DNA of 54,354 nucleotides, taken from the IMG/VR virus record IMGVR_UViG_3300037796_000233, positions 1-54,354 of that record. One strand, 5' to 3'. Each line of letters opens with the position of its first letter. Within the stretch, counting starts at the first letter, position 1. The DNA is from a virus. Below, in pieces: positions 1 to 54,354 of this stretch. Both the position numbers and the translations under genes were made by a program. The notes below the pieces were generated by a model that searched no databases, had not been told where the DNA came from, and saw nothing but the letters and a program-made list of their open reading frames with translations.

Positions 1-131
1 GCCGGGCAATCGAATATGTCCCGCATATGGAGCAACCTTACTTCCTCAGTTATATAGATGACGAAAAAGGAAAACGCTTCAAGGAACAAGTCCTTGATAT
101 AGAGGATTTGGACCGGATGCTCGCCAAATAA
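1..131 (+). CDS. C-terminal fragment of an unrecognised protein
   Basis: The open frame enters from the left edge and ends at TAA 129-131, giving 42 residues ending in DLDRMLAK. It is the only convincing plus-strand coding stretch and converges with all other genes. It is closed by a strong hairpin terminator 18 bases after the stop. The fragment is acidic and hydrophilic with no recognisable motif. It could be a host gene next to a prophage or the last gene of an opposite phage operon; the window does not say which. Confidence 0.55.
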   Translation, partial: RAIEYVPHMEQPYFLSYIDDEKGKRFKEQVLDIEDLDRMLAK

Positions 132-148
132 CCGGCTCAACTTCCGAT

Positions 149-184
149 AAAAAGCCCTTTCCGGGAAACCGGAAAGGGCTTTTT
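149..184 (+). terminator. Rho-independent terminator (works in both directions by sequence)
   Basis: A 16-bp perfect stem (149-164 with 169-184) surrounds a GAAA loop. The stem is A-rich on the left and T-rich on the right, and on the plus strand it runs into TTTTTATTT. It ends the partial plus-strand gene and could also stop minus-strand transcription arriving from the phage genes. Confidence 0.9.
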
Positions 185-193
185 ATTTGGGTT

Positions 194-257
194 CCCCGGC
201 GTGAGAGGGGTTACACCGGGGATGGAAACCTTCAAAAAGGGGGAAAGGAAGGTTTCC
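194..257. other. Two adjacent hairpins between convergent genes
   Basis: One imperfect stem pairs CCCCGGCGT (194-202) with the region ending at 221. A second pairs GGAAACCTTC (224-233) with GAAGGTTTCC (248-257) and touches the stop codon of the minus-strand gene that ends at 257. Neither is followed by a clear T-run. They probably act with the 149-184 terminator to insulate the two convergent transcripts; this is inference. Confidence 0.5.
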
Positions 258-412
258 TAACTGTTGGCCTGAATTGCCCGCCCTTGCTTTTTCGCCTTCC
301 CTCTGGCCGTTTCTTTTGAGCGTTTATCGCCCGGTTTGTAATGATATTTCTTTCCGTTATCGCCCCACCGAAAGTATGGACCTTGTTTGTCCCTTCCTTT
401 AACGACTGGCAT
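257..412 (-). CDS. Small basic phage protein, 51 aa
   Basis: The frame begins at ATG 412 with a very strong SD (AGGAGGAA, 417-424) and encodes a compact, basic, aromatic-rich protein (MPVVKGRDKQGPYFRWG..., ending GRAIQANS). Small proteins with this style of K-rich C-terminus and GRAI ending are common in phages, often next to portal or MuF genes. No function is established that I can name. A longer overlapping frame that starts with TTG at 471 is rejected because it lacks an SD and has low-complexity composition. Confidence 0.75.
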   Translation of the reverse strand: MPVVKGRDKQGPYFRWGDNGKKYHYKPGDKRSKETARGKAKKQGRAIQANS

Positions 413-440
413 ACAGTTCCTCCTTTCTTTTTTCTTTCGT

Positions 441-503
441 CGTTTTCCACTTTGTTTTCACTTCTCTCCAACGCAAATATATTTCCGAATAGTAGGACAC
501 AGG
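441..503 (+). repeat. Copy A of the 63-bp dispersed motif, inverted relative to copy B
   Basis: These 63 bases are identical to the reverse complement of 32803-32865. The core contains the palindrome AAATATATTT followed by CCGAATAGTA. A diverged copy lies at 44607-44660 in the same orientation, and shorter relatives follow the major tail and major capsid genes. Here it lies between the stop of the exonuclease gene and the SD of the 51-aa gene. Confidence 0.85.
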
Positions 504-522
504 CCCCTGTAATGAAACGGCT

Positions 523-1140
523 TTAGATGCCGGAAAAATCGCTCAAAACCTTGATGTAATCTCCGATCAATAACGGATATCCGTGTATTGGCCTTTTTTT
601 TGAGGATAACCAACCCCGTTTTAAGGCCATAAGAAACAAACCCCTCAAAAGCCTCACGTCTCTCTCGTTATATTCGAGCAACTTTTCATATTTCCCTTTT
701 TTGTAAATGTCCTCCGGCCTTTCTTTGATCCTGATTTTTCTTTCTTTTAGGTTTGCTGATGATAAATCATTTAAACTCAAGCCGCCCGGTGAAAACCGTT
801 TTATTGAATCCACAATAGGCAACCTTAACGCTTTCGACTTTGCCCACAAAAATAAATCAAATTCAATCCAACCGCCCGTCCCGTTATAGACCCGAAAGCA
901 ATCTGTAGACCCTATCTGTTTGTATTTTCTCCTTTCGCCTAAAACGACTTTTGAATCAAACCATATACCATTAAACGAAACCGCTAATGAATTATTGAGA
1001 TAAGCCCGAAAAAAATTTAAAGACCTTGTGTGTAAGAAATGAACAAATGAATTTCCCGAAAACGTAAAGACCACCCCAGACAAAAACCTTTTATCTTTAT
1101 AGGTAGTTTCAACATCATAGATTTTAATATCTGGTTTCAT
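523..1140 (-). CDS. DEDDy-type 3'-5' exonuclease (RNase H-like, YprB-like)
   Basis: This 205-residue protein has the three exonuclease motifs in order: Exo I as YDVETT (D9, E11), Exo II as FNGIWFD (N57, D62) and Exo III as YNERD (Y157, D161). The tyrosine four residues before the last aspartate marks the DEDDy subclass, two-metal nucleases that remove nucleotides from 3' ends. No polymerase domain is attached, so it is a stand-alone exonuclease like the predicted YprB RNase H-like family. It may serve phage replication or degrade host DNA. It is oddly placed downstream of tail genes, away from the helicase and primase at 46.7-50.0 kb. Its start overlaps the upstream gene by 17 bases. Confidence 0.82.
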   Translation of the reverse strand: MKPDIKIYDVETTYKDKRFLSGVVFTFSGNSFVHFLHTRSLNFFRAYLNNSLAVSFNGIWFDSKVVLGERRKYKQIGSTDCFRVYNGTGGWIEFDLFLWAKSKALRLPIVDSIKRFSPGGLSLNDLSSANLKERKIRIKERPEDIYKKGKYEKLLEYNERDVRLLRGLFLMALKRGWLSSKKRPIHGYPLLIGDYIKVLSDFSGI

Positions 1141-1738
1141 ATGAAACTATTATCTTTGGATATGAAATATAGTCCGGTTTTTCTCCTTTTGCCGAAAACC
1201 GGAATTCAAGCCGCCTTGCCGTATTTGGTGGGATATCGCCCAGCCTTATATAGTCCCCATCTGCATCGAATCCTCCACCAATAGAAACAAAAGCGGTTTG
1301 GTTATCGTCCACTATTTCTTCGATGCCTGAAAGTCCGTCGCCATCTACTCCTGATGATCTTACTTGGATCCATTTTCCGGTAACGATTTCTTGACCGAGT
1401 TCTTTTGATTGGCCGGTAAAAAATCCGTTTCCGCAAGCCGCAGTAAGTTTGATATTGGTAAGTATAACGCCGTTGTCTGGTTGTCTCGATACAGACCAAA
1501 GGAAAATCTCGGCCGCAATTTCAGAGCCATCAGAGGGAACAACCTTCATAATTCCATTAAGTTCTTGGCCCAGTTCATTTTTCCAAATCAAATCAACATC
1601 GTATTTGAGCGCACCAAAACTATCAGATAAAACGAGAGTATTTTGCCGATGCGCCCTGAAAACGTCTCCAAGATTTAATCGGCCAAGATCGACCGAAATG
1701 TCCTCAATATCGACCTGTTGAAAAAGTAATATAGTCAT
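1124..1738 (-). CDS. Tail-associated structural protein, function unknown (204 aa)
   Basis: The start ATG overlaps the upstream stop as ATGA, and the 3' end overlaps the exonuclease gene, so translation is probably coupled. The protein is beta-rich with alternating hydrophobic residues, Gly/Asp-rich turns such as GGGFDADGDY, and no signal peptide. Placement directly after a tail-fibre-like gene suggests a virion or virion-assembly protein, but I do not recognise the family. Confidence 0.7.
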   Translation of the reverse strand: MTILLFQQVDIEDISVDLGRLNLGDVFRAHRQNTLVLSDSFGALKYDVDLIWKNELGQELNGIMKVVPSDGSEIAAEIFLWSVSRQPDNGVILTNIKLTAACGNGFFTGQSKELGQEIVTGKWIQVRSSGVDGDGLSGIEEIVDDNQTAFVSIGGGFDADGDYIRLGDIPPNTARRLEFRFSAKGEKPDYISYPKIIVSYETRY

Positions 1739-2244
1739 GACGGAATCCCGGTTTCAAGAGAGCACCAGACCTCTAAATCACCGCCAATATCGACATTATG
1801 CGGCTCAGCAAAACGAGCAACCGCATAAAGAATTCCCTCCCCTACTATGGTGCCAAGGTCAGAAGTCGAAATCAAACCGGCACCGTATATTGTCGCTGCT
1901 TCCGTAAAGGCAAAAACGGCGGGATTATCCGTATTGGTCAAAATAAGTTCCGGTGAAGATGGTTTGTTCCAAGCCGGTCGCTGGGAATTAGAAAGCCCTA
2001 AAACCTCCGTATATTTCAAGAACATTTCATCATAAAAATCCTCGAAATCCGGCACAACATCGTTACCAAAAAGGAAAATGTACCAACCGGACAAAGGTGT
2101 TAACCCGTAAAAGTTTGTATTGATTGTATAAATACAACCTTCTCTGGTTACCAAATTTGGGTTCCGATTTACGGTCCAAAGTTCTTTCCCGTTTTCTGAA
2201 TATCTTGCTGACCAAACCGTTTTAGGGACAAATATCTTTTCCAT
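1735..2244 (-). CDS. Putative tail-tip or fibre-associated structural protein (169 aa)
   Basis: The ATG at 2244 is chosen because GAGGT lies at SD distance; an in-frame TTG 12 bases upstream lacks one. The sequence has the layout of a widespread phage structural family: an N-terminal VWSARYSENGKELWTVNRNPN segment, then a GWYIFLF strand, RPAW in the middle and a TIYGAGLIST segment near the C-terminus. Members sit in tail or fibre gene clusters. The precise position in the virion is not known. It follows the glycosyltransferase-like genes and leads into the unknown gene at 1124-1738. Confidence 0.65.
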   Translation of the reverse strand: MEKIFVPKTVWSARYSENGKELWTVNRNPNLVTREGCIYTINTNFYGLTPLSGWYIFLFGNDVVPDFEDFYDEMFLKYTEVLGLSNSQRPAWNKPSSPELILTNTDNPAVFAFTEAATIYGAGLISTSDLGTIVGEGILYAVARFAEPHNVDIGGDLEVWCSLETGIPS

Positions 2245-2245
2245 A

Positions 2246-2974
2246 TTAAACCTCAAATCTGCTTCTATCGGAAAAAAGCGAAAAAAGTTTGGCTTTTAAG
2301 ACCGCCCCTAAACCATTATCGTCATGATTCAAAAAAAGGGCTTTATCTAAATCCGATTTCAAAACCGGCTTGTCATTGGAATAAAAACCGGCTTTGTGAT
2401 GAGCGATATTAAAAACCGCCTGCGGCGCATAAACTTCGTTAACATAAGCTGTGCGAGCAAGCCCGGCCCCGGATTCTATGAATGGATACTTTTCAAAAAC
2501 CCGGTTCAGCTTGCGTGATTCGTAGTAGTATGGCGTGTGGGTTTCCCCGTTGAGTATCGTTTTTCCGTTAGACCGTAAAGCATGTGCCGTTCTCCATAAT
2601 TTCCGCCCCCAATTGTTCCTTTTGGGGTTTTTTACTGTCGAAAGATCGCCTAAGCAATAAGGGGTTTTTACTTGACTATAATCGATTGGTGTTAAAAGAT
2701 AAATATCGTCATTCGACCAGATAAAACTTTCCAAGTTTTTTATTGCCCAACGAAATTTTTCGCCGTGAGTTTGTTCTGGATTCTTTCCCTTATCGTCAAA
2801 ACGAACATGAAAGACATTGTCTATCCAATCAGGAAGATATCCGCCCATTATAAAAACCCTTACATCTTCGTCAAAATCGGCAATGAAATTTTTCTCCCAC
2901 GACCGAAGGACAAGCCGGATTTCATCGCCCCATTTTGACTCCATTAAAGGGATAACGATATTAATTGGCTTCAA
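2246..2974 (-). CDS. Stealth-like or GT-A-fold transferase (242 aa)
   Basis: The likely start is TTG 2974 with AAAGGA upstream. An N-terminal Rossmann-like strand (INIVIPLMESKWGDEIRLVL) and a central WSNDDIYLL motif resemble nucleotide-sugar or polysaccharide phosphotransferases of the Stealth type and related GT-A enzymes, where the ND-D acidic cluster binds metal or substrate. It overlaps or abuts the next two transferase genes upstream, forming a three-gene glycan cassette. Its substrate cannot be deduced. Assignment rests on motif shape, so a search for remote homology should be made before calling it an active enzyme. Confidence 0.6.
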   Translation of the reverse strand: MKPINIVIPLMESKWGDEIRLVLRSWEKNFIADFDEDVRVFIMGGYLPDWIDNVFHVRFDDKGKNPEQTHGEKFRWAIKNLESFIWSNDDIYLLTPIDYSQVKTPYCLGDLSTVKNPKRNNWGRKLWRTAHALRSNGKTILNGETHTPYYYESRKLNRVFEKYPFIESGAGLARTAYVNEVYAPQAVFNIAHHKAGFYSNDKPVLKSDLDKALFLNHDDNGLGAVLKAKLFSLFSDRSRFEV

Positions 2975-3600
2975 TTTATAGTCCTTTCTTTAAGTTTTCG
3001 GTTGATTTCTTCCGCCCGATCTCCGAATTTGGATTGCCAAAACCCTTTTTCCGCCCGATTAAGGTTCACAAACAGGGGATCTTTTCCGCACCTCATATCG
3101 TATTTCCTTGAAAGAACATATGGAAAATAAAGAAAATTCGACTCAATTGCTTTCATGAAAGCCCATTGGTCTTCTCTGATCTTTCCTGAGGCAATAAACT
3201 CCTCCATCCACTCGATATAAAGGGAGGTTTTAACCACGAGACGTTGTGTGGAAGATTGCGCCAATGGGCGATTCTTTTCCATTTTCCCGGTTATCGTTCC
3301 GTCATCCCTTACAAATTGGAAAAGAATGGCATCATAGTCCATAAAATTATTCAAATCCGGTAAAGGATTCAACACTTCATCGTCACTATCCAAAAAGAAA
3401 AGCCAGGGCGTTGTAACTTTTCTTGCGGCCTTAAGTCGATAAGTTCCGATATTTGTGTTTAACCAATCAACTCCTTTGTTATAGCTAACGAATAGAGGAT
3501 ATTGATTCAAATAATTCATCACGCCCTTTATCGTATTTTGAGAAAGAGAATGATGAGCCGCCATAACCGTTACTATAGTCAAAAGTTCATATTTTTTCAA
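2971..3600 (-). CDS. Family 2-like glycosyltransferase (GT-A fold, 209 aa)
   Basis: It starts with TTG 3600 overlapping the stop of the upstream gene, and the stop overlaps the downstream start, so the cassette is tightly coupled. The N-terminal half has the GT-A layout: a first strand (YELLTIVTVMAA), a YNKGVDWLN segment typical of NxG/ARN positions in GT2 enzymes, and FFLDSDDE, the DxD metal-binding motif. The C-terminal half is shorter than in full GT2 enzymes. It probably transfers a sugar from a nucleotide donor. Acceptor unknown; nearby tail proteins or host surface glycan are candidates. Confidence 0.75.
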   Translation of the reverse strand: MKKYELLTIVTVMAAHHSLSQNTIKGVMNYLNQYPLFVSYNKGVDWLNTNIGTYRLKAARKVTTPWLFFLDSDDEVLNPLPDLNNFMDYDAILFQFVRDDGTITGKMEKNRPLAQSSTQRLVVKTSLYIEWMEEFIASGKIREDQWAFMKAIESNFLYFPYVLSRKYDMRCGKDPLFVNLNRAEKGFWQSKFGDRAEEINRKLKERTIN

Positions 3601-4859
3601 TATTTCCCCTTTCCTTTATTGACCCTTCTTTCTTCAAAATCGTTTACCCAAATAAACGGTCCCGAAATTGGTTCCATATTCAAAAACGGACATAGTTTTC
3701 CCCAACTATCCCCCTTTTTTATGTCCATTATCAAAAGTTTATCCATATCGTTTTTGAATGAATCCATAACGAAAGTATGATGGGCCAGAAAGGCTTTGAA
3801 GTATTTATCTTTATTGAACTGAAAAGACCCATAACAAGTTTCATGCGCTCTTTTCGATATCGCCTTGAGCTTTTGCGATCTTCTTTGTTCTGGAGGAAAA
3901 GCCTTAAAAAAGATTTCTGCTCTTTCAATCCATTCCCTTGGGTCTCTATAAGTGTAAATATATTTGGCGTTTGGAAAACGGCGCTGGAGTTCGCCCTTTA
4001 TGAAAAGTTCCGTGACGGTTATATCCGCCGAAAAATCAGACCGTTTGATCCTTTTTATCCCATGGGGATACCTTACAACCGAATAACCCAAAAGGCGCAT
4101 CGCTTCTACCAGTGATGTTTGCCCCGTTCTGGATAAACCTATTCCAAAGACCTTTTCGTTGAATTTCGTTTCTTGCCTATCTTTATCGAGACGGCTTGAA
4201 AGCCTTACGTGTTGGTGTTTTGAGTTTGATCCCCAACCTTCGTCTTTGTTCATTGTTCTCCGGCCTTCCCAAATGGTTTTTATTGGCCGGTTTTCAACTC
4301 TTAATTCATCAGAATGAGGTTCGTGAAATAAAACACCATCCGGAAATATTCTTTTTTTCTTTCCATTCTTAACCAATCGGAAATAAAGGTTCACGTCACA
4401 ATCGCAATAAGTCTTTATCTTTTCGTTGAAACCGCCTACACCCCAAAAATCTTCACTTTTCGCAAGAAATGTCCCTGGTGTTCCCGGATAAACTTTATTG
4501 CTATATCCTCGATAAAAGCCGCCGGAATTTAAAAAGCCAAAATCAATCTTTCTAAATATATCAGGGGCAAAGGTTATATCGGAATCAGTAGAAAGTAGAA
4601 ACGGTGCAGTGCAAAGCCTTGCCGCCAAGTTTCTGCTTACTGCCATGTCATATTTTTTTTCGCCGTCAACCCTTACTATTGTGAGTTTGTTAAAAAAACT
4701 TTCTGATAGTTTTTCCTTTAGGAAAGTTCCAAGATTTATTTTTGAGGACCAGTCCACCAAAACTATCTCTTTAAATCTAAAAATCTCCCAATTTTTTAGG
4801 GATTTCAAAATAAAATCTTCACGGTCCATACTTACTGCGCAGATGGAAATTTGATCCAA
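3597..4859 (-). CDS. Glycosyltransferase-sulfotransferase fusion (420 aa)
   Basis: Residues about 1-200 form a GT-A glycosyltransferase: [11 protein letters not shown] start, STDSDI (DxD at 92-94) and a galactosyltransferase-like [10 protein letters not shown]...[11 protein letters not shown] region. Residues about 235-420 form a PAPS-dependent sulfotransferase-like domain: the P-loop-like [11 protein letters not shown] (239-249) that binds the 5' phosphosulfate and YTYRDPREW (302-310) matching the 3'-phosphate-binding motif. The TTG start at 4859 is favoured over an internal ATG because the conserved first strand begins upstream of that ATG. The two activities in one chain suggest synthesis and sulfation of one glycan. 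A GC-rich hairpin (4877-4904) lies just before the SD. Confidence 0.8.
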
Positions 4860-4876
4860 CTTAATTTTCCTTTCTT

Positions 4877-4904
4877 TCCTGGCCGGGATTTTCCCGGCCA
4901 GGAA
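4877..4904 (-). promoter_or_regulatory. GC-rich hairpin just upstream of the fusion gene SD
   Basis: TTCCTGGCCGGG (4876/7-4887) pairs with CCCGGCCAGGAA (4893-4904). On the coding strand no T-run follows; the SD-like GAAAGGAAAA and TTG start come next. It resembles the hairpins before early genes of this genome, so it may tune translation or protect the mRNA end rather than terminate transcription. Confidence 0.55.
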
Positions 4905-4913
4905 GGTAATTCA

Positions 4914-6005
4914 TTAAGTCCCCGAACCCGAACCCGAACCCGAACCGGAACCCGAACCGGAACCCGAACCGGAACCCGAACCCGAACCGGAACCCGAACC
5001 CGAACCGGAACCCGAACCGGAACCGCTGGCCGAACCGGAACCCGAACCGGAACCGCTGGCCGAACCGGAACCCGAACCGGAACCGCTGGCCGAACCGGAA
5101 CCGGAACCCGAACCGGAACCCGAACCGGAACCCGAACCGGAACCGCTGGCCGAACCGGAACCGCTGGCCGAACCGGAACCCGAACCGGAACCGCTGGCCG
5201 AACCGGAACCCGAACCGGAACCGCTGGCCGAACCGGAACCCGAACCGGAACCGGAACCGGAACCCGAACCGGAACCGACTTCAAGTTCATCAATAGAATT
5301 CTGAAGATGGGTCTGAGCATCTGCAGCAGAAACAAGCGTGCGGCCATCCCCGAAAGTATCGATTGCGGATTGAACCACCGTGTCACTCTCGAAAACCGCT
5401 GGATCACGGTCAAAATCAATAGACTTTCCAGAGCAAAAATCCCTCACGCCGGATGGAATTGAAATCCCCGTCGCTGGATCGTTATCAGCATCGATACTTT
5501 GAAGAAAACGGGCAATATTTACAACCCGCTGGTCCGTAACGTCCACCGCTCCGTCCACGATGGATAGCGGTGTGACTGCATCTTCGGTCGCCATCGCCTT
5601 CGTTCCAAGCGTAACATCACCGACTTTGAAGGTGACCGTTTCACCCGGCTTGTATTTGAATTTTCCGCCGTTTTCTGTAAACCCGGAAAAGGAAAGGCTT
5701 GAAAAGGCAATTCCATCAACTGGCGAATCGACAAAAACTGCCTCTGAAATTGCCCTACGAAAAGCCGCCCCGGCCACATGGTCGTCCACACCATAAACGC
5801 CCTCGAAAGAATACAAGACCAGGATCAAATCGTCATCCGCAACCTGGGTATCGTCCAACGTAACGTCGAAAGACCCATCAACGGAAAGACTTTGGCCTTG
5901 CCCTAACAAAACCCCTCGATTTGCCGCCAAAAAAACGTCCACATTGGCGGCAGCCTCAAAGGTGTTTCCGTTTTTGTCCTTTAGGACACCATCAATCTTA
6001 ATCAT
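4914..6005 (-). CDS. Tail-region protein with lipoprotein-like beta domain and long Gly/Ser tail (363 aa)
   Basis: An N-terminal beta domain (about 1-100) is followed by a stretch (about 112-200) with [19 protein letters not shown] and [17 protein letters not shown]. This pattern is known from bacterial secreted and lipoprotein repeats, where GETVTFxxGDxxLG precedes NIARFLQxLDxDGDP. Residues about 243-362 are almost only Gly-Ser with six GSAS interruptions. There is no signal peptide or lipobox, which fits a virion protein rather than an exported one. The tail may be a flexible stalk or a glycan acceptor, since serine-rich tracts are classic O-glycosylation sites and transferase genes follow directly; that link is inference. 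Confidence 0.75.
4917..5277 (-). repeat. Tandem Gly-Ser codon repeat (about 361 bp)
   Basis: Six-base units encoding Gly-Ser (GGTTCC or GGTTCG/GGTTCGGG on the coding strand) are arranged in higher units of 18-30 bases, punctuated by GCCAGC (Ala-Ser). Both other strands also stay open across it, producing long artefactual frames. Such a repeat should vary in length by replication slippage. Confidence 0.95.
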
Positions 6006-6016
6006 TTTTCAACCTC

Positions 6017-6874
6017 CTAATTGCGAAAAGGGTAAAACGTAAGGGCACCGCCCGGTCTGAGGGCATCGCCATTCAAATATTCATACGGGAAAAGCCTCAA
6101 TTCATCTCCCGGTCTTAGGGCATCGCCCAAAGGATAAATCCTTTTGTTCACGTCTTCCGGCCCCGGATAAAGTTTGAGATCATTCCCCGGTCTTAAGGCG
6201 TCACCAACCAGGTAAACGTCTTTCTCAACGTCTTCCGGTCCCGGATAAAGCCTCAATTCATCTCCCGGTCTTAAGGTATCACCGACCAGGTATGGAACAC
6301 GGTTCACGTCTTCCGGCCCCGGATAAAGTTTGAGATCATTCCCCGGCTTTAAAGAATCCCCTATCAAATACGGAATTCTCTCAACGTCTTCCGGCCCCGG
6401 ATAAAGTTTGAGATCATTCCCCGGTCTTAAGGCGTCACCAACCAGGTATGGGGTTTCGACCGCAGTCAGGGAAAAGTCGGAATAATAGATTTGTCCATCA
6501 TGTCTTACTTTTAAACGGTCTTCCGTCGTGTTATACCAAATATTTATCGATACATCGGTTGGATCTTCCGATACAAACGAAATACCAGGCCCAGTTTCCG
6601 TCCCGGCTGCCTCCAAAACAACAACCCGATCTTCTAATTGGTCAATATAAAGAGAAAGGCTGCCTATAAGTGTTTCATTTGTCTCGATCTGACTTTCAAG
6701 AGTATTGATCTGGCCCTGTAGGGAGGTATTTTCTGATTGTAAATTCCCTACTTGTACCTGAAGCAAAGATAAATCCGAAAGGATTTGCACCACTTCGTTT
6801 TCCAACAACCTTTCGGCCAAACTTTTACAGGGTTCACCGGCAACCGGATTGTCGCAAACCTTATATGGATTCAT
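6017..6874 (-). CDS. Coiled-coil tail protein with six tandem repeats (285 aa)
   Basis: Residues about 20-95 form heptad-like coiled coil (LLENEVVQILSDLSLLQ onward), suggesting a trimeric fibre shaft. Residues 98-135 contain a short beta domain (ISFVSEDPTDVSINIWYNT and LKVRHDGQIYYSDF) like those seen in phage fibre proteins. From about 139 to the end come six copies of a 24-26-residue unit, consensus YLVGDALRPGNDLKLYPGP then EDV, the last two truncated. The unit alternates polar turns and aliphatic strands and probably makes a beta-solenoid or beta-prism tip. It lies between the Gly/Ser-tailed protein and other tail-tip genes. I do not recognise the repeat from a named family. Confidence 0.75.
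   Translation of the reverse strand: MNPYKVCDNPVAGEPCKSLAERLLENEVVQILSDLSLLQVQVGNLQSENTSLQGQINTLESQIETNETLIGSLSLYIDQLEDRVVVLEAAGTETGPGISFVSEDPTDVSINIWYNTTEDRLKVRHDGQIYYSDFSLTAVETPYLVGDALRPGNDLKLYPGPEDVERIPYLIGDSLKPGNDLKLYPGPEDVNRVPYLVGDTLRPGDELRLYPGPEDVEKDVYLVGDALRPGNDLKLYPGPEDVNKRIYPLGDALRPGDELRLFPYEYLNGDALRPGGALTFYPFRN
6035..6460 (-). repeat. Six coding repeats of about 78 bp
   Basis: Within the coiled-coil tail gene, blocks of about 75-78 bases repeat with high identity (for example GGAAGACGT and CCGGGGAATGATCTCAAAC recur). The first four are complete and the last two are shortened. High nucleotide identity implies recent duplication or ongoing recombination between units. Confidence 0.9.
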
Positions 6875-6875
6875 T

Positions 6876-8000
6876 TTAATTTCTCACTCCGAAATAAAGA
6901 TTGACTGCCCCGCCGCCTTCTATTCCAGTAACGTGTAAAGAAACCTTGTCCGCCCCCAAAAGATCCCAACCAAGCATGGGTGAAGGATATTTTGAAGCGG
7001 ATTTAAAGGGAAAATCAACAGAAGATGCAGACCTTTTTGTTTCCAAAACACCTTTAATTTCTTGTATTTCCCGTTTTTCCCAATCCATATTAGAAAACCA
7101 AGGTTTATTGTAAGTTGGATCGTCTCCATCTTCCCAAGAAGGAATCTTGATATATTCATATTGATCCGAAGTAAGCCTTGGCCCCGGTAAAAGTTGGATC
7201 ACTATGTCCCTTCCCTCCGGCCAATCATCAGAAAGGGTAAAGGCCTGATTTATTATTTCTGAACAATCGGGGAAATAATAGGTGCCATATTTACTCCAAC
7301 TGGACGGGTCAAACTCAACGGAATCGCTCCACAATGAATCATCCCAATGATCTTCTCCGGTGAGGGAAAATGGGTCTTTTGTTGGATCTATTAAAAAACG
7401 CAAATAAATTTTGCTTAGTGGTTCATCGGAGCCAATGTCGGAATAATCGAGTTTAAACCGCAATTTAGCATCGGAAACAATTGCCCCTTTAGAAAAGGGC
7501 ATTGGATACGAAAAGGACATTCTATACTCATCCCCGGCGTTAGACCAGCCAACCTCACCCGAATAAGTTGGATTGATGGTGTTATAACTTATTGACCCGT
7601 AATAATCATATTTATACCAGGCCGCATAATAACTTCCGTCACGCAACTTTAAATCATAATCGGTTTCTTTTTCCAAAAGTGCATCAAGGACGTTTTTCAC
7701 AATTGGCGTAATGATTATTGCGCCGCCCGGCGAATTAAAAACAGGTTGAACGACCAATTTTGACTTATCGTGCGCGTTTAACCAGAGCCAAGGCAATTCG
7801 CCGTCTAAATCGAAAGAATCTGCTGCGGCTATCGTTAGAAAATTCGTCCTTTGATCTTGAAAAACGACCGGCTCAGAAGAAATATCAACGGGTTGAATAA
7901 GGGTTTCTGTGCCATCAATAGAATACCGGCTTGGCCGCATAAGATAACTTTTTCCACTCAATGCGTCTTTTATAACGGCATATCGGATTTCTTCAGACAT
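6876..8000 (-). CDS. Tail structural protein, function unknown (374 aa)
   Basis: A beta-rich protein with many aromatic residues (Trp, Tyr) and Asp/Gly turns and no coiled coil. A jelly-roll-like segment (about 130-260) includes AKLRFKLDY and YFPDCSEII. The C-terminus ends in GGGAVNLYFGVRN. It lies two genes after the hub-like gene and before the coiled-coil repeat protein, which suits a tail tip or carbohydrate-contacting protein. The family is not recognised. Confidence 0.7.
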   Translation of the reverse strand: MSEEIRYAVIKDALSGKSYLMRPSRYSIDGTETLIQPVDISSEPVVFQDQRTNFLTIAAADSFDLDGELPWLWLNAHDKSKLVVQPVFNSPGGAIIITPIVKNVLDALLEKETDYDLKLRDGSYYAAWYKYDYYGSISYNTINPTYSGEVGWSNAGDEYRMSFSYPMPFSKGAIVSDAKLRFKLDYSDIGSDEPLSKIYLRFLIDPTKDPFSLTGEDHWDDSLWSDSVEFDPSSWSKYGTYYFPDCSEIINQAFTLSDDWPEGRDIVIQLLPGPRLTSDQYEYIKIPSWEDGDDPTYNKPWFSNMDWEKREIQEIKGVLETKRSASSVDFPFKSASKYPSPMLGWDLLGADKVSLHVTGIEGGGAVNLYFGVRN

Positions 8001-8011
8001 TTATCCCCCTT

Positions 8012-10165
8012 TTAAATCTCAAATATTCTCATGCTTTTATGATGTTCGTAATTGAAACCAAAACCGGATGAATCCCAAATCATATCCCCGAAATATTGAG
8101 GAAGGTTTCCTGCGTAATCTCTTCTTATTGTATCCATATATTGTTTATAATATAGGGTTTGAGAACCACCGCCGGAATACCAGGTAAATGACCACCAAGA
8201 TTTAGATAACCAAACTGGACCCGTAAGGGAATATTGAACAACGCCCCCAAAATCTACATCTGAATATATTTCGAGTTTAACGCCCTCGGAAAGTAAAAAA
8301 CCGTTAAGATTAATCCTCCAATAGGAAGGATTCATCCAACTAAGGTAATTGACCAAATCTCCAAAGCAAGTATCCTCCCTTATGTCTCTTGCTTCGTATG
8401 GTGGTTTAAAAATAAAATCATGCGCACCAGCCTGTTCATCTTCACCGCCTACTCCCGGAACCGTTGACTCTCCGCAAGGTAATTTAAAGACCATTTGAGA
8501 TACGCCAGGTTCATCGTAATAACTATTAGGCCACCTCGCAAAATGAATTATTTCTCCTTCTTCTATAATTCTTTGCGGTATATCTCCTGTATATATTTCA
8601 GAAAAATCTTCATTGTTATTTCCGTTAAATGCTTGTGGGTGCCAATGAAGAACTGATTCTTGCGAATAAGGGGCTTTTTCTCCCATTATCCAGCCTGTAG
8701 ATAAGTGCGCGATTTTAAATGTAAATTTCGGAATATAGATATCAAATTTGTTTATTTGAAAACGGCTTTCCGGTTTCCACCATTCTTCTGATTCAAGTTT
8801 TTTATATCCCGAAAGGACATGGTCACGCCCCTCGACAGTTTTTGTTTGTGCTTCCCCTAATCCGACCCCTATGTTCATCCAATATCCGTCATAATCTATC
8901 GGCATGCTCAAATAAAGTTTCCAAGGGAATTCGCTATCTTTTTCTCGGTCATATTCTAATTTTTCGTATAGTATTTCATTTTGATTTGAATCGTAAATAG
9001 TTATAGTTGGATCATCGTCGGGTGTTATGTTTCCTTTGTCTATTATCACGCCAGTTGACGCCTCGCCCCAATTAAGTTTAAACTCTAAAGGACAAGGTCT
9101 TGGATTACTCCAAAAGCCTACGTTCAAAACATCTTCATAAGCGCAATTCCTAAACATTATGACCACAACGTCTCCCGGTTTAAATCCAAAACCGTCACAC
9201 GTCATGTATTGGGTCATTACTTCAATCTCGGCCAAGTTCAAAATATCGATCTTTAATTTATCACGCCCCAAAACCTCTTTCACTATCCCGGTTGTAAAAA
9301 GTGGGCATTCTTCCTGCCAACGCTCATTTCTAAGGCTGGAAAAGAAGTATTCATAGGCCAAACTATACGGATAACCTTTTGCGATCATATCGGTGGAAGT
9401 AAGCCAAATCTTATTCGGTGAATATTTATAAACATAATCCTCTTCACCTTCACCCCGTTCCCCGTCGTCTTCCTTTTCCCGGATAACCCCAAAGGTATTA
9501 CAATAAATTGTAAATGTATCATCAACCGTTCCGCCTTTTGCACCGGATAAGGAAGTACAACCTTGATTCTTTAAGGCAGAAAGGCCCATTTCATCATATT
9601 CAGCATGAAGAATATTCGCCCGATGTCCCGGTGATTCCATCCATAGGTCAAAAACCTCCTTATCTGTCCTGGCCCAACCTACGTTTTCACCTGCTTCGTA
9701 ATCGGTTGCCCCGTCGATATATCCGCTGGCCTCTATCCGGTCAAAAACAGAAGGATATGGGCCTCCGGCCTCATCGTGTCCCGCATAACAATTATGAGCC
9801 ATAAATCCGGCGTGTAATCTTGCCGCCGTCGTTAGCTTGGGATTCATCTTAAGTCTTTGAAGTCCTTCGGTGGTCCTGGCTTTATTTATCATGCCAAGAA
9901 TATTTCCGCCCGAAGCACCTTCACTTGATGGTTCAGTTCCTTCCCTTGTGGCTGCCAATTCATCATTAGGTAAAACTCGGATATTTCCCCAAGTTTTCAA
10001 TGAGTTTGGGTTTAAATTCGATATTTCTACAATTGGAACCACATACTCCTTTTTAAGTGGATCGAGAGTGGCGCATTGCGCAATGATCCGATCCCCGAAA
10101 CCCGGAATTGATATCTTGTATATATTTTGACCGTTATCGGCCCAAACTATCTTTGCCTCAGCCAC
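8012..10165 (-). CDS. CAP/SCP-domain tail-tip protein (717 aa)
   Basis: The start is GTG 10165, overlapping the upstream stop. Residues 1-75 look like a small structural N-terminal domain. Residues about 88-235 are a CAP (SCP/PR-1) domain: NILGMINKARTTEGL, H130 in CYAGHDE, AGENVGW (158-164) and SPGHRANIL (178-186), which supply the expected His/Glu/His cleft residues (H130, E160, H181). CAP proteins bind lipids, metals or cell-wall material and a few are peptidases; activity here is unknown. The remaining about 480 residues are beta-rich and aromatic. Position between the hub-like protein and the fibre proteins suggests a virion component that contacts the cell envelope. Confidence 0.82.
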   Translation of the reverse strand: MAEAKIVWADNGQNIYKISIPGFGDRIIAQCATLDPLKKEYVVPIVEISNLNPNSLKTWGNIRVLPNDELAATREGTEPSSEGASGGNILGMINKARTTEGLQRLKMNPKLTTAARLHAGFMAHNCYAGHDEAGGPYPSVFDRIEASGYIDGATDYEAGENVGWARTDKEVFDLWMESPGHRANILHAEYDEMGLSALKNQGCTSLSGAKGGTVDDTFTIYCNTFGVIREKEDDGERGEGEEDYVYKYSPNKIWLTSTDMIAKGYPYSLAYEYFFSSLRNERWQEECPLFTTGIVKEVLGRDKLKIDILNLAEIEVMTQYMTCDGFGFKPGDVVVIMFRNCAYEDVLNVGFWSNPRPCPLEFKLNWGEASTGVIIDKGNITPDDDPTITIYDSNQNEILYEKLEYDREKDSEFPWKLYLSMPIDYDGYWMNIGVGLGEAQTKTVEGRDHVLSGYKKLESEEWWKPESRFQINKFDIYIPKFTFKIAHLSTGWIMGEKAPYSQESVLHWHPQAFNGNNNEDFSEIYTGDIPQRIIEEGEIIHFARWPNSYYDEPGVSQMVFKLPCGESTVPGVGGEDEQAGAHDFIFKPPYEARDIREDTCFGDLVNYLSWMNPSYWRINLNGFLLSEGVKLEIYSDVDFGGVVQYSLTGPVWLSKSWWSFTWYSGGGSQTLYYKQYMDTIRRDYAGNLPQYFGDMIWDSSGFGFNYEHHKSMRIFEI

Positions 10166-11261
10166 TTATATATCCCGTTATTTCTGTTTTGCATTCGCTT
10201 CCTTGGGCATAAGAATGCGTAACTGTATGAATTTTTAATGGGTTTAGTTCAGTTGATGAAACTTCATCTTCTATCGTTACCAAAGATCCAACCGAAAGAT
10301 AAGGGTTCATAGAAAGAAGTTCCAACGTAATAAGGTTTCCAAACAAGGAACCATATTCCAAAATATCGTCAGAAAGTTTATCGGCCTTCCAATAAGTATT
10401 TATAAGTCCATTATTTCTGGTGACTTTTCGCCTACCGTATTTGTCTATAATCCCTTGATATGCCTCCTTATGAATGGTTGATTCTTCACCTGCCCCAAAT
10501 ACATCGACAACGGTTATGATTTTTGTAAGGTCAACATCCCGACTTAAAGAGACAATATCTTCAGATCCATAATGAAAATCGGCATTCTCAATCCGGAATA
10601 AAGGAGCATCGCGCCAAACGAAAACCCCGGATGGATCAAAAAAGAAGTCTTTCAACGGACCCAATGCCAGATCGAAAGTATGTATGGCGGTTAATACGGA
10701 TGAATAATTTATCTGCCGATCAATAAAATCAATGTTATCCGTATATGAAAGGCGATATTTAATGCCGGCATTATCGAGCCAATATTGAATCAACTCCTTA
10801 CTTGCCCCGTTAAAATTTGTTGGATAAATTCCGGGCGTGTTTTGGAGGATAAAAGCCAGACTTTTCCCTTTTATCGAAATTGAATTTGAATCTCCATATG
10901 AATATCTTTCTGGTGCCTTCTCCGGAATTCCGGCAAAAATTTGCGTGTAGACGTCCACGCCTTCGATATTGAAACCAAAATAGATATTGACCCTTTTCGA
11001 GATATCTGGAGACAAAACCGAATCCAAAAACCTCGGATTCCAAAGATGGGCGTTTTCCAACGTAAGGCTAAACCCTTCAAGGATTTCGTCTTTGCTAAGA
11101 TTTATTCTGAACGAGGAACAATCGCCCAAAATAAAGACTTCTCCAGCCCCGTTTATCCATTCAACCACAGCCCTCGGTTTTTGAATATTCGAGTTGAATA
11201 TTGCGCTATAAATGCGCCAATCGATAAACTTTATTTGGGTGGAAAGATCGAAAACCCTCAT
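10158..11261 (-). CDS. Putative tail hub / baseplate protein (367 aa)
   Basis: The frame follows the tape-measure operon, where distal tail and hub proteins are usual. It is beta-rich, with short strands such as VVEWINGAGEVFILGDCSSF, a central KGKSLAFILQNTPG segment and a C-terminal NPYLSVGSLVTIEDE...HTVTHSY region. The latter is the pattern of gp27/gpD-like hub proteins, in which a barrel domain ends by recalling 'position/offset' strands. No enzymatic motif is visible. The hub role is inferred from order and fold style. It overlaps the CAP-domain gene by 8 bases. Confidence 0.6.
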   Translation of the reverse strand: MRVFDLSTQIKFIDWRIYSAIFNSNIQKPRAVVEWINGAGEVFILGDCSSFRINLSKDEILEGFSLTLENAHLWNPRFLDSVLSPDISKRVNIYFGFNIEGVDVYTQIFAGIPEKAPERYSYGDSNSISIKGKSLAFILQNTPGIYPTNFNGASKELIQYWLDNAGIKYRLSYTDNIDFIDRQINYSSVLTAIHTFDLALGPLKDFFFDPSGVFVWRDAPLFRIENADFHYGSEDIVSLSRDVDLTKIITVVDVFGAGEESTIHKEAYQGIIDKYGRRKVTRNNGLINTYWKADKLSDDILEYGSLFGNLITLELLSMNPYLSVGSLVTIEDEVSSTELNPLKIHTVTHSYAQGSECKTEITGYISG

Positions 11262-11632
11262 CAGATTTCCATTTCCTTTTCGTCTATTACTGAAAACCCA
11301 AACCCGATCATAGCCCTTTTCCCGGTCGCTTGGGAGGTAACAGAAACAATAAGACCTCGATACAGGACGGAACCAACGCCCATTAAACAGATAACATCGT
11401 CAATATCCCTTAATTTTTCCAGCCGGTCAAGGTCTTCTTTTTTACAAACAACGTCGGAAATATTTATGGATCTACCTTTTGGCCGCCCCCAATCTATCGT
11501 TAATGTCTTGCGCCCCAAAGAATCCCGGCGTGTAATTTTCCGGGTAGAACTATCCGAAATTTGCGCCTTGTCAAAATTCAGGATAAGCTCACCGATTTCA
11601 GAAAAGGTTTCTGTCGTTATTATCGCCCTCAT
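11261..11632 (-). CDS. Small tail protein after the tape measure (about 123 aa)
   Basis: The start is placed at ATG 11632, which has GGGGT seven bases upstream. The open frame extends up to 11785 but that part overlaps the tape-measure C-terminus, has no SD and encodes an unlikely basic stretch. A start at GTG 11686 is possible and would add FNTPLIVWYGV. The protein contains RKITRRDSLGRKTLTIDWGR and GKRAMIGFGFSVIDEKE. Distal-tail-like proteins often sit here, but this one is short and unrecognised. Confidence 0.6.
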   Translation of the reverse strand: MRAIITTETFSEIGELILNFDKAQISDSSTRKITRRDSLGRKTLTIDWGRPKGRSINISDVVCKKEDLDRLEKLRDIDDVICLMGVGSVLYRGLIVSVTSQATGKRAMIGFGFSVIDEKEMEI

Positions 11633-11708
11633 CTTATCGACCCCATACCAGACTATTAGTGGAGTGTTGAAAATCGATCTCGGCACAAAACAAAGTGGAA
11701 TTCGCTCT

Positions 11709-14700
11709 TTAAAATTCGCTACCGAAACATGAAAAGGCTTCAGCTTCAGCCTTGGCAAAAATATCCTCCATAAGCGATTGGACAAGACCTCTTAACCAAC
11801 CTTCAGCATCGCCCTCTATCGAAACCGCTATGGGCCTCAATTCATCGGCCTTCATTAATTCGGTTTGGGTGTTAAGTTTTTCTATTTGCGCATCGGCAAC
11901 TTCCATTTGTTTTGCGGCAATCTTTTCTTGAAGGGCCATCTGTCGTTCCATTAGGTCTTCCATGAACCACTTATCGCTCATATCCTCAAAGTCGGTTGAC
12001 GCAAAAGTCCCGAACATTGACGAAAGAGTATCACCAGCCGTCGCTATTGACTGACCTAATGAATCCATGGTGGCTCTCATTTCTTCCGATGCCGCCCGAA
12101 TTCGATCTGTTTGGGCCTCATACATATTTACGGATTGCTTCATCCGCTCTATATCGAATTCAGCCCTCAGTTCAAGGTTTAATTCCTCCATTTCATTCAT
12201 ATGGCGGACATTTTCCTCTACTATCCGAAGGTCTGATTCAAATTTTTCTTTCTTCAGAGAAAGTTCAAGCTCACTCTCTTCCTCCATTTTCTTTTTCATT
12301 CGCTCTGCTACGGCAGCAGCATCTTGTTCCGCCTGATCCCCGTCTATCCGGACATAAGTTTCTACCCACATGCCCTCTTCGTTTTGAACTAATTCAGTGC
12401 GAAAGTTTTCCAATGCCGCTTGCGCTGCTTCTTCATCATATTCGACCGTGACAGCAGTCTCGTATTTTTGATCAACCAGCTTGTCGAGTTCTTTGTTGAG
12501 TTCCGATATTCTCTGATTGGCGCCCTCCGAATCCGCCGTGATAAGGATTTGTTTTTCCTCTTCCAAATTCTCTATCTGGCGCCCAATTTCCTCAAATTCC
12601 TCATATAGTTCTTGGCCGCCTTCACCCGCCATTAACTTGAGTTGTATTTCGGCCCGCCTATCTTCCAAATGATTTATTTGGCCTTGAACCTCACCTAAAG
12701 CCGCATTAATTTCGTCGATATTTGCCCTGGCTTTTTCGGTTTCAATTTCGAGTTCTACTGCCTTGATTTTGTCTTCAAGGTCCCATATTTTCTGAAGGTC
12801 TGTGACAACCTCTTCCGCTGATTTCAAAACCTTTTCAGAATCGACTTTAACCTCAACTGGTAACCATTGATCACCGAAAAGTTTATATGTGTCTTGGCCC
12901 ACTTTCTTTATCTTGCTTCCATCAGCGGTTATCTCTATTTCAACATAGGTTTCCTCCAACTCGGCGTCAATTTCCTGTGAAACTTTGTAAATTGAATCCT
13001 TATCGGCCATTGCTTTAAATATTACCGCTTTTTCCCCGGTAATTTCAGCCAATTCAGCTTTAAGCCGTTCTCTTTCCTCATCGTTGGTCTCTGAACTCTT
13101 GAGTTTGACCCTGACTTCGTTCTCTCTGGCTGTAATCTCCTGGAGTTCCGCTTGGAGTTCCGCTAATTCTTCACGGTTTTCTACCTCTGTCGACAAAACG
13201 ATTTCTTTGAGGTTTTCTATGGAATCGAGTTTTGCCTGAAGTGATTCTATTTCCTCATCGGTTTGGGCTTTTGAAATCGCAATTTTTATCTCTCGTTGCT
13301 TCTCCGTTAGTTCGTCAATCTGTTTTTGAGCGTTCTCTTTATGTGTGGCATCTACCATGGCAAAGAAAGCCGCTTTCCGATCTTCCGCCACCTTGTCAAG
13401 TTCCGCTGATAATGCTCTTATCTCTTCCTTGGTTTCTGCCGTAGCAAGAGACAATTTTAATTCGGTTTCTTTTTTCTCTAAATCTTGGAGGATTGCCTGG
13501 ACACCTACCACCGTTGAATCGTCGGCCTGTATACCGATCAAAATGTCTTTCTTCTCAGTTACTTCGTCAAGCCTTTTTTTAAGTGAAGCTATTTCTTCAT
13601 CTGTCTCTGCTTTTTCCAACGCCAACCGGATGTTCTTTTCTTCCGCCGTAAGGGTTTCAATGCTCTCCCTTACTTTTTCGAGTTCTGCTGCGGCGTTTTC
13701 CGCGCTGATCCCCTTTATTGCCTCATCCGCTTTCGCTATTGCTTGAACAACTTTATCGGTCCAATTCTCAACGTAATCGACGTTTTGAAAGGCTTCTGCC
13801 GCCATATCGTCGAACATCTGAATTGTACCGTTAAGGCTTTCAATTTCGCCTTCGAGATCAACAAAAGGAAGATAATCAGCCGCTTGAAGAATCCGGCTGA
13901 AGCTATCCAAAACAAAAGCCCCGAATTCACCAACGACCAATTTCAGCGTTTCAAATCCGACTTTTCCCAAATTGATGAGGCCAGCCAAAGAATCGTGGGC
14001 CGCTGCTACGGAAAGGGCCATTGCGCCCATAGCGGTATTTATAACGGTCAAGACCGTTTGAACGGCAGTTCCTTCCTCCGATGCCTCCGCAAACATTCCT
14101 CCGAATTCCGTGGCATAAATCGATATCAATTCCACGTTTCCGGAAAGGATAGAGGAAACATCAGCAAGAATGTTATAAAAACCCCTGATGGACCCTTCTC
14201 CATCGTCAAAACTTCCAGCCATCCCCTTCACGTTATCGACTATTGAACTGAAGGTGCTGACCATAGGTCCACCGATGCCTCCAGTGACCTTCTCCAATTC
14301 CATCATCTTTGTTATAACGCCCCGAATACCGGATTTTTCATCGCGCCCGACTAAATCCAGGATAAGGGGGACAAGGTCTTCACCTATCGTCTTTTTGAAA
14401 ACATCCGTCGTTCCGCCCAGGTTGTTCATAACGACTTCCCACTTTTGGGATTTCGTTGCTGCGGCGTCGATGGCTGCGGAAGTTCCGGTAATGGATTCTG
14501 TGTAATAATCGAAAGCCGCCTGACCTTCGTTGATTATTGTAGCAAGGGTGGCCGCCCTTACGCCAAAAATAGCGATTGCGTCACCGGCAGAAATAGTTTG
14601 TCCGCCAAACGCCCCGATAATTTCGGAAAGGGAATGAGTTTGTGGGTTAACATCATCAAGGGTCAATCCGTATTTGGCCAAAGCCGCCGTTGTGGTATCG

Positions 14701-15410
14701 GTTCCTTTTGCGAGTTGCGCCAGGGCCATACGAAGGTTTGTGCCCGCCGTCGATGCCTCCAAACCTTTATCAACTAACTTGGAAACGGCTGCGACAGTTT
14801 GTTCAAAGTTTTGGCCGGCAAGTGCCGCAACCGGGGCAGCGTATTTCATGGCCTCACGCAACTCTTCAGTCCCGGCCGCAGAGGTAAATGCGGCAGCGGC
14901 AAAAGTGTTTATCACGCGGTCTGTCTCTTCGATAGACATGCCGAATGAATTCATGGTGGCCATCGTGGCCGCTGCCGCTGTCTGAAGGTCTGATGAGGTG
15001 GCTATCGATAAAGTAATTGCGGCATCAGAAACCGCCAAAAGCTGTTCCTCTGCGCCATAACCCATCTGTGCGATAAGCTGCATGGCCTCACCTGCCTCCT
15101 TCCCGGTAAGAGGGAATTTGGCCACAAGAGTGTCTAATATATCCCCGATCTCTTGTGAGGTAGTTCCGAATGAAGCAGCAACCGCTTCAATATCAAAGAT
15201 GGCGTCATGGAATTCCGCAGCGGATTGAACGACCGAACCGCCCATCTTAACCGCTAACAAGGCGGCAACAGTCGAAAGGGCCAAGACCGCAGCCTCACCG
15301 GCCATTGCAAGTTTGCCGATAGAGGTTAAGCCACCCCGGATATTGTCGAAAGCCTTGGAATACTTATCGACAACGCCAACTATGACATTGAGTTTCCTAT
15401 CGATAGCCAT
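11709..15410 (-). CDS. Tail tape measure protein (1233 aa)
   Basis: Residues about 75-330 match the TP901-type tape-measure domain (PhageMin_Tail): FHDAIFDIEAVAASFGTT, AMQLIAQMGYGA, SFGMSIEETDRVINTFAAAA and LRMALAQLAKGTDTTTAAL. Hydrophobic segments lie near 30-55 and 455-520. Residues about 560-1090 are charged helix built from degenerate repeats of about 45-60 residues (for example TDEEIASLKKRLDEVTEKK), with predicted coiled coil. In siphophages about 0.15 nm of tail per residue is usual, which would suggest a tail near 180 nm; this is an estimate from the family rule. It sits directly after the chaperone genes, as expected. Confidence 0.93.
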   Translation of the reverse strand: MAIDRKLNVIVGVVDKYSKAFDNIRGGLTSIGKLAMAGEAAVLALSTVAALLAVKMGGSVVQSAAEFHDAIFDIEAVAASFGTTSQEIGDILDTLVAKFPLTGKEAGEAMQLIAQMGYGAEEQLLAVSDAAITLSIATSSDLQTAAAATMATMNSFGMSIEETDRVINTFAAAAFTSAAGTEELREAMKYAAPVAALAGQNFEQTVAAVSKLVDKGLEASTAGTNLRMALAQLAKGTDTTTAALAKYGLTLDDVNPQTHSLSEIIGAFGGQTISAGDAIAIFGVRAATLATIINEGQAAFDYYTESITGTSAAIDAAATKSQKWEVVMNNLGGTTDVFKKTIGEDLVPLILDLVGRDEKSGIRGVITKMMELEKVTGGIGGPMVSTFSSIVDNVKGMAGSFDDGEGSIRGFYNILADVSSILSGNVELISIYATEFGGMFAEASEEGTAVQTVLTVINTAMGAMALSVAAAHDSLAGLINLGKVGFETLKLVVGEFGAFVLDSFSRILQAADYLPFVDLEGEIESLNGTIQMFDDMAAEAFQNVDYVENWTDKVVQAIAKADEAIKGISAENAAAELEKVRESIETLTAEEKNIRLALEKAETDEEIASLKKRLDEVTEKKDILIGIQADDSTVVGVQAILQDLEKKETELKLSLATAETKEEIRALSAELDKVAEDRKAAFFAMVDATHKENAQKQIDELTEKQREIKIAISKAQTDEEIESLQAKLDSIENLKEIVLSTEVENREELAELQAELQEITARENEVRVKLKSSETNDEERERLKAELAEITGEKAVIFKAMADKDSIYKVSQEIDAELEETYVEIEITADGSKIKKVGQDTYKLFGDQWLPVEVKVDSEKVLKSAEEVVTDLQKIWDLEDKIKAVELEIETEKARANIDEINAALGEVQGQINHLEDRRAEIQLKLMAGEGGQELYEEFEEIGRQIENLEEEKQILITADSEGANQRISELNKELDKLVDQKYETAVTVEYDEEAAQAALENFRTELVQNEEGMWVETYVRIDGDQAEQDAAAVAERMKKKMEEESELELSLKKEKFESDLRIVEENVRHMNEMEELNLELRAEFDIERMKQSVNMYEAQTDRIRAASEEMRATMDSLGQSIATAGDTLSSMFGTFASTDFEDMSDKWFMEDLMERQMALQEKIAAKQMEVADAQIEKLNTQTELMKADELRPIAVSIEGDAEGWLRGLVQSLMEDIFAKAEAEAFSCFGSEF

Positions 15411-15421
15411 TCTTTATCTCA

Positions 15422-15880
15422 TTATTGGTTCATCCCCAAAGCGAATTCCACGATATTATGAACCACATGCGGAAAGGCATGGGATAAACTTATTGTTTCT
15501 TTTAAATTGAATTTCGGAAAGGCCACAACCCGTCGAAAAAGGTCGATTTCAAACATCGTATTTTCATGAAGCCCGGTCCCGTCTGAACCTTCCTCAAATT
15601 CGTTATTGATCTTTCCAATCAACCCTTCAAGGTCCAGCTTTTCGCCCTTCTTTATTTTGTTCAAAACCCAGGCAAGGACGTGACCTTGCTTGTTTCCTAA
15701 AGTAGATGCCCGAATGTGATCATCCAAAGCCGCTTTCCTTACTTTGAAAACGCAAGGGCTTCCAAAAACCCCGTCTAATTCTGGAACAGGAAAATTCATT
15801 GGCCTTTGGGCCGCTTTCGCTTTTTCTTTGATGTGTTTCTTGGCCGCCTTGTCGCTGAAACGAGTTCTCTTGTTGGTCAT
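15422..15880 (-). CDS. Small protein between tail chaperone and tape measure (152 aa)
   Basis: The start overlaps the stop of the frameshift extension by four bases (ATGA), and the tape measure starts 12 bases after its stop. The N-terminus is very basic (TNKRTRFSDKAAKKHIKEKAKAAQ), followed by an alpha/beta region with a C-terminal helical segment (SLSHAFPHVVHNIVEFALG). Position suggests a second tail-assembly chaperone or tape-measure partner. I do not recognise the family. Confidence 0.75.
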   Translation of the reverse strand: MTNKRTRFSDKAAKKHIKEKAKAAQRPMNFPVPELDGVFGSPCVFKVRKAALDDHIRASTLGNKQGHVLAWVLNKIKKGEKLDLEGLIGKINNEFEEGSDGTGLHENTMFEIDLFRRVVAFPKFNLKETISLSHAFPHVVHNIVEFALGMNQ

Positions 15881-16167
15881 GACTTCCCCTTTCCTTTGTT
15901 TCTCAAACGTTCCAATTCTTTTTCTTTCTCTCTCCGTTTATCATCGATCATTTCAATCACATGATCTAAACCCTTACCTATGGAATCAATATCGAGTGTA
16001 TTGGCTGTATTTAAAATTCCGTAAGCAATCCAATATTCTACTTCTTCAACCGTCAATTCGTCTCCAAATATACCTTTGGAAATCTGGAAAACAAAAAGGC
16101 TTTTACCGCTACACAAAGCGAAAAGCTGATACAAAAAATTATTATTTTGCAGAATCAAGAATTTTTT
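15877..16167 (-). CDS. Frameshift extension of the tail assembly chaperone (T part, about 96 aa)
   Basis: This reading frame continues exactly from a -1 slip at the slippery run 16164-16173 of the upstream gene and adds about 96 residues (KKFLILQNNNFLYQLFAL..., ending NKGKGKS). The best internal start would be TTG 16158, but it has no SD, so independent translation is unlikely. The resulting fusion (about 307 aa) mirrors the gpG/gpGT pair of lambda and most siphophages, where a minor -1 product chaperones the tape measure during tail assembly. The segment is helical with a charged C-terminus. Confidence 0.85.
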   Translation of the reverse strand, partial: KKFLILQNNNFLYQLFALCSGKSLFVFQISKGIFGDELTVEEVEYWIAYGILNTANTLDIDSIGKGLDHVIEMIDDKRREKEKELERLRNKGKGKS

Positions 16168-16799
16168 TTTAAAGTTGAACCGCCATGAGTAAGAGATAAG
16201 ATTTTTGTGGATAACCTTACCGCAACTTCAGGAAAACTATCACCAAGCCAAACAATATCGGTCCAACTTAAGACTGGATCAACCAAACCGGCTTTAATTA
16301 CATTCAAATGAAATTGAACATCGGCAGGTAATTCGTTAAACAGCGCAACCGTCTCGCTTTCGACCAACCCAGCGTTTACTGATGCATTTAAAATCCCTTC
16401 AACGAGATTCAAGGCTGCATCGTTGGATTCTTTCTTGGCCCCTAAATATTCAGGCAAGGTAAGTTGACGAACAAGAACAACCGTGATTTGGTTCTTTTCC
16501 TCAAACGCTTCAAGTTCAAGTTCAAGTTCGTTTATCCTGTCTTGTATTTTCTCCTTTTTGTCCTCTTCGGTTTCGTTTATGATTGAATCCTTAAATTGGC
16601 CAATAACCGCTTTGTGTCCGTTTATCTTTTTCCTGATCTCTTGAATCTCTCTTGCGTCAGGAAGGCCCATCAAGATATTAAGCTCCGGGCACTCAACTTC
16701 CGCTTCTGATCTCTCAAGGTTTTCCCGACCCCTTGAAAAATTCCGTTTGTCCAAACGAACCATCCCCTTGTTCGTTTCCTTATCCCCGTTCTGGCTCAT
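16155..16799 (-). CDS. Tail assembly chaperone, main product (G-like, 214 aa)
   Basis: The ATG at 16799 has GGAGA at SD distance. The protein is acidic-helical with a coiled-coil centre (about 55-100) and a C-terminal helical domain (EYLGAKKESNDAALNLVEGI...). It ends in GSTLKKNS, where ACT TTA AAA AAA AAT places the canonical heptamer T-TTA-AAA in the zero frame. It lies between the major tail protein and the tape measure, the standard position of chaperones. Most ribosomes should stop at TGA 16155-16157 and a minority should shift by -1 into the next frame. Confidence 0.85.
   Translation of the reverse strand: MSQNGDKETNKGMVRLDKRNFSRGRENLERSEAEVECPELNILMGLPDAREIQEIRKKINGHKAVIGQFKDSIINETEEDKKEKIQDRINELELELEAFEEKNQITVVLVRQLTLPEYLGAKKESNDAALNLVEGILNASVNAGLVESETVALFNELPADVQFHLNVIKAGLVDPVLSWTDIVWLGDSFPEVAVRLSTKILSLTHGGSTLKKNS
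16162..16173 (-). promoter_or_regulatory. Programmed -1 frameshift site in the tail chaperone gene
   Basis: On the coding strand the zero-frame codons are ACT TTA AAA AAA AAT TCT TGA. T-TTA-AAA fits the X-XXY-YYZ slippery pattern and the nine A residues allow further re-pairing. A -1 slip enters the frame that ends at 15877. No obvious stem-loop follows in the next 20 bases, so the A-run itself may be sufficient. Confidence 0.85.
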
Positions 16800-16816
16800 A
16801 AAATCTCCGAAAAATA

Positions 16817-16856
16817 AGGGCGGCCAGGTCTGGCTTTTAACGGACCCAACCGCCCT
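16817..16856 (-). terminator. Hairpin terminator or attenuator after the major tail protein gene
   Basis: AGGGCGG (16817-16823) pairs with CCGCCCT (16850-16856), with a possible inner pairing GGTC/GACC. On the coding strand a TTATTTTTC run follows, and the chaperone SD comes soon after. The placement would cut transcription after the abundant tail protein and let a fraction through to the chaperones. Confidence 0.75.
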
Positions 16857-16861
16857 GTGTG

Positions 16862-16905
16862 TGGGTTACTATTCGGAAAAGACTTTGCGTTGGATACGCG
16901 TGAAA
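16862..16905 (-). repeat. Copy D of the AT-rich motif, between tail protein stop and terminator
   Basis: On the coding strand this reads TTTCAC, CCAACGCAAA, then TTTTCCGAATAGTAACCC. It matches the core of the 63-bp motif (copies A and B) over CCAACGCAAA and TTTCCGAATAGTA but has lost the central ATATA. It lies immediately after the major tail gene. Confidence 0.7.
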
Positions 16906-16914
16906 TCTATCCAC

Positions 16915-17949
16915 CTATGATATCGTAAAAAGCTCACCTGCCCCATCCAGGGTAATCGTCGCCGTCATGTTATCAGCCTTGGGCATCGATTTCGACACCT
17001 TCACAACCGCAATGCCGGCATAATACCGTTTGGGATCATTCCGGTCAGGATAGATTTTCACCCACCGCTTTGTGGCATCGATCTGATCCGAAAAATCCCC
17101 GGCTTTGGTCCAGTAAACCGAACCGCTGGAAGACCAAGACTTTGCGCCCAAAGCCTTCTGGGGATAATCCTCCCCGTATGCCTGCGATTCACTCGTGGCG
17201 ACATCGCGGTCAACCGAAAAATCGTATGAATCCGGAAGTTCCTCAAAATCCGGTTCCGTGTAGGAGGCAAAAAGCCGCCGCCGGTGCGTCCCTTCTGAGG
17301 CCATGGGGTCTGCGGCGTGGATAAGAGGAAGGGCGTTGGAAAGCATAAACGCCCCTTTGTTCGATCCCATTTCGCCGCCGTCCCGGTATGCGATGGAAAC
17401 CCCCGGAATTGAGGTGCGCTCTTTGGAATCACTGTCGATCTCGGATGAAGAAAAAACCGCCCCATCAGAAGCAGAGGCATAGGTGGCCGGCACATAACCC
17501 AGAAGGATATCCTCAACAGGGAGAAAAGGAAGACCACCGGCCACGCCCCGGTCCCGACTCACAGCCCCTTCATCCGCCGCCGTCTTCACCATGGCCCCTG
17601 TGGGATCAATCGTAATAGCTGTCACCATTACGTTCCCCGGCGTGGACGGTCGCGCCACAGCGGTCACCGTGACTTCATTTTCGATAACGAGCACTTGACC
17701 GCCCACCCGTGCTTCGCCCGGTTCCACGATGACTTCATTGGGGTTGAGGCCCGGCTTGATTCTCAGACCGGAAATGACCCCGTCAAGATAAACCTCCGGC
17801 TCACGCAACGGAGAAATGAAAGGTGCATCGGTCAGATATCGCGCACCCTTCCCTGTATAGTTTTCGTCCATCATCATTTCCGAAAGAGGCACAGGCATTC
17901 CGCCCATTTCGACTTCCACCAATGTTTCAAGTCCAGTCTTCCGACTCAT
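16915..17949 (-). CDS. Major tail protein (344 aa)
   Basis: The ATG at 17949 follows AAGGAGGT, a near-ideal SD; an upstream in-frame start at 18027 would overlap the previous gene and lacks one. The protein contains beta-rich tail-tube-like sequence, including VYLDGVISGLRIKPG, QVLVIENEVTVTA and a C-terminal KYYAGIAVVKV-like strand (RYYAGIAVVKVSKSM). Strong SD, GC-richer and less A-rich codons than the neighbours, and placement before terminator and chaperones all fit a high-copy tail tube subunit. The assignment rests on context and composition more than on motifs. Confidence 0.75.
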   Translation of the reverse strand: MSRKTGLETLVEVEMGGMPVPLSEMMMDENYTGKGARYLTDAPFISPLREPEVYLDGVISGLRIKPGLNPNEVIVEPGEARVGGQVLVIENEVTVTAVARPSTPGNVMVTAITIDPTGAMVKTAADEGAVSRDRGVAGGLPFLPVEDILLGYVPATYASASDGAVFSSSEIDSDSKERTSIPGVSIAYRDGGEMGSNKGAFMLSNALPLIHAADPMASEGTHRRRLFASYTEPDFEELPDSYDFSVDRDVATSESQAYGEDYPQKALGAKSWSSSGSVYWTKAGDFSDQIDATKRWVKIYPDRNDPKRYYAGIAVVKVSKSMPKADNMTATITLDGAGELFTIS

Positions 17950-17951
17950 GA

Positions 17952-18779
17952 CTAAACCTCCTTGAAGTAATCTCTCATTTTTTCTTCGGTTATCTCTATG
18001 GGCAAAATACGATATCTTGCCGGCCAAGCAGTATTCAGAGCAGTTATCTTACCGATATTGACGTTTGTAATTTTTCGCCCCATTAATTCTGTTGGATTGT
18101 CGAAACCTAAAAGCCCTGAACAATCAAATTCGCCATCCGGAAAGACATTCACTCTCCGATCTGCGCCCTCATCCGCCGTCTCTATTTTGAAAGACCTCCT
18201 TTCCGAATTCCAAGAAACCGTAACGCCATCATAACAGTCGTCTTGTCTTTTCGAGTTATTCCTTATTTGTTCCTGAATTAAGGTTGCGACATCCTCCGGT
18301 TCCGCCATTGAATATCCACAAAATACATTTACAGGATCATTCCCGTTAATGGATACTTTTATCTTATTACTTTCCGCCGTAAAATTAAAGGGGATATTTT
18401 CTTCAGATACTACGGACCCTTCGCTTGACCCCTTTCGGTTATAACCGAAAAAACCGCCTTTCGCAATTGCCGTCCTAATGTCTTCTGTAAACTTTAAAAG
18501 TCCGACCCATTTGCCCGTCCCCAATATCGTTCCCTCTATATTGGAGGCAGGCATTACCAATCTGGCATAAATATGTAAAATATATTCAGTATTCACTAAT
18601 CCGGATGACGCACGGGTTTCCAAATCCTCTTCGCTCACTGGTTCAAGGATTATCGTATGGCCTTGACGCGGATAACTTTGTGCGAAACCCACTTTGAATT
18701 GATCTCCGCCCACATACGAAAGACCTTCAAAACCTTTTATCTGATAGTAAATGGCCCTTAAAACCGAATCAAAAGACAT
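17952..18779 (-). CDS. Putative tail terminator / connector protein (275 aa)
   Basis: It starts SFDSVLRAIYYQIKGFEGLSYVGG and continues with a beta strand rich region (EYILHIYARLVMPASN) and a C-terminal ITALNTAWPARYRILPIEITEE strand. The small alpha-beta layout and place between a virion morphogenesis-like gene and the major tail protein fit a tail terminator (gpU-like) or neck protein. The central part (about 110-220) is an insertion with a Cys-containing domain. Function is inferred from order. Confidence 0.6.
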   Translation of the reverse strand: MSFDSVLRAIYYQIKGFEGLSYVGGDQFKVGFAQSYPRQGHTIILEPVSEEDLETRASSGLVNTEYILHIYARLVMPASNIEGTILGTGKWVGLLKFTEDIRTAIAKGGFFGYNRKGSSEGSVVSEENIPFNFTAESNKIKVSINGNDPVNVFCGYSMAEPEDVATLIQEQIRNNSKRQDDCYDGVTVSWNSERRSFKIETADEGADRRVNVFPDGEFDCSGLLGFDNPTELMGRKITNVNIGKITALNTAWPARYRILPIEITEEKMRDYFKEV

Positions 18780-18789
18780 GATAAACCCT

Positions 18790-19389
18790 TTATTTAATGC
18801 CCAAATCTTTCTTGAGGTGAATATCGATCATTTCTGCAAAAGCCGTAAGAATGTGTCCAACGTCCGTATCTCCGGGCACTCTGGAATGAGAATCCGAAAT
18901 GCCTAAATGAACCCTTGGAATAATTTCAACCTCAATATTCCATTCATTCCCGGTTTCGACTTCAAGAAGTTCGATGACCCCGTCTTTTCCTTCTTGAGTT
19001 GCCTGCGCCCGTTCCTGGGCGTCTTCGCTGTAAACAACTTCCGTCTCTACCTTCGTGGAATCAACCAAGACCTCAAGTTCATTCCGCATCCTGGTTCTGT
19101 TTACGTTTTTGAATTTATACTTTTTTGCAAAAGGCCCATCATCGATTTTATTTGTGAGTGGTCCAACAAGAGTAGTTTGACCGCCTTTCATTTCCTTATA
19201 CCACTCAGGGTTTTCCGGCCATTGCTCTCCGTCTGGATCTATCTGCTGCATAAATCCGGCGTGGGTAGAATTTAAGATAATTTGACCGGCATCATAAAGG
19301 GCGCTGTCCAAATCCTTCTTCTTGATCCTGGTAAAAAGTTTCTTTAGGGCTTCAACCTGGCCCATATCAAGTTTTGCATCTTTTGCCAT
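18790..19389 (-). CDS. Virion morphogenesis protein, gpG/gpS-like tail completion (199 aa)
   Basis: The centre contains QQIDPDGEQWPENPEWYKEM, the typical 'DPDGxxW' signature of phage virion morphogenesis proteins (Mu gpG, P2 gpS-like), preceded by helices and followed by beta strands with a GHILTAFAEMIDIHL helix near the end. Members help complete the tail or join it to the head. It overlaps the stop of the upstream gene by one base and precedes the tail terminator candidate, as in known orders. Confidence 0.7.
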   Translation of the reverse strand: MAKDAKLDMGQVEALKKLFTRIKKKDLDSALYDAGQIILNSTHAGFMQQIDPDGEQWPENPEWYKEMKGGQTTLVGPLTNKIDDGPFAKKYKFKNVNRTRMRNELEVLVDSTKVETEVVYSEDAQERAQATQEGKDGVIELLEVETGNEWNIEVEIIPRVHLGISDSHSRVPGDTDVGHILTAFAEMIDIHLKKDLGIK

Positions 19390-20105
19390 TATGCCCTGTC
19401 TATCCTTCCCACCGTCTCGATTTTTCCGTGGGCGGCATAGGTGTAAAATTCAAATCGATCTCCGTATTCAAAAGGGGTATCGCCTTGCTTTATTTCCAAA
19501 ACAAAAGGAAAATCCCCGGCCCCTTTTGATTTTCGGTCAAAACCATAATCGCTGAAGCCACCTGGAACCCAATCTTTTGAAGGGTAAACTTCTCCAACGA
19601 TTACATTCGGAAGCGCACCCGTCCTTGTTCCATATGGAACAAACTCTCTTTTCGACAAAGCAGTCAACGTCCAAAATTCGGTCCTGGTAAACTGGTCTTT
19701 TGTCTCCAAAAACGATATATAGCCATTTCCCGAATTTGTCCTGGCCTTCTTTATTTCCGATGCGCTGGAAGGGAAACGAAGGGCTTTAAGCCTATCCTTG
19801 TAACTCTCCTTGAATTCCGTAACCCAATCTGAAACATTGGAAGATGATTGAACAAAACTCGAATTAAGAAGGCGAACAAACACCATTAATTTTTCGATAT
19901 CGTGAAGAGAAGAAATGTGCCAGGCTGGCACCGCCGTCTTCCCTCTCAAATATTCGTCGTTGATTTCGTTAAATGCGGCCAATCGGGATGTATTGAGAAG
20001 TTCTTCAACTTTGTTCTCTTCAATATCTTCCCGGAAATAATCGGTCAGGCTTTCGCCGTTTGGCAAAATAAGGTCTGCGTTTTTCGAGTAAGTTTTTGTT
20101 GCCAT
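19389..20105 (-). CDS. Head-tail connector region protein, unknown (238 aa)
   Basis: The protein begins with short strands and helices (NADLILPNGESLTDYF) and includes a long helix (DIEKLMVFVRLLNSSFVQSS). Its C-terminal part is beta-rich (FPFVLEIKQGDTPFEYGDRFEFYTYAA). Gene order places it among head-completion and neck proteins. It has a clear SD (AAGGGAAAA) and a one-base overlap with the next gene. I do not recognise the family. Confidence 0.65.
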   Translation of the reverse strand: MATKTYSKNADLILPNGESLTDYFREDIEENKVEELLNTSRLAAFNEINDEYLRGKTAVPAWHISSLHDIEKLMVFVRLLNSSFVQSSSNVSDWVTEFKESYKDRLKALRFPSSASEIKKARTNSGNGYISFLETKDQFTRTEFWTLTALSKREFVPYGTRTGALPNVIVGEVYPSKDWVPGGFSDYGFDRKSKGAGDFPFVLEIKQGDTPFEYGDRFEFYTYAAHGKIETVGRIDRA

Positions 20106-20114
20106 GATTTTCCC

Positions 20115-20672
20115 TTAATAGTCGAAAGTCAAAACGGAATTGAAGAAAAAGACCGGATATGGATATGGAACCGAAACCCCGCTGACGTCATTCCTTTTAA
20201 GTTGTAAACACATCATACATCCCGGCCCAACCGTTCCATTTGGCGTAAGAACACAACCGTTTTCCGTTTCATCGAAATCTATTATTTTAAGTTTATGATA
20301 ATCCGTCGATAATACTGGCGTTTTATGAAAGGTTGGCGCTGGAAAGTTTTTGTCCATTATGCTATTATTTCCAAACCCTCTGACGGCAAAAGACCAATTA
20401 AATTCACCGTTTACCTGTCCCGAATTAATATAATAAAGAGTTTGTAACCTTAAATCGCCCCCGGAATAGTCGGGAGGCATTGGAAAAAACCAGTATGCCT
20501 CCCAATCCACTCCGTTATCGTACTGTAAGCATGGAAGTTGAGCTGTAACGTCTCCAGAAACAATCTCGATTGAGCCCCGGATTGGATCTTTATTGGTTCT
20601 GACGTAAAGTTCCGCTGCCTTTACGTTAATGACCCCTACGTCACTGCGTGTTATGAAATCGTGTCGTGTCAC
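20115..20672 (-). CDS. Unknown structural-region protein (185 aa)
   Basis: The start is GTG 20672 with GGAAG nearby. The protein is beta-rich, with many aromatic and Gly/Pro residues (WEAYWFFPMPPDYSGGDLRLQTLYY), and could be a head decoration, spike or neck fibre protein. The run LPCLQYDN and the Cys pair in GPGCMMCLQL may bind a metal or disulfide. No named family recognised. Confidence 0.6.
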   Translation of the reverse strand: MTRHDFITRSDVGVINVKAAELYVRTNKDPIRGSIEIVSGDVTAQLPCLQYDNGVDWEAYWFFPMPPDYSGGDLRLQTLYYINSGQVNGEFNWSFAVRGFGNNSIMDKNFPAPTFHKTPVLSTDYHKLKIIDFDETENGCVLTPNGTVGPGCMMCLQLKRNDVSGVSVPYPYPVFFFNSVLTFDY

Positions 20673-20696
20673 AGCCCAACTTCCTTCAGGGGTTTC

Positions 20697-21053
20697 CTAC
20701 CGAATCAAGACCTTGCCGGCAAAACGTCTGTCCGGTTTCTTCCGCACAGTGATGGTGACGGTCCCGGTGTCGCTCACGGAAATGTCTTCCATCATCTTTT
20801 TCCCGTACACCGACCCGTCGCCGTTCACATCTTCATAGACGACCGCGTCAACCTCCGTCCCTAACAAAACCGTTTGCTCGATTTCCTCCTGGAAATGAAC
20901 TGAAATAAATTCCTCATCATCAAAAACCGCCCGTTTGGCGTCGCCGCCTTCCTTTGAAACGTCAACAAAAGTTTCTTCCGGGTTGATCTCAACCGGCTTT
21001 AAAACTTCCTCTGTAACAACTACTTTTACGGGCTCATCGGAAACAATCGGCAT
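20697..21053 (-). CDS. Unknown acidic structural-region protein (118 aa)
   Basis: An acidic, Val/Glu-rich protein with many beta strands (VKVVVTEEVLKPVEI...TGTVTITVRKKPD). The size and acidity resemble head decoration or neck adapters. The ATG is preceded by a weak GGA at nine bases. It lies in the uninterrupted connector block. Confidence 0.6.
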   Translation of the reverse strand: MPIVSDEPVKVVVTEEVLKPVEINPEETFVDVSKEGGDAKRAVFDDEEFISVHFQEEIEQTVLLGTEVDAVVYEDVNGDGSVYGKKMMEDISVSDTGTVTITVRKKPDRRFAGKVLIR

Positions 21054-21068
21054 GAGGAAAATCCAGTT

Positions 21069-21419
21069 TTAGTCGGGAATAACGGTCACTGTCGGTATAA
21101 ACTCGATTGAACCCTTAACCCATGTTTTTGCTTCCGTCGTCTCTACAATATCGTAATCCCCTTCAGTTACGTTTACTGCCCCTGTTTTGGTTCGTTCTGC
21201 TGAAATATAAACCTTGCCCTCGGTTGGATTGCCCTCTATCCCGCAATCAAAATCAAAAACAAGCTGAGAATCCCGCCCTTCATCTTCACGTACCTGCGAC
21301 ATAAAGGTTTTTCCAGTTAGGTCCATTGGGGTTGTTGCTTCTTTATCCGGATAGAAGGTAAAAATGCGCTTGAAACTTCTCCCTTTTTCGATGGTAAGGT
21401 CTTTATTGAAAGCGGACAT
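21069..21419 (-). CDS. Small beta-sandwich phage protein, BppU/upstream-domain-like (116 aa)
   Basis: The sequence FNKDLTIEKGRSFKRIFTF ... PMDLTGKTFMSQVRED is the well-known N-terminal pattern of a phage domain (KGxxFxRxFTWxD...PxDLTGxTxxxQIR) found in baseplate upper proteins and stand-alone small virion proteins. The stand-alone size fits the latter. SD GGGAGG is present. Confidence 0.7.
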   Translation of the reverse strand: MSAFNKDLTIEKGRSFKRIFTFYPDKEATTPMDLTGKTFMSQVREDEGRDSQLVFDFDCGIEGNPTEGKVYISAERTKTGAVNVTEGDYDIVETTEAKTWVKGSIEFIPTVTVIPD

Positions 21420-22138
21420 CAGTCATCCTCCCGTCTTTTTTTCTTCAGGTTTTCAATTATCCGCCTGGAAATATCTAAATTTTTATTGAACGTCCAAAGG
21501 AGGATTATCAAAGTCACAGAAAACATTACGGAATCAAGTTCCTTCTCAAAAATAACCCCCTCAGAAAGAAACCGAAAACCACCCATAGCAAGAAGTCCGG
21601 TTGAAATTATCGTTGCCCGTAAGGATTGAAGACAAAGTGGTTTCATAAAACCTTGCCTCATCTTGATTTCCTTATCTGTCCTGCCTATCTCAATCGACAA
21701 AAGCCCGTGGAGATAAAGTCCCCGAACAAAGATATAAATTGAAAAACTAATCACCCAAACGGAAAACAAAGGGAAAAACCCTACGCAAAGACTTATACTC
21801 CAAGCCCAAATAAGAACGACCGAAAAGAAAAGACAAGAAATAAAAAGGCCCCAAAAGGTTTCATATAAAAATTTCCCGTCAAAAAGACTTTTCAATATTA
21901 CATTGATTCGCCTTGAGACCTTCTCACCGGATTTGGATTTGTTTAATCGTGAAACGCCCGAAAGCCAAAGCCAAATCCGCTCTGCCCTTTCCGAATAATC
22001 CCGACAAGAATGAAGACCGCGCTGGAATAGTGTCCAACAATGGATTTGGCGATATCCAAAAAGAAGAAGAAAAAAGGCGATTGCCCCTTGTCCGAAATAA
22101 CCCAACGTGCCATTTATAAAATTACAATATTCATACAT
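21419..22138 (-). CDS. Multi-pass membrane protein (239 aa)
   Basis: Five or so hydrophobic segments are visible: about 15-35, 97-118, 120-148, 172-195 and 202-220. Between them are basic loops (RLNKSKSGEKVSRR). It overlaps the start of the previous holin-like gene by eight bases and lies next to a glycan acyltransferase. It may serve lysis, envelope modification or superinfection exclusion. The family is not recognised. Confidence 0.7.
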   Translation of the reverse strand: MYEYCNFINGTLGYFGQGAIAFFLLLFGYRQIHCWTLFQRGLHSCRDYSERAERIWLWLSGVSRLNKSKSGEKVSRRINVILKSLFDGKFLYETFWGLFISCLFFSVVLIWAWSISLCVGFFPLFSVWVISFSIYIFVRGLYLHGLLSIEIGRTDKEIKMRQGFMKPLCLQSLRATIISTGLLAMGGFRFLSEGVIFEKELDSVMFSVTLIILLWTFNKNLDISRRIIENLKKKRREDD

Positions 22139-22496
22139 CTTTATTACTTCCTTTGATTTCTACATCTTCCTTGTCTTTGAGTTTTTCGATTCTTTTCATA
22201 ACAAGGTAATTCACAAAATCTAAAACCGATCTATAACAAAAGCCCGCTGCACCTACAGAGAAAAGCCTTGTTTTTTCAGATATATCAAAATCTATAAAGG
22301 CAAGGTAAACCAAAAGAGAGACAAAGCCAGAAGAAACAAAACCGACGACGAAAACCCCAAGGGAATATCTTTCTGAGTTCATATCCCGGACGAATCCGCC
22401 CAAAATACCAAGCAAGACCGGCGTGAAAAAGTCGGTGTGGACAAGCCACCGAATGAACTCAAAAACTATCCCGCTAAAAACCGCACTCTCAGTCAA
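22131..22496 (-). CDS. Holin-like membrane protein (LydA-type pattern, 121 aa)
   Basis: Start TTG 22496 with GGTGA upstream. Three hydrophobic segments (about 8-35, 45-70, 80-105) carry small-residue motifs (LLGILGGFVRDM, GFVSSGFVSLLVYLAF, SVGAAGFCYRSVLDF) that match the LydA-like holin layout, with a charged C-terminal tail (KRIEKLKDKEDVE). If so it would permeabilise the inner membrane at lysis. It is unusual that it lies in the head region, far from the endolysin-like gene at 36.5-37.4 kb. Confidence 0.65.
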   Translation of the reverse strand: MTESAVFSGIVFEFIRWLVHTDFFTPVLLGILGGFVRDMNSERYSLGVFVVGFVSSGFVSLLVYLAFIDFDISEKTRLFSVGAAGFCYRSVLDFVNYLVMKRIEKLKDKEDVEIKGSNKDV

Positions 22497-22509
22497 TTTA
22501 TTTCACCGA

Positions 22510-23505
22510 TTAGTCCAAAAGTTCTTTTGTATCAACATCCCGTAATTTCCGCGCTGGGTTCCCTGTCCAAATTTCGCCCTCTGGAATATCTTTCGTGACT
22601 ACCGAACCGGCCCCAATAACGGCGTTTTTCCCTATGGAAACCCCCGGACAAACACAACAACAGCTACCTATTCGGGCAAAATCCCCTACTTTAACCGGCT
22701 GGGGAACAAATTTTTCAACCCGCAAATACGAAAGGATTTTATCATTGGTAATCGTGACCCTTGGGCCTACATAAACGCCCTTTCCAATTTCGGTGTAAGC
22801 ACCGATATTTGAAAACTGAAATACTTTCGTTTGTGAACCAATTGAAACACCTTCTCCAATGAAACAATGATCCCTTATTTCAGACGTTTCATCGATAAAT
22901 ACGTTGGGTCTTATTTTGATATAATATCCAAGAAAAACGGTTGGAGAAATTAAAGCCGTTTTATGGATTATGTTTCCCTTGTTATCGAGATGAACCCCCG
23001 GCTCAATAAGGGTTTCGTTCATTATCTTTACCGGATTGCCTATGTAAATGCCCGGTTTTTCCAATGACCTTGGAACAAACGAGTTTGCCCCAATCGAAAT
23101 ATCCGGACCAATCTCCACGCCTGGCCCGATAATTGCCCCGGCCCCAATCTTAACCCGGTCCCCGATCTTGGCCGGTGAATGGTTCCCTTTAAAATCCGAA
23201 TGAAGGATGACCGCCTTTGGGCCTATGAAAACGTCTTCACCTATAATGGTATCTGGGGAAATAATTGCCCCGGCCTTAACTATTGATCTTGTACCGATCT
23301 TGCAGTTTGAGCCGGTTCGCACAAAACTTCCGATTGTCGCATTGTCACCAATCTCGGTTCCCCGTACTAACTTCACGTAATCACCAACCGTCGTTTTGTC
23401 GCCAATAACAACGTCCCTTTCGATGATTACAAACTCGCCAAGTTTAACGTCTCCGACCGCTTGAAACTGACTTCCCCGATAAACCACGTTTGATCCGCTA
23501 ATCAT
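22510..23505 (-). CDS. Left-handed beta-helix acyltransferase (hexapeptide repeat, 331 aa)
   Basis: The ATG at 23505 has AAGGAGA eight bases upstream; a start at 23529 would lie deeper in the upstream gene. Nearly the whole protein is made of hexapeptide repeats ([LIV]-G-x4), such as AIIGPGVEIGPDISIGANS, in two blocks (about 25-165 and 190-310). The second ends with GVSIGKNAVIGAGSVVTKDI and GNPARKL, the signature of WbbJ/maltose-O-acetyltransferase-type enzymes. These form trimers and acetylate or acylate sugars using acyl-CoA. The duplication of the block is unusual. It overlaps the 907-residue glycosyltransferase gene and probably modifies the same glycan. Confidence 0.85.
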   Translation of the reverse strand: MISGSNVVYRGSQFQAVGDVKLGEFVIIERDVVIGDKTTVGDYVKLVRGTEIGDNATIGSFVRTGSNCKIGTRSIVKAGAIISPDTIIGEDVFIGPKAVILHSDFKGNHSPAKIGDRVKIGAGAIIGPGVEIGPDISIGANSFVPRSLEKPGIYIGNPVKIMNETLIEPGVHLDNKGNIIHKTALISPTVFLGYYIKIRPNVFIDETSEIRDHCFIGEGVSIGSQTKVFQFSNIGAYTEIGKGVYVGPRVTITNDKILSYLRVEKFVPQPVKVGDFARIGSCCCVCPGVSIGKNAVIGAGSVVTKDIPEGEIWTGNPARKLRDVDTKELLD

Positions 23506-26221
23506 GACAGCGTTCTCCTTGCTGGTCATCTAATAAACCGGCTTTCGTTAGTTCCAAAACCAACCCAGGAAAGTTTAATGCCAACCAAATATGTTGATCC
23601 CTAAAATCCATAGTAAGAACTGATCCGCAAAAATTCTCTATGAAATCAATAGGGTTCAGCATATCCCAGTTGCCCTTAATACACATCGCAACCGTCTGTG
23701 GTATTTTTTTCCGAATGATCCCGGCCATGCCCATAACATCTTTTCTCATATGGCCCAGGGTTTCATCCTTCGTATTTTGATATAGGTTCCAGTGTATCTC
23801 TTCAAGGGCTTTCTTGGAAAACATTTCGCCTGAATCGAAATATCCGCCCTTGAATCTCTTTTTGATAATTGGATTGCGGTGTCGGATATCTAACATTGCG
23901 ATATCCGACCCGGCAAGAAAACCCTTACCTTTCCAAATTTCCTTTAATCCTCTTTCGATCCATCGGTCACAAAAGACATCGTCAGAACCAGCCACCATAA
24001 GGGCGTCAGGCTCCATCGTACTGGCTTCAAAAACTGCGTCCGACATCTTAGACCACAGAGGAAGGTTGGGCCGCTCTAAGAACAAATCTGCGCCACTCCC
24101 GGATGCTATCTTCCGGTTTTCTTTCTCCCCGGTAATTATCAATATTGGCTTAACGGTCTGGCGTTCCTTCAACCTTTTCGCCGTAAGGGTTGCAATCTCA
24201 TATCGACCGTGAACCGGCATAATAACCACAACCTTGGCGCTGATCTTTATCCTCGATTGCGGCGCTGAATTCGTTATCTCTTCTTGTGTAAGATTTGGAA
24301 ACCAGGTTTCGCAAAAAATTTGCCTGCTACGGACCCAGGCTGCCTTCATATCGAATTTTTTTTGGTGCCCCGTAGTAGAATGTGCCTTGTGTTCAACGCC
24401 GTGATCTAAAGCCAACGCTATACTAAAGCCCAACCTCTTCGACCTGAAGCAAAAATCGGGATCATCGAACCAACACGGTGAATATCTCTCGTCAAGAAAC
24501 CCGACCCTTTGGAAGACCTCCCAAGATGCATACATTCCGCCTATACCAACATATGAAGGTTCCTCAAGTATAGATTCCATTTTATAGGCCCAAGCCTTTG
24601 AATCCATAAACCAACCTTCAACCCCGGCGATATCACCCCCGGCCACTTTTAGCCTATGAATTGTTTCTGGCGAAATATATTGGTCATTATCCGGACAAAA
24701 AAGAAATCGACCCCTTGCCGCCGTTAAAACCTGATTGCGCCCTTCTATTGCTCCGTTGTTCTTATCGTTTCTCATAAACTTAAACAAAGGACCAAATGAA
24801 GGGAATTTTTCTTTAAGTTTATCAAATGAAAATTCGTCAGTTCCATTATCAAGTAAAACGATTTCTTCATTATATTTTTTGAAAGCTAAAATCCGTTTAA
24901 TTGCTTCAACAGTGACGTCTAATTTATTATGATATACAACGCAATAGGAAACATCCGGTTTTTCCAGCACTCTTTTAACCTTCAACGCAACCGCTTCTGG
25001 TTTTATCGCCTTGGAACAAGAGACGTTACCTTGATATCCACTTGAATTACATTTAATATTATACCAGCATGGACCGCCTGTCGGGCAATCTTCTGGCGTT
25101 ACTTGAATCACGAAACTGTTTCTGTAGTTTCTGGTCCTTATCTTCCCGTCAATATGGGTAAAAAGCCATATTGTCGGAATGTCTAAGGCAGCGGCAATGT
25201 GTGAAAGTCCCGTATCTGGACCAATAAATAAATCGCACTCACCTATAAGGGTGGTAACATTCCTCAAATCTCGTCCAAAATAAAACGAAACCTCTTCATT
25301 TTCCTCTAAATTGAACCATTTCGGTTTCTCTTTAGCAAAAACCAACAATTTATGATTTATAATTTCGACCGATGTGTGAATATCTCTTTTGTTCTCCCTT
25401 AAAATATCAATAAGGCTTTCGATTTCATACCAATCTCTTGCAGGCGCAGCGGATTCTAACGCAACCCCTATGGTCAAACCCCTTAAGGTTTCGTGCTTCG
25501 CCAAAAGTATCTCTTCTCTGGAGAGATAAAGTTTTGGCATTGGGGTTTCTTCCGGATTAAATCCCGCCGCCTTTACAAAAATCTCCGCTCTATTTAGATC
25601 GACTAATGGTTGAGTTTTTCTTTCGTAATCAATGCACTCAGTCGTTAGATCGATAGAAACATCCCAAAGAGAAGGGGCAACAATACTTACGCTAAAAGGA
25701 ACAAGTGAGTCAATAAAGGGGTTGTTTTTCGCCAAACATAAAAATTGTTTAGGGCAGGAAAAGGTTATTTTTGATTTTGGAAATCTTTTCTTGACCAATT
25801 CTATGACCGGAAAGGTCATAACGATATCACCTATCCCGCCCAAAGATCGATAGACAAGAATTTTTACAGGCTTGTCCGTGTTTCTTATTTCGCCTAAGTC
25901 TATGTGTCTTGTAGTTTCTATTTTAAAGAAATATTTTGATACAGTCTTAATTTTCGATTGAAGGAAGACAAAGGGGATGGCCCGGATTTCAACCGCATTC
26001 TGTTCTCCTGATACAACAAAAGTATCCGGCTTTACAAACCGGATATCGTAACCGCGCAAAGGTCTTCTATCGAATCGACAAAGGGTTTCTACATCCTTTT
26101 GGGAAGAAAGAAATTCAAAAAAATCTATTGTTGGCACAAGTGAAAATTCACCCGTCAGGGTTATCTTTTCCCCTTTGCTGGCAAAAGTTTTTGGGCCATC
26201 CCCTTTTAATCTTGCAAGCAT
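23498..26221 (-). CDS. Three-domain glycosyltransferase fusion (GT9 + GT2 + GT-A-like, 907 aa)
   Basis: Residues 1-115 are a domain of unknown type (LTGEFSLVPTIDFFEFLSS). Residues about 120-415 are GT-B family 9: GGIGDIV (128-134) and DLFIGPDTGLSHIAAAL (330-346), as in ADP-heptose heptosyltransferases. Residues about 424-640 are family 2: YCVVYHNKLD start, a DND at 511-513 and WFDDPDFCFRSKRLG (584-598), plausible catalytic and acceptor loops. Residues about 662-860 form a third GT-A-like unit: VVVIMPVHGRYE and AGSDDVFCD (SDD 746-748). The gene starts in a TAATG overlap with the 147-aa gene. A three-activity chain implies stepwise building of one glycan. Placement beside the capsid gene suggests virion or envelope decoration; this is inference. 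Confidence 0.85.
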   Translation of the reverse strand: MLARLKGDGPKTFASKGEKITLTGEFSLVPTIDFFEFLSSQKDVETLCRFDRRPLRGYDIRFVKPDTFVVSGEQNAVEIRAIPFVFLQSKIKTVSKYFFKIETTRHIDLGEIRNTDKPVKILVYRSLGGIGDIVMTFPVIELVKKRFPKSKITFSCPKQFLCLAKNNPFIDSLVPFSVSIVAPSLWDVSIDLTTECIDYERKTQPLVDLNRAEIFVKAAGFNPEETPMPKLYLSREEILLAKHETLRGLTIGVALESAAPARDWYEIESLIDILRENKRDIHTSVEIINHKLLVFAKEKPKWFNLEENEEVSFYFGRDLRNVTTLIGECDLFIGPDTGLSHIAAALDIPTIWLFTHIDGKIRTRNYRNSFVIQVTPEDCPTGGPCWYNIKCNSSGYQGNVSCSKAIKPEAVALKVKRVLEKPDVSYCVVYHNKLDVTVEAIKRILAFKKYNEEIVLLDNGTDEFSFDKLKEKFPSFGPLFKFMRNDKNNGAIEGRNQVLTAARGRFLFCPDNDQYISPETIHRLKVAGGDIAGVEGWFMDSKAWAYKMESILEEPSYVGIGGMYASWEVFQRVGFLDERYSPCWFDDPDFCFRSKRLGFSIALALDHGVEHKAHSTTGHQKKFDMKAAWVRSRQIFCETWFPNLTQEEITNSAPQSRIKISAKVVVIMPVHGRYEIATLTAKRLKERQTVKPILIITGEKENRKIASGSGADLFLERPNLPLWSKMSDAVFEASTMEPDALMVAGSDDVFCDRWIERGLKEIWKGKGFLAGSDIAMLDIRHRNPIIKKRFKGGYFDSGEMFSKKALEEIHWNLYQNTKDETLGHMRKDVMGMAGIIRKKIPQTVAMCIKGNWDMLNPIDFIENFCGSVLTMDFRDQHIWLALNFPGLVLELTKAGLLDDQQGERCHD

Positions 26222-26664
26222 TACTTCTTCTTACTGCGCCGCCGTTTGGCCCTGGCATCATCGCCATCGCCAAGGTCATCGTCATTTACTTCAGGCGGAT
26301 TTTTGATGTTAGCTGCTTCTCCGCTTTGGTAAACGGCTTGCTCGACGAAAAGCCCGAATTCTTCAGCCAAAATTTCTTTCTGGCGGTCAGGGTCTATCCC
26401 GGCGTTTGAGAAAGCATCGATAAGGTTTCTGGCCTCAACGCGCAGCACAGATTCAGGATCAAGGTTTTCTATTTTGACAGACCAGATTGTCGGAAAATCC
26501 CTGGCCAAATCCCTGGCCACGTTCTCCGGGATTTCTTCCGGGACCAAAAAACCTTTTCCTGGTTCCACGTTAATGTTTTTGAATCTGTGCTCCGTGGGGA
26601 GATATGGAACCGAAACTGGGCCGGTTTTGTTTCCTTTGTAAATTATTCGACGTTGCTGAAACAT
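26221..26664 (-). CDS. Unknown head-region protein (147 aa)
   Basis: The ATG at 26664 follows GGAAGGAG; an upstream in-frame start would cross the terminator. A conserved-looking beta domain (RRIIYKGNKTGPVSVPYLPTE...INVEPGKGFLVPEEIPENVARDL) is followed by a helical stretch and a very basic C-terminus (DDARAKRRRSKKK). It directly follows the capsid gene, where decoration or head-completion proteins are common. Family not recognised. Its stop overlaps the start of the giant glycosyltransferase gene. Confidence 0.65.
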   Translation of the reverse strand: MFQQRRIIYKGNKTGPVSVPYLPTEHRFKNINVEPGKGFLVPEEIPENVARDLARDFPTIWSVKIENLDPESVLRVEARNLIDAFSNAGIDPDRQKEILAEEFGLFVEQAVYQSGEAANIKNPPEVNDDDLGDGDDARAKRRRSKKK

Positions 26665-26688
26665 TGAATCTCCTTCCCGAAAAAACAG

Positions 26689-26730
26689 CAGGGCCATAAA
26701 TACCCAACTTCATAGTATTATATGGCCCTG
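26689..26730 (-). terminator. Hairpin terminator or attenuator after the major capsid gene
   Basis: CAGGGCCATA (26689-26698) pairs perfectly with TATGGCCCTG (26721-26730). On the coding strand CTGTTTTTTC follows. The stem overlaps the first 34 bases of an alternative upstream start for the next gene, but the SD-supported start at 26664 is downstream. It should limit readthrough from the capsid gene into the glycan island. Confidence 0.85.
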
Positions 26731-26736
26731 CCCCCT

Positions 26737-26771
26737 TTCTGGTTACTATTTTGCGATAAGCGTTATTTCAT
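26737..26771 (-). repeat. Copy E (short) of the AT-rich motif after the capsid gene
   Basis: On the coding strand this reads GAAATAACGCTTATCGCAAAATAGTAACCAG. It shares CGCAAA, AATAGTAACC and the order of the copy after the major tail gene, but the middle is shortened. It lies 17 bases after the capsid stop and just before the terminator hairpin. Confidence 0.55.
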
Positions 26772-26787
26772 AAGCCTTCCTGGACGT

Positions 26788-27807
26788 CTATTTGGTCTGA
26801 TCTACAGCCGCCGTATAAATCTGGATAATACCCTCGGAAGACAGCACCAGGTCTTCCCACGCAGCGCTGATCGCAATGCCGTGTCTGAAGCCATAGTCCG
26901 TTTCTTCTTCGTACCAGTTCACGTCTTCCGCCTCACCGGTGCACAGACACTCAGCGCCAACCATAACGGCCCCGGCGACAGTCACGGCGGGTGAAGCAGC
27001 GTTGGCAAAAGCCGAACACTGCGTGGTTTCATGAACGATGGCCCCGGCAACTTCGCCCATGGCCCCGGTAAAAAGCGGGTTGGTCGCGCCCCGTTCCCCG
27101 GCTGACCGATAGTTTGCGATCCAGTCAGGGTCTTTCCGAAGGGAATAGGCCTGCCACGGATTCACGAAGCAAAGATAATACCCTTCACCATCGGGCATAT
27201 CCGGCAGCTTGATCCGCGCCACGTGGTTGTCGGTCAGTTTGGCAACACCCCGTCGAATGAGTTCAACGGAAAAGACGTCTGCAGGATCAACATCGTTGAC
27301 ATCACTGGAGCCACCACCGAAAACCTGGGCAATTGGAGCCTTTTCCCAGCCTTGGTTCCCGGTCGCAAGGGCGGCAGCCCACACGCCGGAATCACGTTTT
27401 TTGGCCATCCAGTTGCCGAGTGCGATCTGCGCCTTGTCCCGAAAGGCAAAGGTGATTTGCTTCTTGACCTTATGGGTTTCGGACACAGCGTTCCGTTTCC
27501 AGTCCGGCGTGGTTGTAACGCTTCTGGGCGTGAGTTTTTGCTCCTTGCCCATCAGGGTTTCTTCCCCGTTCACGCCGGAATCATCCGGCAGGTTGATGAG
27601 CTGGCTGATCTGGATCGTATCGCCCGGCTGGTCCACGAGTTCACGCTTGACGATAACGGGCATGCCGCTGCCCTCTTCGCCCGAAAACCGTGTCCAGTAC
27701 ATCCGGCCCAGTGTCTCTTGATAGACCTTCTGGGAATAGATTTCCGGAATCATTTCAGCCATATCGGCTGCCGTCGTTGCGTTCATCTGAGAAATTGGAT
27801 CTGGCAT
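26788..27807 (-). CDS. Major capsid protein, N4-gp56 family (339 aa)
   Basis: It starts MPDPISQMNATTAADMAEMIPEIYSQKVYQE, the N-terminal layout of N4-gp56-type capsid proteins (short helix, then an E-loop-like beta region with DTIQISQLINLPDDSG). The rest shows KKQITFAFRDKAQIALGNWMAKKRDSG and GYYLCFVNPWQAYSLRKDPDW, all HK97-fold-like. The codon use is GC-richer than neighbours, as expected of the most abundant virion protein. Strong SD (GGGAG). Gene order scaffold-MCP-terminator is conserved in such phages. Confidence 0.9.
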   Translation of the reverse strand: MPDPISQMNATTAADMAEMIPEIYSQKVYQETLGRMYWTRFSGEEGSGMPVIVKRELVDQPGDTIQISQLINLPDDSGVNGEETLMGKEQKLTPRSVTTTPDWKRNAVSETHKVKKQITFAFRDKAQIALGNWMAKKRDSGVWAAALATGNQGWEKAPIAQVFGGGSSDVNDVDPADVFSVELIRRGVAKLTDNHVARIKLPDMPDGEGYYLCFVNPWQAYSLRKDPDWIANYRSAGERGATNPLFTGAMGEVAGAIVHETTQCSAFANAASPAVTVAGAVMVGAECLCTGEAEDVNWYEEETDYGFRHGIAISAAWEDLVLSSEGIIQIYTAAVDQTK

Positions 27808-27886
27808 TTTTATCTCCCTTTAGTGTAATTGGTTATCGTTCCGGTTCCGGTTCTTGGATCATTCCAATCACCAAAGGGTCATCCCT

Positions 27887-28729
27887 TTAACCTTGTAAAC
27901 TTTGTCGCAATGATGCGGTCAATTCGTCCAGCCGCTTTCGCTCTTCCTTGGTAAGCCTTCCCTTTTTGCCGGTAAGGGCTTTGATCTCTTCCGTGATGGT
28001 CTGGTCGCCTTTCGGTTTCGGTGACGGTCCCGATGGTGAAGCAGCGGGTTTTCCGGCTTCTGCAACGAAATCGTCAAACTTCAGAATGACCTCTTCCTCC
28101 AGCAGATCAAACTCTCCGTCTTCATTCAGCTGAGTCATTTCGTTGATGAAGCCACGGCGTTCAAAATCCGACCGAAACTGAAAGCCTTTTTTGCTGGCCA
28201 AATCCGAAATGAACTGCTTGCGATCCAGAATCCGGTTTTTCTTGGCCTGCTCCTGAAGTTTGCGGTCTTTCTCTTCCGCTTCCTTCCTGAGCCGTTCTTG
28301 CTCGGCCTTCATCTTATCGAGTTCGGCCTGGGCACGTTCAAGTTCCGTCTTCTCCTTGGCGGAAAGTTCTTCATCCTTCTTTTTCAGCTGGTTGACTTCC
28401 TCTTGGAGTTTTTCCAACTGCTCATGGCTTTCCTGGGCCGCCTTTTCCGCCTTCTCCAGTTTTTCTTTCGCCTTCTTTTCCGCTATGCGGCGTTCAGCGT
28501 TTTCCTTCTGGATCTTGCGGATGTACTCTTGCGTTTCTTTTTCGGTGTACTCTTTATCACCGCCCTTGCCGCTTTCTCCATCGGTTCCGCTTTGGCCGCC
28601 GGTCTGATGATCCTTTTCCTTCTCCTTTCCTTCATCGGTTCCTGTGTTTGTGGATGAATCTTGGCCGCCTTTTTCCGTGCCGCCGTCTCCCTGACCTTGT
28701 TTGGGGTCTTCCCCTGTTTCTCCGTCCAT
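27887..28729 (-). CDS. Scaffold protein (280 aa)
   Basis: An unusually hydrophilic protein: Gly/Asp/Lys-rich disordered N-terminus (1-60), a long continuous coiled-coil (about 65-165), and a short globular C-terminus (KKNRILDRKQFISDLASKKGF) ending in a basic helix. This is the standard design of phage scaffolds that guide capsid assembly and are removed before packaging. It lies directly before the capsid gene, downstream of the likely late promoter at 28788-28829. Confidence 0.85.
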   Translation of the reverse strand: MDGETGEDPKQGQGDGGTEKGGQDSSTNTGTDEGKEKEKDHQTGGQSGTDGESGKGGDKEYTEKETQEYIRKIQKENAERRIAEKKAKEKLEKAEKAAQESHEQLEKLQEEVNQLKKKDEELSAKEKTELERAQAELDKMKAEQERLRKEAEEKDRKLQEQAKKNRILDRKQFISDLASKKGFQFRSDFERRGFINEMTQLNEDGEFDLLEEEVILKFDDFVAEAGKPAASPSGPSPKPKGDQTITEEIKALTGKKGRLTKEERKRLDELTASLRQSLQG

Positions 28730-28787
28730 TCTCTTCTCCGATCATTCGGTTTAATTAAATTTGTCCACCTACAATGATGGCCCTTTT

Positions 28788-28829
28788 TCCTAAACTAAAA
28801 AAATATCGGTGGAAAGTAAAGGGGAAAAA
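28788..28829 (-). promoter_or_regulatory. Candidate late promoter upstream of the scaffold-capsid operon
   Basis: On the coding strand TTTTCCCCTTTACTTTCCACCG is followed about 8-19 bases later by TTTAGTTTAGGA. The block CCCCTTTACTTTYCAnCG also lies upstream of the small terminase gene. No standard -35/-10 pair fits better, so it may use a phage-modified or alternative sigma. Confidence 0.5.
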
Positions 28830-28850
28830 TAAAAATCAAAAAGATATAGC

Positions 28851-29300
28851 TTATTTTCGCCCAATCAAAAAACCTCTGATATGAAGGTTTTCCAAGGTAC
28901 GAATAACGGAATGAAGTTCCGTATCTAAATGAAGTTCCGTTGTATCGAACCGAGATTTTGCAGCAATGTGAACTGGGATAAGAAGAAGGTGAACGACTTC
29001 GTGAAGGGCGGAAAGATTTATTTGCTCTTCGATCTTTTCTGTTAACGCTTCTTCTTCATCTTCTGAAGGCCAAGAGGTTAATCCCCAACTGCTCCAAACG
29101 CTTCCCAGGGTAAAAGTAACCGCCCGACCCTCACTGTTGGTCGAAATTTCGGCGAAATCGCCTTCAATGTTTTCAAAATTGAAGTAAAGTTTCCAACTAT
29201 GGAGACCAAAAACATCGATCCAATGCCTGACTTTTTCCTCGAAAAATTTAAAGTCATCCCGATTCAACTTAATTTCTCTGGTTTCATATTCGTCGCTCAT
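28851..29300 (-). CDS. HExxH zincin-like protein (149 aa)
   Basis: ATG 29300 has GAGAGGAA upstream; a long upstream extension of the frame is low-complexity and is a shadow of the neighbouring gene. The C-terminal half has HEVVH (100-104), the zinc-binding metallopeptidase motif, with a possible third ligand in TELHLDTELH. The N-terminal half has beta strands (GLHSWKLYFNFE). It resembles phage prohead or SprT-like zincins in size, but the class is uncertain. Placement before the scaffold gene hints at a role in head maturation or host protein cleavage. Confidence 0.65.
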   Translation of the reverse strand: MSDEYETREIKLNRDDFKFFEEKVRHWIDVFGLHSWKLYFNFENIEGDFAEISTNSEGRAVTFTLGSVWSSWGLTSWPSEDEEEALTEKIEEQINLSALHEVVHLLLIPVHIAAKSRFDTTELHLDTELHSVIRTLENLHIRGFLIGRK

Positions 29301-29347
29301 TCGTCTCTTCCTCTCATGGTTCCGCCCACCCTCCCCTGGTTGATATT

Positions 29348-29719
29348 TTAAATCTTGCCCTTTTTCTTTGTCCTCACCGGCGCATTCTTGTATACCGCCC
29401 CCGGCTGCTGTGGCGGCGTTCCCGTTGATGGCCATAAAGATCGTTGTTGCCTTGACGTTTCTGCCCTCGGCGTTTTGCTTCTGGGCGGTGGCGTCGGGTT
29501 GGGGTTTCCACCTTTCTTTCCCTTCGCAATCCGCTCCATGGCCTTGGCTTGATCCACCTGATTCTTGGCCCGTTCCTTTTGATCTTCCGCCATACGTTTG
29601 GCTGCTTCTGAAGCCGCATTCATTCGCTCTTCGTCCTTCTTGATTGCTTCCGCCCGCGCCAATGTGTATGCGTCGTCTTCCGCCATCCACCGTTTTTCTT
29701 CTTCACTGAATTTTAGCAT
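29348..29719 (-). CDS. Small charged helical protein (123 aa)
   Basis: ATG 29719 follows GGGGGTTAC. Residues 1-70 are one charged helix (SEEEKRWMAEDDAYTLARAEAIKK), then a Pro/Lys-rich tail (NPNPTPPPRSKTPR) and a basic C-terminus (RTKKKGKI). This looks like a coiled coil with a disordered tail, perhaps a head or packaging accessory. Not recognised. Confidence 0.65.
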   Translation of the reverse strand: MLKFSEEEKRWMAEDDAYTLARAEAIKKDEERMNAASEAAKRMAEDQKERAKNQVDQAKAMERIAKGKKGGNPNPTPPPRSKTPRAETSRQQRSLWPSTGTPPQQPGAVYKNAPVRTKKKGKI

Positions 29720-29734
29720 GTAACCCCCTAACAA

Positions 29735-29914
29735 CTAAAAGTTTGAGATAAGTAAAACTAACGCCAAACACGCAATAAAACCGCTTATCCATGAAAAGGT
29801 TAAGGTTTTTTGCCGACTTTCTGACATATCGGCAATCGCTATTAGCAACAAGAATAAGATGGTCAATCCCGCTACAAAAAAAAGTCTTGCTATGTGTATT
29901 TTATCTGGTGTCAT
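29735..29914 (-). CDS. Two-helix membrane protein, 59 aa (holin-like size)
   Basis: The frame ATG 29912-29914 to TAG 29735-29737 encodes two hydrophobic helices (about LFFVAGLTILFLLLIAIA and SGFIACLALVLLI) separated by a polar loop (DMSESRQKTLTFSW). The start overlaps the stop of the upstream gene as ATGA, supporting real coupled translation. Small two-helix proteins in phage head regions are often holins or antiholins. It is below the size cut-off of most gene finders. Confidence 0.6.
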   Translation of the reverse strand: MTPDKIHIARLFFVAGLTILFLLLIAIADMSESRQKTLTFSWISGFIACLALVLLISNF

Positions 29915-30144
29915 TTATTCGCTTTTGGTTCGTAAATGAAAACCCCGACTTGATCCGAAAAAGGAAGGTCATGACGGACATCCCCGGAAAGAATCACATC
30001 TGGAATCCCCTTTGGGAAGGCCAAACAAGCCGCTGCCTTGTTGAATTTATGAACGCAATACGGACAAAAGCCAGCCGTTTCAAGGTCACCCGACTTCCAA
30101 GAAAATTTATCGGCCGCATTATAATCTTCTTTCTTTTTTGCCAT
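29911..30144 (-). CDS. Small cysteine-containing phage protein next to MuF (77 aa)
   Basis: A basic N-terminus is followed by CPYC (C27, C30) and C40, then FPKGIPDVILSGDVRHDLPFSDQ. The C-x-A-FP-x-GIP...H...D pattern recurs in small phage proteins encoded beside portal/MuF genes. It probably binds zinc. The role is unknown. The gene overlaps both the MuF gene and the two-helix membrane protein gene. Confidence 0.65.
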   Translation of the reverse strand: MAKKKEDYNAADKFSWKSGDLETAGFCPYCVHKFNKAAACLAFPKGIPDVILSGDVRHDLPFSDQVGVFIYEPKANK

Positions 30145-32792
30145 TAGCCTATTACCTCCATAACTAATGTTGGCCGTTCATTTATAAGTTTCTCCCCAAG
30201 CACTTTAAATTTTGTTCCAGCGTTCAATATTATCTCCTGTTCCGCTCCAAAATAAGGGGATAGTTCATTTGGCGGCAAAATAGGCGTTCCCTTGGGCACT
30301 CTGATTTCAATCTCTTTTGATTTCCAACCCTTCGCAACTCGATATTCAACGCTTGCCGAACTAAACCCCTTGTCGGTCAAAACCGTCCCTATGCTTTCTT
30401 TTGTTTCATTATAAACCCGATCTGAAACGCCCCGATACAAAACGGTATTTTCTGGCATTTCATATTTATTAAAGGCTTTTTTGAATGTATTATTATCTTT
30501 CATTACTTTTTTCACGGCTGCATCTGAAACGTCGTACTTTTCCATGAACTTCTCTTTTCCTTCTCTTAAAAGATAGTTCATTTCAGAATAACCGTTACTG
30601 CAATAATGTTTTGTCGTTTTCTTTTGCGCCTCCGTAAGCGGTGTTGACTTCCTTGCCCTCTTCTCTAAGTCCTCAAGATATTTGGTTGTATTTCTTTGAG
30701 GCGCTGCTACATAATCCTCGGCATCTGGAACCGTATCCACTGGCGTTGCCGTTGGAATGGGCTTGGAAATATCCGATGGGCTTGTTACTTTTTTGGGCGC
30801 TGGTTTCGCCTTCTTTTTGACACCTCCTAAAATATCCGCTTTTTGTTGTTTGAGGTCATTATAAAGTTTTTCAACGGGCGCTGGTACTGAAGCTGGGTCC
30901 GTTAATAGTTTTGGATGAACACTTACTATGTCTGTTATCTCTTCGTCTATTTTTTTGACCGCTTCTGGCACCTCAGATAACCCAACCGATTCTGCCGACT
31001 TATTTTTGGCAGCCTGAAGTTTCTTTTTGTTATTAACTAATGTTTGGTATTTTTCCAGCTGCGACTTAGGAAATTTCCCTTTGATTGTTTTTTCCTGAAT
31101 TAGTTTATTTATCGCGGTTTGAGCGCCCACCAAACCGTCGTTTATCTCCCCCAGGGATAGTTTTGATACATCCTCATCCGTTAAGGCTTTAACTTTCGTT
31201 GGGATTACAGGTTTCAATTCGCCTTTCTTCGCCTTCTTGAGTAGTTTCTGATTTGCCAAAAGGATATCAAACTGATCCTCTATTTCCTTTGGCATTTTAG
31301 TGGTCCCTGGATACAATTCATCTATATCGTCCAAGGTCTTCTTTGTCATTGCAATACTTTTATCGAGTTGATCATTGGATAAACTCAAAACCTTTTCTTT
31401 GGCAAGGGGCACCGCCTTTGGTAAATCCTTGATCTTTTTCTCTTTTTTCTCTTTTGCTTCCTTTAATAAATCAATTTTTTTATTAACAAGAGCTTTTTTT
31501 TCATCCATTAAAGCCTTATAATGCGCATAAGCCCCCGGCCACTTATCTGGAGAAAGGTCTGCCCCTGGATAATTAGCTTTGATTTCTTTCATCTGATCAA
31601 AGACTTCTTTTACCCTATCATCAATATCGTCAATATTATCGGGTACGGGTGGCGGTGGCGGTGGCGTTTTGGGAAGGTCTTTTGGCCCCGGTTTTTTCTT
31701 GAGGTCATATAAAGGGGTTTCGGGTGGCGCAACATATTCCCAATCGGGCACCTCATTATCAACAGCCTTATTTAGTTTTTTCTCTACTTCGGCATACATC
31801 TTCTTCCCCTTGTTTGGATCTGAAGATTTTGCCCATGTTCCTGCTGCCGACCCCTTAGCGATATACCACGTTGCGAGTTGCTTTGGAGCGGTCGCCAATT
31901 CTTCAATAAGTCTGCGCCGCCCGACTTCGATTGCGGCGTTGATTCCAGCATTAAGGGTATTCCATTCACCACGAGTAAAAACGAGTTCACACCGGCAAAT
32001 ATACCGTGGCGGGAAACCGTGATCCGTTCCCATCTCGGTTTCTTTAATTACGCCAGCAAGGGTGGCCCCTATGCACTCCGGTTTCGTGCGTCTGTCTAAA
32101 GGGTTTGAGTTCCAGCAATATTGATATCCGTGCTCTTTCGCTAATTCCCTCACCAACGCCGTCCTTTGTGCTACGGCAGCCATAATAATTTCGCCATCCA
32201 CATCACCGTTAAGGCTTGACCCAATTTTTATCGTTCCGCTTTCGGTCCAAAATGACGCCAAAAACTCTCTTTCCGTTAGTTGGCGACTTATCCCCTCAAG
32301 AAAGTTATCAAGTGCGAAAGCATCCCATTTCTGCTCGGCTGCATAAATCCGCTTTCGTAGTTTCTCAAATATGGCTTGAGCAACAGACAAAATCGCCGTC
32401 TCGGTTTCGGTTGGAAGATAAAGTCTATCCTCTTCAACGCCCTCCTTTTTCAAAATTGACTGAATTTCCCGTTCCCGTTCCCTTGTTCCTGAAATGAGTT
32501 GACTCGAAATATCCCGCGCAATTTCCATGGCTGCGGCCAAATGGAAGTCTTGAATGGGCTGAAGTCGGTTAAGGATAGTATGGCCCAGCTGGACGTTTTG
32601 GGGTGTGCTTAAAATCCGTCCATCTTGCTTTTCGAGCAACGAAGCAAGACTGACATAAACGTCGCGCGCCCTTCGGATAACTTCTTCATTCAAATTTCTG
32701 AGTGCCTTGTCTGCTTTCTTTAAAACCTTGTTTGAACGCCCTTTATGGGCCAGGGCAACATCAAAAACTTTCTTACCAGTTCTTTCGTCCAT
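30144..32792 (-). CDS. MuF-type head protein fused to an ADP-ribosyltransferase (882 aa)
   Basis: Residues about 190-285 form the MuF-like head morphogenesis domain, with CWNSNPLDRRTKPEC (226-240) and HGFPPRYICRC (258-268), as in Mu gp30/SPP1 gp7. A Pro/Lys-rich helical linker with repeated KxxxI-DLL segments spans about 330-690. Residues about 700-882 form an R-S-E class mono-ADP-ribosyltransferase: R787 in VLYRGVSD, FSSAS (810-814) and the ExE pair (E851, E853) in YFGAEQEIIL. Such MuF-toxin fusions are thought to be packed in the virion and injected, like T4 Alt. It is encoded right after the portal, as usual for MuF. Confidence 0.85.
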   Translation of the reverse strand: MDERTGKKVFDVALAHKGRSNKVLKKADKALRNLNEEVIRRARDVYVSLASLLEKQDGRILSTPQNVQLGHTILNRLQPIQDFHLAAAMEIARDISSQLISGTREREREIQSILKKEGVEEDRLYLPTETETAILSVAQAIFEKLRKRIYAAEQKWDAFALDNFLEGISRQLTEREFLASFWTESGTIKIGSSLNGDVDGEIIMAAVAQRTALVRELAKEHGYQYCWNSNPLDRRTKPECIGATLAGVIKETEMGTDHGFPPRYICRCELVFTRGEWNTLNAGINAAIEVGRRRLIEELATAPKQLATWYIAKGSAAGTWAKSSDPNKGKKMYAEVEKKLNKAVDNEVPDWEYVAPPETPLYDLKKKPGPKDLPKTPPPPPPVPDNIDDIDDRVKEVFDQMKEIKANYPGADLSPDKWPGAYAHYKALMDEKKALVNKKIDLLKEAKEKKEKKIKDLPKAVPLAKEKVLSLSNDQLDKSIAMTKKTLDDIDELYPGTTKMPKEIEDQFDILLANQKLLKKAKKGELKPVIPTKVKALTDEDVSKLSLGEINDGLVGAQTAINKLIQEKTIKGKFPKSQLEKYQTLVNNKKKLQAAKNKSAESVGLSEVPEAVKKIDEEITDIVSVHPKLLTDPASVPAPVEKLYNDLKQQKADILGGVKKKAKPAPKKVTSPSDISKPIPTATPVDTVPDAEDYVAAPQRNTTKYLEDLEKRARKSTPLTEAQKKTTKHYCSNGYSEMNYLLREGKEKFMEKYDVSDAAVKKVMKDNNTFKKAFNKYEMPENTVLYRGVSDRVYNETKESIGTVLTDKGFSSASVEYRVAKGWKSKEIEIRVPKGTPILPPNELSPYFGAEQEIILNAGTKFKVLGEKLINERPTLVMEVIG

Positions 32793-32802
32793 CTAACACA
32801 CC

Positions 32803-32865
32803 CCTGTGTCCTACTATTCGGAAATATATTTGCGTTGGAGAGAAGTGAAAACAAAGTGGAAAACG
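32803..32865 (-). repeat. Copy B of the 63-bp motif between portal and MuF genes
   Basis: On the coding strand it reads CGTTTTCCACTTTG...ATATATTTCCGAATAGTA... and is identical to copy A (441-503) read on the plus strand. It starts eight bases after the portal stop and ends ten bases before the MuF start, so it is fully intergenic. Confidence 0.9.
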
Positions 32866-32872
32866 CCCCGTG

Positions 32873-34330
32873 TTATTTCTCCTTCTCTTCTTCGTCTTCT
32901 TCGTCGTCTCCCCTTACCGACCGCATAAAGTAGTCATAGTCACCTTCTCCATTTTCTAAACCACCAGCCCCAAGCAAATCTCTTTTTTCCTCTAAATTCC
33001 TTTTGATCTGCTCTGCTGCTTCTTCTCTCGTCATATCAGGATTCTTTCTGAGCAAAATATCGATTGGTGAAATAATCCCGTGTTTGAGTTCAAAGTTATC
33101 GATGACTTGTTGCTCTTCCGGCGACAATGGAGCGGTAAAAGATGAAAAATCAATTTCGGCAATTTCGCCTTCAAGCTCTATTTTTCGCCCCGTCTCATGA
33201 AGCCGTTTAACATAAAGGGCTTTCTTTGCCAATTGGACAAGAGTTGGCCCGTAACTCTTGCGCCTTGCCTTCCATTGTTGTTCGATAGGCATACGCTTTA
33301 TGCGTAGGGAATAACCAGATTGTGGTTGTTTAATATCGCCCGTTGAAACTACATCCTCTGGAACCCTTGCTATATTCCTCAGTTCATCCTTTAAGGTCTG
33401 CGCCACCTTCAGCACATCCCCGATCTTGGCGTCAGGAGTAATATATTTGGCATCGCCCTTTTCGCTATCGGGCAGCTTTAAAAAACGGGTTGGGGCAATA
33501 TCGACTTGGATATCATTATCCGACCGAATAAAGAGAAGGGAAAAAGACTGAAAGTCACAGATGCGCATAAGTGCTGACCAAAGGTTATTATACACATCAT
33601 TAACCTCCACGACATCGAGCACCGATGACTTGCCGTAAAATGTAGCTTCATCGCCTTGCGGTTGAAATAGTTCTATCGGAATGAAGCCATAAGGATTATC
33701 ACCTTGAGCCTTAACGTCATAAGATTTCTTCGCCCGGTTAAAATGCGCAACAAGGTATTTATCCCTGCTCCATATCTCTATCCGGTTTTGAAGTCGATTT
33801 TCACCCGCCCCCACGCCTGTATCAAATTGGTAACTTATTACAATGGCCCCGATCCTGCGTGGGTTTTCCGTATCTGGAATGACGTGAATAAATTCCCCTC
33901 GGATATCTTCAAACGAAAGGGATTTATCACTGTCATTCCACCGAATAGCCACAGCGCACGTGTCGGATATCTCCGCAACACGTTGGACCGTCTCGAAAAA
34001 AGGATAAACGCCCTGGCTCCATAATGGCGTCACTATCTCTTTCCAATCCTCCTGTAATGACTCATCCGTAAATTTGATTTCAAACCCTCTACCGAAAACG
34101 CCATTCACGTATTCATCGACCACGGTTTTGGTATAGTTAAAAACCGGCTTTTTTCTCAGGGCAAATTCGTCGTCATCTTCCTTGAAAAGCCTTTTTATGT
34201 ACTGCTTTTGAAAGCCATTATAAAAATCCCAGGCCTTTCCTATTTGTTGAATATAAGCCGTTCTCTCTGACATCAAAAGCGCTGAGAAGGATTCTTTGAC
34301 CACTTTTTCAACTACGGATTTGAACAGCAT
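32873..34330 (-). CDS. Portal protein, SPP1 Gp6-like (485 aa)
   Basis: The order of helices and strands and the core (RFLKLPDSEKGDAKYITPDAKIGDVLKVAQTL) match the SPP1-type portals that form the dodecameric DNA gate in the capsid. The middle contains NPYGFIPIELFQPQGDE and DVVEVNDVYNNLWSALMRI; helices of the crown end with an acidic tail. It follows TerL by 15 bases with a strong SD and precedes MuF, the conserved packaging-head order. Confidence 0.88.
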   Translation of the reverse strand: MLFKSVVEKVVKESFSALLMSERTAYIQQIGKAWDFYNGFQKQYIKRLFKEDDDEFALRKKPVFNYTKTVVDEYVNGVFGRGFEIKFTDESLQEDWKEIVTPLWSQGVYPFFETVQRVAEISDTCAVAIRWNDSDKSLSFEDIRGEFIHVIPDTENPRRIGAIVISYQFDTGVGAGENRLQNRIEIWSRDKYLVAHFNRAKKSYDVKAQGDNPYGFIPIELFQPQGDEATFYGKSSVLDVVEVNDVYNNLWSALMRICDFQSFSLLFIRSDNDIQVDIAPTRFLKLPDSEKGDAKYITPDAKIGDVLKVAQTLKDELRNIARVPEDVVSTGDIKQPQSGYSLRIKRMPIEQQWKARRKSYGPTLVQLAKKALYVKRLHETGRKIELEGEIAEIDFSSFTAPLSPEEQQVIDNFELKHGIISPIDILLRKNPDMTREEAAEQIKRNLEEKRDLLGAGGLENGEGDYDYFMRSVRGDDEEDEEEKEK

Positions 34331-34345
34331 AATAATTACCTCCCT

Positions 34346-35713
34346 TTAATAGCCAGTGCCTGAATTGGTAGTTGTCCTGACCGGATGTTCCCTCTCAACG
34401 TAATATCCTATTGCGTCAGATAAATGGGTATATAAACCGTCAGAGGTTTTGATAATCGCCCCTGATGAATCGGATTCTACAATTTCAAAATCCTCAACCG
34501 TATGTTCCGCCGTCTCCGGATCGACCATAAACTTTATTTTGCCATTGGCCGATACAATTCTGGAATTGACGGCGTTGATTCGTGCCCTTTCTGGTGGGTT
34601 TCTCTTTCTGACCCTTATATTGAGCCGGTCCCCGAAAACCTGACCGAGTTCATATTTGATAATATCCCAATCGCTTCCTTTAATCTTTGCTGAACCTTTT
34701 GCTCCGCCAGAAGCATCACCGTAACAATAAACCTTCCCGGCGTGCTTCCGGTATTTCTCCAGCAACTTGTAACAAATTATTCTTGTATTTGAATTTTTCT
34801 TGACCCAAACCTCGTCGATAATCCCTGTACCAGAATTCCTTTGCGGCGTTGGCAATTCATCGAATTCCTGACCTACAGCGGCAACGCCCGGCGACACATT
34901 AAAATCGAACATCAACAATAAAGGTCTTTCGGGATTATATAGATGACGAAGGGCAGCGCAATTATTCTTTCGGGAAAAGGTATAATATGTGTTGCCTTGA
35001 AAATTAACGTATTCACCGTCAAGTTCTTGCCTGGCGGTTTCTTTATCCATGTCCTGTTCAAGTTCTTCAATTTCTTCAGGCGGCAATATATCCTTCGACC
35101 GCCAATGAAAAACCTCCCATGTCGGAATTTTTCCCCGTTTTAATGCTTCCAAATATCGCTTGAGGGCTTTTTCCTTTAATCGAAAATAATGATTCATGCC
35201 CTCTGGAACACCAACGAAAGACGCCCAACCCTGCCTATCGGCCAAGGCTGGGCGCACGTTCTCTTCCCAAACCCCATCTTTCATACTTCCGATCTCATCG
35301 AGCACGCACCCATCCCATGGCGTACCTTCGACCCGTTCTGGTTTGTCCATTCCCATTACGAAAAGTTGAACATTATGAACCAAAAGAATCGAAAGTTCAG
35401 ACTCAGATTTGTCCAGAATAAGGTCTTGCGGAATCATCGTCTTTAAGTCGTTCCAATAAATCCGCTTGGCCTGATCTCTCGTTGGCGCACCAATAAAATA
35501 TCTTGGGTCAGGAAACCTTGACCCCTTCAAAATCTTTTGAACAAAAAGCCTTTTCCCCTCAAGTTCCGTTTTTCCGCTTCGCCGACCGGCGTGAATCACC
35601 TTAAAACGGGCTTGGCTCTGGGCCAAACGGGCTTGAACCGGATGATACCGTAATGGGTAAAACCTTTCTTTGGACCTCTCTAATGATGCGCCCGGTTTTT
35701 TGTCTCTAAACAA
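34346..35713 (-). CDS. terL: Large terminase subunit (455 aa)
   Basis: The N-terminal ATPase has Walker A HAGRRSGKT (41-49), an adenine-motif Q in ARLAQ just before it, and Walker B CVLDEIG (136-142). The C-terminal nuclease has acidic residues D270 in LLLMFDFN, D333 in YCYGDASGG and a further Asp/His cluster near 425-440 (LSDAIGY). This is the RNase H-fold headful- or cohesive-end-cutting motor that pumps DNA into the prohead. The start is TTG 35713 with GGGGGG nearby. Length is usual. Confidence 0.93.
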   Translation of the reverse strand: MFRDKKPGASLERSKERFYPLRYHPVQARLAQSQARFKVIHAGRRSGKTELEGKRLFVQKILKGSRFPDPRYFIGAPTRDQAKRIYWNDLKTMIPQDLILDKSESELSILLVHNVQLFVMGMDKPERVEGTPWDGCVLDEIGSMKDGVWEENVRPALADRQGWASFVGVPEGMNHYFRLKEKALKRYLEALKRGKIPTWEVFHWRSKDILPPEEIEELEQDMDKETARQELDGEYVNFQGNTYYTFSRKNNCAALRHLYNPERPLLLMFDFNVSPGVAAVGQEFDELPTPQRNSGTGIIDEVWVKKNSNTRIICYKLLEKYRKHAGKVYCYGDASGGAKGSAKIKGSDWDIIKYELGQVFGDRLNIRVRKRNPPERARINAVNSRIVSANGKIKFMVDPETAEHTVEDFEIVESDSSGAIIKTSDGLYTHLSDAIGYYVEREHPVRTTTNSGTGY

Positions 35714-35769
35714 TAAGCCCCCCTATTTATTCATGGCTTTATTTGATTTCGTAGAAGTTCCAGGGATAA

Positions 35770-35925
35770 TTATAAGTAAAGTTCATCCCTAAGTAATTCC
35801 GGAAACATCATACGGGCAAAGGGATTTAAAAGCAAGGTATAGTAAACCATGCGATAATGCGCCACCATGAGAAAAACGACCACTGGAGACGCATACAAAG
35901 GATAGGTCATAAATGGATTGATCAT
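35770..35925 (-). CDS. Small membrane protein (51 aa)
   Basis: ATG 35925 follows GGGAGG and overlaps the stop of the GGQ gene (ATGA). One hydrophobic helix (PLYASPVVVFLMVAHYRMVYYTLLL) is followed by a charged C-terminus. It lies between GGQ and TerL genes in one operon. Possible holin, spanin component or small regulator; nothing distinguishes these. Confidence 0.6.
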   Translation of the reverse strand: MINPFMTYPLYASPVVVFLMVAHYRMVYYTLLLNPFARMMFPELLRDELYL

Positions 35926-36287
35926 GCTGCCTCCCCGTCGAAAGGTTCCCATTTCCCGGTTTCGCCCCGTTTCTCTATCTTGAGGTTTTCCAGGCTCATT
36001 TGTCTTTCAACGCGATCTTCTATGGACTCACCGGCGCAAAGTTCCGCTGATTTCCGTTTTAACCAAAGATCAAAGGCTTTTGTCTTCACCAATCGAACAA
36101 AAGCCCTCTTCTTATTCTGAAATTGGCTCTTCATCTCCCGGCTTTCCCCCACCGCCCCGGATGGACGATGAATAAGTCTAACCCCGGATTCAGTCTTGTT
36201 TTGGTGTTGTCCGCCCTTACCGCCAGCACGAAAGGTTTGGACTTCCAAGTTTTTTATTGAAACCGTAAAAAGTTTTTGCCTACGCAC
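35922..36287 (-). CDS. GGQ-domain release-factor-like protein (121 aa)
   Basis: The chosen start is GTG 36287 with GGGGG upstream; it overlaps the end of the preceding gene. Residues 17-60 are the class I release-factor catalytic domain: FRAGGKGGQHQNKTESGVRL with GGQ at 25-27, the glutamine that coordinates water at the peptidyl-transferase centre. Codon-recognition domains are absent, as in ArfB/YaeJ and PrfH-like proteins that rescue stalled ribosomes. The C-terminus has basic helices (ENLKIEKRGE) like the ArfB mRNA-entry tail. It could rescue ribosomes on cleaved mRNA or interfere with host translation. Confidence 0.8.
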   Translation of the reverse strand: MRRQKLFTVSIKNLEVQTFRAGGKGGQHQNKTESGVRLIHRPSGAVGESREMKSQFQNKKRAFVRLVKTKAFDLWLKRKSAELCAGESIEDRVERQMSLENLKIEKRGETGKWEPFDGEAA

Positions 36288-36468
36288 GAGCAACCCCCTT
36301 ATCGAAAAAACAAACAAAAACCTCTGGCTCTACCTCAAACCCTCTTCCCTCAAGATCGAAATCCCAAAGAACATCCTCAACATCATAACGCAACCCAAAG
36401 GGATCACTCTCTATGGAAGGGGTTTCGCAAACAAATTCGTCAAATATTTCCTTTTCTATTGTCGCCAA
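36280..36468 (-). CDS. Small acidic protein (62 aa)
   Basis: Start TTG 36468 has an ideal AAAGGAGG at five to nine bases; an upstream TTG at 36495 would overlap the endolysin-like gene without an SD. The product is acidic with alternating aromatics (DPFGLRYDVEDVLWDFDLE). Its stop overlaps the GGQ start (GTGCGTAG), implying coupling. Not recognised. Confidence 0.6.
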   Translation of the reverse strand: MATIEKEIFDEFVCETPSIESDPFGLRYDVEDVLWDFDLEGRGFEVEPEVFVCFFDKGVARA

Positions 36469-36484
36469 ACCCCCTCCTTTCGGA

Positions 36485-37384
36485 CTATCCCTCAAGCAAC
36501 TTGAGTGCGTCCTTTTCTTCGTTTCTGAATCGTCGTCTTACACCTTCCTGGACTGCTGCGGAGCATCGGGAAAAATATTTCAATTCCCCGTTTCTCCGTT
36601 CTGAAGACCTTTCGGTGTAAATGAGCTTGATGATATCTCGATCCGTTAAAAAATTAAGGTTTTGCGCGCGCATCGCTCTTTCGATTAGTTCCGCGCCATT
36701 AAATGCGCCGTGTTGAACGGACACAGACCAAATAACGTCATAAACGGCGAAATGTCTGTTGAGAAAACCAAAACCTTTCTTCTCTAACCGGCGCATACAT
36801 GGTTCATAATGCGTCTGGCGGATAAAGTCGTGTTGCTGGGCGGCAAATTCCTTTCCATCCCGGTCCCGGCGACAAATCCTCAACCAGACTTCATCAAAGT
36901 TTTCGTCTCCGGGCATAAAGTAATCTGCGTGGCCTTTAAACTCAGAGTGCCATCTTGAACCGGCAATAAACTTTCCGACCGTAGAAGACCATGTGTGCCG
37001 CCCTTTTACCTTTGAGGCCATCTGGTATGAGCCATAAGACTTGCCGCCCCAATCGCCTTTTCCGCCCGATATCGTACACGGCCCCCGGCCCCCGGTTTCA
37101 TATTTTTCCGATAAGGAGCCGAGTTCATGAAGGGGTTTTGATTCAACCGGCTCAATGAATTCCGGATAATCGTGTTGAATATCGACTTCTTCAGGCATCG
37201 GTTTAAGCCCTAAGCCTTCCCAATCAGGCTCATCAACATCCGCTACAACATCCGGTTCCCCTTCTATCTCGGCATGAGTTTTTTCTTCCTCTTCAATCTT
37301 TATCGCTTCTGGCCCCTTTCTTCCAGAAAAGAGGTTTTTGACCCAACCGAAAAAACTTTTAAACAGGTTATTATTCTTTCCCAT
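36485..37384 (-). CDS. Endolysin-like muramidase or transglycosylase (299 aa)
   Basis: Residues 88-190 match a lysozyme-like domain of VgrG-related and phage endolysins: KYETGGRGPCTISGGKGDWGG then SYGSYQMAS, with E96 the candidate catalytic acid, and FAAQQHDFIRQTHYEPCMRRL later. A basic amphipathic helix (LFKSFFGWVKNLFSGRK) and acidic linker come first; the N-terminal helix could help membrane transit. It probably cleaves peptidoglycan. The SD is GGAGAG. The region upstream has two hairpins and no clear promoter. Confidence 0.78.
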   Translation of the reverse strand: MGKNNNLFKSFFGWVKNLFSGRKGPEAIKIEEEEKTHAEIEGEPDVVADVDEPDWEGLGLKPMPEEVDIQHDYPEFIEPVESKPLHELGSLSEKYETGGRGPCTISGGKGDWGGKSYGSYQMASKVKGRHTWSSTVGKFIAGSRWHSEFKGHADYFMPGDENFDEVWLRICRRDRDGKEFAAQQHDFIRQTHYEPCMRRLEKKGFGFLNRHFAVYDVIWSVSVQHGAFNGAELIERAMRAQNLNFLTDRDIIKLIYTERSSERRNGELKYFSRCSAAVQEGVRRRFRNEEKDALKLLEG

Positions 37385-37413
37385 TTCACTCTCCTTAAAA
37401 TGCTGTTCATTTT

Positions 37414-37442
37414 ACCCACTTTTGGAAAACCCAGAAGTGGGT
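37414..37442. terminator. Weak hairpin between two minus-strand genes
   Basis: ACCCACTT (37414-37421) pairs with AAGTGGGT (37435-37442). On the plus strand TTTAAAGG follows; on the minus strand the run after it is A-rich. It lies in the 136-bp gap before the endolysin-like gene. It may insulate or mark a processing site. Confidence 0.4.
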
Positions 37443-37484
37443 TTTAAAGGGTATAGATATAAAGAAGGTAGACCGAAAGATAAG

Positions 37485-37530
37485 TTTTAAAGCGAATTAT
37501 CACTTGTGTGATCATTAATTCACTTTAAAA
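37485..37530 (-). terminator. Long palindrome at the end of the 83-aa gene
   Basis: TTTTAAAG...GAATTAT pairs with ATTAATTC...CTTTAAAA around CACTTGTG, giving a nearly symmetrical 46-bp inverted repeat that includes the last codons of the 37520-37771 gene. AT-rich stems with few GC pairs are weak terminators; a protein operator is an alternative. Confidence 0.5.
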
Positions 37531-37771
37531 GGGCTTGCGCCCCCTCACTTCCTAACTCTATACCTGAAAGGGAATCAATAAGCCTTCCCTTTCTTGTTTT
37601 CTTTTCTTTGTTTACCCTTTCTTTCGTGAGGCTGCGTTGCATACCGTATAAGGGCAGTAATGCGTCAGCAGCCTCATCGTTTCCTGTTTTGGCTATTTCC
37701 TCCAGGTAACTTATCGCTATCGACACCGCTTTTTCACGCGTCATTACCGTTCTATTTTCACCCGTATCCAA
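37520..37771 (-). CDS. Small basic protein (83 aa)
   Basis: Begins TTG 37771 (GGAAGG ten bases upstream), with an ATG alternative nine codons later. Helical with charged segments (MTREKAVSIAISYLEEIAK, SLTKERVNKEKKTRKGR). No motif recognised. It lies downstream of the Cys/His protein and before the endolysin-like gene. Confidence 0.55.
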   Translation of the reverse strand: MDTGENRTVMTREKAVSIAISYLEEIAKTGNDEAADALLPLYGMQRSLTKERVNKEKKTRKGRLIDSLSGIELGSEGAQALLK

Positions 37772-37824
37772 TTTTCATAAACCTTCCTGTGTATAGGTAC
37801 AGACCCGCACGCCTGAACTCGGTT

Positions 37825-38103
37825 TTATCCGTCGTTTTTCTTCTCTGATAAAAGGTCATAACGCCCGACCACTAACGCACCACGAGTGAATGCCTCGAAA
37901 CATTCAGGGTGAATCCCGTCTTCTTCTCTGGCCCAAGATAAAATCCCTTTTATCAAATCCTCGATAATGACCCTTGCGTCGCCTTCTGGGTCATAATGAG
38001 GACAACGATAATGATGTGTCGTAAAAAACTTTTGCGGTTGTCTCGCCCACTTCTGACACTCGCAACCTCTATTAAAAAAGGCTTTTGGATCATCCATTAG
38101 CAT
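37825..38103 (-). CDS. Cys/His-rich small protein (92 aa)
   Basis: The ATG overlaps the stop of the upstream ThyX-like gene. CECQKW and HYRCPHYD near the N-terminus and HPECFEAF in the C-terminal half give a plausible zinc site. The rest is helical (ARVIIEDLIKGILSW). Function unknown; transcription is with the ThyX-like gene. Confidence 0.65.
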   Translation of the reverse strand: MLMDDPKAFFNRGCECQKWARQPQKFFTTHHYRCPHYDPEGDARVIIEDLIKGILSWAREEDGIHPECFEAFTRGALVVGRYDLLSEKKNDG

Positions 38104-38828
38104 TCTAACCTTTCCGCCTTAAACCGCCCGGCGATATCTTCAAAGACGACCGGCACCTGAGAGTTGAGCCAATTTAGGGCCATGAGCATAACCGATCTTG
38201 TCTGCCTTGCCGACTTCCGGGAACATCCCGACCAAAGCGCATGACGCCATTCAAGAAGGTTTGCCGTCACAAATATCTCGCAGCGGTTTGACGTCGATAA
38301 TATCGCCCGTGCGTCTGTACGGTTCCAACCGAGTTTTTGCGTCAACTCAAGATATCGCCCTTCAATATCGAGAGCAGACTCAAGCCACACTCTCTCTTCT
38401 TTCTTGAGGGTATCATCGAACAATCGCCCTTTGAACAATATTGCGCCCGATGAATCACGCCCATATTTCCCCGGCGCAATTCCCTCAAACCAAGTAGGAA
38501 GGATGAACGTCAGGTCAGTCGATTTATGTCCATTGGAAAAAAGGGCAAGCTCATCGGGTGTCTGGGTTACGTTCTTGAAGCCAAACCCCAAAATGTCCTT
38601 TCCGGTCCCGATATCGACTACAAAAAAAAGGGTAACTGACGCATGTTGAATCGCCTTTGAATTCCCTCCCTTGATTTGCTCCCTCACAAACTCATAGGCA
38701 GAATCCTCGGTCATTCCCTCCATCGTCTTTTCCGCATGTCGCCCGATTTCCTCTATGCGTCTCAACATCTCGATGCTGCCGCCATATGGAAACATGATAG
38801 GCGTTATTCTTGATCTATTGAGGATCAC
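38097..38828 (-). CDS. ThyX-like protein lacking the RHR signature (243 aa)
   Basis: The start is GTG 38828 with AAGGAGA. The C-terminal half (SNRCEIFVTANLLEWRHALWSGC...VPVVFEDI) follows the conserved C-terminus of flavin-dependent thymidylate synthase, and the N-terminal part (GNSKAIQHASVTLFFVVDIGTG) follows the HAxFTFxI segment. The catalytic and folate/flavin motif RHR-x7-S is replaced by ILGFGFKNVTQTPDEL, so Arg and Ser at the key places are missing. It may be a non-enzymatic homologue, a regulator, or use a different substrate. The MazG-like gene upstream points to nucleotide metabolism. Confidence 0.7.
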   Translation of the reverse strand: MILNRSRITPIMFPYGGSIEMLRRIEEIGRHAEKTMEGMTEDSAYEFVREQIKGGNSKAIQHASVTLFFVVDIGTGKDILGFGFKNVTQTPDELALFSNGHKSTDLTFILPTWFEGIAPGKYGRDSSGAILFKGRLFDDTLKKEERVWLESALDIEGRYLELTQKLGWNRTDARAILSTSNRCEIFVTANLLEWRHALWSGCSRKSARQTRSVMLMALNWLNSQVPVVFEDIAGRFKAERLEC

Positions 38829-38872
38829 ACAAGTCTCCTTTTTTATTTCGGAATCACATAGTTATAAAATTG

Positions 38873-39175
38873 CTATATTCGCTCAGACATTTGGACTTCC
38901 GTTGACATCGACTTAAGATTGAGCAAAAGTCTTTCGATTACCACTATGGCGTCGGTTCCTTCATCGATAATCTCTTCAATAGTAACCGGATTTGGTCTTG
39001 AATCAGGGTTACAATCGACCGGACAGCAATAATCGTTTACCGCCCCGGCAATTTCTCCCACTTCCTCATAAAGAAGGCCAAGAGCATGGTGGACGTTATC
39101 GGGAAAAAAGGGGTGTCTCTTTCTCGCTTTCTTTCGTTTTTCCTCTATGGCGTCGGAAAGTTGTTCTGGCGTCAA
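38873..39175 (-). CDS. MazG-like nucleotide pyrophosphohydrolase fold (100 aa)
   Basis: The start is TTG 39175 with GGAAGG eight bases upstream; longer frames overlap the TerS gene without SD. LYEEVGEIAG (E37, E38, E41) and DEGTDAI (E72, D75) give the EExxE...ExxD metal-binding layout of MazG/all-alpha NTP pyrophosphohydrolases, with Cys-rich insertion (CCPVDCNPD) between. It may cleave (d)NTPs, counteract alarmone-based defence or clean pools. Activity is not proven from sequence. Confidence 0.72.
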   Translation of the reverse strand: MTPEQLSDAIEEKRKKARKRHPFFPDNVHHALGLLYEEVGEIAGAVNDYCCPVDCNPDSRPNPVTIEEIIDEGTDAIVVIERLLLNLKSMSTEVQMSERI

Positions 39176-39179
39176 GCTA

Positions 39180-39830
39180 TTATCCTTCCTGCGGCGATAA
39201 GGGAATTGATCCTTCAATTGCCCCCATATGTTCCCGAATTTTCTTGGCGACATCTCCTGGGTCTTGAATTTGAAAGACGTTCGTTTTGAGCCAAACATCA
39301 GGATAAAGGCTTTCAAGCATACGGACTGCTGCGTGCCAATCCGGCGCTGCTTCCCTTCTTTTAATGACGTGTTTAACGGTTTTCATTTGACCCGTCTTTT
39401 GGTCCAAAATCCGTTCTTTTGTCGTCTCCGTCCTTACGTCACCGCCTTTCGCCGCATTGAATACTACCGAAACAAGGTTGATCTCCTTTTTTCCCATTGC
39501 TTCTTCGTATTTTTTTGCGAAATACTCAAAGCCAGGCCTTCCCTCTTCTGCGTTTCTTCTCCACAATGAAACGGTTCCCAAACTGAGACCAACTGCCCTT
39601 TCCGCGCTGCTTTGCGACACTCCCTTTTCGAGTTCTAAAGCCAGTGCGTCAACCATCTCCTTTGTACAAAGGGATTCTGGCCCTGTGGGGTTTTTCCTTT
39701 CGGTTTTCCTCCCTTTTGCATTGGTTTCGTCTCCGTTACTTGGTCTGAAACCATTCCCGTTCCCATTGATTTCCTTTATTTCTGCTGCTGCCGGTCTTCC
39801 GGTATAAGGTTTGCGCCGTTTAAGTTCCAT
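39180..39830 (-). CDS. Small terminase subunit / DNA-binding (216 aa)
   Basis: After a polar, basic N-terminus (1-55), residues about 58-110 form a helix-turn-helix (EKGVSQSSAERAVGLSLGTVSLWRRN). The rest is helical with EYFAKKYEEAMGKKEINLV and a short beta region. This is the typical DNA-binding small terminase that selects viral DNA for TerL, although it is separated from terL by other genes here. Start ATG with GGAGGATAT. A likely late promoter lies directly upstream. Confidence 0.75.
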   Translation of the reverse strand: MELKRRKPYTGRPAAAEIKEINGNGNGFRPSNGDETNAKGRKTERKNPTGPESLCTKEMVDALALELEKGVSQSSAERAVGLSLGTVSLWRRNAEEGRPGFEYFAKKYEEAMGKKEINLVSVVFNAAKGGDVRTETTKERILDQKTGQMKTVKHVIKRREAAPDWHAAVRMLESLYPDVWLKTNVFQIQDPGDVAKKIREHMGAIEGSIPLSPQEG

Positions 39831-39860
39831 TCCGATATCCTCCTGGATTCAAAGTATCTA

Positions 39861-39903
39861 TCCTAAGAAATAAACGGTTGGCGCTGAAAAGTAAAGGGGA
39901 AAT
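39861..39903 (-). promoter_or_regulatory. Candidate late promoter upstream of TerS
   Basis: On the coding strand TTTCCCCTTTACTTTTCAGCG is followed by TTATTTCTTAGGATA. The block CCCCTTTACTTTYCAnCG and TTAGGA recur upstream of the scaffold gene. TTTACT could serve as a weak -35 with an unclear -10. Confidence 0.5.
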
Positions 39904-39953
39904 AGAAGTCAAAAAAGTTTTCGATCTTAAAATAATGGGTTTTTGAACAAGAA

Positions 39954-39984
39954 AACCCTGGAGCGGTTTCCCGTCTCCAGGGTT
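39954..39984 (-). terminator. Terminator between the early region and TerS
   Basis: AACCCTGGAG (39954-39963) pairs perfectly with CTCCAGGGTT (39975-39984), followed on the coding strand by TTCTTGTTC. It ends the early operon just before the late promoter. Confidence 0.85.
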
Positions 39985-40018
39985 CAAAGGTGGGATATGT
40001 GGTAAGGTATGGGGTGGG

Positions 40019-40204
40019 TTAATTCGTTTGGAGATTTCTGGAAAGAAACACGATTTCGTCCCATTCTTCCTTCGTGCACGACTGCCTCATATCCTCTACC
40101 TCTTCCATTGGGACCATTCCGGGATGGCCCAAGGAAAGATAAAGCTGGACCGCTTCCTTGTCGCTGAAGGATTCACTGATGGGGTGCTTTCTCATTCTGG
40201 TCAT
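40019..40204 (-). CDS. Small acidic early protein (61 aa)
   Basis: The ATG at 40204 follows GGGAGAACG and a GC-rich linker hairpin; an upstream extension would translate the linker. The product is helical and acidic (DKEAVQLYLSLGHPGMVPMEE, TKEEWDEIVFLSRNL). Not recognised. It is the last gene before the terminator at 39954-39984. Confidence 0.65.
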   Translation of the reverse strand: MTRMRKHPISESFSDKEAVQLYLSLGHPGMVPMEEVEDMRQSCTKEEWDEIVFLSRNLQTN

Positions 40205-40221
40205 TTCGTTCTCCCTTCGGT

Positions 40222-40251
40222 GGGGCGGTCCCGGTTTCCCGGTTCCGCCCC
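40222..40251 (-). repeat. Linker hairpin, copy 1 (GGGGCGG type)
   Basis: GGGGCGG pairs with CCGCCCC around AACCGGGAAACCGGGA on the coding strand. It follows the stop TAA of the 83-aa gene as TAAACCGAAACC and precedes the SD of the next gene. Same family as the copies at 41288, 52655 and others. Confidence 0.9.
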
Positions 40252-40260
40252 GGTTTCGGT

Positions 40261-40512
40261 TTAGCCTATCTTTACCAATCGCCATTCTTTGCCCGGATTC
40301 AATCCCTCAAGCCGGTCTTTGATTTTGATCGCTTCTTCTTCGGTGAACCGGCTGGGGCGGCTTGCGCAACTCTCTTCGTGCGGCCGCTTGTACAGGCCAC
40401 CGTCTTTCTTCACCTGATAAAGTTCAAAGTTCTTGCCCGCTTCCATCTGGCCCTTGCGGGTTTCGTTTTTTGCTCTTTTGAAATCGCCGTAAAAAGTTTT
40501 GCTGATCGCCAT
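40261..40512 (-). CDS. Small basic early protein (83 aa)
   Basis: ATG 40512 follows AAGGAGAAAC; a longer frame starting at 40764 would include the promoter and linker. Basic and helical: SKTFYGDFKRAKNETRKG, then CASRPSRFTEEEAIKIKDRLEGL. Possibly nucleic-acid binding. Not recognised. Transcribed from the promoter at 40577-40605. Confidence 0.65.
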   Translation of the reverse strand: MAISKTFYGDFKRAKNETRKGQMEAGKNFELYQVKKDGGLYKRPHEESCASRPSRFTEEEAIKIKDRLEGLNPGKEWRLVKIG

Positions 40513-40531
40513 TTTGTTTCTCCTTTCGGGT

Positions 40532-40546
40532 GGGGCTTTCCGCCCC
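40532..40546 (-). repeat. Linker hairpin, copy 2 (GGGGC type)
   Basis: GGGGC/GCCCC with a five-base loop (GGAAA on the coding strand), inside the leader between the promoter at 40577 and the SD. The shared flank is AAACCGAAACCGGGGCGGAA on the coding strand. Confidence 0.9.
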
Positions 40547-40576
40547 GGTTTCGGTTTCCCTCTGAACTTGATTACT

Positions 40577-40605
40577 AATATAGGGGATTCTTGACCCAAA
40601 GTCAA
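40577..40605 (-). promoter_or_regulatory. Early promoter P-a with operator-like palindrome
   Basis: On the coding strand TTGACT (-35, 40600-40605), 17-bp spacer, TATATT (-10, 40577-40582). TTGAC (starting at the -35) and GTCAA form a perfect palindrome TTGAC-N5-GTCAA, so a repressor or activator could occupy the promoter. AT-rich tracts with further TTGAC-like half sites lie upstream. Confidence 0.88.
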
Positions 40606-40666
40606 GTCTTTTTTTGACTTTTTTTGATTTAAGGTCAAAAAAATTTTAAGTATGTGAAAATATAAG

Positions 40667-40695
40667 AAGGGCCACCGTTGAATCCGGTGGCCCTT
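40667..40695 (-). terminator. Terminator after the 72-aa gene
   Basis: AAGGGCCACCG (40667-40677) pairs with CGGTGGCCCTT (40685-40695), followed on the coding strand by CTTATATTTTC. Confidence 0.85.
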
Positions 40696-40706
40696 TGAGG
40701 TTTCCC

Positions 40707-40925
40707 TTAGTCGATAAAGGGCTTCAGTTCGTTTTTTGCCTTCTGACGTTCTTTTTTCTTCCAAATGCGCCTTACCAACTGACGCCCTTTCGACTTCTGG
40801 TGGCCACGATAATCACCGCCCTTTCTTTTAAATTGACCGGTGCTCGACTTCATGGCAAATCGGTGGATATCGGCGACATCCGGTTGAGCCTGATCCTTAT
40901 CCCTTGGAATTCCGTAAGGTTTCAC
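40707..40925 (-). CDS. Basic small protein (72 aa)
   Basis: GTG 40925 with a strong AAAGGAG SD. The central part is very basic (GQFKRKGGDYRGHQKSKGRQLVRRIWKKKERQKAKNE). Probably nucleic-acid binding; not recognised. A terminator follows. Confidence 0.65.
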   Translation of the reverse strand: MKPYGIPRDKDQAQPDVADIHRFAMKSSTGQFKRKGGDYRGHQKSKGRQLVRRIWKKKERQKAKNELKPFID

Positions 40926-40937
40926 TATGTCTCCTTT

Positions 40938-41270
40938 CTAAGACATAAAAAACGATATTTTGCCGTTGGTTTTAAAGTATTTTATGATTGGTGAAGGGGC
41001 ACTGATGGCTGCCGGCGTGAACATCTTCAAAACCCTAACGCCCCTGACTGCGCGAAAATGGCGTTTAATTTCCGAAAGAAGGGCATCCAAGGCCATTTGA
41101 TCACCCTTAAAGGAAACGATTTGAACCCTGCCGCCTTCTTGGTTCGCATAATCAACCTCGAAATCCGCCCCGGAAAAAGTCATATGGGTTCCGCGCCATT
41201 TCGCCTTAGTTTTTGGAAGGTCAAAAAGTTTGATAAGTTGATCTCTTAATTCGGTGGATTTGAACTTCAT
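40938..41270 (-). CDS. Unknown early protein (110 aa)
   Basis: Begins at ATG 41270 after GGGAGAACG and the linker hairpin; the longer frame is linker translation. Alpha/beta composition with VQIVSFKGDQMALDALLSEIKRHF and VRVLKMFTPAAISAPSPII, and RDQLIKLFDLP near the start. Not recognised. Confidence 0.65.
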   Translation of the reverse strand: MKFKSTELRDQLIKLFDLPKTKAKWRGTHMTFSGADFEVDYANQEGGRVQIVSFKGDQMALDALLSEIKRHFRAVRGVRVLKMFTPAAISAPSPIIKYFKTNGKISFFMS

Positions 41271-41287
41271 TTCGTTCTCCCTTCGGT

Positions 41288-41317
41288 GGGGCGGTCCCGG
41301 TTCCCCGGTTCCGCCCC
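41288..41317 (-). repeat. Linker hairpin, copy 3 (GGGGCGG type)
   Basis: GGGGCGG/CCGCCCC around AACCGGGGAACCGGGA on the coding strand. The DUF6011-like gene ends with GCATAAACC, and the shared string GCATAAACCGAAACCGGGGC bridges its stop and the hairpin, as at 42164. Confidence 0.9.
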
Positions 41318-41326
41318 GGTTTCGGT

Positions 41327-41767
41327 TTATGCGGCCAAACTTACCTTTTTGATGCACTCAGGGCCATAACCGCTTTCGATGCTTTCGGGCACCGTAAGTT
41401 TGCGCCCGCAACGCCCGCAACGCCCTTCGTGCCAAACCTCTACGCATTCCGGCAAATCCCGACCAAAAAGAACCATTCTAAAAACCCAATCGAAAGCCTT
41501 AAACGCAATTGACCCCTTATCCGCGTGGGATTTCTTCGTCAACCGGAATTCTTTTTTGTTAAATACGGTTCCGAGATAACGATAATCAGCCTCATTATCC
41601 GCCCCGTAAAGATACGAAACAAACCATAAATCTTTTTCGGAATGTTTTTTGATTTTATAGGTGACCCGGTTTCCGGTTTCCCGGTTCCGGATAGTGACGG
41701 TGGCGCTACCGGCGTGGAGATAATCGAAAATATCTTTGGCGCTTTTAATTTGACCCTTGAAGTCCAT
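41327..41767 (-). CDS. DUF6011-like zinc-binding protein (146 aa)
   Basis: The C-terminal segment HEGRCGRCGRKLTVPESI followed by ESGYGPEC (H113, C117, C120, C138) is the DUF6011 signature, a small zinc site with a GxGPxC loop. The N-terminal half is beta-rich (ATVTIRNRETGNRVTYKI). DUF6011 proteins are common in phages and mobile elements; function is unknown. The gene follows promoter P-b and its own leader. Confidence 0.78.
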   Translation of the reverse strand: MDFKGQIKSAKDIFDYLHAGSATVTIRNRETGNRVTYKIKKHSEKDLWFVSYLYGADNEADYRYLGTVFNKKEFRLTKKSHADKGSIAFKAFDWVFRMVLFGRDLPECVEVWHEGRCGRCGRKLTVPESIESGYGPECIKKVSLAA

Positions 41768-41785
41768 TCCATTCTCCTTTCAAGT

Positions 41786-41800
41786 GACCCGTTTTGGGCC
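41786..41800 (-). repeat. Linker hairpin, copy 4 (diverged)
   Basis: GGCCC, AAAAC loop and GGGTC on the coding strand, between AAACCGAAACC and the SD GAAAGGAGAA. The sequence differs but the position (promoter-hairpin-SD) is the same as in the other linkers. Confidence 0.7.
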
Positions 41801-41839
41801 GGTTTCGGTTTTGAGCCTTTCCCTGCGCTCTTGATTATT

Positions 41840-41868
41840 AATATAAGGGATTTGAACCCCAAAGTCAA
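41840..41868 (-). promoter_or_regulatory. Early promoter P-b with operator-like palindrome
   Basis: TTGACT (41863-41868), 17 bp, TATATT (41840-41845) on the coding strand. Flanking bases are nearly the same as P-a and P-c, with the TTGAC...TTCAA arms at the -35. Confidence 0.88.
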
Positions 41869-41925
41869 GTCTTTTTTTAACTTTTTTTGACTTTAGGGCA
41901 AAAAAATTTTAAGTATGTGAAAACC

Positions 41926-42144
41926 TTACTTAATCAATCTGATTTCACCCTTATCGGCCATCTGCTCGATAAATTGCGTATAGTTTCCAAACCTTATCTC
42001 TTTGTCCATCTCGGCCATTCTCTCTTTGACTCCCTGTGTAAACTCCCAAAGGGTCTGGAAATTCATGTGGCTACGGCTGGCGATTTGTTCCGTGATCTCT
42101 TTCGGTGTTCCGGTGTATTCTTTCCCGTTAATGATCGCTTTCAT
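41926..42144 (-). CDS. Small early protein (72 aa)
   Basis: A short protein beginning MKAIINGKEYTGTPKEITEQI, a beta-hairpin plus helices, with EMDKEIRFGNYTQFIEQM. Phages often encode such small MKxxINGKEYTGTP proteins; role unknown. It sits behind the perfect palindromic linker at 42164-42183. Confidence 0.65.
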   Translation of the reverse strand: MKAIINGKEYTGTPKEITEQIASRSHMNFQTLWEFTQGVKERMAEMDKEIRFGNYTQFIEQMADKGEIRLIK

Positions 42145-42163
42145 TTGTCTCTCCTTTTGAGTT

Positions 42164-42183
42164 GGGGCGGGATATCCCGCCCC
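42164..42183 (-). repeat. Linker hairpin, copy 5 (perfect 20-bp palindrome)
   Basis: GGGGCGGGAT/ATCCCGCCCC forms a loop-free palindrome that would be a hairpin in RNA. The amidoligase stop codon sits in GCATAAACC just upstream on the coding strand, as with the DUF6011-like gene. Confidence 0.92.
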
Positions 42184-42192
42184 GGTTTCGGT

Positions 42193-43218
42193 TTATGCGG
42201 CGTTAGCCATCTGGGGCTGAAAGTGAAAGTAACGACTTTTCAACCATTCGACCGCTTCACTATAGTCGTTGGTGGTTCCGATCATGGCGAAGGAAGGGAA
42301 ATGAAGTTTTCCTTCGGAATTCTTGGCGGCCAAAATCTTAAGGGGAGCATATTTGGAATTTTTGGAATCTGCGAGCATCGTGTTGACGGTGTTTTTGTTT
42401 AAACCTTTGACGTTAATAAAGTAGTTGGCGATTTCTTTTTGGGTATAACGACCGGTGGCGATCATCTCAAATGCTTCCTTGTACCAATCCTTCTTGAAGG
42501 TAAAATCGGAAGTTGAAATGGTATTATGATGAGCGCTGAGGATAAAATCGGCCACTGTGTCGATATTGGCGCCGTTGGCGGTTTCGCCTTTAAGGCTTGC
42601 CTCGATAATCCCTTTGGTGACCAAGGCCCAGTTGATGATCTTGGTTGCTTCGGTGGTCCCTGCGGCGCAACGGAATTCGACCGTTTTACGAAGGGAATAA
42701 GAGTTGAGATTGAGGGTTTGATACCGATTAATAGAAATGGTGTCAAGAAGTTTATTTGCGATGGGCGCGCAGTAAGTATAATTGGTGCGGCGGCTGGGCG
42801 GCAGGGCGTTGAGAATAACTCCCTCAATATTTTGAAAGTTGGCGGCAACCTTTAAGGCTGATTCGTAGCTTTCGATGCCGTGATGAACGTGAAGGCCGCA
42901 AGTGCGGTTGACGTAAGCAATTGAGGGATTGTCGATGACGCGTGAAACCGCCTGGACCGCTTTGAACCCTAAATCCCCGGAAAGAACTGGGGAAACGATC
43001 TCAACGCCGTGGCCGCCCCGGCTGTCGGGATGAAGGCTGGCGTCGGTTTTGAGTTCCCACCGAGTAGTGTTGGTGGCGTCGGTATTATGGTGATATGAAG
43101 CTGAATTGAAAACCGTAAAAGGAAGGTTGGCGGCCTGAAACTCATCTTTAATCCGGTTGGCGATTTCTTCGTTGTTAACCCGGCTGATGATTTCGATTTC
43201 GATGCCGTATGTCCTCAT
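42193..43218 (-). CDS. Putative phage amidoligase (341 aa)
   Basis: ATG 43218 follows AAGGAGAAACA; the longer frame extends into the leader. MRTYGIEIEII, WELKTDASL, GVEIVSPVLSG and NRTCGLHVHHG form the motif series of the amidoligase family (glutamine-synthetase/COOH-NH2 ligase-like fold), ATP-dependent enzymes that join carboxylates to amines. In phages and mobile elements they are suspected of modifying peptides, cell-wall precursors or virion proteins. The C-terminal 60-70 residues (RYTQKEIANYFINVKGLNKNTVNTML) resemble a helix-turn-helix or resolvase-like appendage. It is transcribed from P-c. Confidence 0.82.
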   Translation of the reverse strand: MRTYGIEIEIISRVNNEEIANRIKDEFQAANLPFTVFNSASYHHNTDATNTTRWELKTDASLHPDSRGGHGVEIVSPVLSGDLGFKAVQAVSRVIDNPSIAYVNRTCGLHVHHGIESYESALKVAANFQNIEGVILNALPPSRRTNYTYCAPIANKLLDTISINRYQTLNLNSYSLRKTVEFRCAAGTTEATKIINWALVTKGIIEASLKGETANGANIDTVADFILSAHHNTISTSDFTFKKDWYKEAFEMIATGRYTQKEIANYFINVKGLNKNTVNTMLADSKNSKYAPLKILAAKNSEGKLHFPSFAMIGTTNDYSEAVEWLKSRYFHFQPQMANAA

Positions 43219-43236
43219 TTGTTTCTCCTTTCGGGT

Positions 43237-43251
43237 GGGGCTTTCCGCCCC
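43237..43251 (-). repeat. Linker hairpin, copy 6 (GGGGC type)
   Basis: GGGGC/GCCCC with loop GGAAA on the coding strand, 100% like copy 2, placed between promoter P-c and the SD of the amidoligase gene. Confidence 0.92.
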
Positions 43252-43281
43252 GGTTTCGGTTTCCCTCTGAACTTGATTACT

Positions 43282-43310
43282 AATATAGGGTATTTGAACC
43301 CCAAAATCAA
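43282..43310 (-). promoter_or_regulatory. Early promoter P-c with operator-like palindrome
   Basis: TTGATT (43305-43310), 17 bp, TATATT (43282-43287) on the coding strand. TTGAT...TTCAA arms replace the perfect palindrome of P-a. The surrounding AACCCC/CCCC and A-tracts match P-a and P-b. Confidence 0.86.
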
Positions 43311-43339
43311 GTCTTTTTTTGACTTTGGGGCAAAAAAAT

Positions 43340-43747
43340 TCACCGTCCATAATAAGTATATGAAATATTAGGCTTTTCTTTCCAGCTATCCGAAAGGCTC
43401 AAAGCCAATTCAGCCCTTTGAAGTTGACCCTTCAAAATCTTTATTTGTCTATTTTTACGTGCCTGAAATGATTCAAGTGCCTCTTCTATAGTTGGACAAG
43501 CATACCGCTTTCTGGCGGACAAAAGTACAAATCGCATTCCGCCCCATCCACGAATCCAAACCCCTTTCGGTGTTCTTCTCTCGATAGGAAATTTATGAAG
43601 ATGAACTTCCATCGTATATCCGGGCAATGGATCATCGAAATCGTCAACGCCAGGTGAATATATTGCTTCTTCAAACCGATAAAGGGCTTCACCGTCTTCC
43701 GGTTCCCATAAGGTTACATGTTCAGGTGTTTTCATTTTCATTTTCAT
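43340..43747 (-). CDS. Unknown early protein (135 aa)
   Basis: The start overlaps the stop of the previous gene (GGAATGAAAATG). It contains a Trp/Gly-rich segment (RRTPKGVWIRGWGGMRFVLL) and a basic helix (FQARKNRQIKILKGQLQRAELALSL). Such 'GVWI...FVLLSARKRYACPTIEEAL' proteins occur in phages as small unknowns. Not named. Confidence 0.65.
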   Translation of the reverse strand: MKMKMKTPEHVTLWEPEDGEALYRFEEAIYSPGVDDFDDPLPGYTMEVHLHKFPIERRTPKGVWIRGWGGMRFVLLSARKRYACPTIEEALESFQARKNRQIKILKGQLQRAELALSLSDSWKEKPNISYTYYGR

Positions 43748-44565
43748 TCCTCTTTTCGACTTTGGCCCAATTTATCGCTATAAAATCCAAAAAATAATTC
43801 CCTTGCCTCAGCCGCCCCACTGTTGATTTTACCTTTTCCTCTGGCAAAAGCCCTTTGGCGCTGATACCTTATTGCATCACCAACGGACATTCTTAACGTA
43901 ATTTTAGAATGAGATGAAAGCCCGTTATTGAGAGTTGCCGGCCATGGCTCTATCCAAACAACGTCATAACCTTCCTGATCAGCAAATGCTTCATCGATAT
44001 CGACCGGATCAACCGACAAAGGGCCACTCTCTTCGTTTTCCAAATCTCCAATGTCAATTCCGCATCTAAGGCAAAGTTTTCCGGCTTCTGTACCTCCATA
44101 ATCTCCTGAACCAACAAAGTCATGACCGATATCTTCGCAGGAAAAGTCCTGAGAAAATGGCTCATCATCTCTCTCTTTTTCCTTTCCGCATTTCCAACAA
44201 ACTTGTTGCAATTTACCTCCAGAATAAAAACCCGTAGAAACAAAATCGTGACCGCCAGTTTCTTCGCAAATCAACTTGCGTTTATCCGTTATCGATCTAT
44301 CGACCTCAAGAAACTGGTCAAACGATTTCTTGAGGGCTTCCATATCGTAATCAAAAAGCATATCCCGAAAATATCTGCCTTTGGTCTTATAATATTCTTT
44401 TTCTTGATCTCTTTGTTTAATGGCATTCCCGATATAAACGGAAAGTGACGATACCTCACCAAGCTCAAGGCGACAAAGGGCTTTTGTCAAAATATCGATA
44501 TCCTCTGAATCAGCTACCCTTAACCCATCAAGAATTTTTTCGATGTAATCCATATTATCGGCCAT
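43744..44565 (-). CDS. Protein with two CxxC zinc ribbons (273 aa)
   Basis: Two internally duplicated zinc motifs lie at residues 100-126 (C100, H106, C123, C126) and 143-168 (C143, H148, C165, C168), each in the form C-x4/5-H-DFV...C-x2-C. The N-terminus is helical and coiled (DSEDIDILTKALCRLELG), and the C-terminal region has HSKITLRMSVGDAIRYQRQRAFARG, similar to small phage proteins. DNA or RNA binding is likely. A GACGGG/CCCGTC hairpin precedes the SD. Confidence 0.65.
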   Translation of the reverse strand: MADNMDYIEKILDGLRVADSEDIDILTKALCRLELGEVSSLSVYIGNAIKQRDQEKEYYKTKGRYFRDMLFDYDMEALKKSFDQFLEVDRSITDKRKLICEETGGHDFVSTGFYSGGKLQQVCWKCGKEKERDDEPFSQDFSCEDIGHDFVGSGDYGGTEAGKLCLRCGIDIGDLENEESGPLSVDPVDIDEAFADQEGYDVVWIEPWPATLNNGLSSHSKITLRMSVGDAIRYQRQRAFARGKGKINSGAAEARELFFGFYSDKLGQSRKEE

Positions 44566-44581
44566 TTTATCCCCTTTCCTG

Positions 44582-44597
44582 GACGGGTTTTCCCGTC
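44582..44597 (-). repeat. Hairpin before the zinc-ribbon gene
   Basis: GACGGG, AAAA loop, CCCGTC (coding strand) between copy C of the dispersed motif and the SD. Related in position to the linkers, but with a different sequence. Confidence 0.65.
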
Positions 44598-44606
44598 GTA
44601 AGACTT

Positions 44607-44660
44607 CTTGTTTTCACTTCTAACACACGCAAATATATTTCCGAATAGTAAGACACAGGG
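44607..44660 (+). repeat. Copy C of the dispersed AT-rich motif
   Basis: CTTGTTTTCACTTC, four changed bases, ACGCAAATATATTTCCG, then AATAGTAAGACACAGGG. It differs from copies A and B at about five positions and has the same orientation as A. It lies between the 111-aa zinc protein gene and the 273-aa zinc protein gene. Confidence 0.85.
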
Positions 44661-44687
44661 TAAAAGACTTGAAAGCCTTTTCGCCCG

Positions 44688-45023
44688 TTAAACGGGCCGT
44701 TGCTTCTTTATCCGGTTGGCGGTTTTTTCATCTAAAGTCAATTGAACTTCTTTTCGCCTTGTGAATTTGACCTCTTTCATTCGTCTTCCTACCTCCGCAT
44801 AAAGCATGCACTTATAGGTGTTGACCTTTCGATCTATCCAAGGCTGTTGGGTTTTTTCATACCTGTAGGCATCCTTTCCGTAAACGTACCTTGCCCCGTA
44901 ATGCGAAAAGCCGCACATCGGACAACCGTCCAGTGTAAGTTTATTTCGCTTTCGTTTTTCGACGTCAATGCGAAAAATCCATTCGCAACTTGCGCACGTT
45001 CTCAAATTCGCTTTTTTGCTCAT
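44688..45023 (-). CDS. Zinc-ribbon protein (111 aa)
   Basis: MSKKANLRTCASCEW (C10, C13) and GCPMCG (C34, C37) form a zinc ribbon with HYGARY between it and the C-terminal basic helical part (RMKEVKFTRRKEVQLTLDEKTANRIKKQ). ATG 45023 overlaps the upstream stop. Small phage transcription or DNA-binding factor is likely. Confidence 0.65.
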   Translation of the reverse strand: MSKKANLRTCASCEWIFRIDVEKRKRNKLTLDGCPMCGFSHYGARYVYGKDAYRYEKTQQPWIDRKVNTYKCMLYAEVGRRMKEVKFTRRKEVQLTLDEKTANRIKKQRPV

Positions 45024-45352
45024 AGGTCTTCTGGGTCCCTTTTCCGTCTTTGTCTTCCGGTTTTTGGTATTTCTTCCCTCCAACCATTCTGCGGTTTTAA
45101 AACAAGGGTTTGACCCACATCTATGCAAAAATAAAGGTTTCCAAAATCAGTAAGGACAACCTCACCATTTTCCTTTATTCTAAACCCCACCTGCGTTATT
45201 CCTTTGCGTTTGATCTCAATTTCTTTTATTTCTCCGTCAAGTATTACCTTTTCCCCGTCTTCACCCCAACCGTTTTGCGCTGAACGGTTTTCGATAGACA
45301 CACTGCTTGTTGAATATAAAGTCACTTCCAATCCATCGATCTTCTTTTTCAT
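45020..45352 (-). CDS. Unknown early protein (110 aa)
   Basis: ATG 45352 follows GAAAGG. Beta-strand-rich: LEVTLYSTSSVSIENRSAQ, KVILDGEIKEIEIKR, QVGFRIKENGEVVLTDFG. The end is basic (RRKRDPEDL). It overlaps both neighbours, so probably translated in a chain with the zinc proteins. Not recognised. Confidence 0.65.
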   Translation of the reverse strand: MKKKIDGLEVTLYSTSSVSIENRSAQNGWGEDGEKVILDGEIKEIEIKRKGITQVGFRIKENGEVVLTDFGNLYFCIDVGQTLVLKPQNGWREEIPKTGRQRRKRDPEDL

Positions 45353-45819
45353 ATCTCTACCTTTCTTGGTTTGAGGTTTTCTAAAACTAATGCTTTTTGC
45401 CAACCATCTGCCTCCCAACGTCCCGATCTTGACCCGGTTTGAATGTCGATGACGTTTGATATCGGTGCGGTATAGGTTGCGCCCTCATCCGTCTCGAAAA
45501 GTTCATGAATGGGCCCATCCGGAATTCGCCGAAAGAAAAAAAGATGGCCTTTAGATTCTGGTACTTTCCCCAATACCGCCCTGTTTGACCTTCCTTCAAA
45601 TTCGACATCCGGGAATTCCGCAAGATCAACTTTACCGTTATATCTCCTGTTGTTAAATTCAATTTGGTTCGTAATATATCTTGCGTCAACCTTAGACAAA
45701 CCCGGATTGTGCTTAATTAACCAATCTTCCAAAAAAGACTTCGTGGCCATGCCTCCGGCCTGGACCACTGCCGCCGTCAATTTTAGGGCTTGTTCCGTAA
45801 TGAAATCAAAATCCGTCAT
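45349..45819 (-). CDS. Unknown early protein (156 aa)
   Basis: Contains a winged-helix-like N-terminal stretch (ITEQALKLTAAVVQAGG, FLEDWLIKHNPGLSKVDARYITNQIEF), suggestive of DNA binding, then beta strands (GHLFFFRRIPDGP). It is the first gene after promoter P-d. Possible regulator of the early genes. Confidence 0.6.
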   Translation of the reverse strand: MTDFDFITEQALKLTAAVVQAGGMATKSFLEDWLIKHNPGLSKVDARYITNQIEFNNRRYNGKVDLAEFPDVEFEGRSNRAVLGKVPESKGHLFFFRRIPDGPIHELFETDEGATYTAPISNVIDIQTGSRSGRWEADGWQKALVLENLKPRKVEI

Positions 45820-45837
45820 TTCGTTTTCCTTTCAGTT

Positions 45838-45857
45838 GGGATGGGATGTCCCGCCCC
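45838..45857 (-). repeat. Linker hairpin, copy 7
   Basis: GGGGCGGGACATCCCATCCC (coding strand) forms a stem with one mismatched position, in the leader of the 156-aa gene between promoter P-d and SD. GCATAAACCGAAACC precedes it, although no gene ends here. Confidence 0.88.
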
Positions 45858-45885
45858 GGTTTCGGTTTATGCGTTCTTAATTTCC

Positions 45886-45914
45886 AATATAGGGTATTTT
45901 TGATCCAAAGTCAA
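45886..45914 (-). promoter_or_regulatory. Early promoter P-d with operator-like palindrome
   Basis: TTGACT (45909-45914), 17 bp, TATATT (45886-45891) on the coding strand, with the TTGAC...GATCAA arms overlapping the -35. Upstream half-sites are lost here. Confidence 0.86.
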
Positions 45915-45920
45915 GAGGTT

Positions 45921-46259
45921 TTAAAGCCCCACCAAACTTAAGGCGCATTTGGTAGAGCAAACTGGAAATTTTCCGCACATTTTACTTTCGCTTTCAGGCA
46001 TTACCTTTCCGCACTCTTCGCAAGTTACAAAACCATCGAATTCAGCATAAATACCGTGACCCTTTGATGGAAATTGTTTCGCGGATGGATCATAAATAGA
46101 GCCATCCTCCCTTTTCGTCCACCAATGTTGTTCCTCCTTATTCCATATCGGGTCAAAATAATATCCCCTAACGAGAATCAATGATGGGTCCGATTTAATC
46201 GCTTGGTCACATAACTCTTTACATCTTCCCCTATACTTTAAATAATCGCTTTGGCTCAT
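45921..46259 (-). CDS. Small protein with C-terminal zinc finger (112 aa)
   Basis: Helical N-terminus (LKYRGRCKELCDQAIK), aromatic segment (RGYYFDPIWNKEEQHWW), and C-terminal TCEECGKVM ... MCGKFPVCSTKC, two or three Cys pairs. Small phage zinc proteins of this type are common, function unknown. Confidence 0.65.
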   Translation of the reverse strand: MSQSDYLKYRGRCKELCDQAIKSDPSLILVRGYYFDPIWNKEEQHWWTKREDGSIYDPSAKQFPSKGHGIYAEFDGFVTCEECGKVMPESESKMCGKFPVCSTKCALSLVGL

Positions 46260-46260
46260 T

Positions 46261-46740
46261 TTATCCCTTATTTTTTAGTTCATTAAAAAGTCGTTTCAAA
46301 AAATAAAAAGAATCACTGAAGGCATTATTGTTATTAGTCTTTCTTGATCCTGCCACATTCAAAACCCTTATACCGTTAAGCCGTCTTCTGGCCCGAATTA
46401 AAGCCCTTTCGTCCAACTCTCCAGACATCATAAAAATAAGGGGTTTCACCGCATATTTCTTACAGGCTTTAATGGTACAAACTGTCCCACGGCTTTCCAG
46501 GTCATAAGTAAGGATAAGAGTTGCCCCGGCTGTCTGGACGTTCTTATATGTGCGGATTGCATAAGATTTCGTTTTCAACGGAATCAAACCAAACCTTTCC
46601 CCCAACGAAGGCATCGGACCCTCATTGGTCATAAAATCCTTTGTGATATATCCGCCCGTTTTAAGTCCAACCTCCCTGGCCGCAAAAAGAGCAGCTTGGT
46701 CCACTCCAGTTTGTCCGCCCGATTGAATCTTGATCGCCAT
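46261..46740 (-). CDS. SLOG-superfamily (YpsA/MoCo-carrier-like) protein (159 aa)
   Basis: The N-terminal SGGQTGVDQAAL (7-18) is the nucleotide-binding glycine-rich motif of cpYpsA/putative molybdenum carrier proteins in the SLOG superfamily, with ATLILTYDLESRGT in the centre. These proteins sense or bind nucleotides in defence and stress systems. In a phage it could sense host defence signals or bind nucleotide ligands. The rest is short and ends in a basic helix. Confidence 0.8.
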   Translation of the reverse strand: MAIKIQSGGQTGVDQAALFAAREVGLKTGGYITKDFMTNEGPMPSLGERFGLIPLKTKSYAIRTYKNVQTAGATLILTYDLESRGTVCTIKACKKYAVKPLIFMMSGELDERALIRARRRLNGIRVLNVAGSRKTNNNNAFSDSFYFLKRLFNELKNKG

Positions 46741-46748
46741 ACCTTCTC

Positions 46749-47660
46749 CTATACGTCCACACCGACCATCCGCTTTATTTGTCTAACTTGCTTCATTTTA
46801 AGGTCTGCTGGGTCCCCTTCGTACAACTCCAAAACCTCCGCATGCGGAACAAATCCAGACAAGTATTCAGCCAATTTTATCGCTCTTTTTGTCGCTTCTG
46901 GTCCGGAATCATACAAAATATAATATTCATCAACGCCAGCATTCTTTAAAAGCCTTATTTGGTCCGGTGTGAATACGGTTCCGAGTGTTCCCACTACGTT
47001 TTTGGGGCCAAATCGCCAGGTATCCAAAAGCCCTTCTGTAACAAAGGCTTTATTGCCAAATACGTTATCGATATTGTATACAGTCTCCCTAACAGGAACA
47101 ATTGACTCTTCGTTTGGTAAGTTTGTATATTTTGTGTTAAAATTCCTTGTTGCGTCTGCACCGATAAAAGAAACCATTTCACCGCGCAAAAAAACCGGAA
47201 CAATTATCCGAAATCTCCAATGGCCAAAAGTCTGACCAAACATTAAACCGTATGTTTTTATTGTTTCTTTTGGTTTAAAACGTCTTTCTCTCAAATACTT
47301 TATATGACGCTTTAAAGGTTGACTCGTTATCTCTATTGGGATTTTAAGTGAAGATGCCCTCTTTCTCCCTTTCTCAACCGGAATTGGATCTAAATCGGAA
47401 AACCTTTCCGCTATTCTAAATGCTTCACGCCACTCGACTTCCTCCAACTCTCGAATGAGTTTAACTATGCCGCCCCGTTCTCCGCAAATCCAACAACTAA
47501 ATCTTTCCTGCGGCGATATACCCAGGTGATTGTTTCCGGAATAGTCATGATCACCGCAGAAAGGACACTCTATATTAACCCAACCTCTTGATACGTTGCG
47601 CCCACTCGTGAAATAATTTATCCCTCTATCTTGAAGGTATTTTATCGAATCAAATGACAT
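46749..47660 (-). CDS. DnaG-type primase (zinc finger and TOPRIM) (303 aa)
   Basis: Residues 32-59 form the CHC2-type zinc-binding domain CPFC...CWIC (C32, C35, C56, C59). Residues about 205-290 form TOPRIM, with E209 in FVTEGLLD, D251 in LYDSGPEA and a later DPADLK. The middle (about 110-190) has the RNA-polymerase-like core (KYLRERRFKPKETIKTYGL). It is shorter than bacterial DnaG, consistent with a phage primase that needs its own helicase. It overlaps the Spo11-like gene. Confidence 0.88.
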   Translation of the reverse strand: MSFDSIKYLQDRGINYFTSGRNVSRGWVNIECPFCGDHDYSGNNHLGISPQERFSCWICGERGGIVKLIRELEEVEWREAFRIAERFSDLDPIPVEKGRKRASSLKIPIEITSQPLKRHIKYLRERRFKPKETIKTYGLMFGQTFGHWRFRIIVPVFLRGEMVSFIGADATRNFNTKYTNLPNEESIVPVRETVYNIDNVFGNKAFVTEGLLDTWRFGPKNVVGTLGTVFTPDQIRLLKNAGVDEYYILYDSGPEATKRAIKLAEYLSGFVPHAEVLELYEGDPADLKMKQVRQIKRMVGVDV

Positions 47661-48501
47661 TTTCGATCTTTAATGACTTGGTAATTTCTCTTTCTCTCGC
47701 AAGCACTTCTTTCCTCTTTTCCTTGTTCAAAAAACAACCGATTTCCTCCCTCAATTTTTTCAACAAAAGAAAGGGATCAACCGATTCAATTTCAAAAGAC
47801 ATTAGACCAAACTTTTTTCTGAATTCCCCGCACATAACGGCTTTTGGATAAGGAATAAGAGAAAATTCACGCCCATCGCTTTCGTTGACTAAAAGTTTTT
47901 TTATCGTAAAAACACTACAAGGAAGGATATCTTCAAGTGAAAGCCTTACCGAATTATAAACTTTTGGTCCAAATTCGTCGAAATCTCCAAGGAACAAAAC
48001 GAATGTTGATTGCCCCTTTTCTTTGGATCTCCTTACAAACCGCCTTCCTGCACTCCATATTTCCGCTTTCGTCGGTTCCCCGTAAGTAAAAAAACAATCA
48101 ACATCTAATTCCCGGAATAACCAAGGAGCAAGTCCAAAAATCGGTTTCTCTATCCATATTTCAGGCCTAATCGTTTGGTTTTCCCATCTATCTAATCGAA
48201 ATTTATTGAAATCACACTTTCTACCTGTTTCGTCAAATAAAAATCCGTTTGTTTCTCTTGGAACCCTTTGATTTATAAGGTTTTCCCTCTCAAATTCGTT
48301 GTGAAAAAACACTTCTTTTAGTTCTCCCTCGAACAAAGAAAGACTTCTCAAATGGTTCTTTATTATTCCAGCTTTGACCGCGAGATAATAAAGTTGTCGC
48401 AAGGACAATTTAAGACCTTGTTTTTCATACTTCTCCATAATGTCTTGCGTGTCATTTATCCTTCTGAGCGAATCTGGAGGAAACCTTTTTTGTAAGGCCA
48501 T
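47650..48501 (-). CDS. Spo11/TopoVI-A-like TOPRIM protein (283 aa)
   Basis: The ATG at 48501 overlaps the helicase stop (TAATG). An N-terminal winged-helix-like stretch (QDIMEKYEKQGLKLSLRQLYYLAVKAG) with a Tyr in the position of the DNA-linking tyrosine is followed by a TOPRIM-like core: WIEKPIFGLAP, SAGRRFVRRSK and FLGDFDEFGPKVYN with acidic DFD. Phage proteins of this type are called Topo VI A-like and may act in replication or recombination. A topoisomerase partner is not seen. Confidence 0.78.
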   Translation of the reverse strand: MALQKRFPPDSLRRINDTQDIMEKYEKQGLKLSLRQLYYLAVKAGIIKNHLRSLSLFEGELKEVFFHNEFERENLINQRVPRETNGFLFDETGRKCDFNKFRLDRWENQTIRPEIWIEKPIFGLAPWLFRELDVDCFFTYGEPTKAEIWSAGRRFVRRSKEKGQSTFVLFLGDFDEFGPKVYNSVRLSLEDILPCSVFTIKKLLVNESDGREFSLIPYPKAVMCGEFRKKFGLMSFEIESVDPFLLLKKLREEIGCFLNKEKRKEVLAREREITKSLKIENVI

Positions 48502-50030
48502 TAAAGCCAACCTTCCCTTTTATAGATTTTAATCCTTTCAACTGTATGCTCGGCCAAATATCGATATGGGTCCAAAAAATCGATTATTTTAACGGTTGTT
48601 TTTCCTTCGGATATCCTAAGACCACGCCCAACTGCTTGCAACGTCCCGATCTCGGATTTGCCGCCACAAGCGTTTATGACATTTCCCAAACTCTTAATGT
48701 TGGCCCCTTCCCTCCATATATCCGAACAAATCACCACTTTTATTATACCGTCTTCAAGGTCTTTTTTAATGCTTTCACGCCTTTTGGACCCTTCCAAAAA
48801 TCTCCGTGCTATTTTTACTTCCTCTGAATTCTCTATTTCTCTATTTCGTCTTGTTATCTCTGCTTCTATCCTTTCTCTTTTTGCCTCCGATCCCGTGGTC
48901 ATCTTCTTGGCGTGAAGTTCCTTTAAAGGGTTTTTCATTTCCTTGATTGCGGCGTTTATCTCCGTTGGTGGTCCGGCTGATAAAACTTCGTGCTCGATAT
49001 CTTGACCGATCAACAATTCAGAAAGAAGTATTCCATGCCTGATGCTTTTTATCATGATCAAAACGGTCTCATCGTTACGCAATGCCAAAATCGTTTCTCT
49101 CACAATAATTCGATTTCGGGTTTTGTTTTCAACTATTCCAGCATTATAAACGTCTTGATATTTTATAGTTCGTTGAATCTTTGCGTCTGTATGAACCGAC
49201 TTTAAAACAATAATAGGGCGGGCAATCATCCCCTTTTCCACCGCTTCGCTTATACTAACTTTATTAATAACCGGACCCAAAACCCCTTCTATGGTTAACG
49301 CCCTTTCTTTTTGCTTTTCTTCATCTGGCAAGGTAGCAGTAAGACCCACCTTAACCGGCGCAAGGGAATAACTCAAAACCCTTTCATAACTTTTAGATCC
49401 AGCGTGATGGGTTTCGTCTACTAAAACAACGTCAAAATAATCCATCCAAACATCTTCGTGTATATTGGAAAAAGTCTGGATCATAGCCACTACAACTTCC
49501 CCGTCAAGGTCTTTCGCCCCATCCCCTATTTTACAAATATCGTTAAAGCCAAACCCTTCCAATTCTGAAGCTGTTTGATGTAAAAGGGTTTTTGTATGAA
49601 CCAAAACCAAACGCCGTTTTCCGGGAAAACAAGAAAGAATACCGGCTGAAACCACCGTCTTTCCGGATGCAGTTGGGTGATGAATAATACCTCTTTTTTG
49701 TTTCGTAACTGCTTCTATTGCGGCCTTTTGTTCTGGATGAAAGGTTATCCCTTCAATAAATGGTTCTCTTGGCGTAGGGGCATCTTTTCTGTTTTCTACG
49801 TCTGGTTCAATATCCCTACCTTTAAGCCCATCTAAAACCCTTGGGATGAACCCGGCCAAAAAATATCCGTCTTTCAACAAAAAGGATTTCTTGGTGGCCT
49901 TCCTATGTTTGCGGAATTGACCTTGAATCCAAAATTCCGAATCAAAAGAAAGAATTTCTTTGATATACGGCCAAAGGTCTTTCGATGCCAGCGCAAAAGT
50001 ATCAACTACCTTTATTGAATTCTCTTTCAC
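48501..50030 (-). CDS. SF2 DEAH/D-box-type helicase (509 aa)
   Basis: Motif I is HPTASGKT (118-125), motif II DETH (205-208), motif III TAT (231-233), and motif VI QAVGRGLR (465-472). Q100 and the upstream YFLAGFIPRVL stretch resemble UvsW/RadD-like helicases with a phage-type N-terminal domain. It unwinds or remodels branched DNA or R-loops. The following genes (Spo11-like, primase) form a replication block. Confidence 0.9.
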   Translation of the reverse strand: MKENSIKVVDTFALASKDLWPYIKEILSFDSEFWIQGQFRKHRKATKKSFLLKDGYFLAGFIPRVLDGLKGRDIEPDVENRKDAPTPREPFIEGITFHPEQKAAIEAVTKQKRGIIHHPTASGKTVVSAGILSCFPGKRRLVLVHTKTLLHQTASELEGFGFNDICKIGDGAKDLDGEVVVAMIQTFSNIHEDVWMDYFDVVLVDETHHAGSKSYERVLSYSLAPVKVGLTATLPDEEKQKERALTIEGVLGPVINKVSISEAVEKGMIARPIIVLKSVHTDAKIQRTIKYQDVYNAGIVENKTRNRIIVRETILALRNDETVLIMIKSIRHGILLSELLIGQDIEHEVLSAGPPTEINAAIKEMKNPLKELHAKKMTTGSEAKRERIEAEITRRNREIENSEEVKIARRFLEGSKRRESIKKDLEDGIIKVVICSDIWREGANIKSLGNVINACGGKSEIGTLQAVGRGLRISEGKTTVKIIDFLDPYRYLAEHTVERIKIYKREGWL

Positions 50031-50257
50031 CCGTCTATCTCCGATATTGCGGCCAAAAGGGCTTCGTTTGGGGTTTCACCTTTTCCGGTTTTAAGCCTGC
50101 CGCCCTCTACGTGTTGAATTCCTGCTTCCCAAATTAATGGTTTGTGTTTCTCTCCGACCAGGCCTGCTCTTGTGTGTAAGTGATAAAGCTCGTGTAAGAA
50201 CCAATTGTCAGGGATAACCGAAAAGTCAACCTTTAGATCAATATCGTCTTTTACCAT
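50027..50257 (-). CDS. Small unknown protein (76 aa)
   Basis: Starts at ATG with GGAGTTGAAGG and overlaps the helicase start. DNWFLHELYHLHTRAGLVGEKHK is followed by a GRLKTGKGETPNEALLAAISEI tail resembling small phage ORFs. Not recognised. Confidence 0.6.
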   Translation of the reverse strand: MVKDDIDLKVDFSVIPDNWFLHELYHLHTRAGLVGEKHKPLIWEAGIQHVEGGRLKTGKGETPNEALLAAISEIDG

Positions 50258-50568
50258 GCCTTCAACTCCCTTACTCCATTCAAAGTAGGAGCATAAAAAG
50301 CAAAACTTTCCATAGGGCTTTCCATTTCTTCCAGATCAAAAATAATCCCTCCAGCCTTTCTGATCTCCGCTTCCATATTGTCGAAATATTCGGTTTTAAC
50401 GTAAAACTTGAAGGCAAGCCCGTGTCCGATCTCAAAGCCATCCGGAATTTTATCTTCATCGAAATATTCGCCTTCAATCTCATACCCTTTACACCAAAAG
50501 AGTATTTTTTGAAGATCTTTAATTGTCGCCACTTCAGGCAACAAAAAATTGCCCCTTATCCGTTCCAT
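50251..50568 (-). CDS. Small unknown early protein (105 aa)
   Basis: ATG 50568 has AAGGG upstream within the preceding gene. It contains ATIKDLQKILFWCKGYEIEGEYFDEDKIP and an F-rich C-terminus. Overlaps neighbours at both ends. Not recognised. Confidence 0.6.
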   Translation of the reverse strand: MERIRGNFLLPEVATIKDLQKILFWCKGYEIEGEYFDEDKIPDGFEIGHGLAFKFYVKTEYFDNMEAEIRKAGGIIFDLEEMESPMESFAFYAPTLNGVRELKAW

Positions 50569-50900
50569 TCGACACACCCTTTCATCCAAAGCTCAAACTC
50601 TATTTCTTTTTGATCTGGCGGTCTAAAGAAAACTTCACCCGGTTCGCCCGTAACCTTATAAACGTGATTACAGCCGGCGAAAAAGATTTCATATCGAGCA
50701 CCTGGTTTAACAAGGGTTTCCCTTTTACAAAACGTACAAAAAACCCCTTCTATTTCATCATCAGGCACTTCGTACCTTCCCACGTCCGCACCCGGTCTTG
50801 GAAAAACCGCCCCTGTGCACCAACGCCAGCCGTTTGATACTCTTATCCAATACCCTCCTGAATAACTGTGCGCCTTTGTGCCCAAGGGATAATCGTACAT
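50556..50900 (-). CDS. Small unknown protein with Cys-rich centre (114 aa)
   Basis: Many aromatic residues (SGGYWIRVSNGWRWCTGAVFPRPG) and FCTFCKRETLVKPGARYEIFFAGCNHVYKV, which forms a plausible zinc site (CxxC, CxH). SD AGGAAGG. Confidence 0.6.
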   Translation of the reverse strand: MYDYPLGTKAHSYSGGYWIRVSNGWRWCTGAVFPRPGADVGRYEVPDDEIEGVFCTFCKRETLVKPGARYEIFFAGCNHVYKVTGEPGEVFFRPPDQKEIEFELWMKGCVEWNG

Positions 50901-50901
50901 T

Positions 50902-51150
50902 TCAACCTTCCTTTCCGTCTCTTTCCATTCGCTCTTTTATATCCTTCAAAACGATTTTGGCATGCTGTCGGCAAAACGCACCATCTGGTCCATGCCCCGA
51001 CTTTCTAAGGCATTGACTTGAAATAAAACCACCAACCCGCAAAACCTTATAGGCGCACTTTTCTGGATTATAAGATTTCCCTTTTGGTTCACCCGACCAA
51101 ACACCATATCGCCACGTTTTCGCTTCCTCTTTTGATTTCGGATACCTCAC
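50902..51150 (-). CDS. Small Cys/His phage protein (82 aa)
   Basis: GTG start with GGAGACG. KCAYKVLRVGGFISSQCLRKSGHGPDGAFCRQH is a small Cys/His motif (C, C, H, C, H) common in phage unknowns, with a charged helical end (LKDIKERMERDGKEG). Zinc binding is likely. Confidence 0.7.
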   Translation of the reverse strand: MRYPKSKEEAKTWRYGVWSGEPKGKSYNPEKCAYKVLRVGGFISSQCLRKSGHGPDGAFCRQHAKIVLKDIKERMERDGKEG

Positions 51151-51584
51151 TTGATCCGTCTCCTTTTCTTGGTAAACACCAAGCCTTCTCTCGATCTTAG
51201 CTTGGGTTTTGTTTCCGGTTTTGATTTCGGTTCCGGCTCAACCATCCGGCCCAAATCGAAATATTTTGAATTAACAAACGAATAAATTTCTTGAATTATT
51301 CGTATTGCTTCTTGTCTCCCAACTTCCCTTTCGAGATAGATAAGGATTTTTACTTTTGCGTCAGAACTAATCCTTGAAGTTGGAGTCAAAACCCCTTCTA
51401 TTTCTTCTGTTTGATAAACTATCTTTTGTATTGTTTCTTTGGCCTTTCCGGAAAGACTATCCCAAAGAAATCGCTTTATTGTTGCCTCTTCAGGTCCGTC
51501 TTCTTTTTCTGAAAGCACAACATCGTCTATATCACTAAAGGCCTGACCGCTCACGATTAAATAAGCAATCTCAATATCATCCAT
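51147..51584 (-). CDS. Unknown early protein (145 aa)
   Basis: ATG 51584 follows AAAGGG; a start at 51620 would overlap the previous gene. Helical (FLWDSLSGKAKETIQKIVYQ) with a basic, Lys/Pro-rich C-terminus (KSKPETKPKLRSREGLVFTKKRRRIK). Not recognised. Confidence 0.6.
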   Translation of the reverse strand: MDDIEIAYLIVSGQAFSDIDDVVLSEKEDGPEEATIKRFLWDSLSGKAKETIQKIVYQTEEIEGVLTPTSRISSDAKVKILIYLEREVGRQEAIRIIQEIYSFVNSKYFDLGRMVEPEPKSKPETKPKLRSREGLVFTKKRRRIK

Positions 51585-51816
51585 TCTGTTCCCTTTCTTT
51601 TGCCCGTCTCTGGGCTTCAAGACGTTTTTGTTTGGTCCTTCTAAACCTTCTAAACTGCTTCATTTTAACCCTTTCGAGCCAAAGTTCAGCAATGATCATC
51701 CAATCTTCTTTAATCCCTCCTTTTTTTCTTTTGGCCATTTTCTCCGCAATAGACGCATCAATCATTGCTGATTCAAGTTCCGTAAATTCCCAATCTTGCT
51801 CCAATTTTTCATCCAA
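51577..51816 (-). CDS. Small basic helical protein (79 aa)
   Basis: TTG 51816 with AAAGGG at seven bases. Acidic N-terminus, then strongly basic end (RVKMKQFRRFRRTKQKRLEAQRR). Possibly nucleic-acid binding. Not recognised. Confidence 0.55.
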   Translation of the reverse strand: MDEKLEQDWEFTELESAMIDASIAEKMAKRKKGGIKEDWMIIAELWLERVKMKQFRRFRRTKQKRLEAQRRAKEREQNG

Positions 51817-51819
51817 AAC

Positions 51820-52119
51820 TTACCCTTTCTCAAGTCGAAATTTTCCTTTGTTCAACTTTGTAATATAAAGGGTGACGACTTTCCGCTTGCCGTCGTCTAT
51901 GACCACTATAAACAAAAACCCTCGAAAGTAATAAGGTTCAATCTCCTTAAATCCAGTTTTTATCATTCTGGTAACGAGCCAATCTGGTCTCGCTTCCAAT
52001 GGTTCCGCTTTTCCTAAAAGGTTTTGTATTTTTTCCGCAACCTCCTTGTCGCCTTTTTTGCTTCCGGTCCATTCCCGAAAGCGTTGAATGGCATGATCTG
52101 TGACTATAACCTCTTCCAC
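51820..52119 (-). CDS. Small unknown protein (99 aa)
   Basis: GTG 52119 with AGGGA. Begins VIVTDHAIQRFREWTG and has a C-terminal RGFLFIVVIDDGKRKVVTLYI strand, a pattern like BrnT/phage endonuclease-type 'DHAxxRFxER' proteins. Weak assignment. Confidence 0.6.
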   Translation of the reverse strand: MEEVIVTDHAIQRFREWTGSKKGDKEVAEKIQNLLGKAEPLEARPDWLVTRMIKTGFKEIEPYYFRGFLFIVVIDDGKRKVVTLYITKLNKGKFRLEKG

Positions 52120-52136
52120 CTGAAATCCCTCCTTGT

Positions 52137-52391
52137 TTATAAATCAAATTTGCGGTATTTAATTAAACGTAAATTTAGTTCGTGTTCCCGGATACCAACA
52201 ATGCACAATTCGTCTTCACCATCCCATGAAACGCCCTTCAGAGAAAAATCCTTTCCCTCAATAAAAACCGGGCAAGTATACGGACCAAATTTCCTGCGAA
52301 TAATCTCCTTTCTTTTTAATCTTGCATTGGCTTTGGCCCTTTTAATCCTATCCAGCCTTGCCCTTTCCGCTTTTTTTGATCTTCTCTTCAT
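52137..52391 (-). CDS. Small basic protein (84 aa)
   Basis: Strong SD (AAAGGAG). N-terminus is extremely basic (KRRSKKAERARLDRIKRAKANARLKRKE), followed by a small beta part (CPVFIEGKDFSLKGVSWD). Likely nucleic-acid binding. Confidence 0.65.
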   Translation of the reverse strand: MKRRSKKAERARLDRIKRAKANARLKRKEIIRRKFGPYTCPVFIEGKDFSLKGVSWDGEDELCIVGIREHELNLRLIKYRKFDL

Positions 52392-52403
52392 TCCAATCTC
52401 CTT

Positions 52404-52637
52404 TCATTCGATAACATCGATAAGTTTAGTTTCAACCAAAAGGTTGATTCGTTCTTGGTTCTCCATTCTCTCGAATTCCCAAAACGAAATCTTTCCTGTT
52501 TCTATCTCCAATGGAAAGTGTTTCTCAAACGCATAAGGGTTTATTTTCATATCCGAAAACCGCCCGCAAGCCGGACAAAACAACCGCCCTTTTTTTACCG
52601 CTATATCAACATGGGCCAAAAAATTACAATGAGCCAT
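52404..52637 (-). CDS. Small zinc-binding early protein (77 aa)
   Basis: N-terminal MAHCNF and LFCPACGRF give a putative zinc site (C4, C21, C24 with a nearby His), then a helical end. It follows a linker hairpin at 52655-52684. Not recognised. Confidence 0.65.
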   Translation of the reverse strand: MAHCNFLAHVDIAVKKGRLFCPACGRFSDMKINPYAFEKHFPLEIETGKISFWEFERMENQERINLLVETKLIDVIE

Positions 52638-52654
52638 TTTGATCTCCCTTCGGT

Positions 52655-52684
52655 GGGGCGGTCCCGGTTCCCCGGTTCCGCCCC
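52655..52684 (-). repeat. Linker hairpin, copy 8 (GGGGCGG type)
   Basis: GGGGCGG/CCGCCCC around AACCGGGGAACCGGGA on the coding strand, identical to copy 3, between the ArdC-like gene and the 77-aa gene. Confidence 0.9.
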
Positions 52685-52692
52685 GTTAGGAT

Positions 52693-53670
52693 TTATTGAA
52701 TCCGCTTCCTGATAGAAACCTTTTGAAACGCACCCAAACGTCTTAACTCTGGCCGTTCAAACTGCGATCTCGACAAAATATAATCCGATGCGGTCTGCGC
52801 CTTTCCTACTGCCTGGACAAACTCTACGCTATTCAACTTGATAAACTTGAGCCAGCCCTTAACGTAAGCTGCGGCGTTTTTGAGGTCATTATCTATCCCT
52901 AAAACGCCGCAAATAAACGCGCTTGAAATCTCCGCTATCAACTCTTCAAAAGAATAGGATTCAGATCCAAAACCCGAAACCCCTATGTCCCTTTTAAGTC
53001 GATCTTGATGCCCTGTAGAATGAGATATTTCATGGAAATATGTATCAAAGAAATCCGCCGTTGAATCAAAATCCTTTTCAAAGGGCATTTGAATAAAATC
53101 AAAAAAAGGCGAATAGCAAGCCCTATTTCCGCCAAATCGAGTGTCAGGCAATTCTGAATAGGTTTCCAAAACCATGCGCGCCCGTCTTTCCCAAGCAGGC
53201 ATGACCTCTTCTACCTCTTCCGGTTCCGTTATTTCTTCCGGTTCCGTTTCCAACTCTGAAAGCCGTTTGTGCTTAATATCGTTTACTTGATCTGTATTCC
53301 AAACTTCGTAAATACGAAGAAAGGGCACGGTGCGTTCTTTTGTCTCTCCGTTTTTCCCTTCCTTTTCTTTCTTGATGAATTTGGTGAACAGGATAGTTTC
53401 CGGCTTTCCCGTGACAGTTCCACCGCAACTCTCTGCCTGTTTTGCCGTCACCCAATAAGGGGATTGATATTTGGACCCGGAAAGAATGAGGCGATTTATG
53501 CCCCTGTAGGGTTTTCCGCTGATGAGGTTTTTCGGTGAGTTAAGAAAAATGGCGTGTTCCATCGAACCATTGGAAACTTTCCAGGGTTTCCTCCAGGGCA
53601 AAACCCCTTCTTGTTCTATGGTTTCGATAATCCGTTGAGAAATCCTTTTGTAGATTTCTTCTTGGTTCAT
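52693..53670 (-). CDS. ArdC-like anti-restriction protein (325 aa)
   Basis: The N-terminal half (about 1-125) resembles the ssDNA-binding domain of ArdC (WRKPW, NLISGKPYRGINRLIL, YWVTAKQAES). The C-terminal half is a zincin-like metallopeptidase domain, with FHEISHSTGHQDRL (H213, E214, H217) and an E in FEELIAEISS. ArdC protects incoming DNA from restriction, possibly by binding ssDNA or acting on host proteins. Length is usual. The first gene of the cassette-rich block, behind a possible promoter at 53735-53763. Confidence 0.87.
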   Translation of the reverse strand: MNQEEIYKRISQRIIETIEQEGVLPWRKPWKVSNGSMEHAIFLNSPKNLISGKPYRGINRLILSGSKYQSPYWVTAKQAESCGGTVTGKPETILFTKFIKKEKEGKNGETKERTVPFLRIYEVWNTDQVNDIKHKRLSELETEPEEITEPEEVEEVMPAWERRARMVLETYSELPDTRFGGNRACYSPFFDFIQMPFEKDFDSTADFFDTYFHEISHSTGHQDRLKRDIGVSGFGSESYSFEELIAEISSAFICGVLGIDNDLKNAAAYVKGWLKFIKLNSVEFVQAVGKAQTASDYILSRSQFERPELRRLGAFQKVSIRKRIQ

Positions 53671-53688
53671 TTGTTTCTCCTTTCGGGT

Positions 53689-53700
53689 GGCCGCCTGGCC
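53689..53700 (-). repeat. Linker hairpin, copy 9 (GGCC type)
   Basis: GGCC...GGCC palindromic arms around GCCT/AGGC in the leader of the ArdC-like gene, followed by CACCCGAAAGGAGAAACAAA, the same SD context as copies 2 and 6. Confidence 0.75.
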
Positions 53701-53734
53701 GGTTAAGGGTTAAAATTTTCTGACTTTCGATTCA

Positions 53735-53763
53735 AGGATACCTCTATTTTTATAAAAAGTAAA
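53735..53763 (-). promoter_or_regulatory. Possible promoter of the ArdC-like gene
   Basis: TTTACT, 17 bp, TATCCT on the coding strand (-35 at 53758-53763, -10 at 53735-53740). Both boxes are imperfect, so this is tentative. Confidence 0.35.
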
Positions 53764-53850
53764 ATCCGGTTAAACATAACTACAAACAAATATAGATCGC
53801 TTTACGACTAAATCCCCTTTTTTCTCCTTTTTTCTTGGTTTTTCGTCAAA

Positions 53851-54093
53851 TTAACCTTTCATGCCTAAAACAACCATATCTGGCGTTTGAATAATCCGTA
53901 AGCGGTCTGCCTCTACTTCCATCAAGTCCCCGTTTTCTAACTCAACAAGGGCGGCAATGGAAAAACCGTCTTGAGCGTTACCGATCTGGCCTATATAATG
54001 CACTTTTACCATTGGCACCCCATCGGGATCATCCGTCTTTTTATGATCCCTGAATAAAAGGGCTATCGTTGCTGCTTGATGTTGGTCTATCAT
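53851..54093 (-). CDS. Small early protein (80 aa)
   Basis: Strong SD (AGGAGATAAA). IAALVELENGDLMEVEADRLRIIQTP is typical of small phage regulator-like proteins. Not recognised. A 181-bp gap (53671-53850) with a possible promoter follows. Confidence 0.65.
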   Translation of the reverse strand: MIDQHQAATIALLFRDHKKTDDPDGVPMVKVHYIGQIGNAQDGFSIAALVELENGDLMEVEADRLRIIQTPDMVVLGMKG

Positions 54094-54094
54094 T

Positions 54095-54354
54095 TTATCT
54101 CCTTACCTCTACCATTTTATGAATACCGTTCCGGTAACGCAACTCTGTAAACCGGCTTGTGCGGGAAACGACCGTTGCGTGTCCCTTGTCAACTATCCGT
54201 TTTATCCAAACCTCTGTGCGCTTTATTGGTTCATCTTTTATCAAATCGTAATCGCAATCAGCGCAACGGGTTTCGCCGTCAGTAAACCAGTCACCACAAT
54301 ATGGACAGCGCCACGCCCTTTTCCCTCTTGCCGGTCCAACTATAAAGTCTTTAT
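54095..54354 (-). CDS. Zinc-ribbon protein, N-terminus missing
   Basis: Frame continues to the right edge. The visible C-terminal part holds WRCPYCGDWFTDGETRCADCDYDL, a CxxC...CxxC zinc ribbon, followed by a basic helix region (KRTEVWIKRIVDKGHATVV). Its stop TAA overlaps the SD of the next gene. The true start lies beyond the window. Confidence 0.6.
   Translation of the reverse strand, partial: KDFIVGPARGKRAWRCPYCGDWFTDGETRCADCDYDLIKDEPIKRTEVWIKRIVDKGHATVVSRTSRFTELRYRNGIHKMVEVRR

What the first reader, a model, noticed from the sequence alone, without database searches (positions are those of the whole stretch)
2246..4859. Second glycan island with glycosyltransferase-sulfotransferase fusion in the tail module
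The 420-aa protein joins a GT-A glycosyltransferase to a PAPS sulfotransferase-like domain ([20 protein letters not shown]). Two more transferase-like genes overlap it. A sulfated sugar made by a phage would be very unusual and could coat a tail protein or modify the host.
Basis: partly seen in the sequence, partly recalled or inferred. Interest (0 to 1): 0.85.

Follow-up and report, generated by a model that had tools for sequence, protein, structure and literature searches.

The report
Phage cassette sugar-coating a serine-rich tail
A bacterial virus carries, right behind its tail genes, a protein ending in about 60 alternating serines and, directly after it, a block of three sugar-attaching enzymes, one fused to a sulfate-attaching enzyme; related viruses keep the same kind of serine tag next to the same kind of enzyme, which suggests that viruses decorate their own particles with sugars, here possibly sulfated ones.

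Summary
The 420-aa protein (3597-4859, minus strand) ends in a Sulfotransfer_4 domain (E=1e-18; best folds are PAP-bound Cpz8 and SgdX2) and starts with a GT2-like domain (weaker, but with DxD, base Asp and HxPH). Two more transferase-like genes follow with 4-bp overlaps. The third (242 aa) is a compact Stealth/GNPTAB-like GT-A enzyme. A different 77-kb phage (L031) has the same order with a (Ser-Pro)n tail. In a third phage (L144) a (Ser-Gly)7 tail sits 1 bp before the Stealth-like gene. In 13 of 13 Bacteroidota-type phages the two structural proteins before it end in a Ser/Gly-rich GG(L/I/V) tag (24/26 versus 5/214 other proteins). Best reading: a virion-protein glycosylation cassette whose acceptor is the Ser-rich tail, with sulfation as a possible last step. 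Sulfation is unproven: the sulfotransferase is divergent and lacks two near-invariant PAPS-site residues (Q247 for Thr, R313 for Ser), and no PAPS-making gene was found. Phage sulfotransferases as such are known; the cassette, the tags and the GT-sulfotransferase fusion appear new.

The parts
4914..6005 (-). Proposed acceptor: 363-aa distal-tail-region protein with a Ser-Gly/Ser-Ala C-terminal repeat
   Evidence: repeat composition; the L031 counterpart with (SP)n matches at phmmer E=1e-5 (a low-complexity match, so weak).
4917..5276 (-). Ser-Gly/Ser-Ala repeat, residues 244-363: 59 Ser, 53 Gly, 7 Ala, 1 Thr; 30-bp/18-bp DNA period
   Evidence: Ser codons are TCG 27, TCC 25, AGC 7.
3597..4859 (-). 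GT2-like/sulfotransferase fusion, 420 aa
4290..4859 (-). GT2-like half (residues 1-190): DSD 92-94, GGFNE 142-146, D155, HEPH 179-182
   Evidence: homologs S-SCSM2R gp310 and L158-L160.
3636..4154 (-). Sulfotransfer_4 half (residues 236-408): loop [12 protein letters not shown] 239-250, D279, R305, R313, W386
2971..3600 (-). 209-aa GT2-like protein (DSDDE at 71-75)
   Evidence: 20.6 bits, sub-threshold; 35% identical homolog at the same place in L031.
2246..2974 (-). 242-aa Stealth/GNPTAB-like GT-A enzyme (phrog_7999): NDD 88-90, H146-x-P148
   Evidence: (pLDDT 90.6).
1735..2256 (-). 173-aa protein of unknown function, phrog_8123, overlaps the 242-aa gene by 11 bp; role in the cassette unknown
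6876..8000 (-). 374-aa protein; its homolog lies two genes 5' of the sulfotransferase in L031 and anchors the shared order
   Evidence: (E=7e-12).
6017..6874 (-). 285-aa protein with an N-terminal coiled-coil-like stretch and 78-bp repeats, between the tail-region protein and the Ser-Gly protein

Best explanation
The locus is a self-contained virion-glycosylation cassette. The 363-aa protein from the distal tail region carries a long, flexible Ser-Gly C-terminal tail that is the acceptor. The 242-aa Stealth-like enzyme, the component most consistently found beside Ser-tagged virion proteins in other phages, primes or modifies the serines with a sugar (or sugar-1-phosphate). The 209-aa GT2-like protein and the GT half of the fusion extend the glycan. 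The fused sulfotransferase half may then put sulfate from host PAPS on it, so that finished virions would carry a hydrophilic, possibly anionic glycan brush at the tail. Shown: gene order, families and fold of the ST half and of the 242-aa enzyme, and the recurrent pairing of Ser-rich C-terminal tags with the Stealth-like gene. Inferred: that the tags are the substrate, the order of enzymes, the sugars, and that sulfate is added.
For: (1) The Ser-Gly protein is directly 5' of the enzymes and co-oriented with them. (2) L031, a 77-kb phage contig, keeps the order tail-region protein, (SP)n-tailed protein, sulfotransferase, 209-aa GT homolog, GH130-like gene, Stealth-like gene. (3) In L144, a different phage, a 109-aa protein ending in (SG)7V sits 1 bp before the Stealth-like gene, behind the tail genes. 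(4) L045: a capsid-like protein ending SSSSASASASSSSAL and another ending SSSSSVPSSSSSSS, in the same contig as a sulfotransferase and a Stealth-like gene. (5) In 13 of 13 Bacteroidota-type phages/prophages the two dissimilar structural proteins before the Stealth-like gene share a Ser/Gly-rich GG(L/I/V) C-terminus: 24/26 with at least 5 S+G in the last 9 residues, against 5/214 other ORFs of the same loci. (6) Strict C-terminal Ser runs: 7/494 ORFs in Stealth-like loci against 0/419 other viral and 0/725 bacterial ORFs. (7) Ser codons of both families (TCN and AGY) are mixed in the tails, so they are not just a DNA microsatellite, most clearly in L031 and L045. (8) The 242-aa model (pLDDT 90.6) matches the sugar-phosphotransferases CpsY (3e-11) and GNPTAB (2e-8), backed by sequence profiles. 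(9) The ST half matches Cpz8 with PAP, SgdX2 and SmSULT-OR. (10) Mycobacteriophages are published to glycosylate capsid and tail-tube proteins with their own glycosyltransferases (PMC12363180).
Against: No biochemistry was found for any member of these phage families. Ser-Gly tails can be plain flexible linkers, and the Bacteroidota-type phages are related to one another, so the 13 cases are not independent; distinct lineages with long tails number about four (window, L144, L031, L045/L047). Several Stealth-like loci (L004, L146, L148, L024/L147/L149-L157) have no strict Ser tail nearby. At the PAPS site Q247 replaces a 98% conserved Thr and R313 a 98% conserved Ser; the branch is long (1.95). 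The Arg essential in CpsY (R419, PMC10668966) aligns with Ser153 in the window and with Lys in most phage members, so sugar-phosphate chemistry is doubtful. The GT half could not be modelled with confidence (pLDDT under 40 from about residue 70).
Confidence: 0.55

Rival explanations
1. The cassette glycosylates the Ser-Gly protein, but the sulfotransferase half is a degenerate, non-sulfating remnant used as a fold or binding domain, so no sulfate is made.
For: Q247 and R313 replace residues 98% conserved among 58 homologs, and the terminal branch is one of the longest in the tree. No PAPS-making gene was found in the window.
Against: The P-loop core G-x-G-x-x-R-T-G, R305, W310 and the motif Asp (D279) are kept; L031 itself has Asn at the R313 site and L044 Ile at the Q247 site, so both sites tolerate change; the frame is intact in a compact genome; a host can supply PAPS.
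Confidence: 0.4
2. The enzymes modify a host surface glycan (LPS, capsule or teichoic-acid type) during infection, to block superinfection or change the receptor.
For: Stealth enzymes and GT2/GT9 enzymes commonly make surface polysaccharides (established knowledge); L042/L043 carry the sulfotransferase inside a larger sugar-gene island; phage seroconversion is established knowledge.
Against: None of the ORFs inspected looks like a flippase or membrane-bound O-antigen-type glucosyltransferase (not searched family by family); the genes sit among late tail genes behind a Ser-Gly-tailed protein, and the pairing recurs.
Confidence: 0.2
3. The Ser-Gly tail is only a flexible spacer, and the distal tail module is an insertion hot spot that happens to hold sugar enzymes; there is no enzyme-acceptor link.
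For: Gly-Ser runs are classic linkers; the 30-bp period suggests that the repeat grows by slippage or recombination; not every Stealth-like locus has a Ser tail.
Against: (SG)n, (SP)n, (S)n and short GSGSGG tags have Ser in common, not Gly, and sit near the same enzyme family; two different structural proteins in the same genome carry the same tag; terminase relatives without the enzymes lack C-terminal Ser runs.
Confidence: 0.2
4. The transferases hypermodify phage DNA or RNA bases (glycosylation and sulfation), as an anti-restriction measure.
For: PMC10829341 states that glycosyltransferase- and sulfotransferase-based nucleotide modification has been reported in phages.
Against: The genes sit with late tail genes, not with replication genes; no hydroxymethyl-pyrimidine pathway gene was seen in the window; Stealth-like enzymes have no known nucleic-acid role (own knowledge).
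Confidence: 0.05

Closest known systems
Mycobacteriophage virion glycosylation (Che8 gp110, Corndog gp38, Myrna; cited in PMC12363180)
   Same: Phage-encoded glycosyltransferases modify the phage's own capsid and tail proteins; from memory, the glycans lie at C-termini.
   Different: The published enzymes were not compared by sequence here; no Stealth-like enzyme, Ser-Gly repeat or sulfotransferase is reported for them in the text read. Fionnbharth-type mycobacteriophages do carry a phrog_7999 homolog annotated 'hypothetical'.
Stealth / GNPTAB family (M. tuberculosis CpsY, human GlcNAc-1-phosphotransferase)
   Same: Same GT-A fold, the CR2 region with its NDD motif and the H-x-P of CR3.
   Different: Much smaller (242 aa), profile match starts in CR2 (no CR1 match), essential CR3 Arg not kept in the window; acceptor unknown.
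Sulfotransfer_4 enzymes (Cpz8, SgdX2, SmSULT-OR)
   Same: Same domain and fold; most of the loop motifs.
   Different: Compact viral group (18-row set holding 14 viral rows, the window and 3 bacterial rows, support 99/100); in the window fused to a GT; two PAPS-site residues changed. Other viral members are fused to SAM-methyltransferase-like domains.
Serine-rich-repeat adhesin glycosylation loci of Gram-positive bacteria; serglycin Ser-Gly repeats; Dictyostelium/Leishmania phosphoglycosylation of Ser-rich tails (all from memory)
   Same: Ser-rich repeat acceptor; in the bacterial case the dedicated glycosyltransferases are encoded next to it.
   Different: No homology shown here; analogy only.
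Phage-borne sulfotransferases of marine phages (OM43 phages, Synechococcus phage S-SRM01; Sulfotransfer_3, PMC10580990)
   Same: Sulfotransferase carried by a tailed phage; function stated to be unclear.
   Different: Different Pfam family and, as far as described, no fusion or acceptor gene.

Membership tests
Sulfotransfer_4 (PF17784) | Profile score above curated cut-off | tested here: met
   68.3 bits against 22.8
Sulfotransfer_4 (PF17784) | Sulfotransferase fold | tested here: met
   ST half pLDDT mostly 70-91; Foldseek 9kf2 E=2.3e-8, 8y9p 2.7e-8, 4mub 7e-6
Sulfotransfer_4 (PF17784) | Phosphosulfate loop G-x-G-x-x-R-T-G-T-x-S | tested here: inconclusive
   All kept except Thr to Gln at 247; Thr in 57 of 58 homologs
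Sulfotransfer_4 (PF17784) | 3'-phosphate site: Arg followed by Ser eight residues on (a mark of activity rather than of homology) | tested here: not met
   R305 kept, Ser replaced by R313; Ser in 57 of 58 homologs, Asn in L031. Homology to the family stands by profile and fold; it is activity that becomes doubtful.
Sulfotransfer_4 (PF17784) | Conserved motif Asp (presumed base) | tested here: inconclusive
   D279 aligns; one search places the nearby 2-residue insertion otherwise and puts Thr there
Sulfotransfer_4 (PF17784) | PAPS-dependent sulfate transfer | not testable with these tools
   Needs an assay
GT2 (fusion N-terminal half) | Profile match above curated cut-off | tested here: not met
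   21.5 against 23.3 bits; two-sequence profile hits PDB GT2 enzymes at 2.8e-5. Described as GT2-like only.
GT2 (fusion N-terminal half) | DxD metal motif, base Asp, C-terminal His motif | tested here: met
   DSD 92-94, D155, H179/H182, conserved with S-SCSM2R GT2
GT2 (fusion N-terminal half) | GT-A fold | tested here: inconclusive
   Model too poor for this half
Stealth (242-aa protein) | CR2 region profile | tested here: inconclusive
   17 of 20 family members match, best 7.3e-9; the window member only 11.8 bits against 39.4
Stealth (242-aa protein) | Stealth catalytic-domain fold | tested here: met
   CpsY 3.4e-11, GNPTAB 2e-8 are the best of 350,542 chains
Stealth (242-aa protein) | CR3 Arg essential in CpsY (R419) | tested here: not met
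   Position is S153 in the window (Arg one residue on), Lys in most members; R419K is inactive in CpsY (PMC10668966). Described as Stealth-like, not as a member.
Phage virion glycosylation system | Phage-encoded glycosyltransferases next to a virion protein | tested here: met
   that the 363-aa protein is in the virion is inferred from its place among the tail genes
Phage virion glycosylation system | Glycan demonstrated on the virion | not testable with these tools
   Metagenomic record only

The most novel reading that the evidence does not exclude
Tailed phages widely use Ser-rich C-terminal tags on their own capsid and tail proteins as substrates for a compact Stealth-like enzyme that attaches sugar-1-phosphate to serine, a viral phosphoglycosylation system; in this phage the tail is elaborated into a sulfated glycan, a proteoglycan-like coat made entirely by phage genes.
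Probability: 0.15. Interest if true: 0.92.

Novelty: new variant of a known kind. Interest (0 to 1): 0.72.

Why it matters
Glycosylated phage particles are documented for a few mycobacteriophages. If the tag-enzyme pairing is real, virion glycosylation can be predicted from sequence in many uncultured phages, an unknown-function phage family (phrog_7999) gains a likely role, and the Ser-rich tags become portable, testable acceptor peptides. A sulfated glycan would be a new kind of virion surface and would bear on how particles stick to cells and on their shielding. Phage sulfotransferases, whose function is described as unclear in the literature (PMC10580990), would get a concrete hypothesis.

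Tried and rejected
Search for full-length relatives of the fusion in IMG/VR by peptide patterns: none. tblastn of both halves, of the 209-aa protein and of the L031 sulfotransferase against 50,697 phage records: only a cyanophage GT2 matched the GT half. Sulfotransfer_4 in 21 related phage records: only the window. 198 genomes of a Bacteroidota member's phylum: only ST-half matches, no fusion. First attempts at a full-length alignment put the GT homologs on the ST half; A11 was the only usable one and still left the GT half poorly modelled. PDB profile search of the 209-aa family: nothing. A loose definition of Ser-rich tail gave no enrichment over bacterial ORFs; the strict definition did. 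In one search some control loci turned out to hold remote Stealth-like genes; one search is the corrected count. Papers: no hit linking Stealth proteins and phage virions; the original mycobacteriophage glycosylation paper is not held. DNA-modification reading considered and set aside.
Full report
WHAT IS THERE. The window is a 54,354-bp IMG/VR virus record without terminal repeats and without a named host. It is a tailed phage: terminase (34346-35713), portal, capsid, tape measure and tail proteins are recognised. Its nearest terminase relatives are two siphoviruses from Manatee Spring, 47% identical. Below the tail genes, on the minus strand, lie in order: a 374-aa tail-region protein, a 285-aa repeat protein, a 363-aa protein, the 420-aa fusion, a 209-aa and a 242-aa transferase-like protein, then two small proteins. 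The three enzyme genes overlap one another by 4 bp and each has a ribosome-binding-like stretch before a TTG start, so they look co-translated.

THE FUSION. Its C-terminal half is a Sulfotransfer_4 domain (68.3 bits, cut-off 22.8). The 14-sequence viral profile finds Cpz8, SgdX2 and the schistosome SULT-OR in the PDB at 4e-20 to 5e-28, and the AlphaFold model of this half (pLDDT mostly 70-91) finds the same enzymes, with PAP-bound Cpz8 first. The N-terminal half is GT2-like: 21.5 bits against a cut-off of 23.3, a two-sequence profile that reaches a GT2 enzyme, chondroitin synthase and polypeptide GalNAc-transferase at 3e-5 to 9e-4, and the expected DSD, base Asp and H-x-P-H residues shared with a cyanophage GT2. 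Its fold could not be modelled with confidence.

IS THE SULFOTRANSFERASE LIKELY ACTIVE? Uncertain. Most of the phosphosulfate loop (G239, G241, R244, T245, G246, S249), R305, W310 and a motif Asp (D279; placement depends on the alignment) are kept. But Q247 replaces a Thr found in 57 of 58 homologs and R313 a Ser found in 57 of 58. The two exceptions (L044 Ile, L031 Asn) show that both sites tolerate change, and Arg can bind phosphate, so loss of activity does not follow. The window row has one of the longest branches in the tree (1.95). No PAPS-making gene was found among the window proteins scanned, so host PAPS would be needed.

A VIRAL SULFOTRANSFERASE GROUP. 21 IMG/VR loci carry relatives, up to 40% identical, against at most 30% for 80 bacterial loci. 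In the tree an 18-row set holding 14 viral rows, the window and 3 bacterial rows is separated with support 99/100. Other viral members stand alone or are fused to a SAM-methyltransferase-like domain, and many lie beside glycosyltransferase, nucleotide-sugar or GH130-like genes. The GT-ST fusion was seen only in the window. tblastn with the window and L031 domains found no match in 50,697 phage records; sulfotransferases of another Pfam family are published in marine phages, function unclear (PMC10580990).

THE 242-AA ENZYME. It belongs to phrog_7999, 'unknown function', with homologs in Fionnbharth-type mycobacteriophages annotated as hypothetical. From a 20-sequence alignment AlphaFold gives pLDDT 90.6. 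The best PDB matches are the Stealth sugar-phosphotransferases CpsY (3e-11) and GNPTAB (2e-8). Independent of structure, the profile finds GNPTAB at 2e-9 and 17 of 20 members match Stealth_CR2, best 7e-9. The Arg that CpsY cannot do without (R419; PMC10668966) is Lys in most phage members and Ser153 in the window, with Arg154 next to it. I therefore call it Stealth-like and leave open whether it moves a sugar or a sugar-1-phosphate.

The gene directly 5' of the fusion ends in 120 residues of Ser-Gly/Ser-Ala (59 Ser). Is the pairing meaningful? In L031, a different 77-kb phage, a coiled-coil protein ending in (Ser-Pro)n is followed by a stand-alone sulfotransferase, the 209-aa GT homolog, a GH130-like gene and the Stealth-like gene. 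In L144, whose held DNA shares no other detectable protein with the window, a 109-aa protein ending in (Ser-Gly)7Val lies 1 bp before the Stealth-like gene. In L045 a capsid-like protein and another end in Ser runs, in the same contig as a sulfotransferase and a Stealth-like gene. In 13 Bacteroidota-type phages, one of them in a bacterial genome, the two dissimilar structural proteins before the Stealth-like gene end in the same kind of tag, for example ...GSGSAGGGL and ...GSAGGGI: 24 of 26 have at least 5 Ser+Gly in the last 9 residues, against 5 of 214 other ORFs of the same loci. With a strict definition, 7 of 494 ORFs in Stealth-like loci, 0 of 419 in other viral loci and 0 of 725 in bacterial loci have a C-terminal Ser run (Fisher p=0.013 against viral ORFs alone and 2e-4 against all; related phages make these p-values optimistic). 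Ser codons of both unconnected codon families are mixed in L031 and L045 and to a lesser degree in the window, so Ser itself seems selected. The terminase relatives of the window lack both the enzymes and C-terminal Ser runs.

HOW IT MOST LIKELY WORKS. The Ser-rich tail is the acceptor; the Stealth-like enzyme, which is the shared component in all these phages, modifies the serines; the two GT2-like activities lengthen the glycan; the sulfotransferase half may cap it. Shown: the genes, the families, the folds of the 242-aa enzyme and of the ST half (as predicted models), and the recurrent tag-enzyme pairing. Inferred: substrate, order, sugars, sulfate. Published work on mycobacteriophages establishes that phages can glycosylate their own capsid and tail-tube proteins with their own enzymes (PMC12363180).

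LIMITS. The record is metagenomic, the host is unknown, the tag survey is small and partly made of related phages, several remote Stealth-like loci have no strict tag, and a loose tag definition showed no enrichment. The GT assignment of the 209-aa protein rests on 20.6 bits, a DSDDE motif and one homolog.

VERDICT. The part of its interpretation that survives best is decoration of a tail protein; the sulfate part remains open. The more general and newer observation is the pairing of Ser-rich C-terminal tags on virion proteins with a compact Stealth-like enzyme.

Noticed in passing
window 22510-26221 (-): The other glycan island: 339-aa hexapeptide-repeat protein and a 907-aa protein with GT9-like and GT2 domains, not far from the capsid gene.
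   Followed up: partly
window 30144-32792 (-): 882-aa protein next to the portal gene with a C-terminal ADP-ribosyltransferase exoenzyme-type domain (PF03496, E=8e-15), like MuF-linked ADP-ribosyltransferases of other phages.
   Followed up: no
window 8012-10165 (-): 717-aa tail-region protein carrying a CAP domain (PF00188, E=5e-14).
   Followed up: no
window 35922-36317 (-): 131-aa protein with a GGQ stretch (GGKGGQHQN); probably the RF-1-type match (PF00472, 1.5e-17), i.e. a phage release-factor-like peptidyl-tRNA hydrolase next to the terminase.
   Followed up: no
window 42193-43350 and 52693-53670 (-): Amidoligase-type enzyme (PF12224) and an ArdC-type anti-restriction protein (ArdcN plus MPTase-PolyVal).
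   Followed up: no
L036, L038, L039, L040, L041 (N-terminal) and L044 (C-terminal): Viral sulfotransferases fused to SAM-methyltransferase-like domains, so the compact viral sulfotransferase is repeatedly joined to other enzymes.
   Followed up: partly
L005-L023, L167: Two dissimilar structural proteins per genome share the C-terminal tag S/G-rich plus GG(L/I/V), directly before the Stealth-like gene.
   Followed up: yes
L161:9084-10013: Major capsid protein of mycobacteriophage Malthus, which carries a phrog_7999 homolog (gp6), ends in ...TPDAGSGS: a possible short tag of the same kind.
   Followed up: no
L158:4337-8807 and L027: Homologs of the GT half lie in a larger marine sugar island with GT25-like, radical-SAM, aminotransferase-like and amidinotransferase genes.
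   Followed up: no
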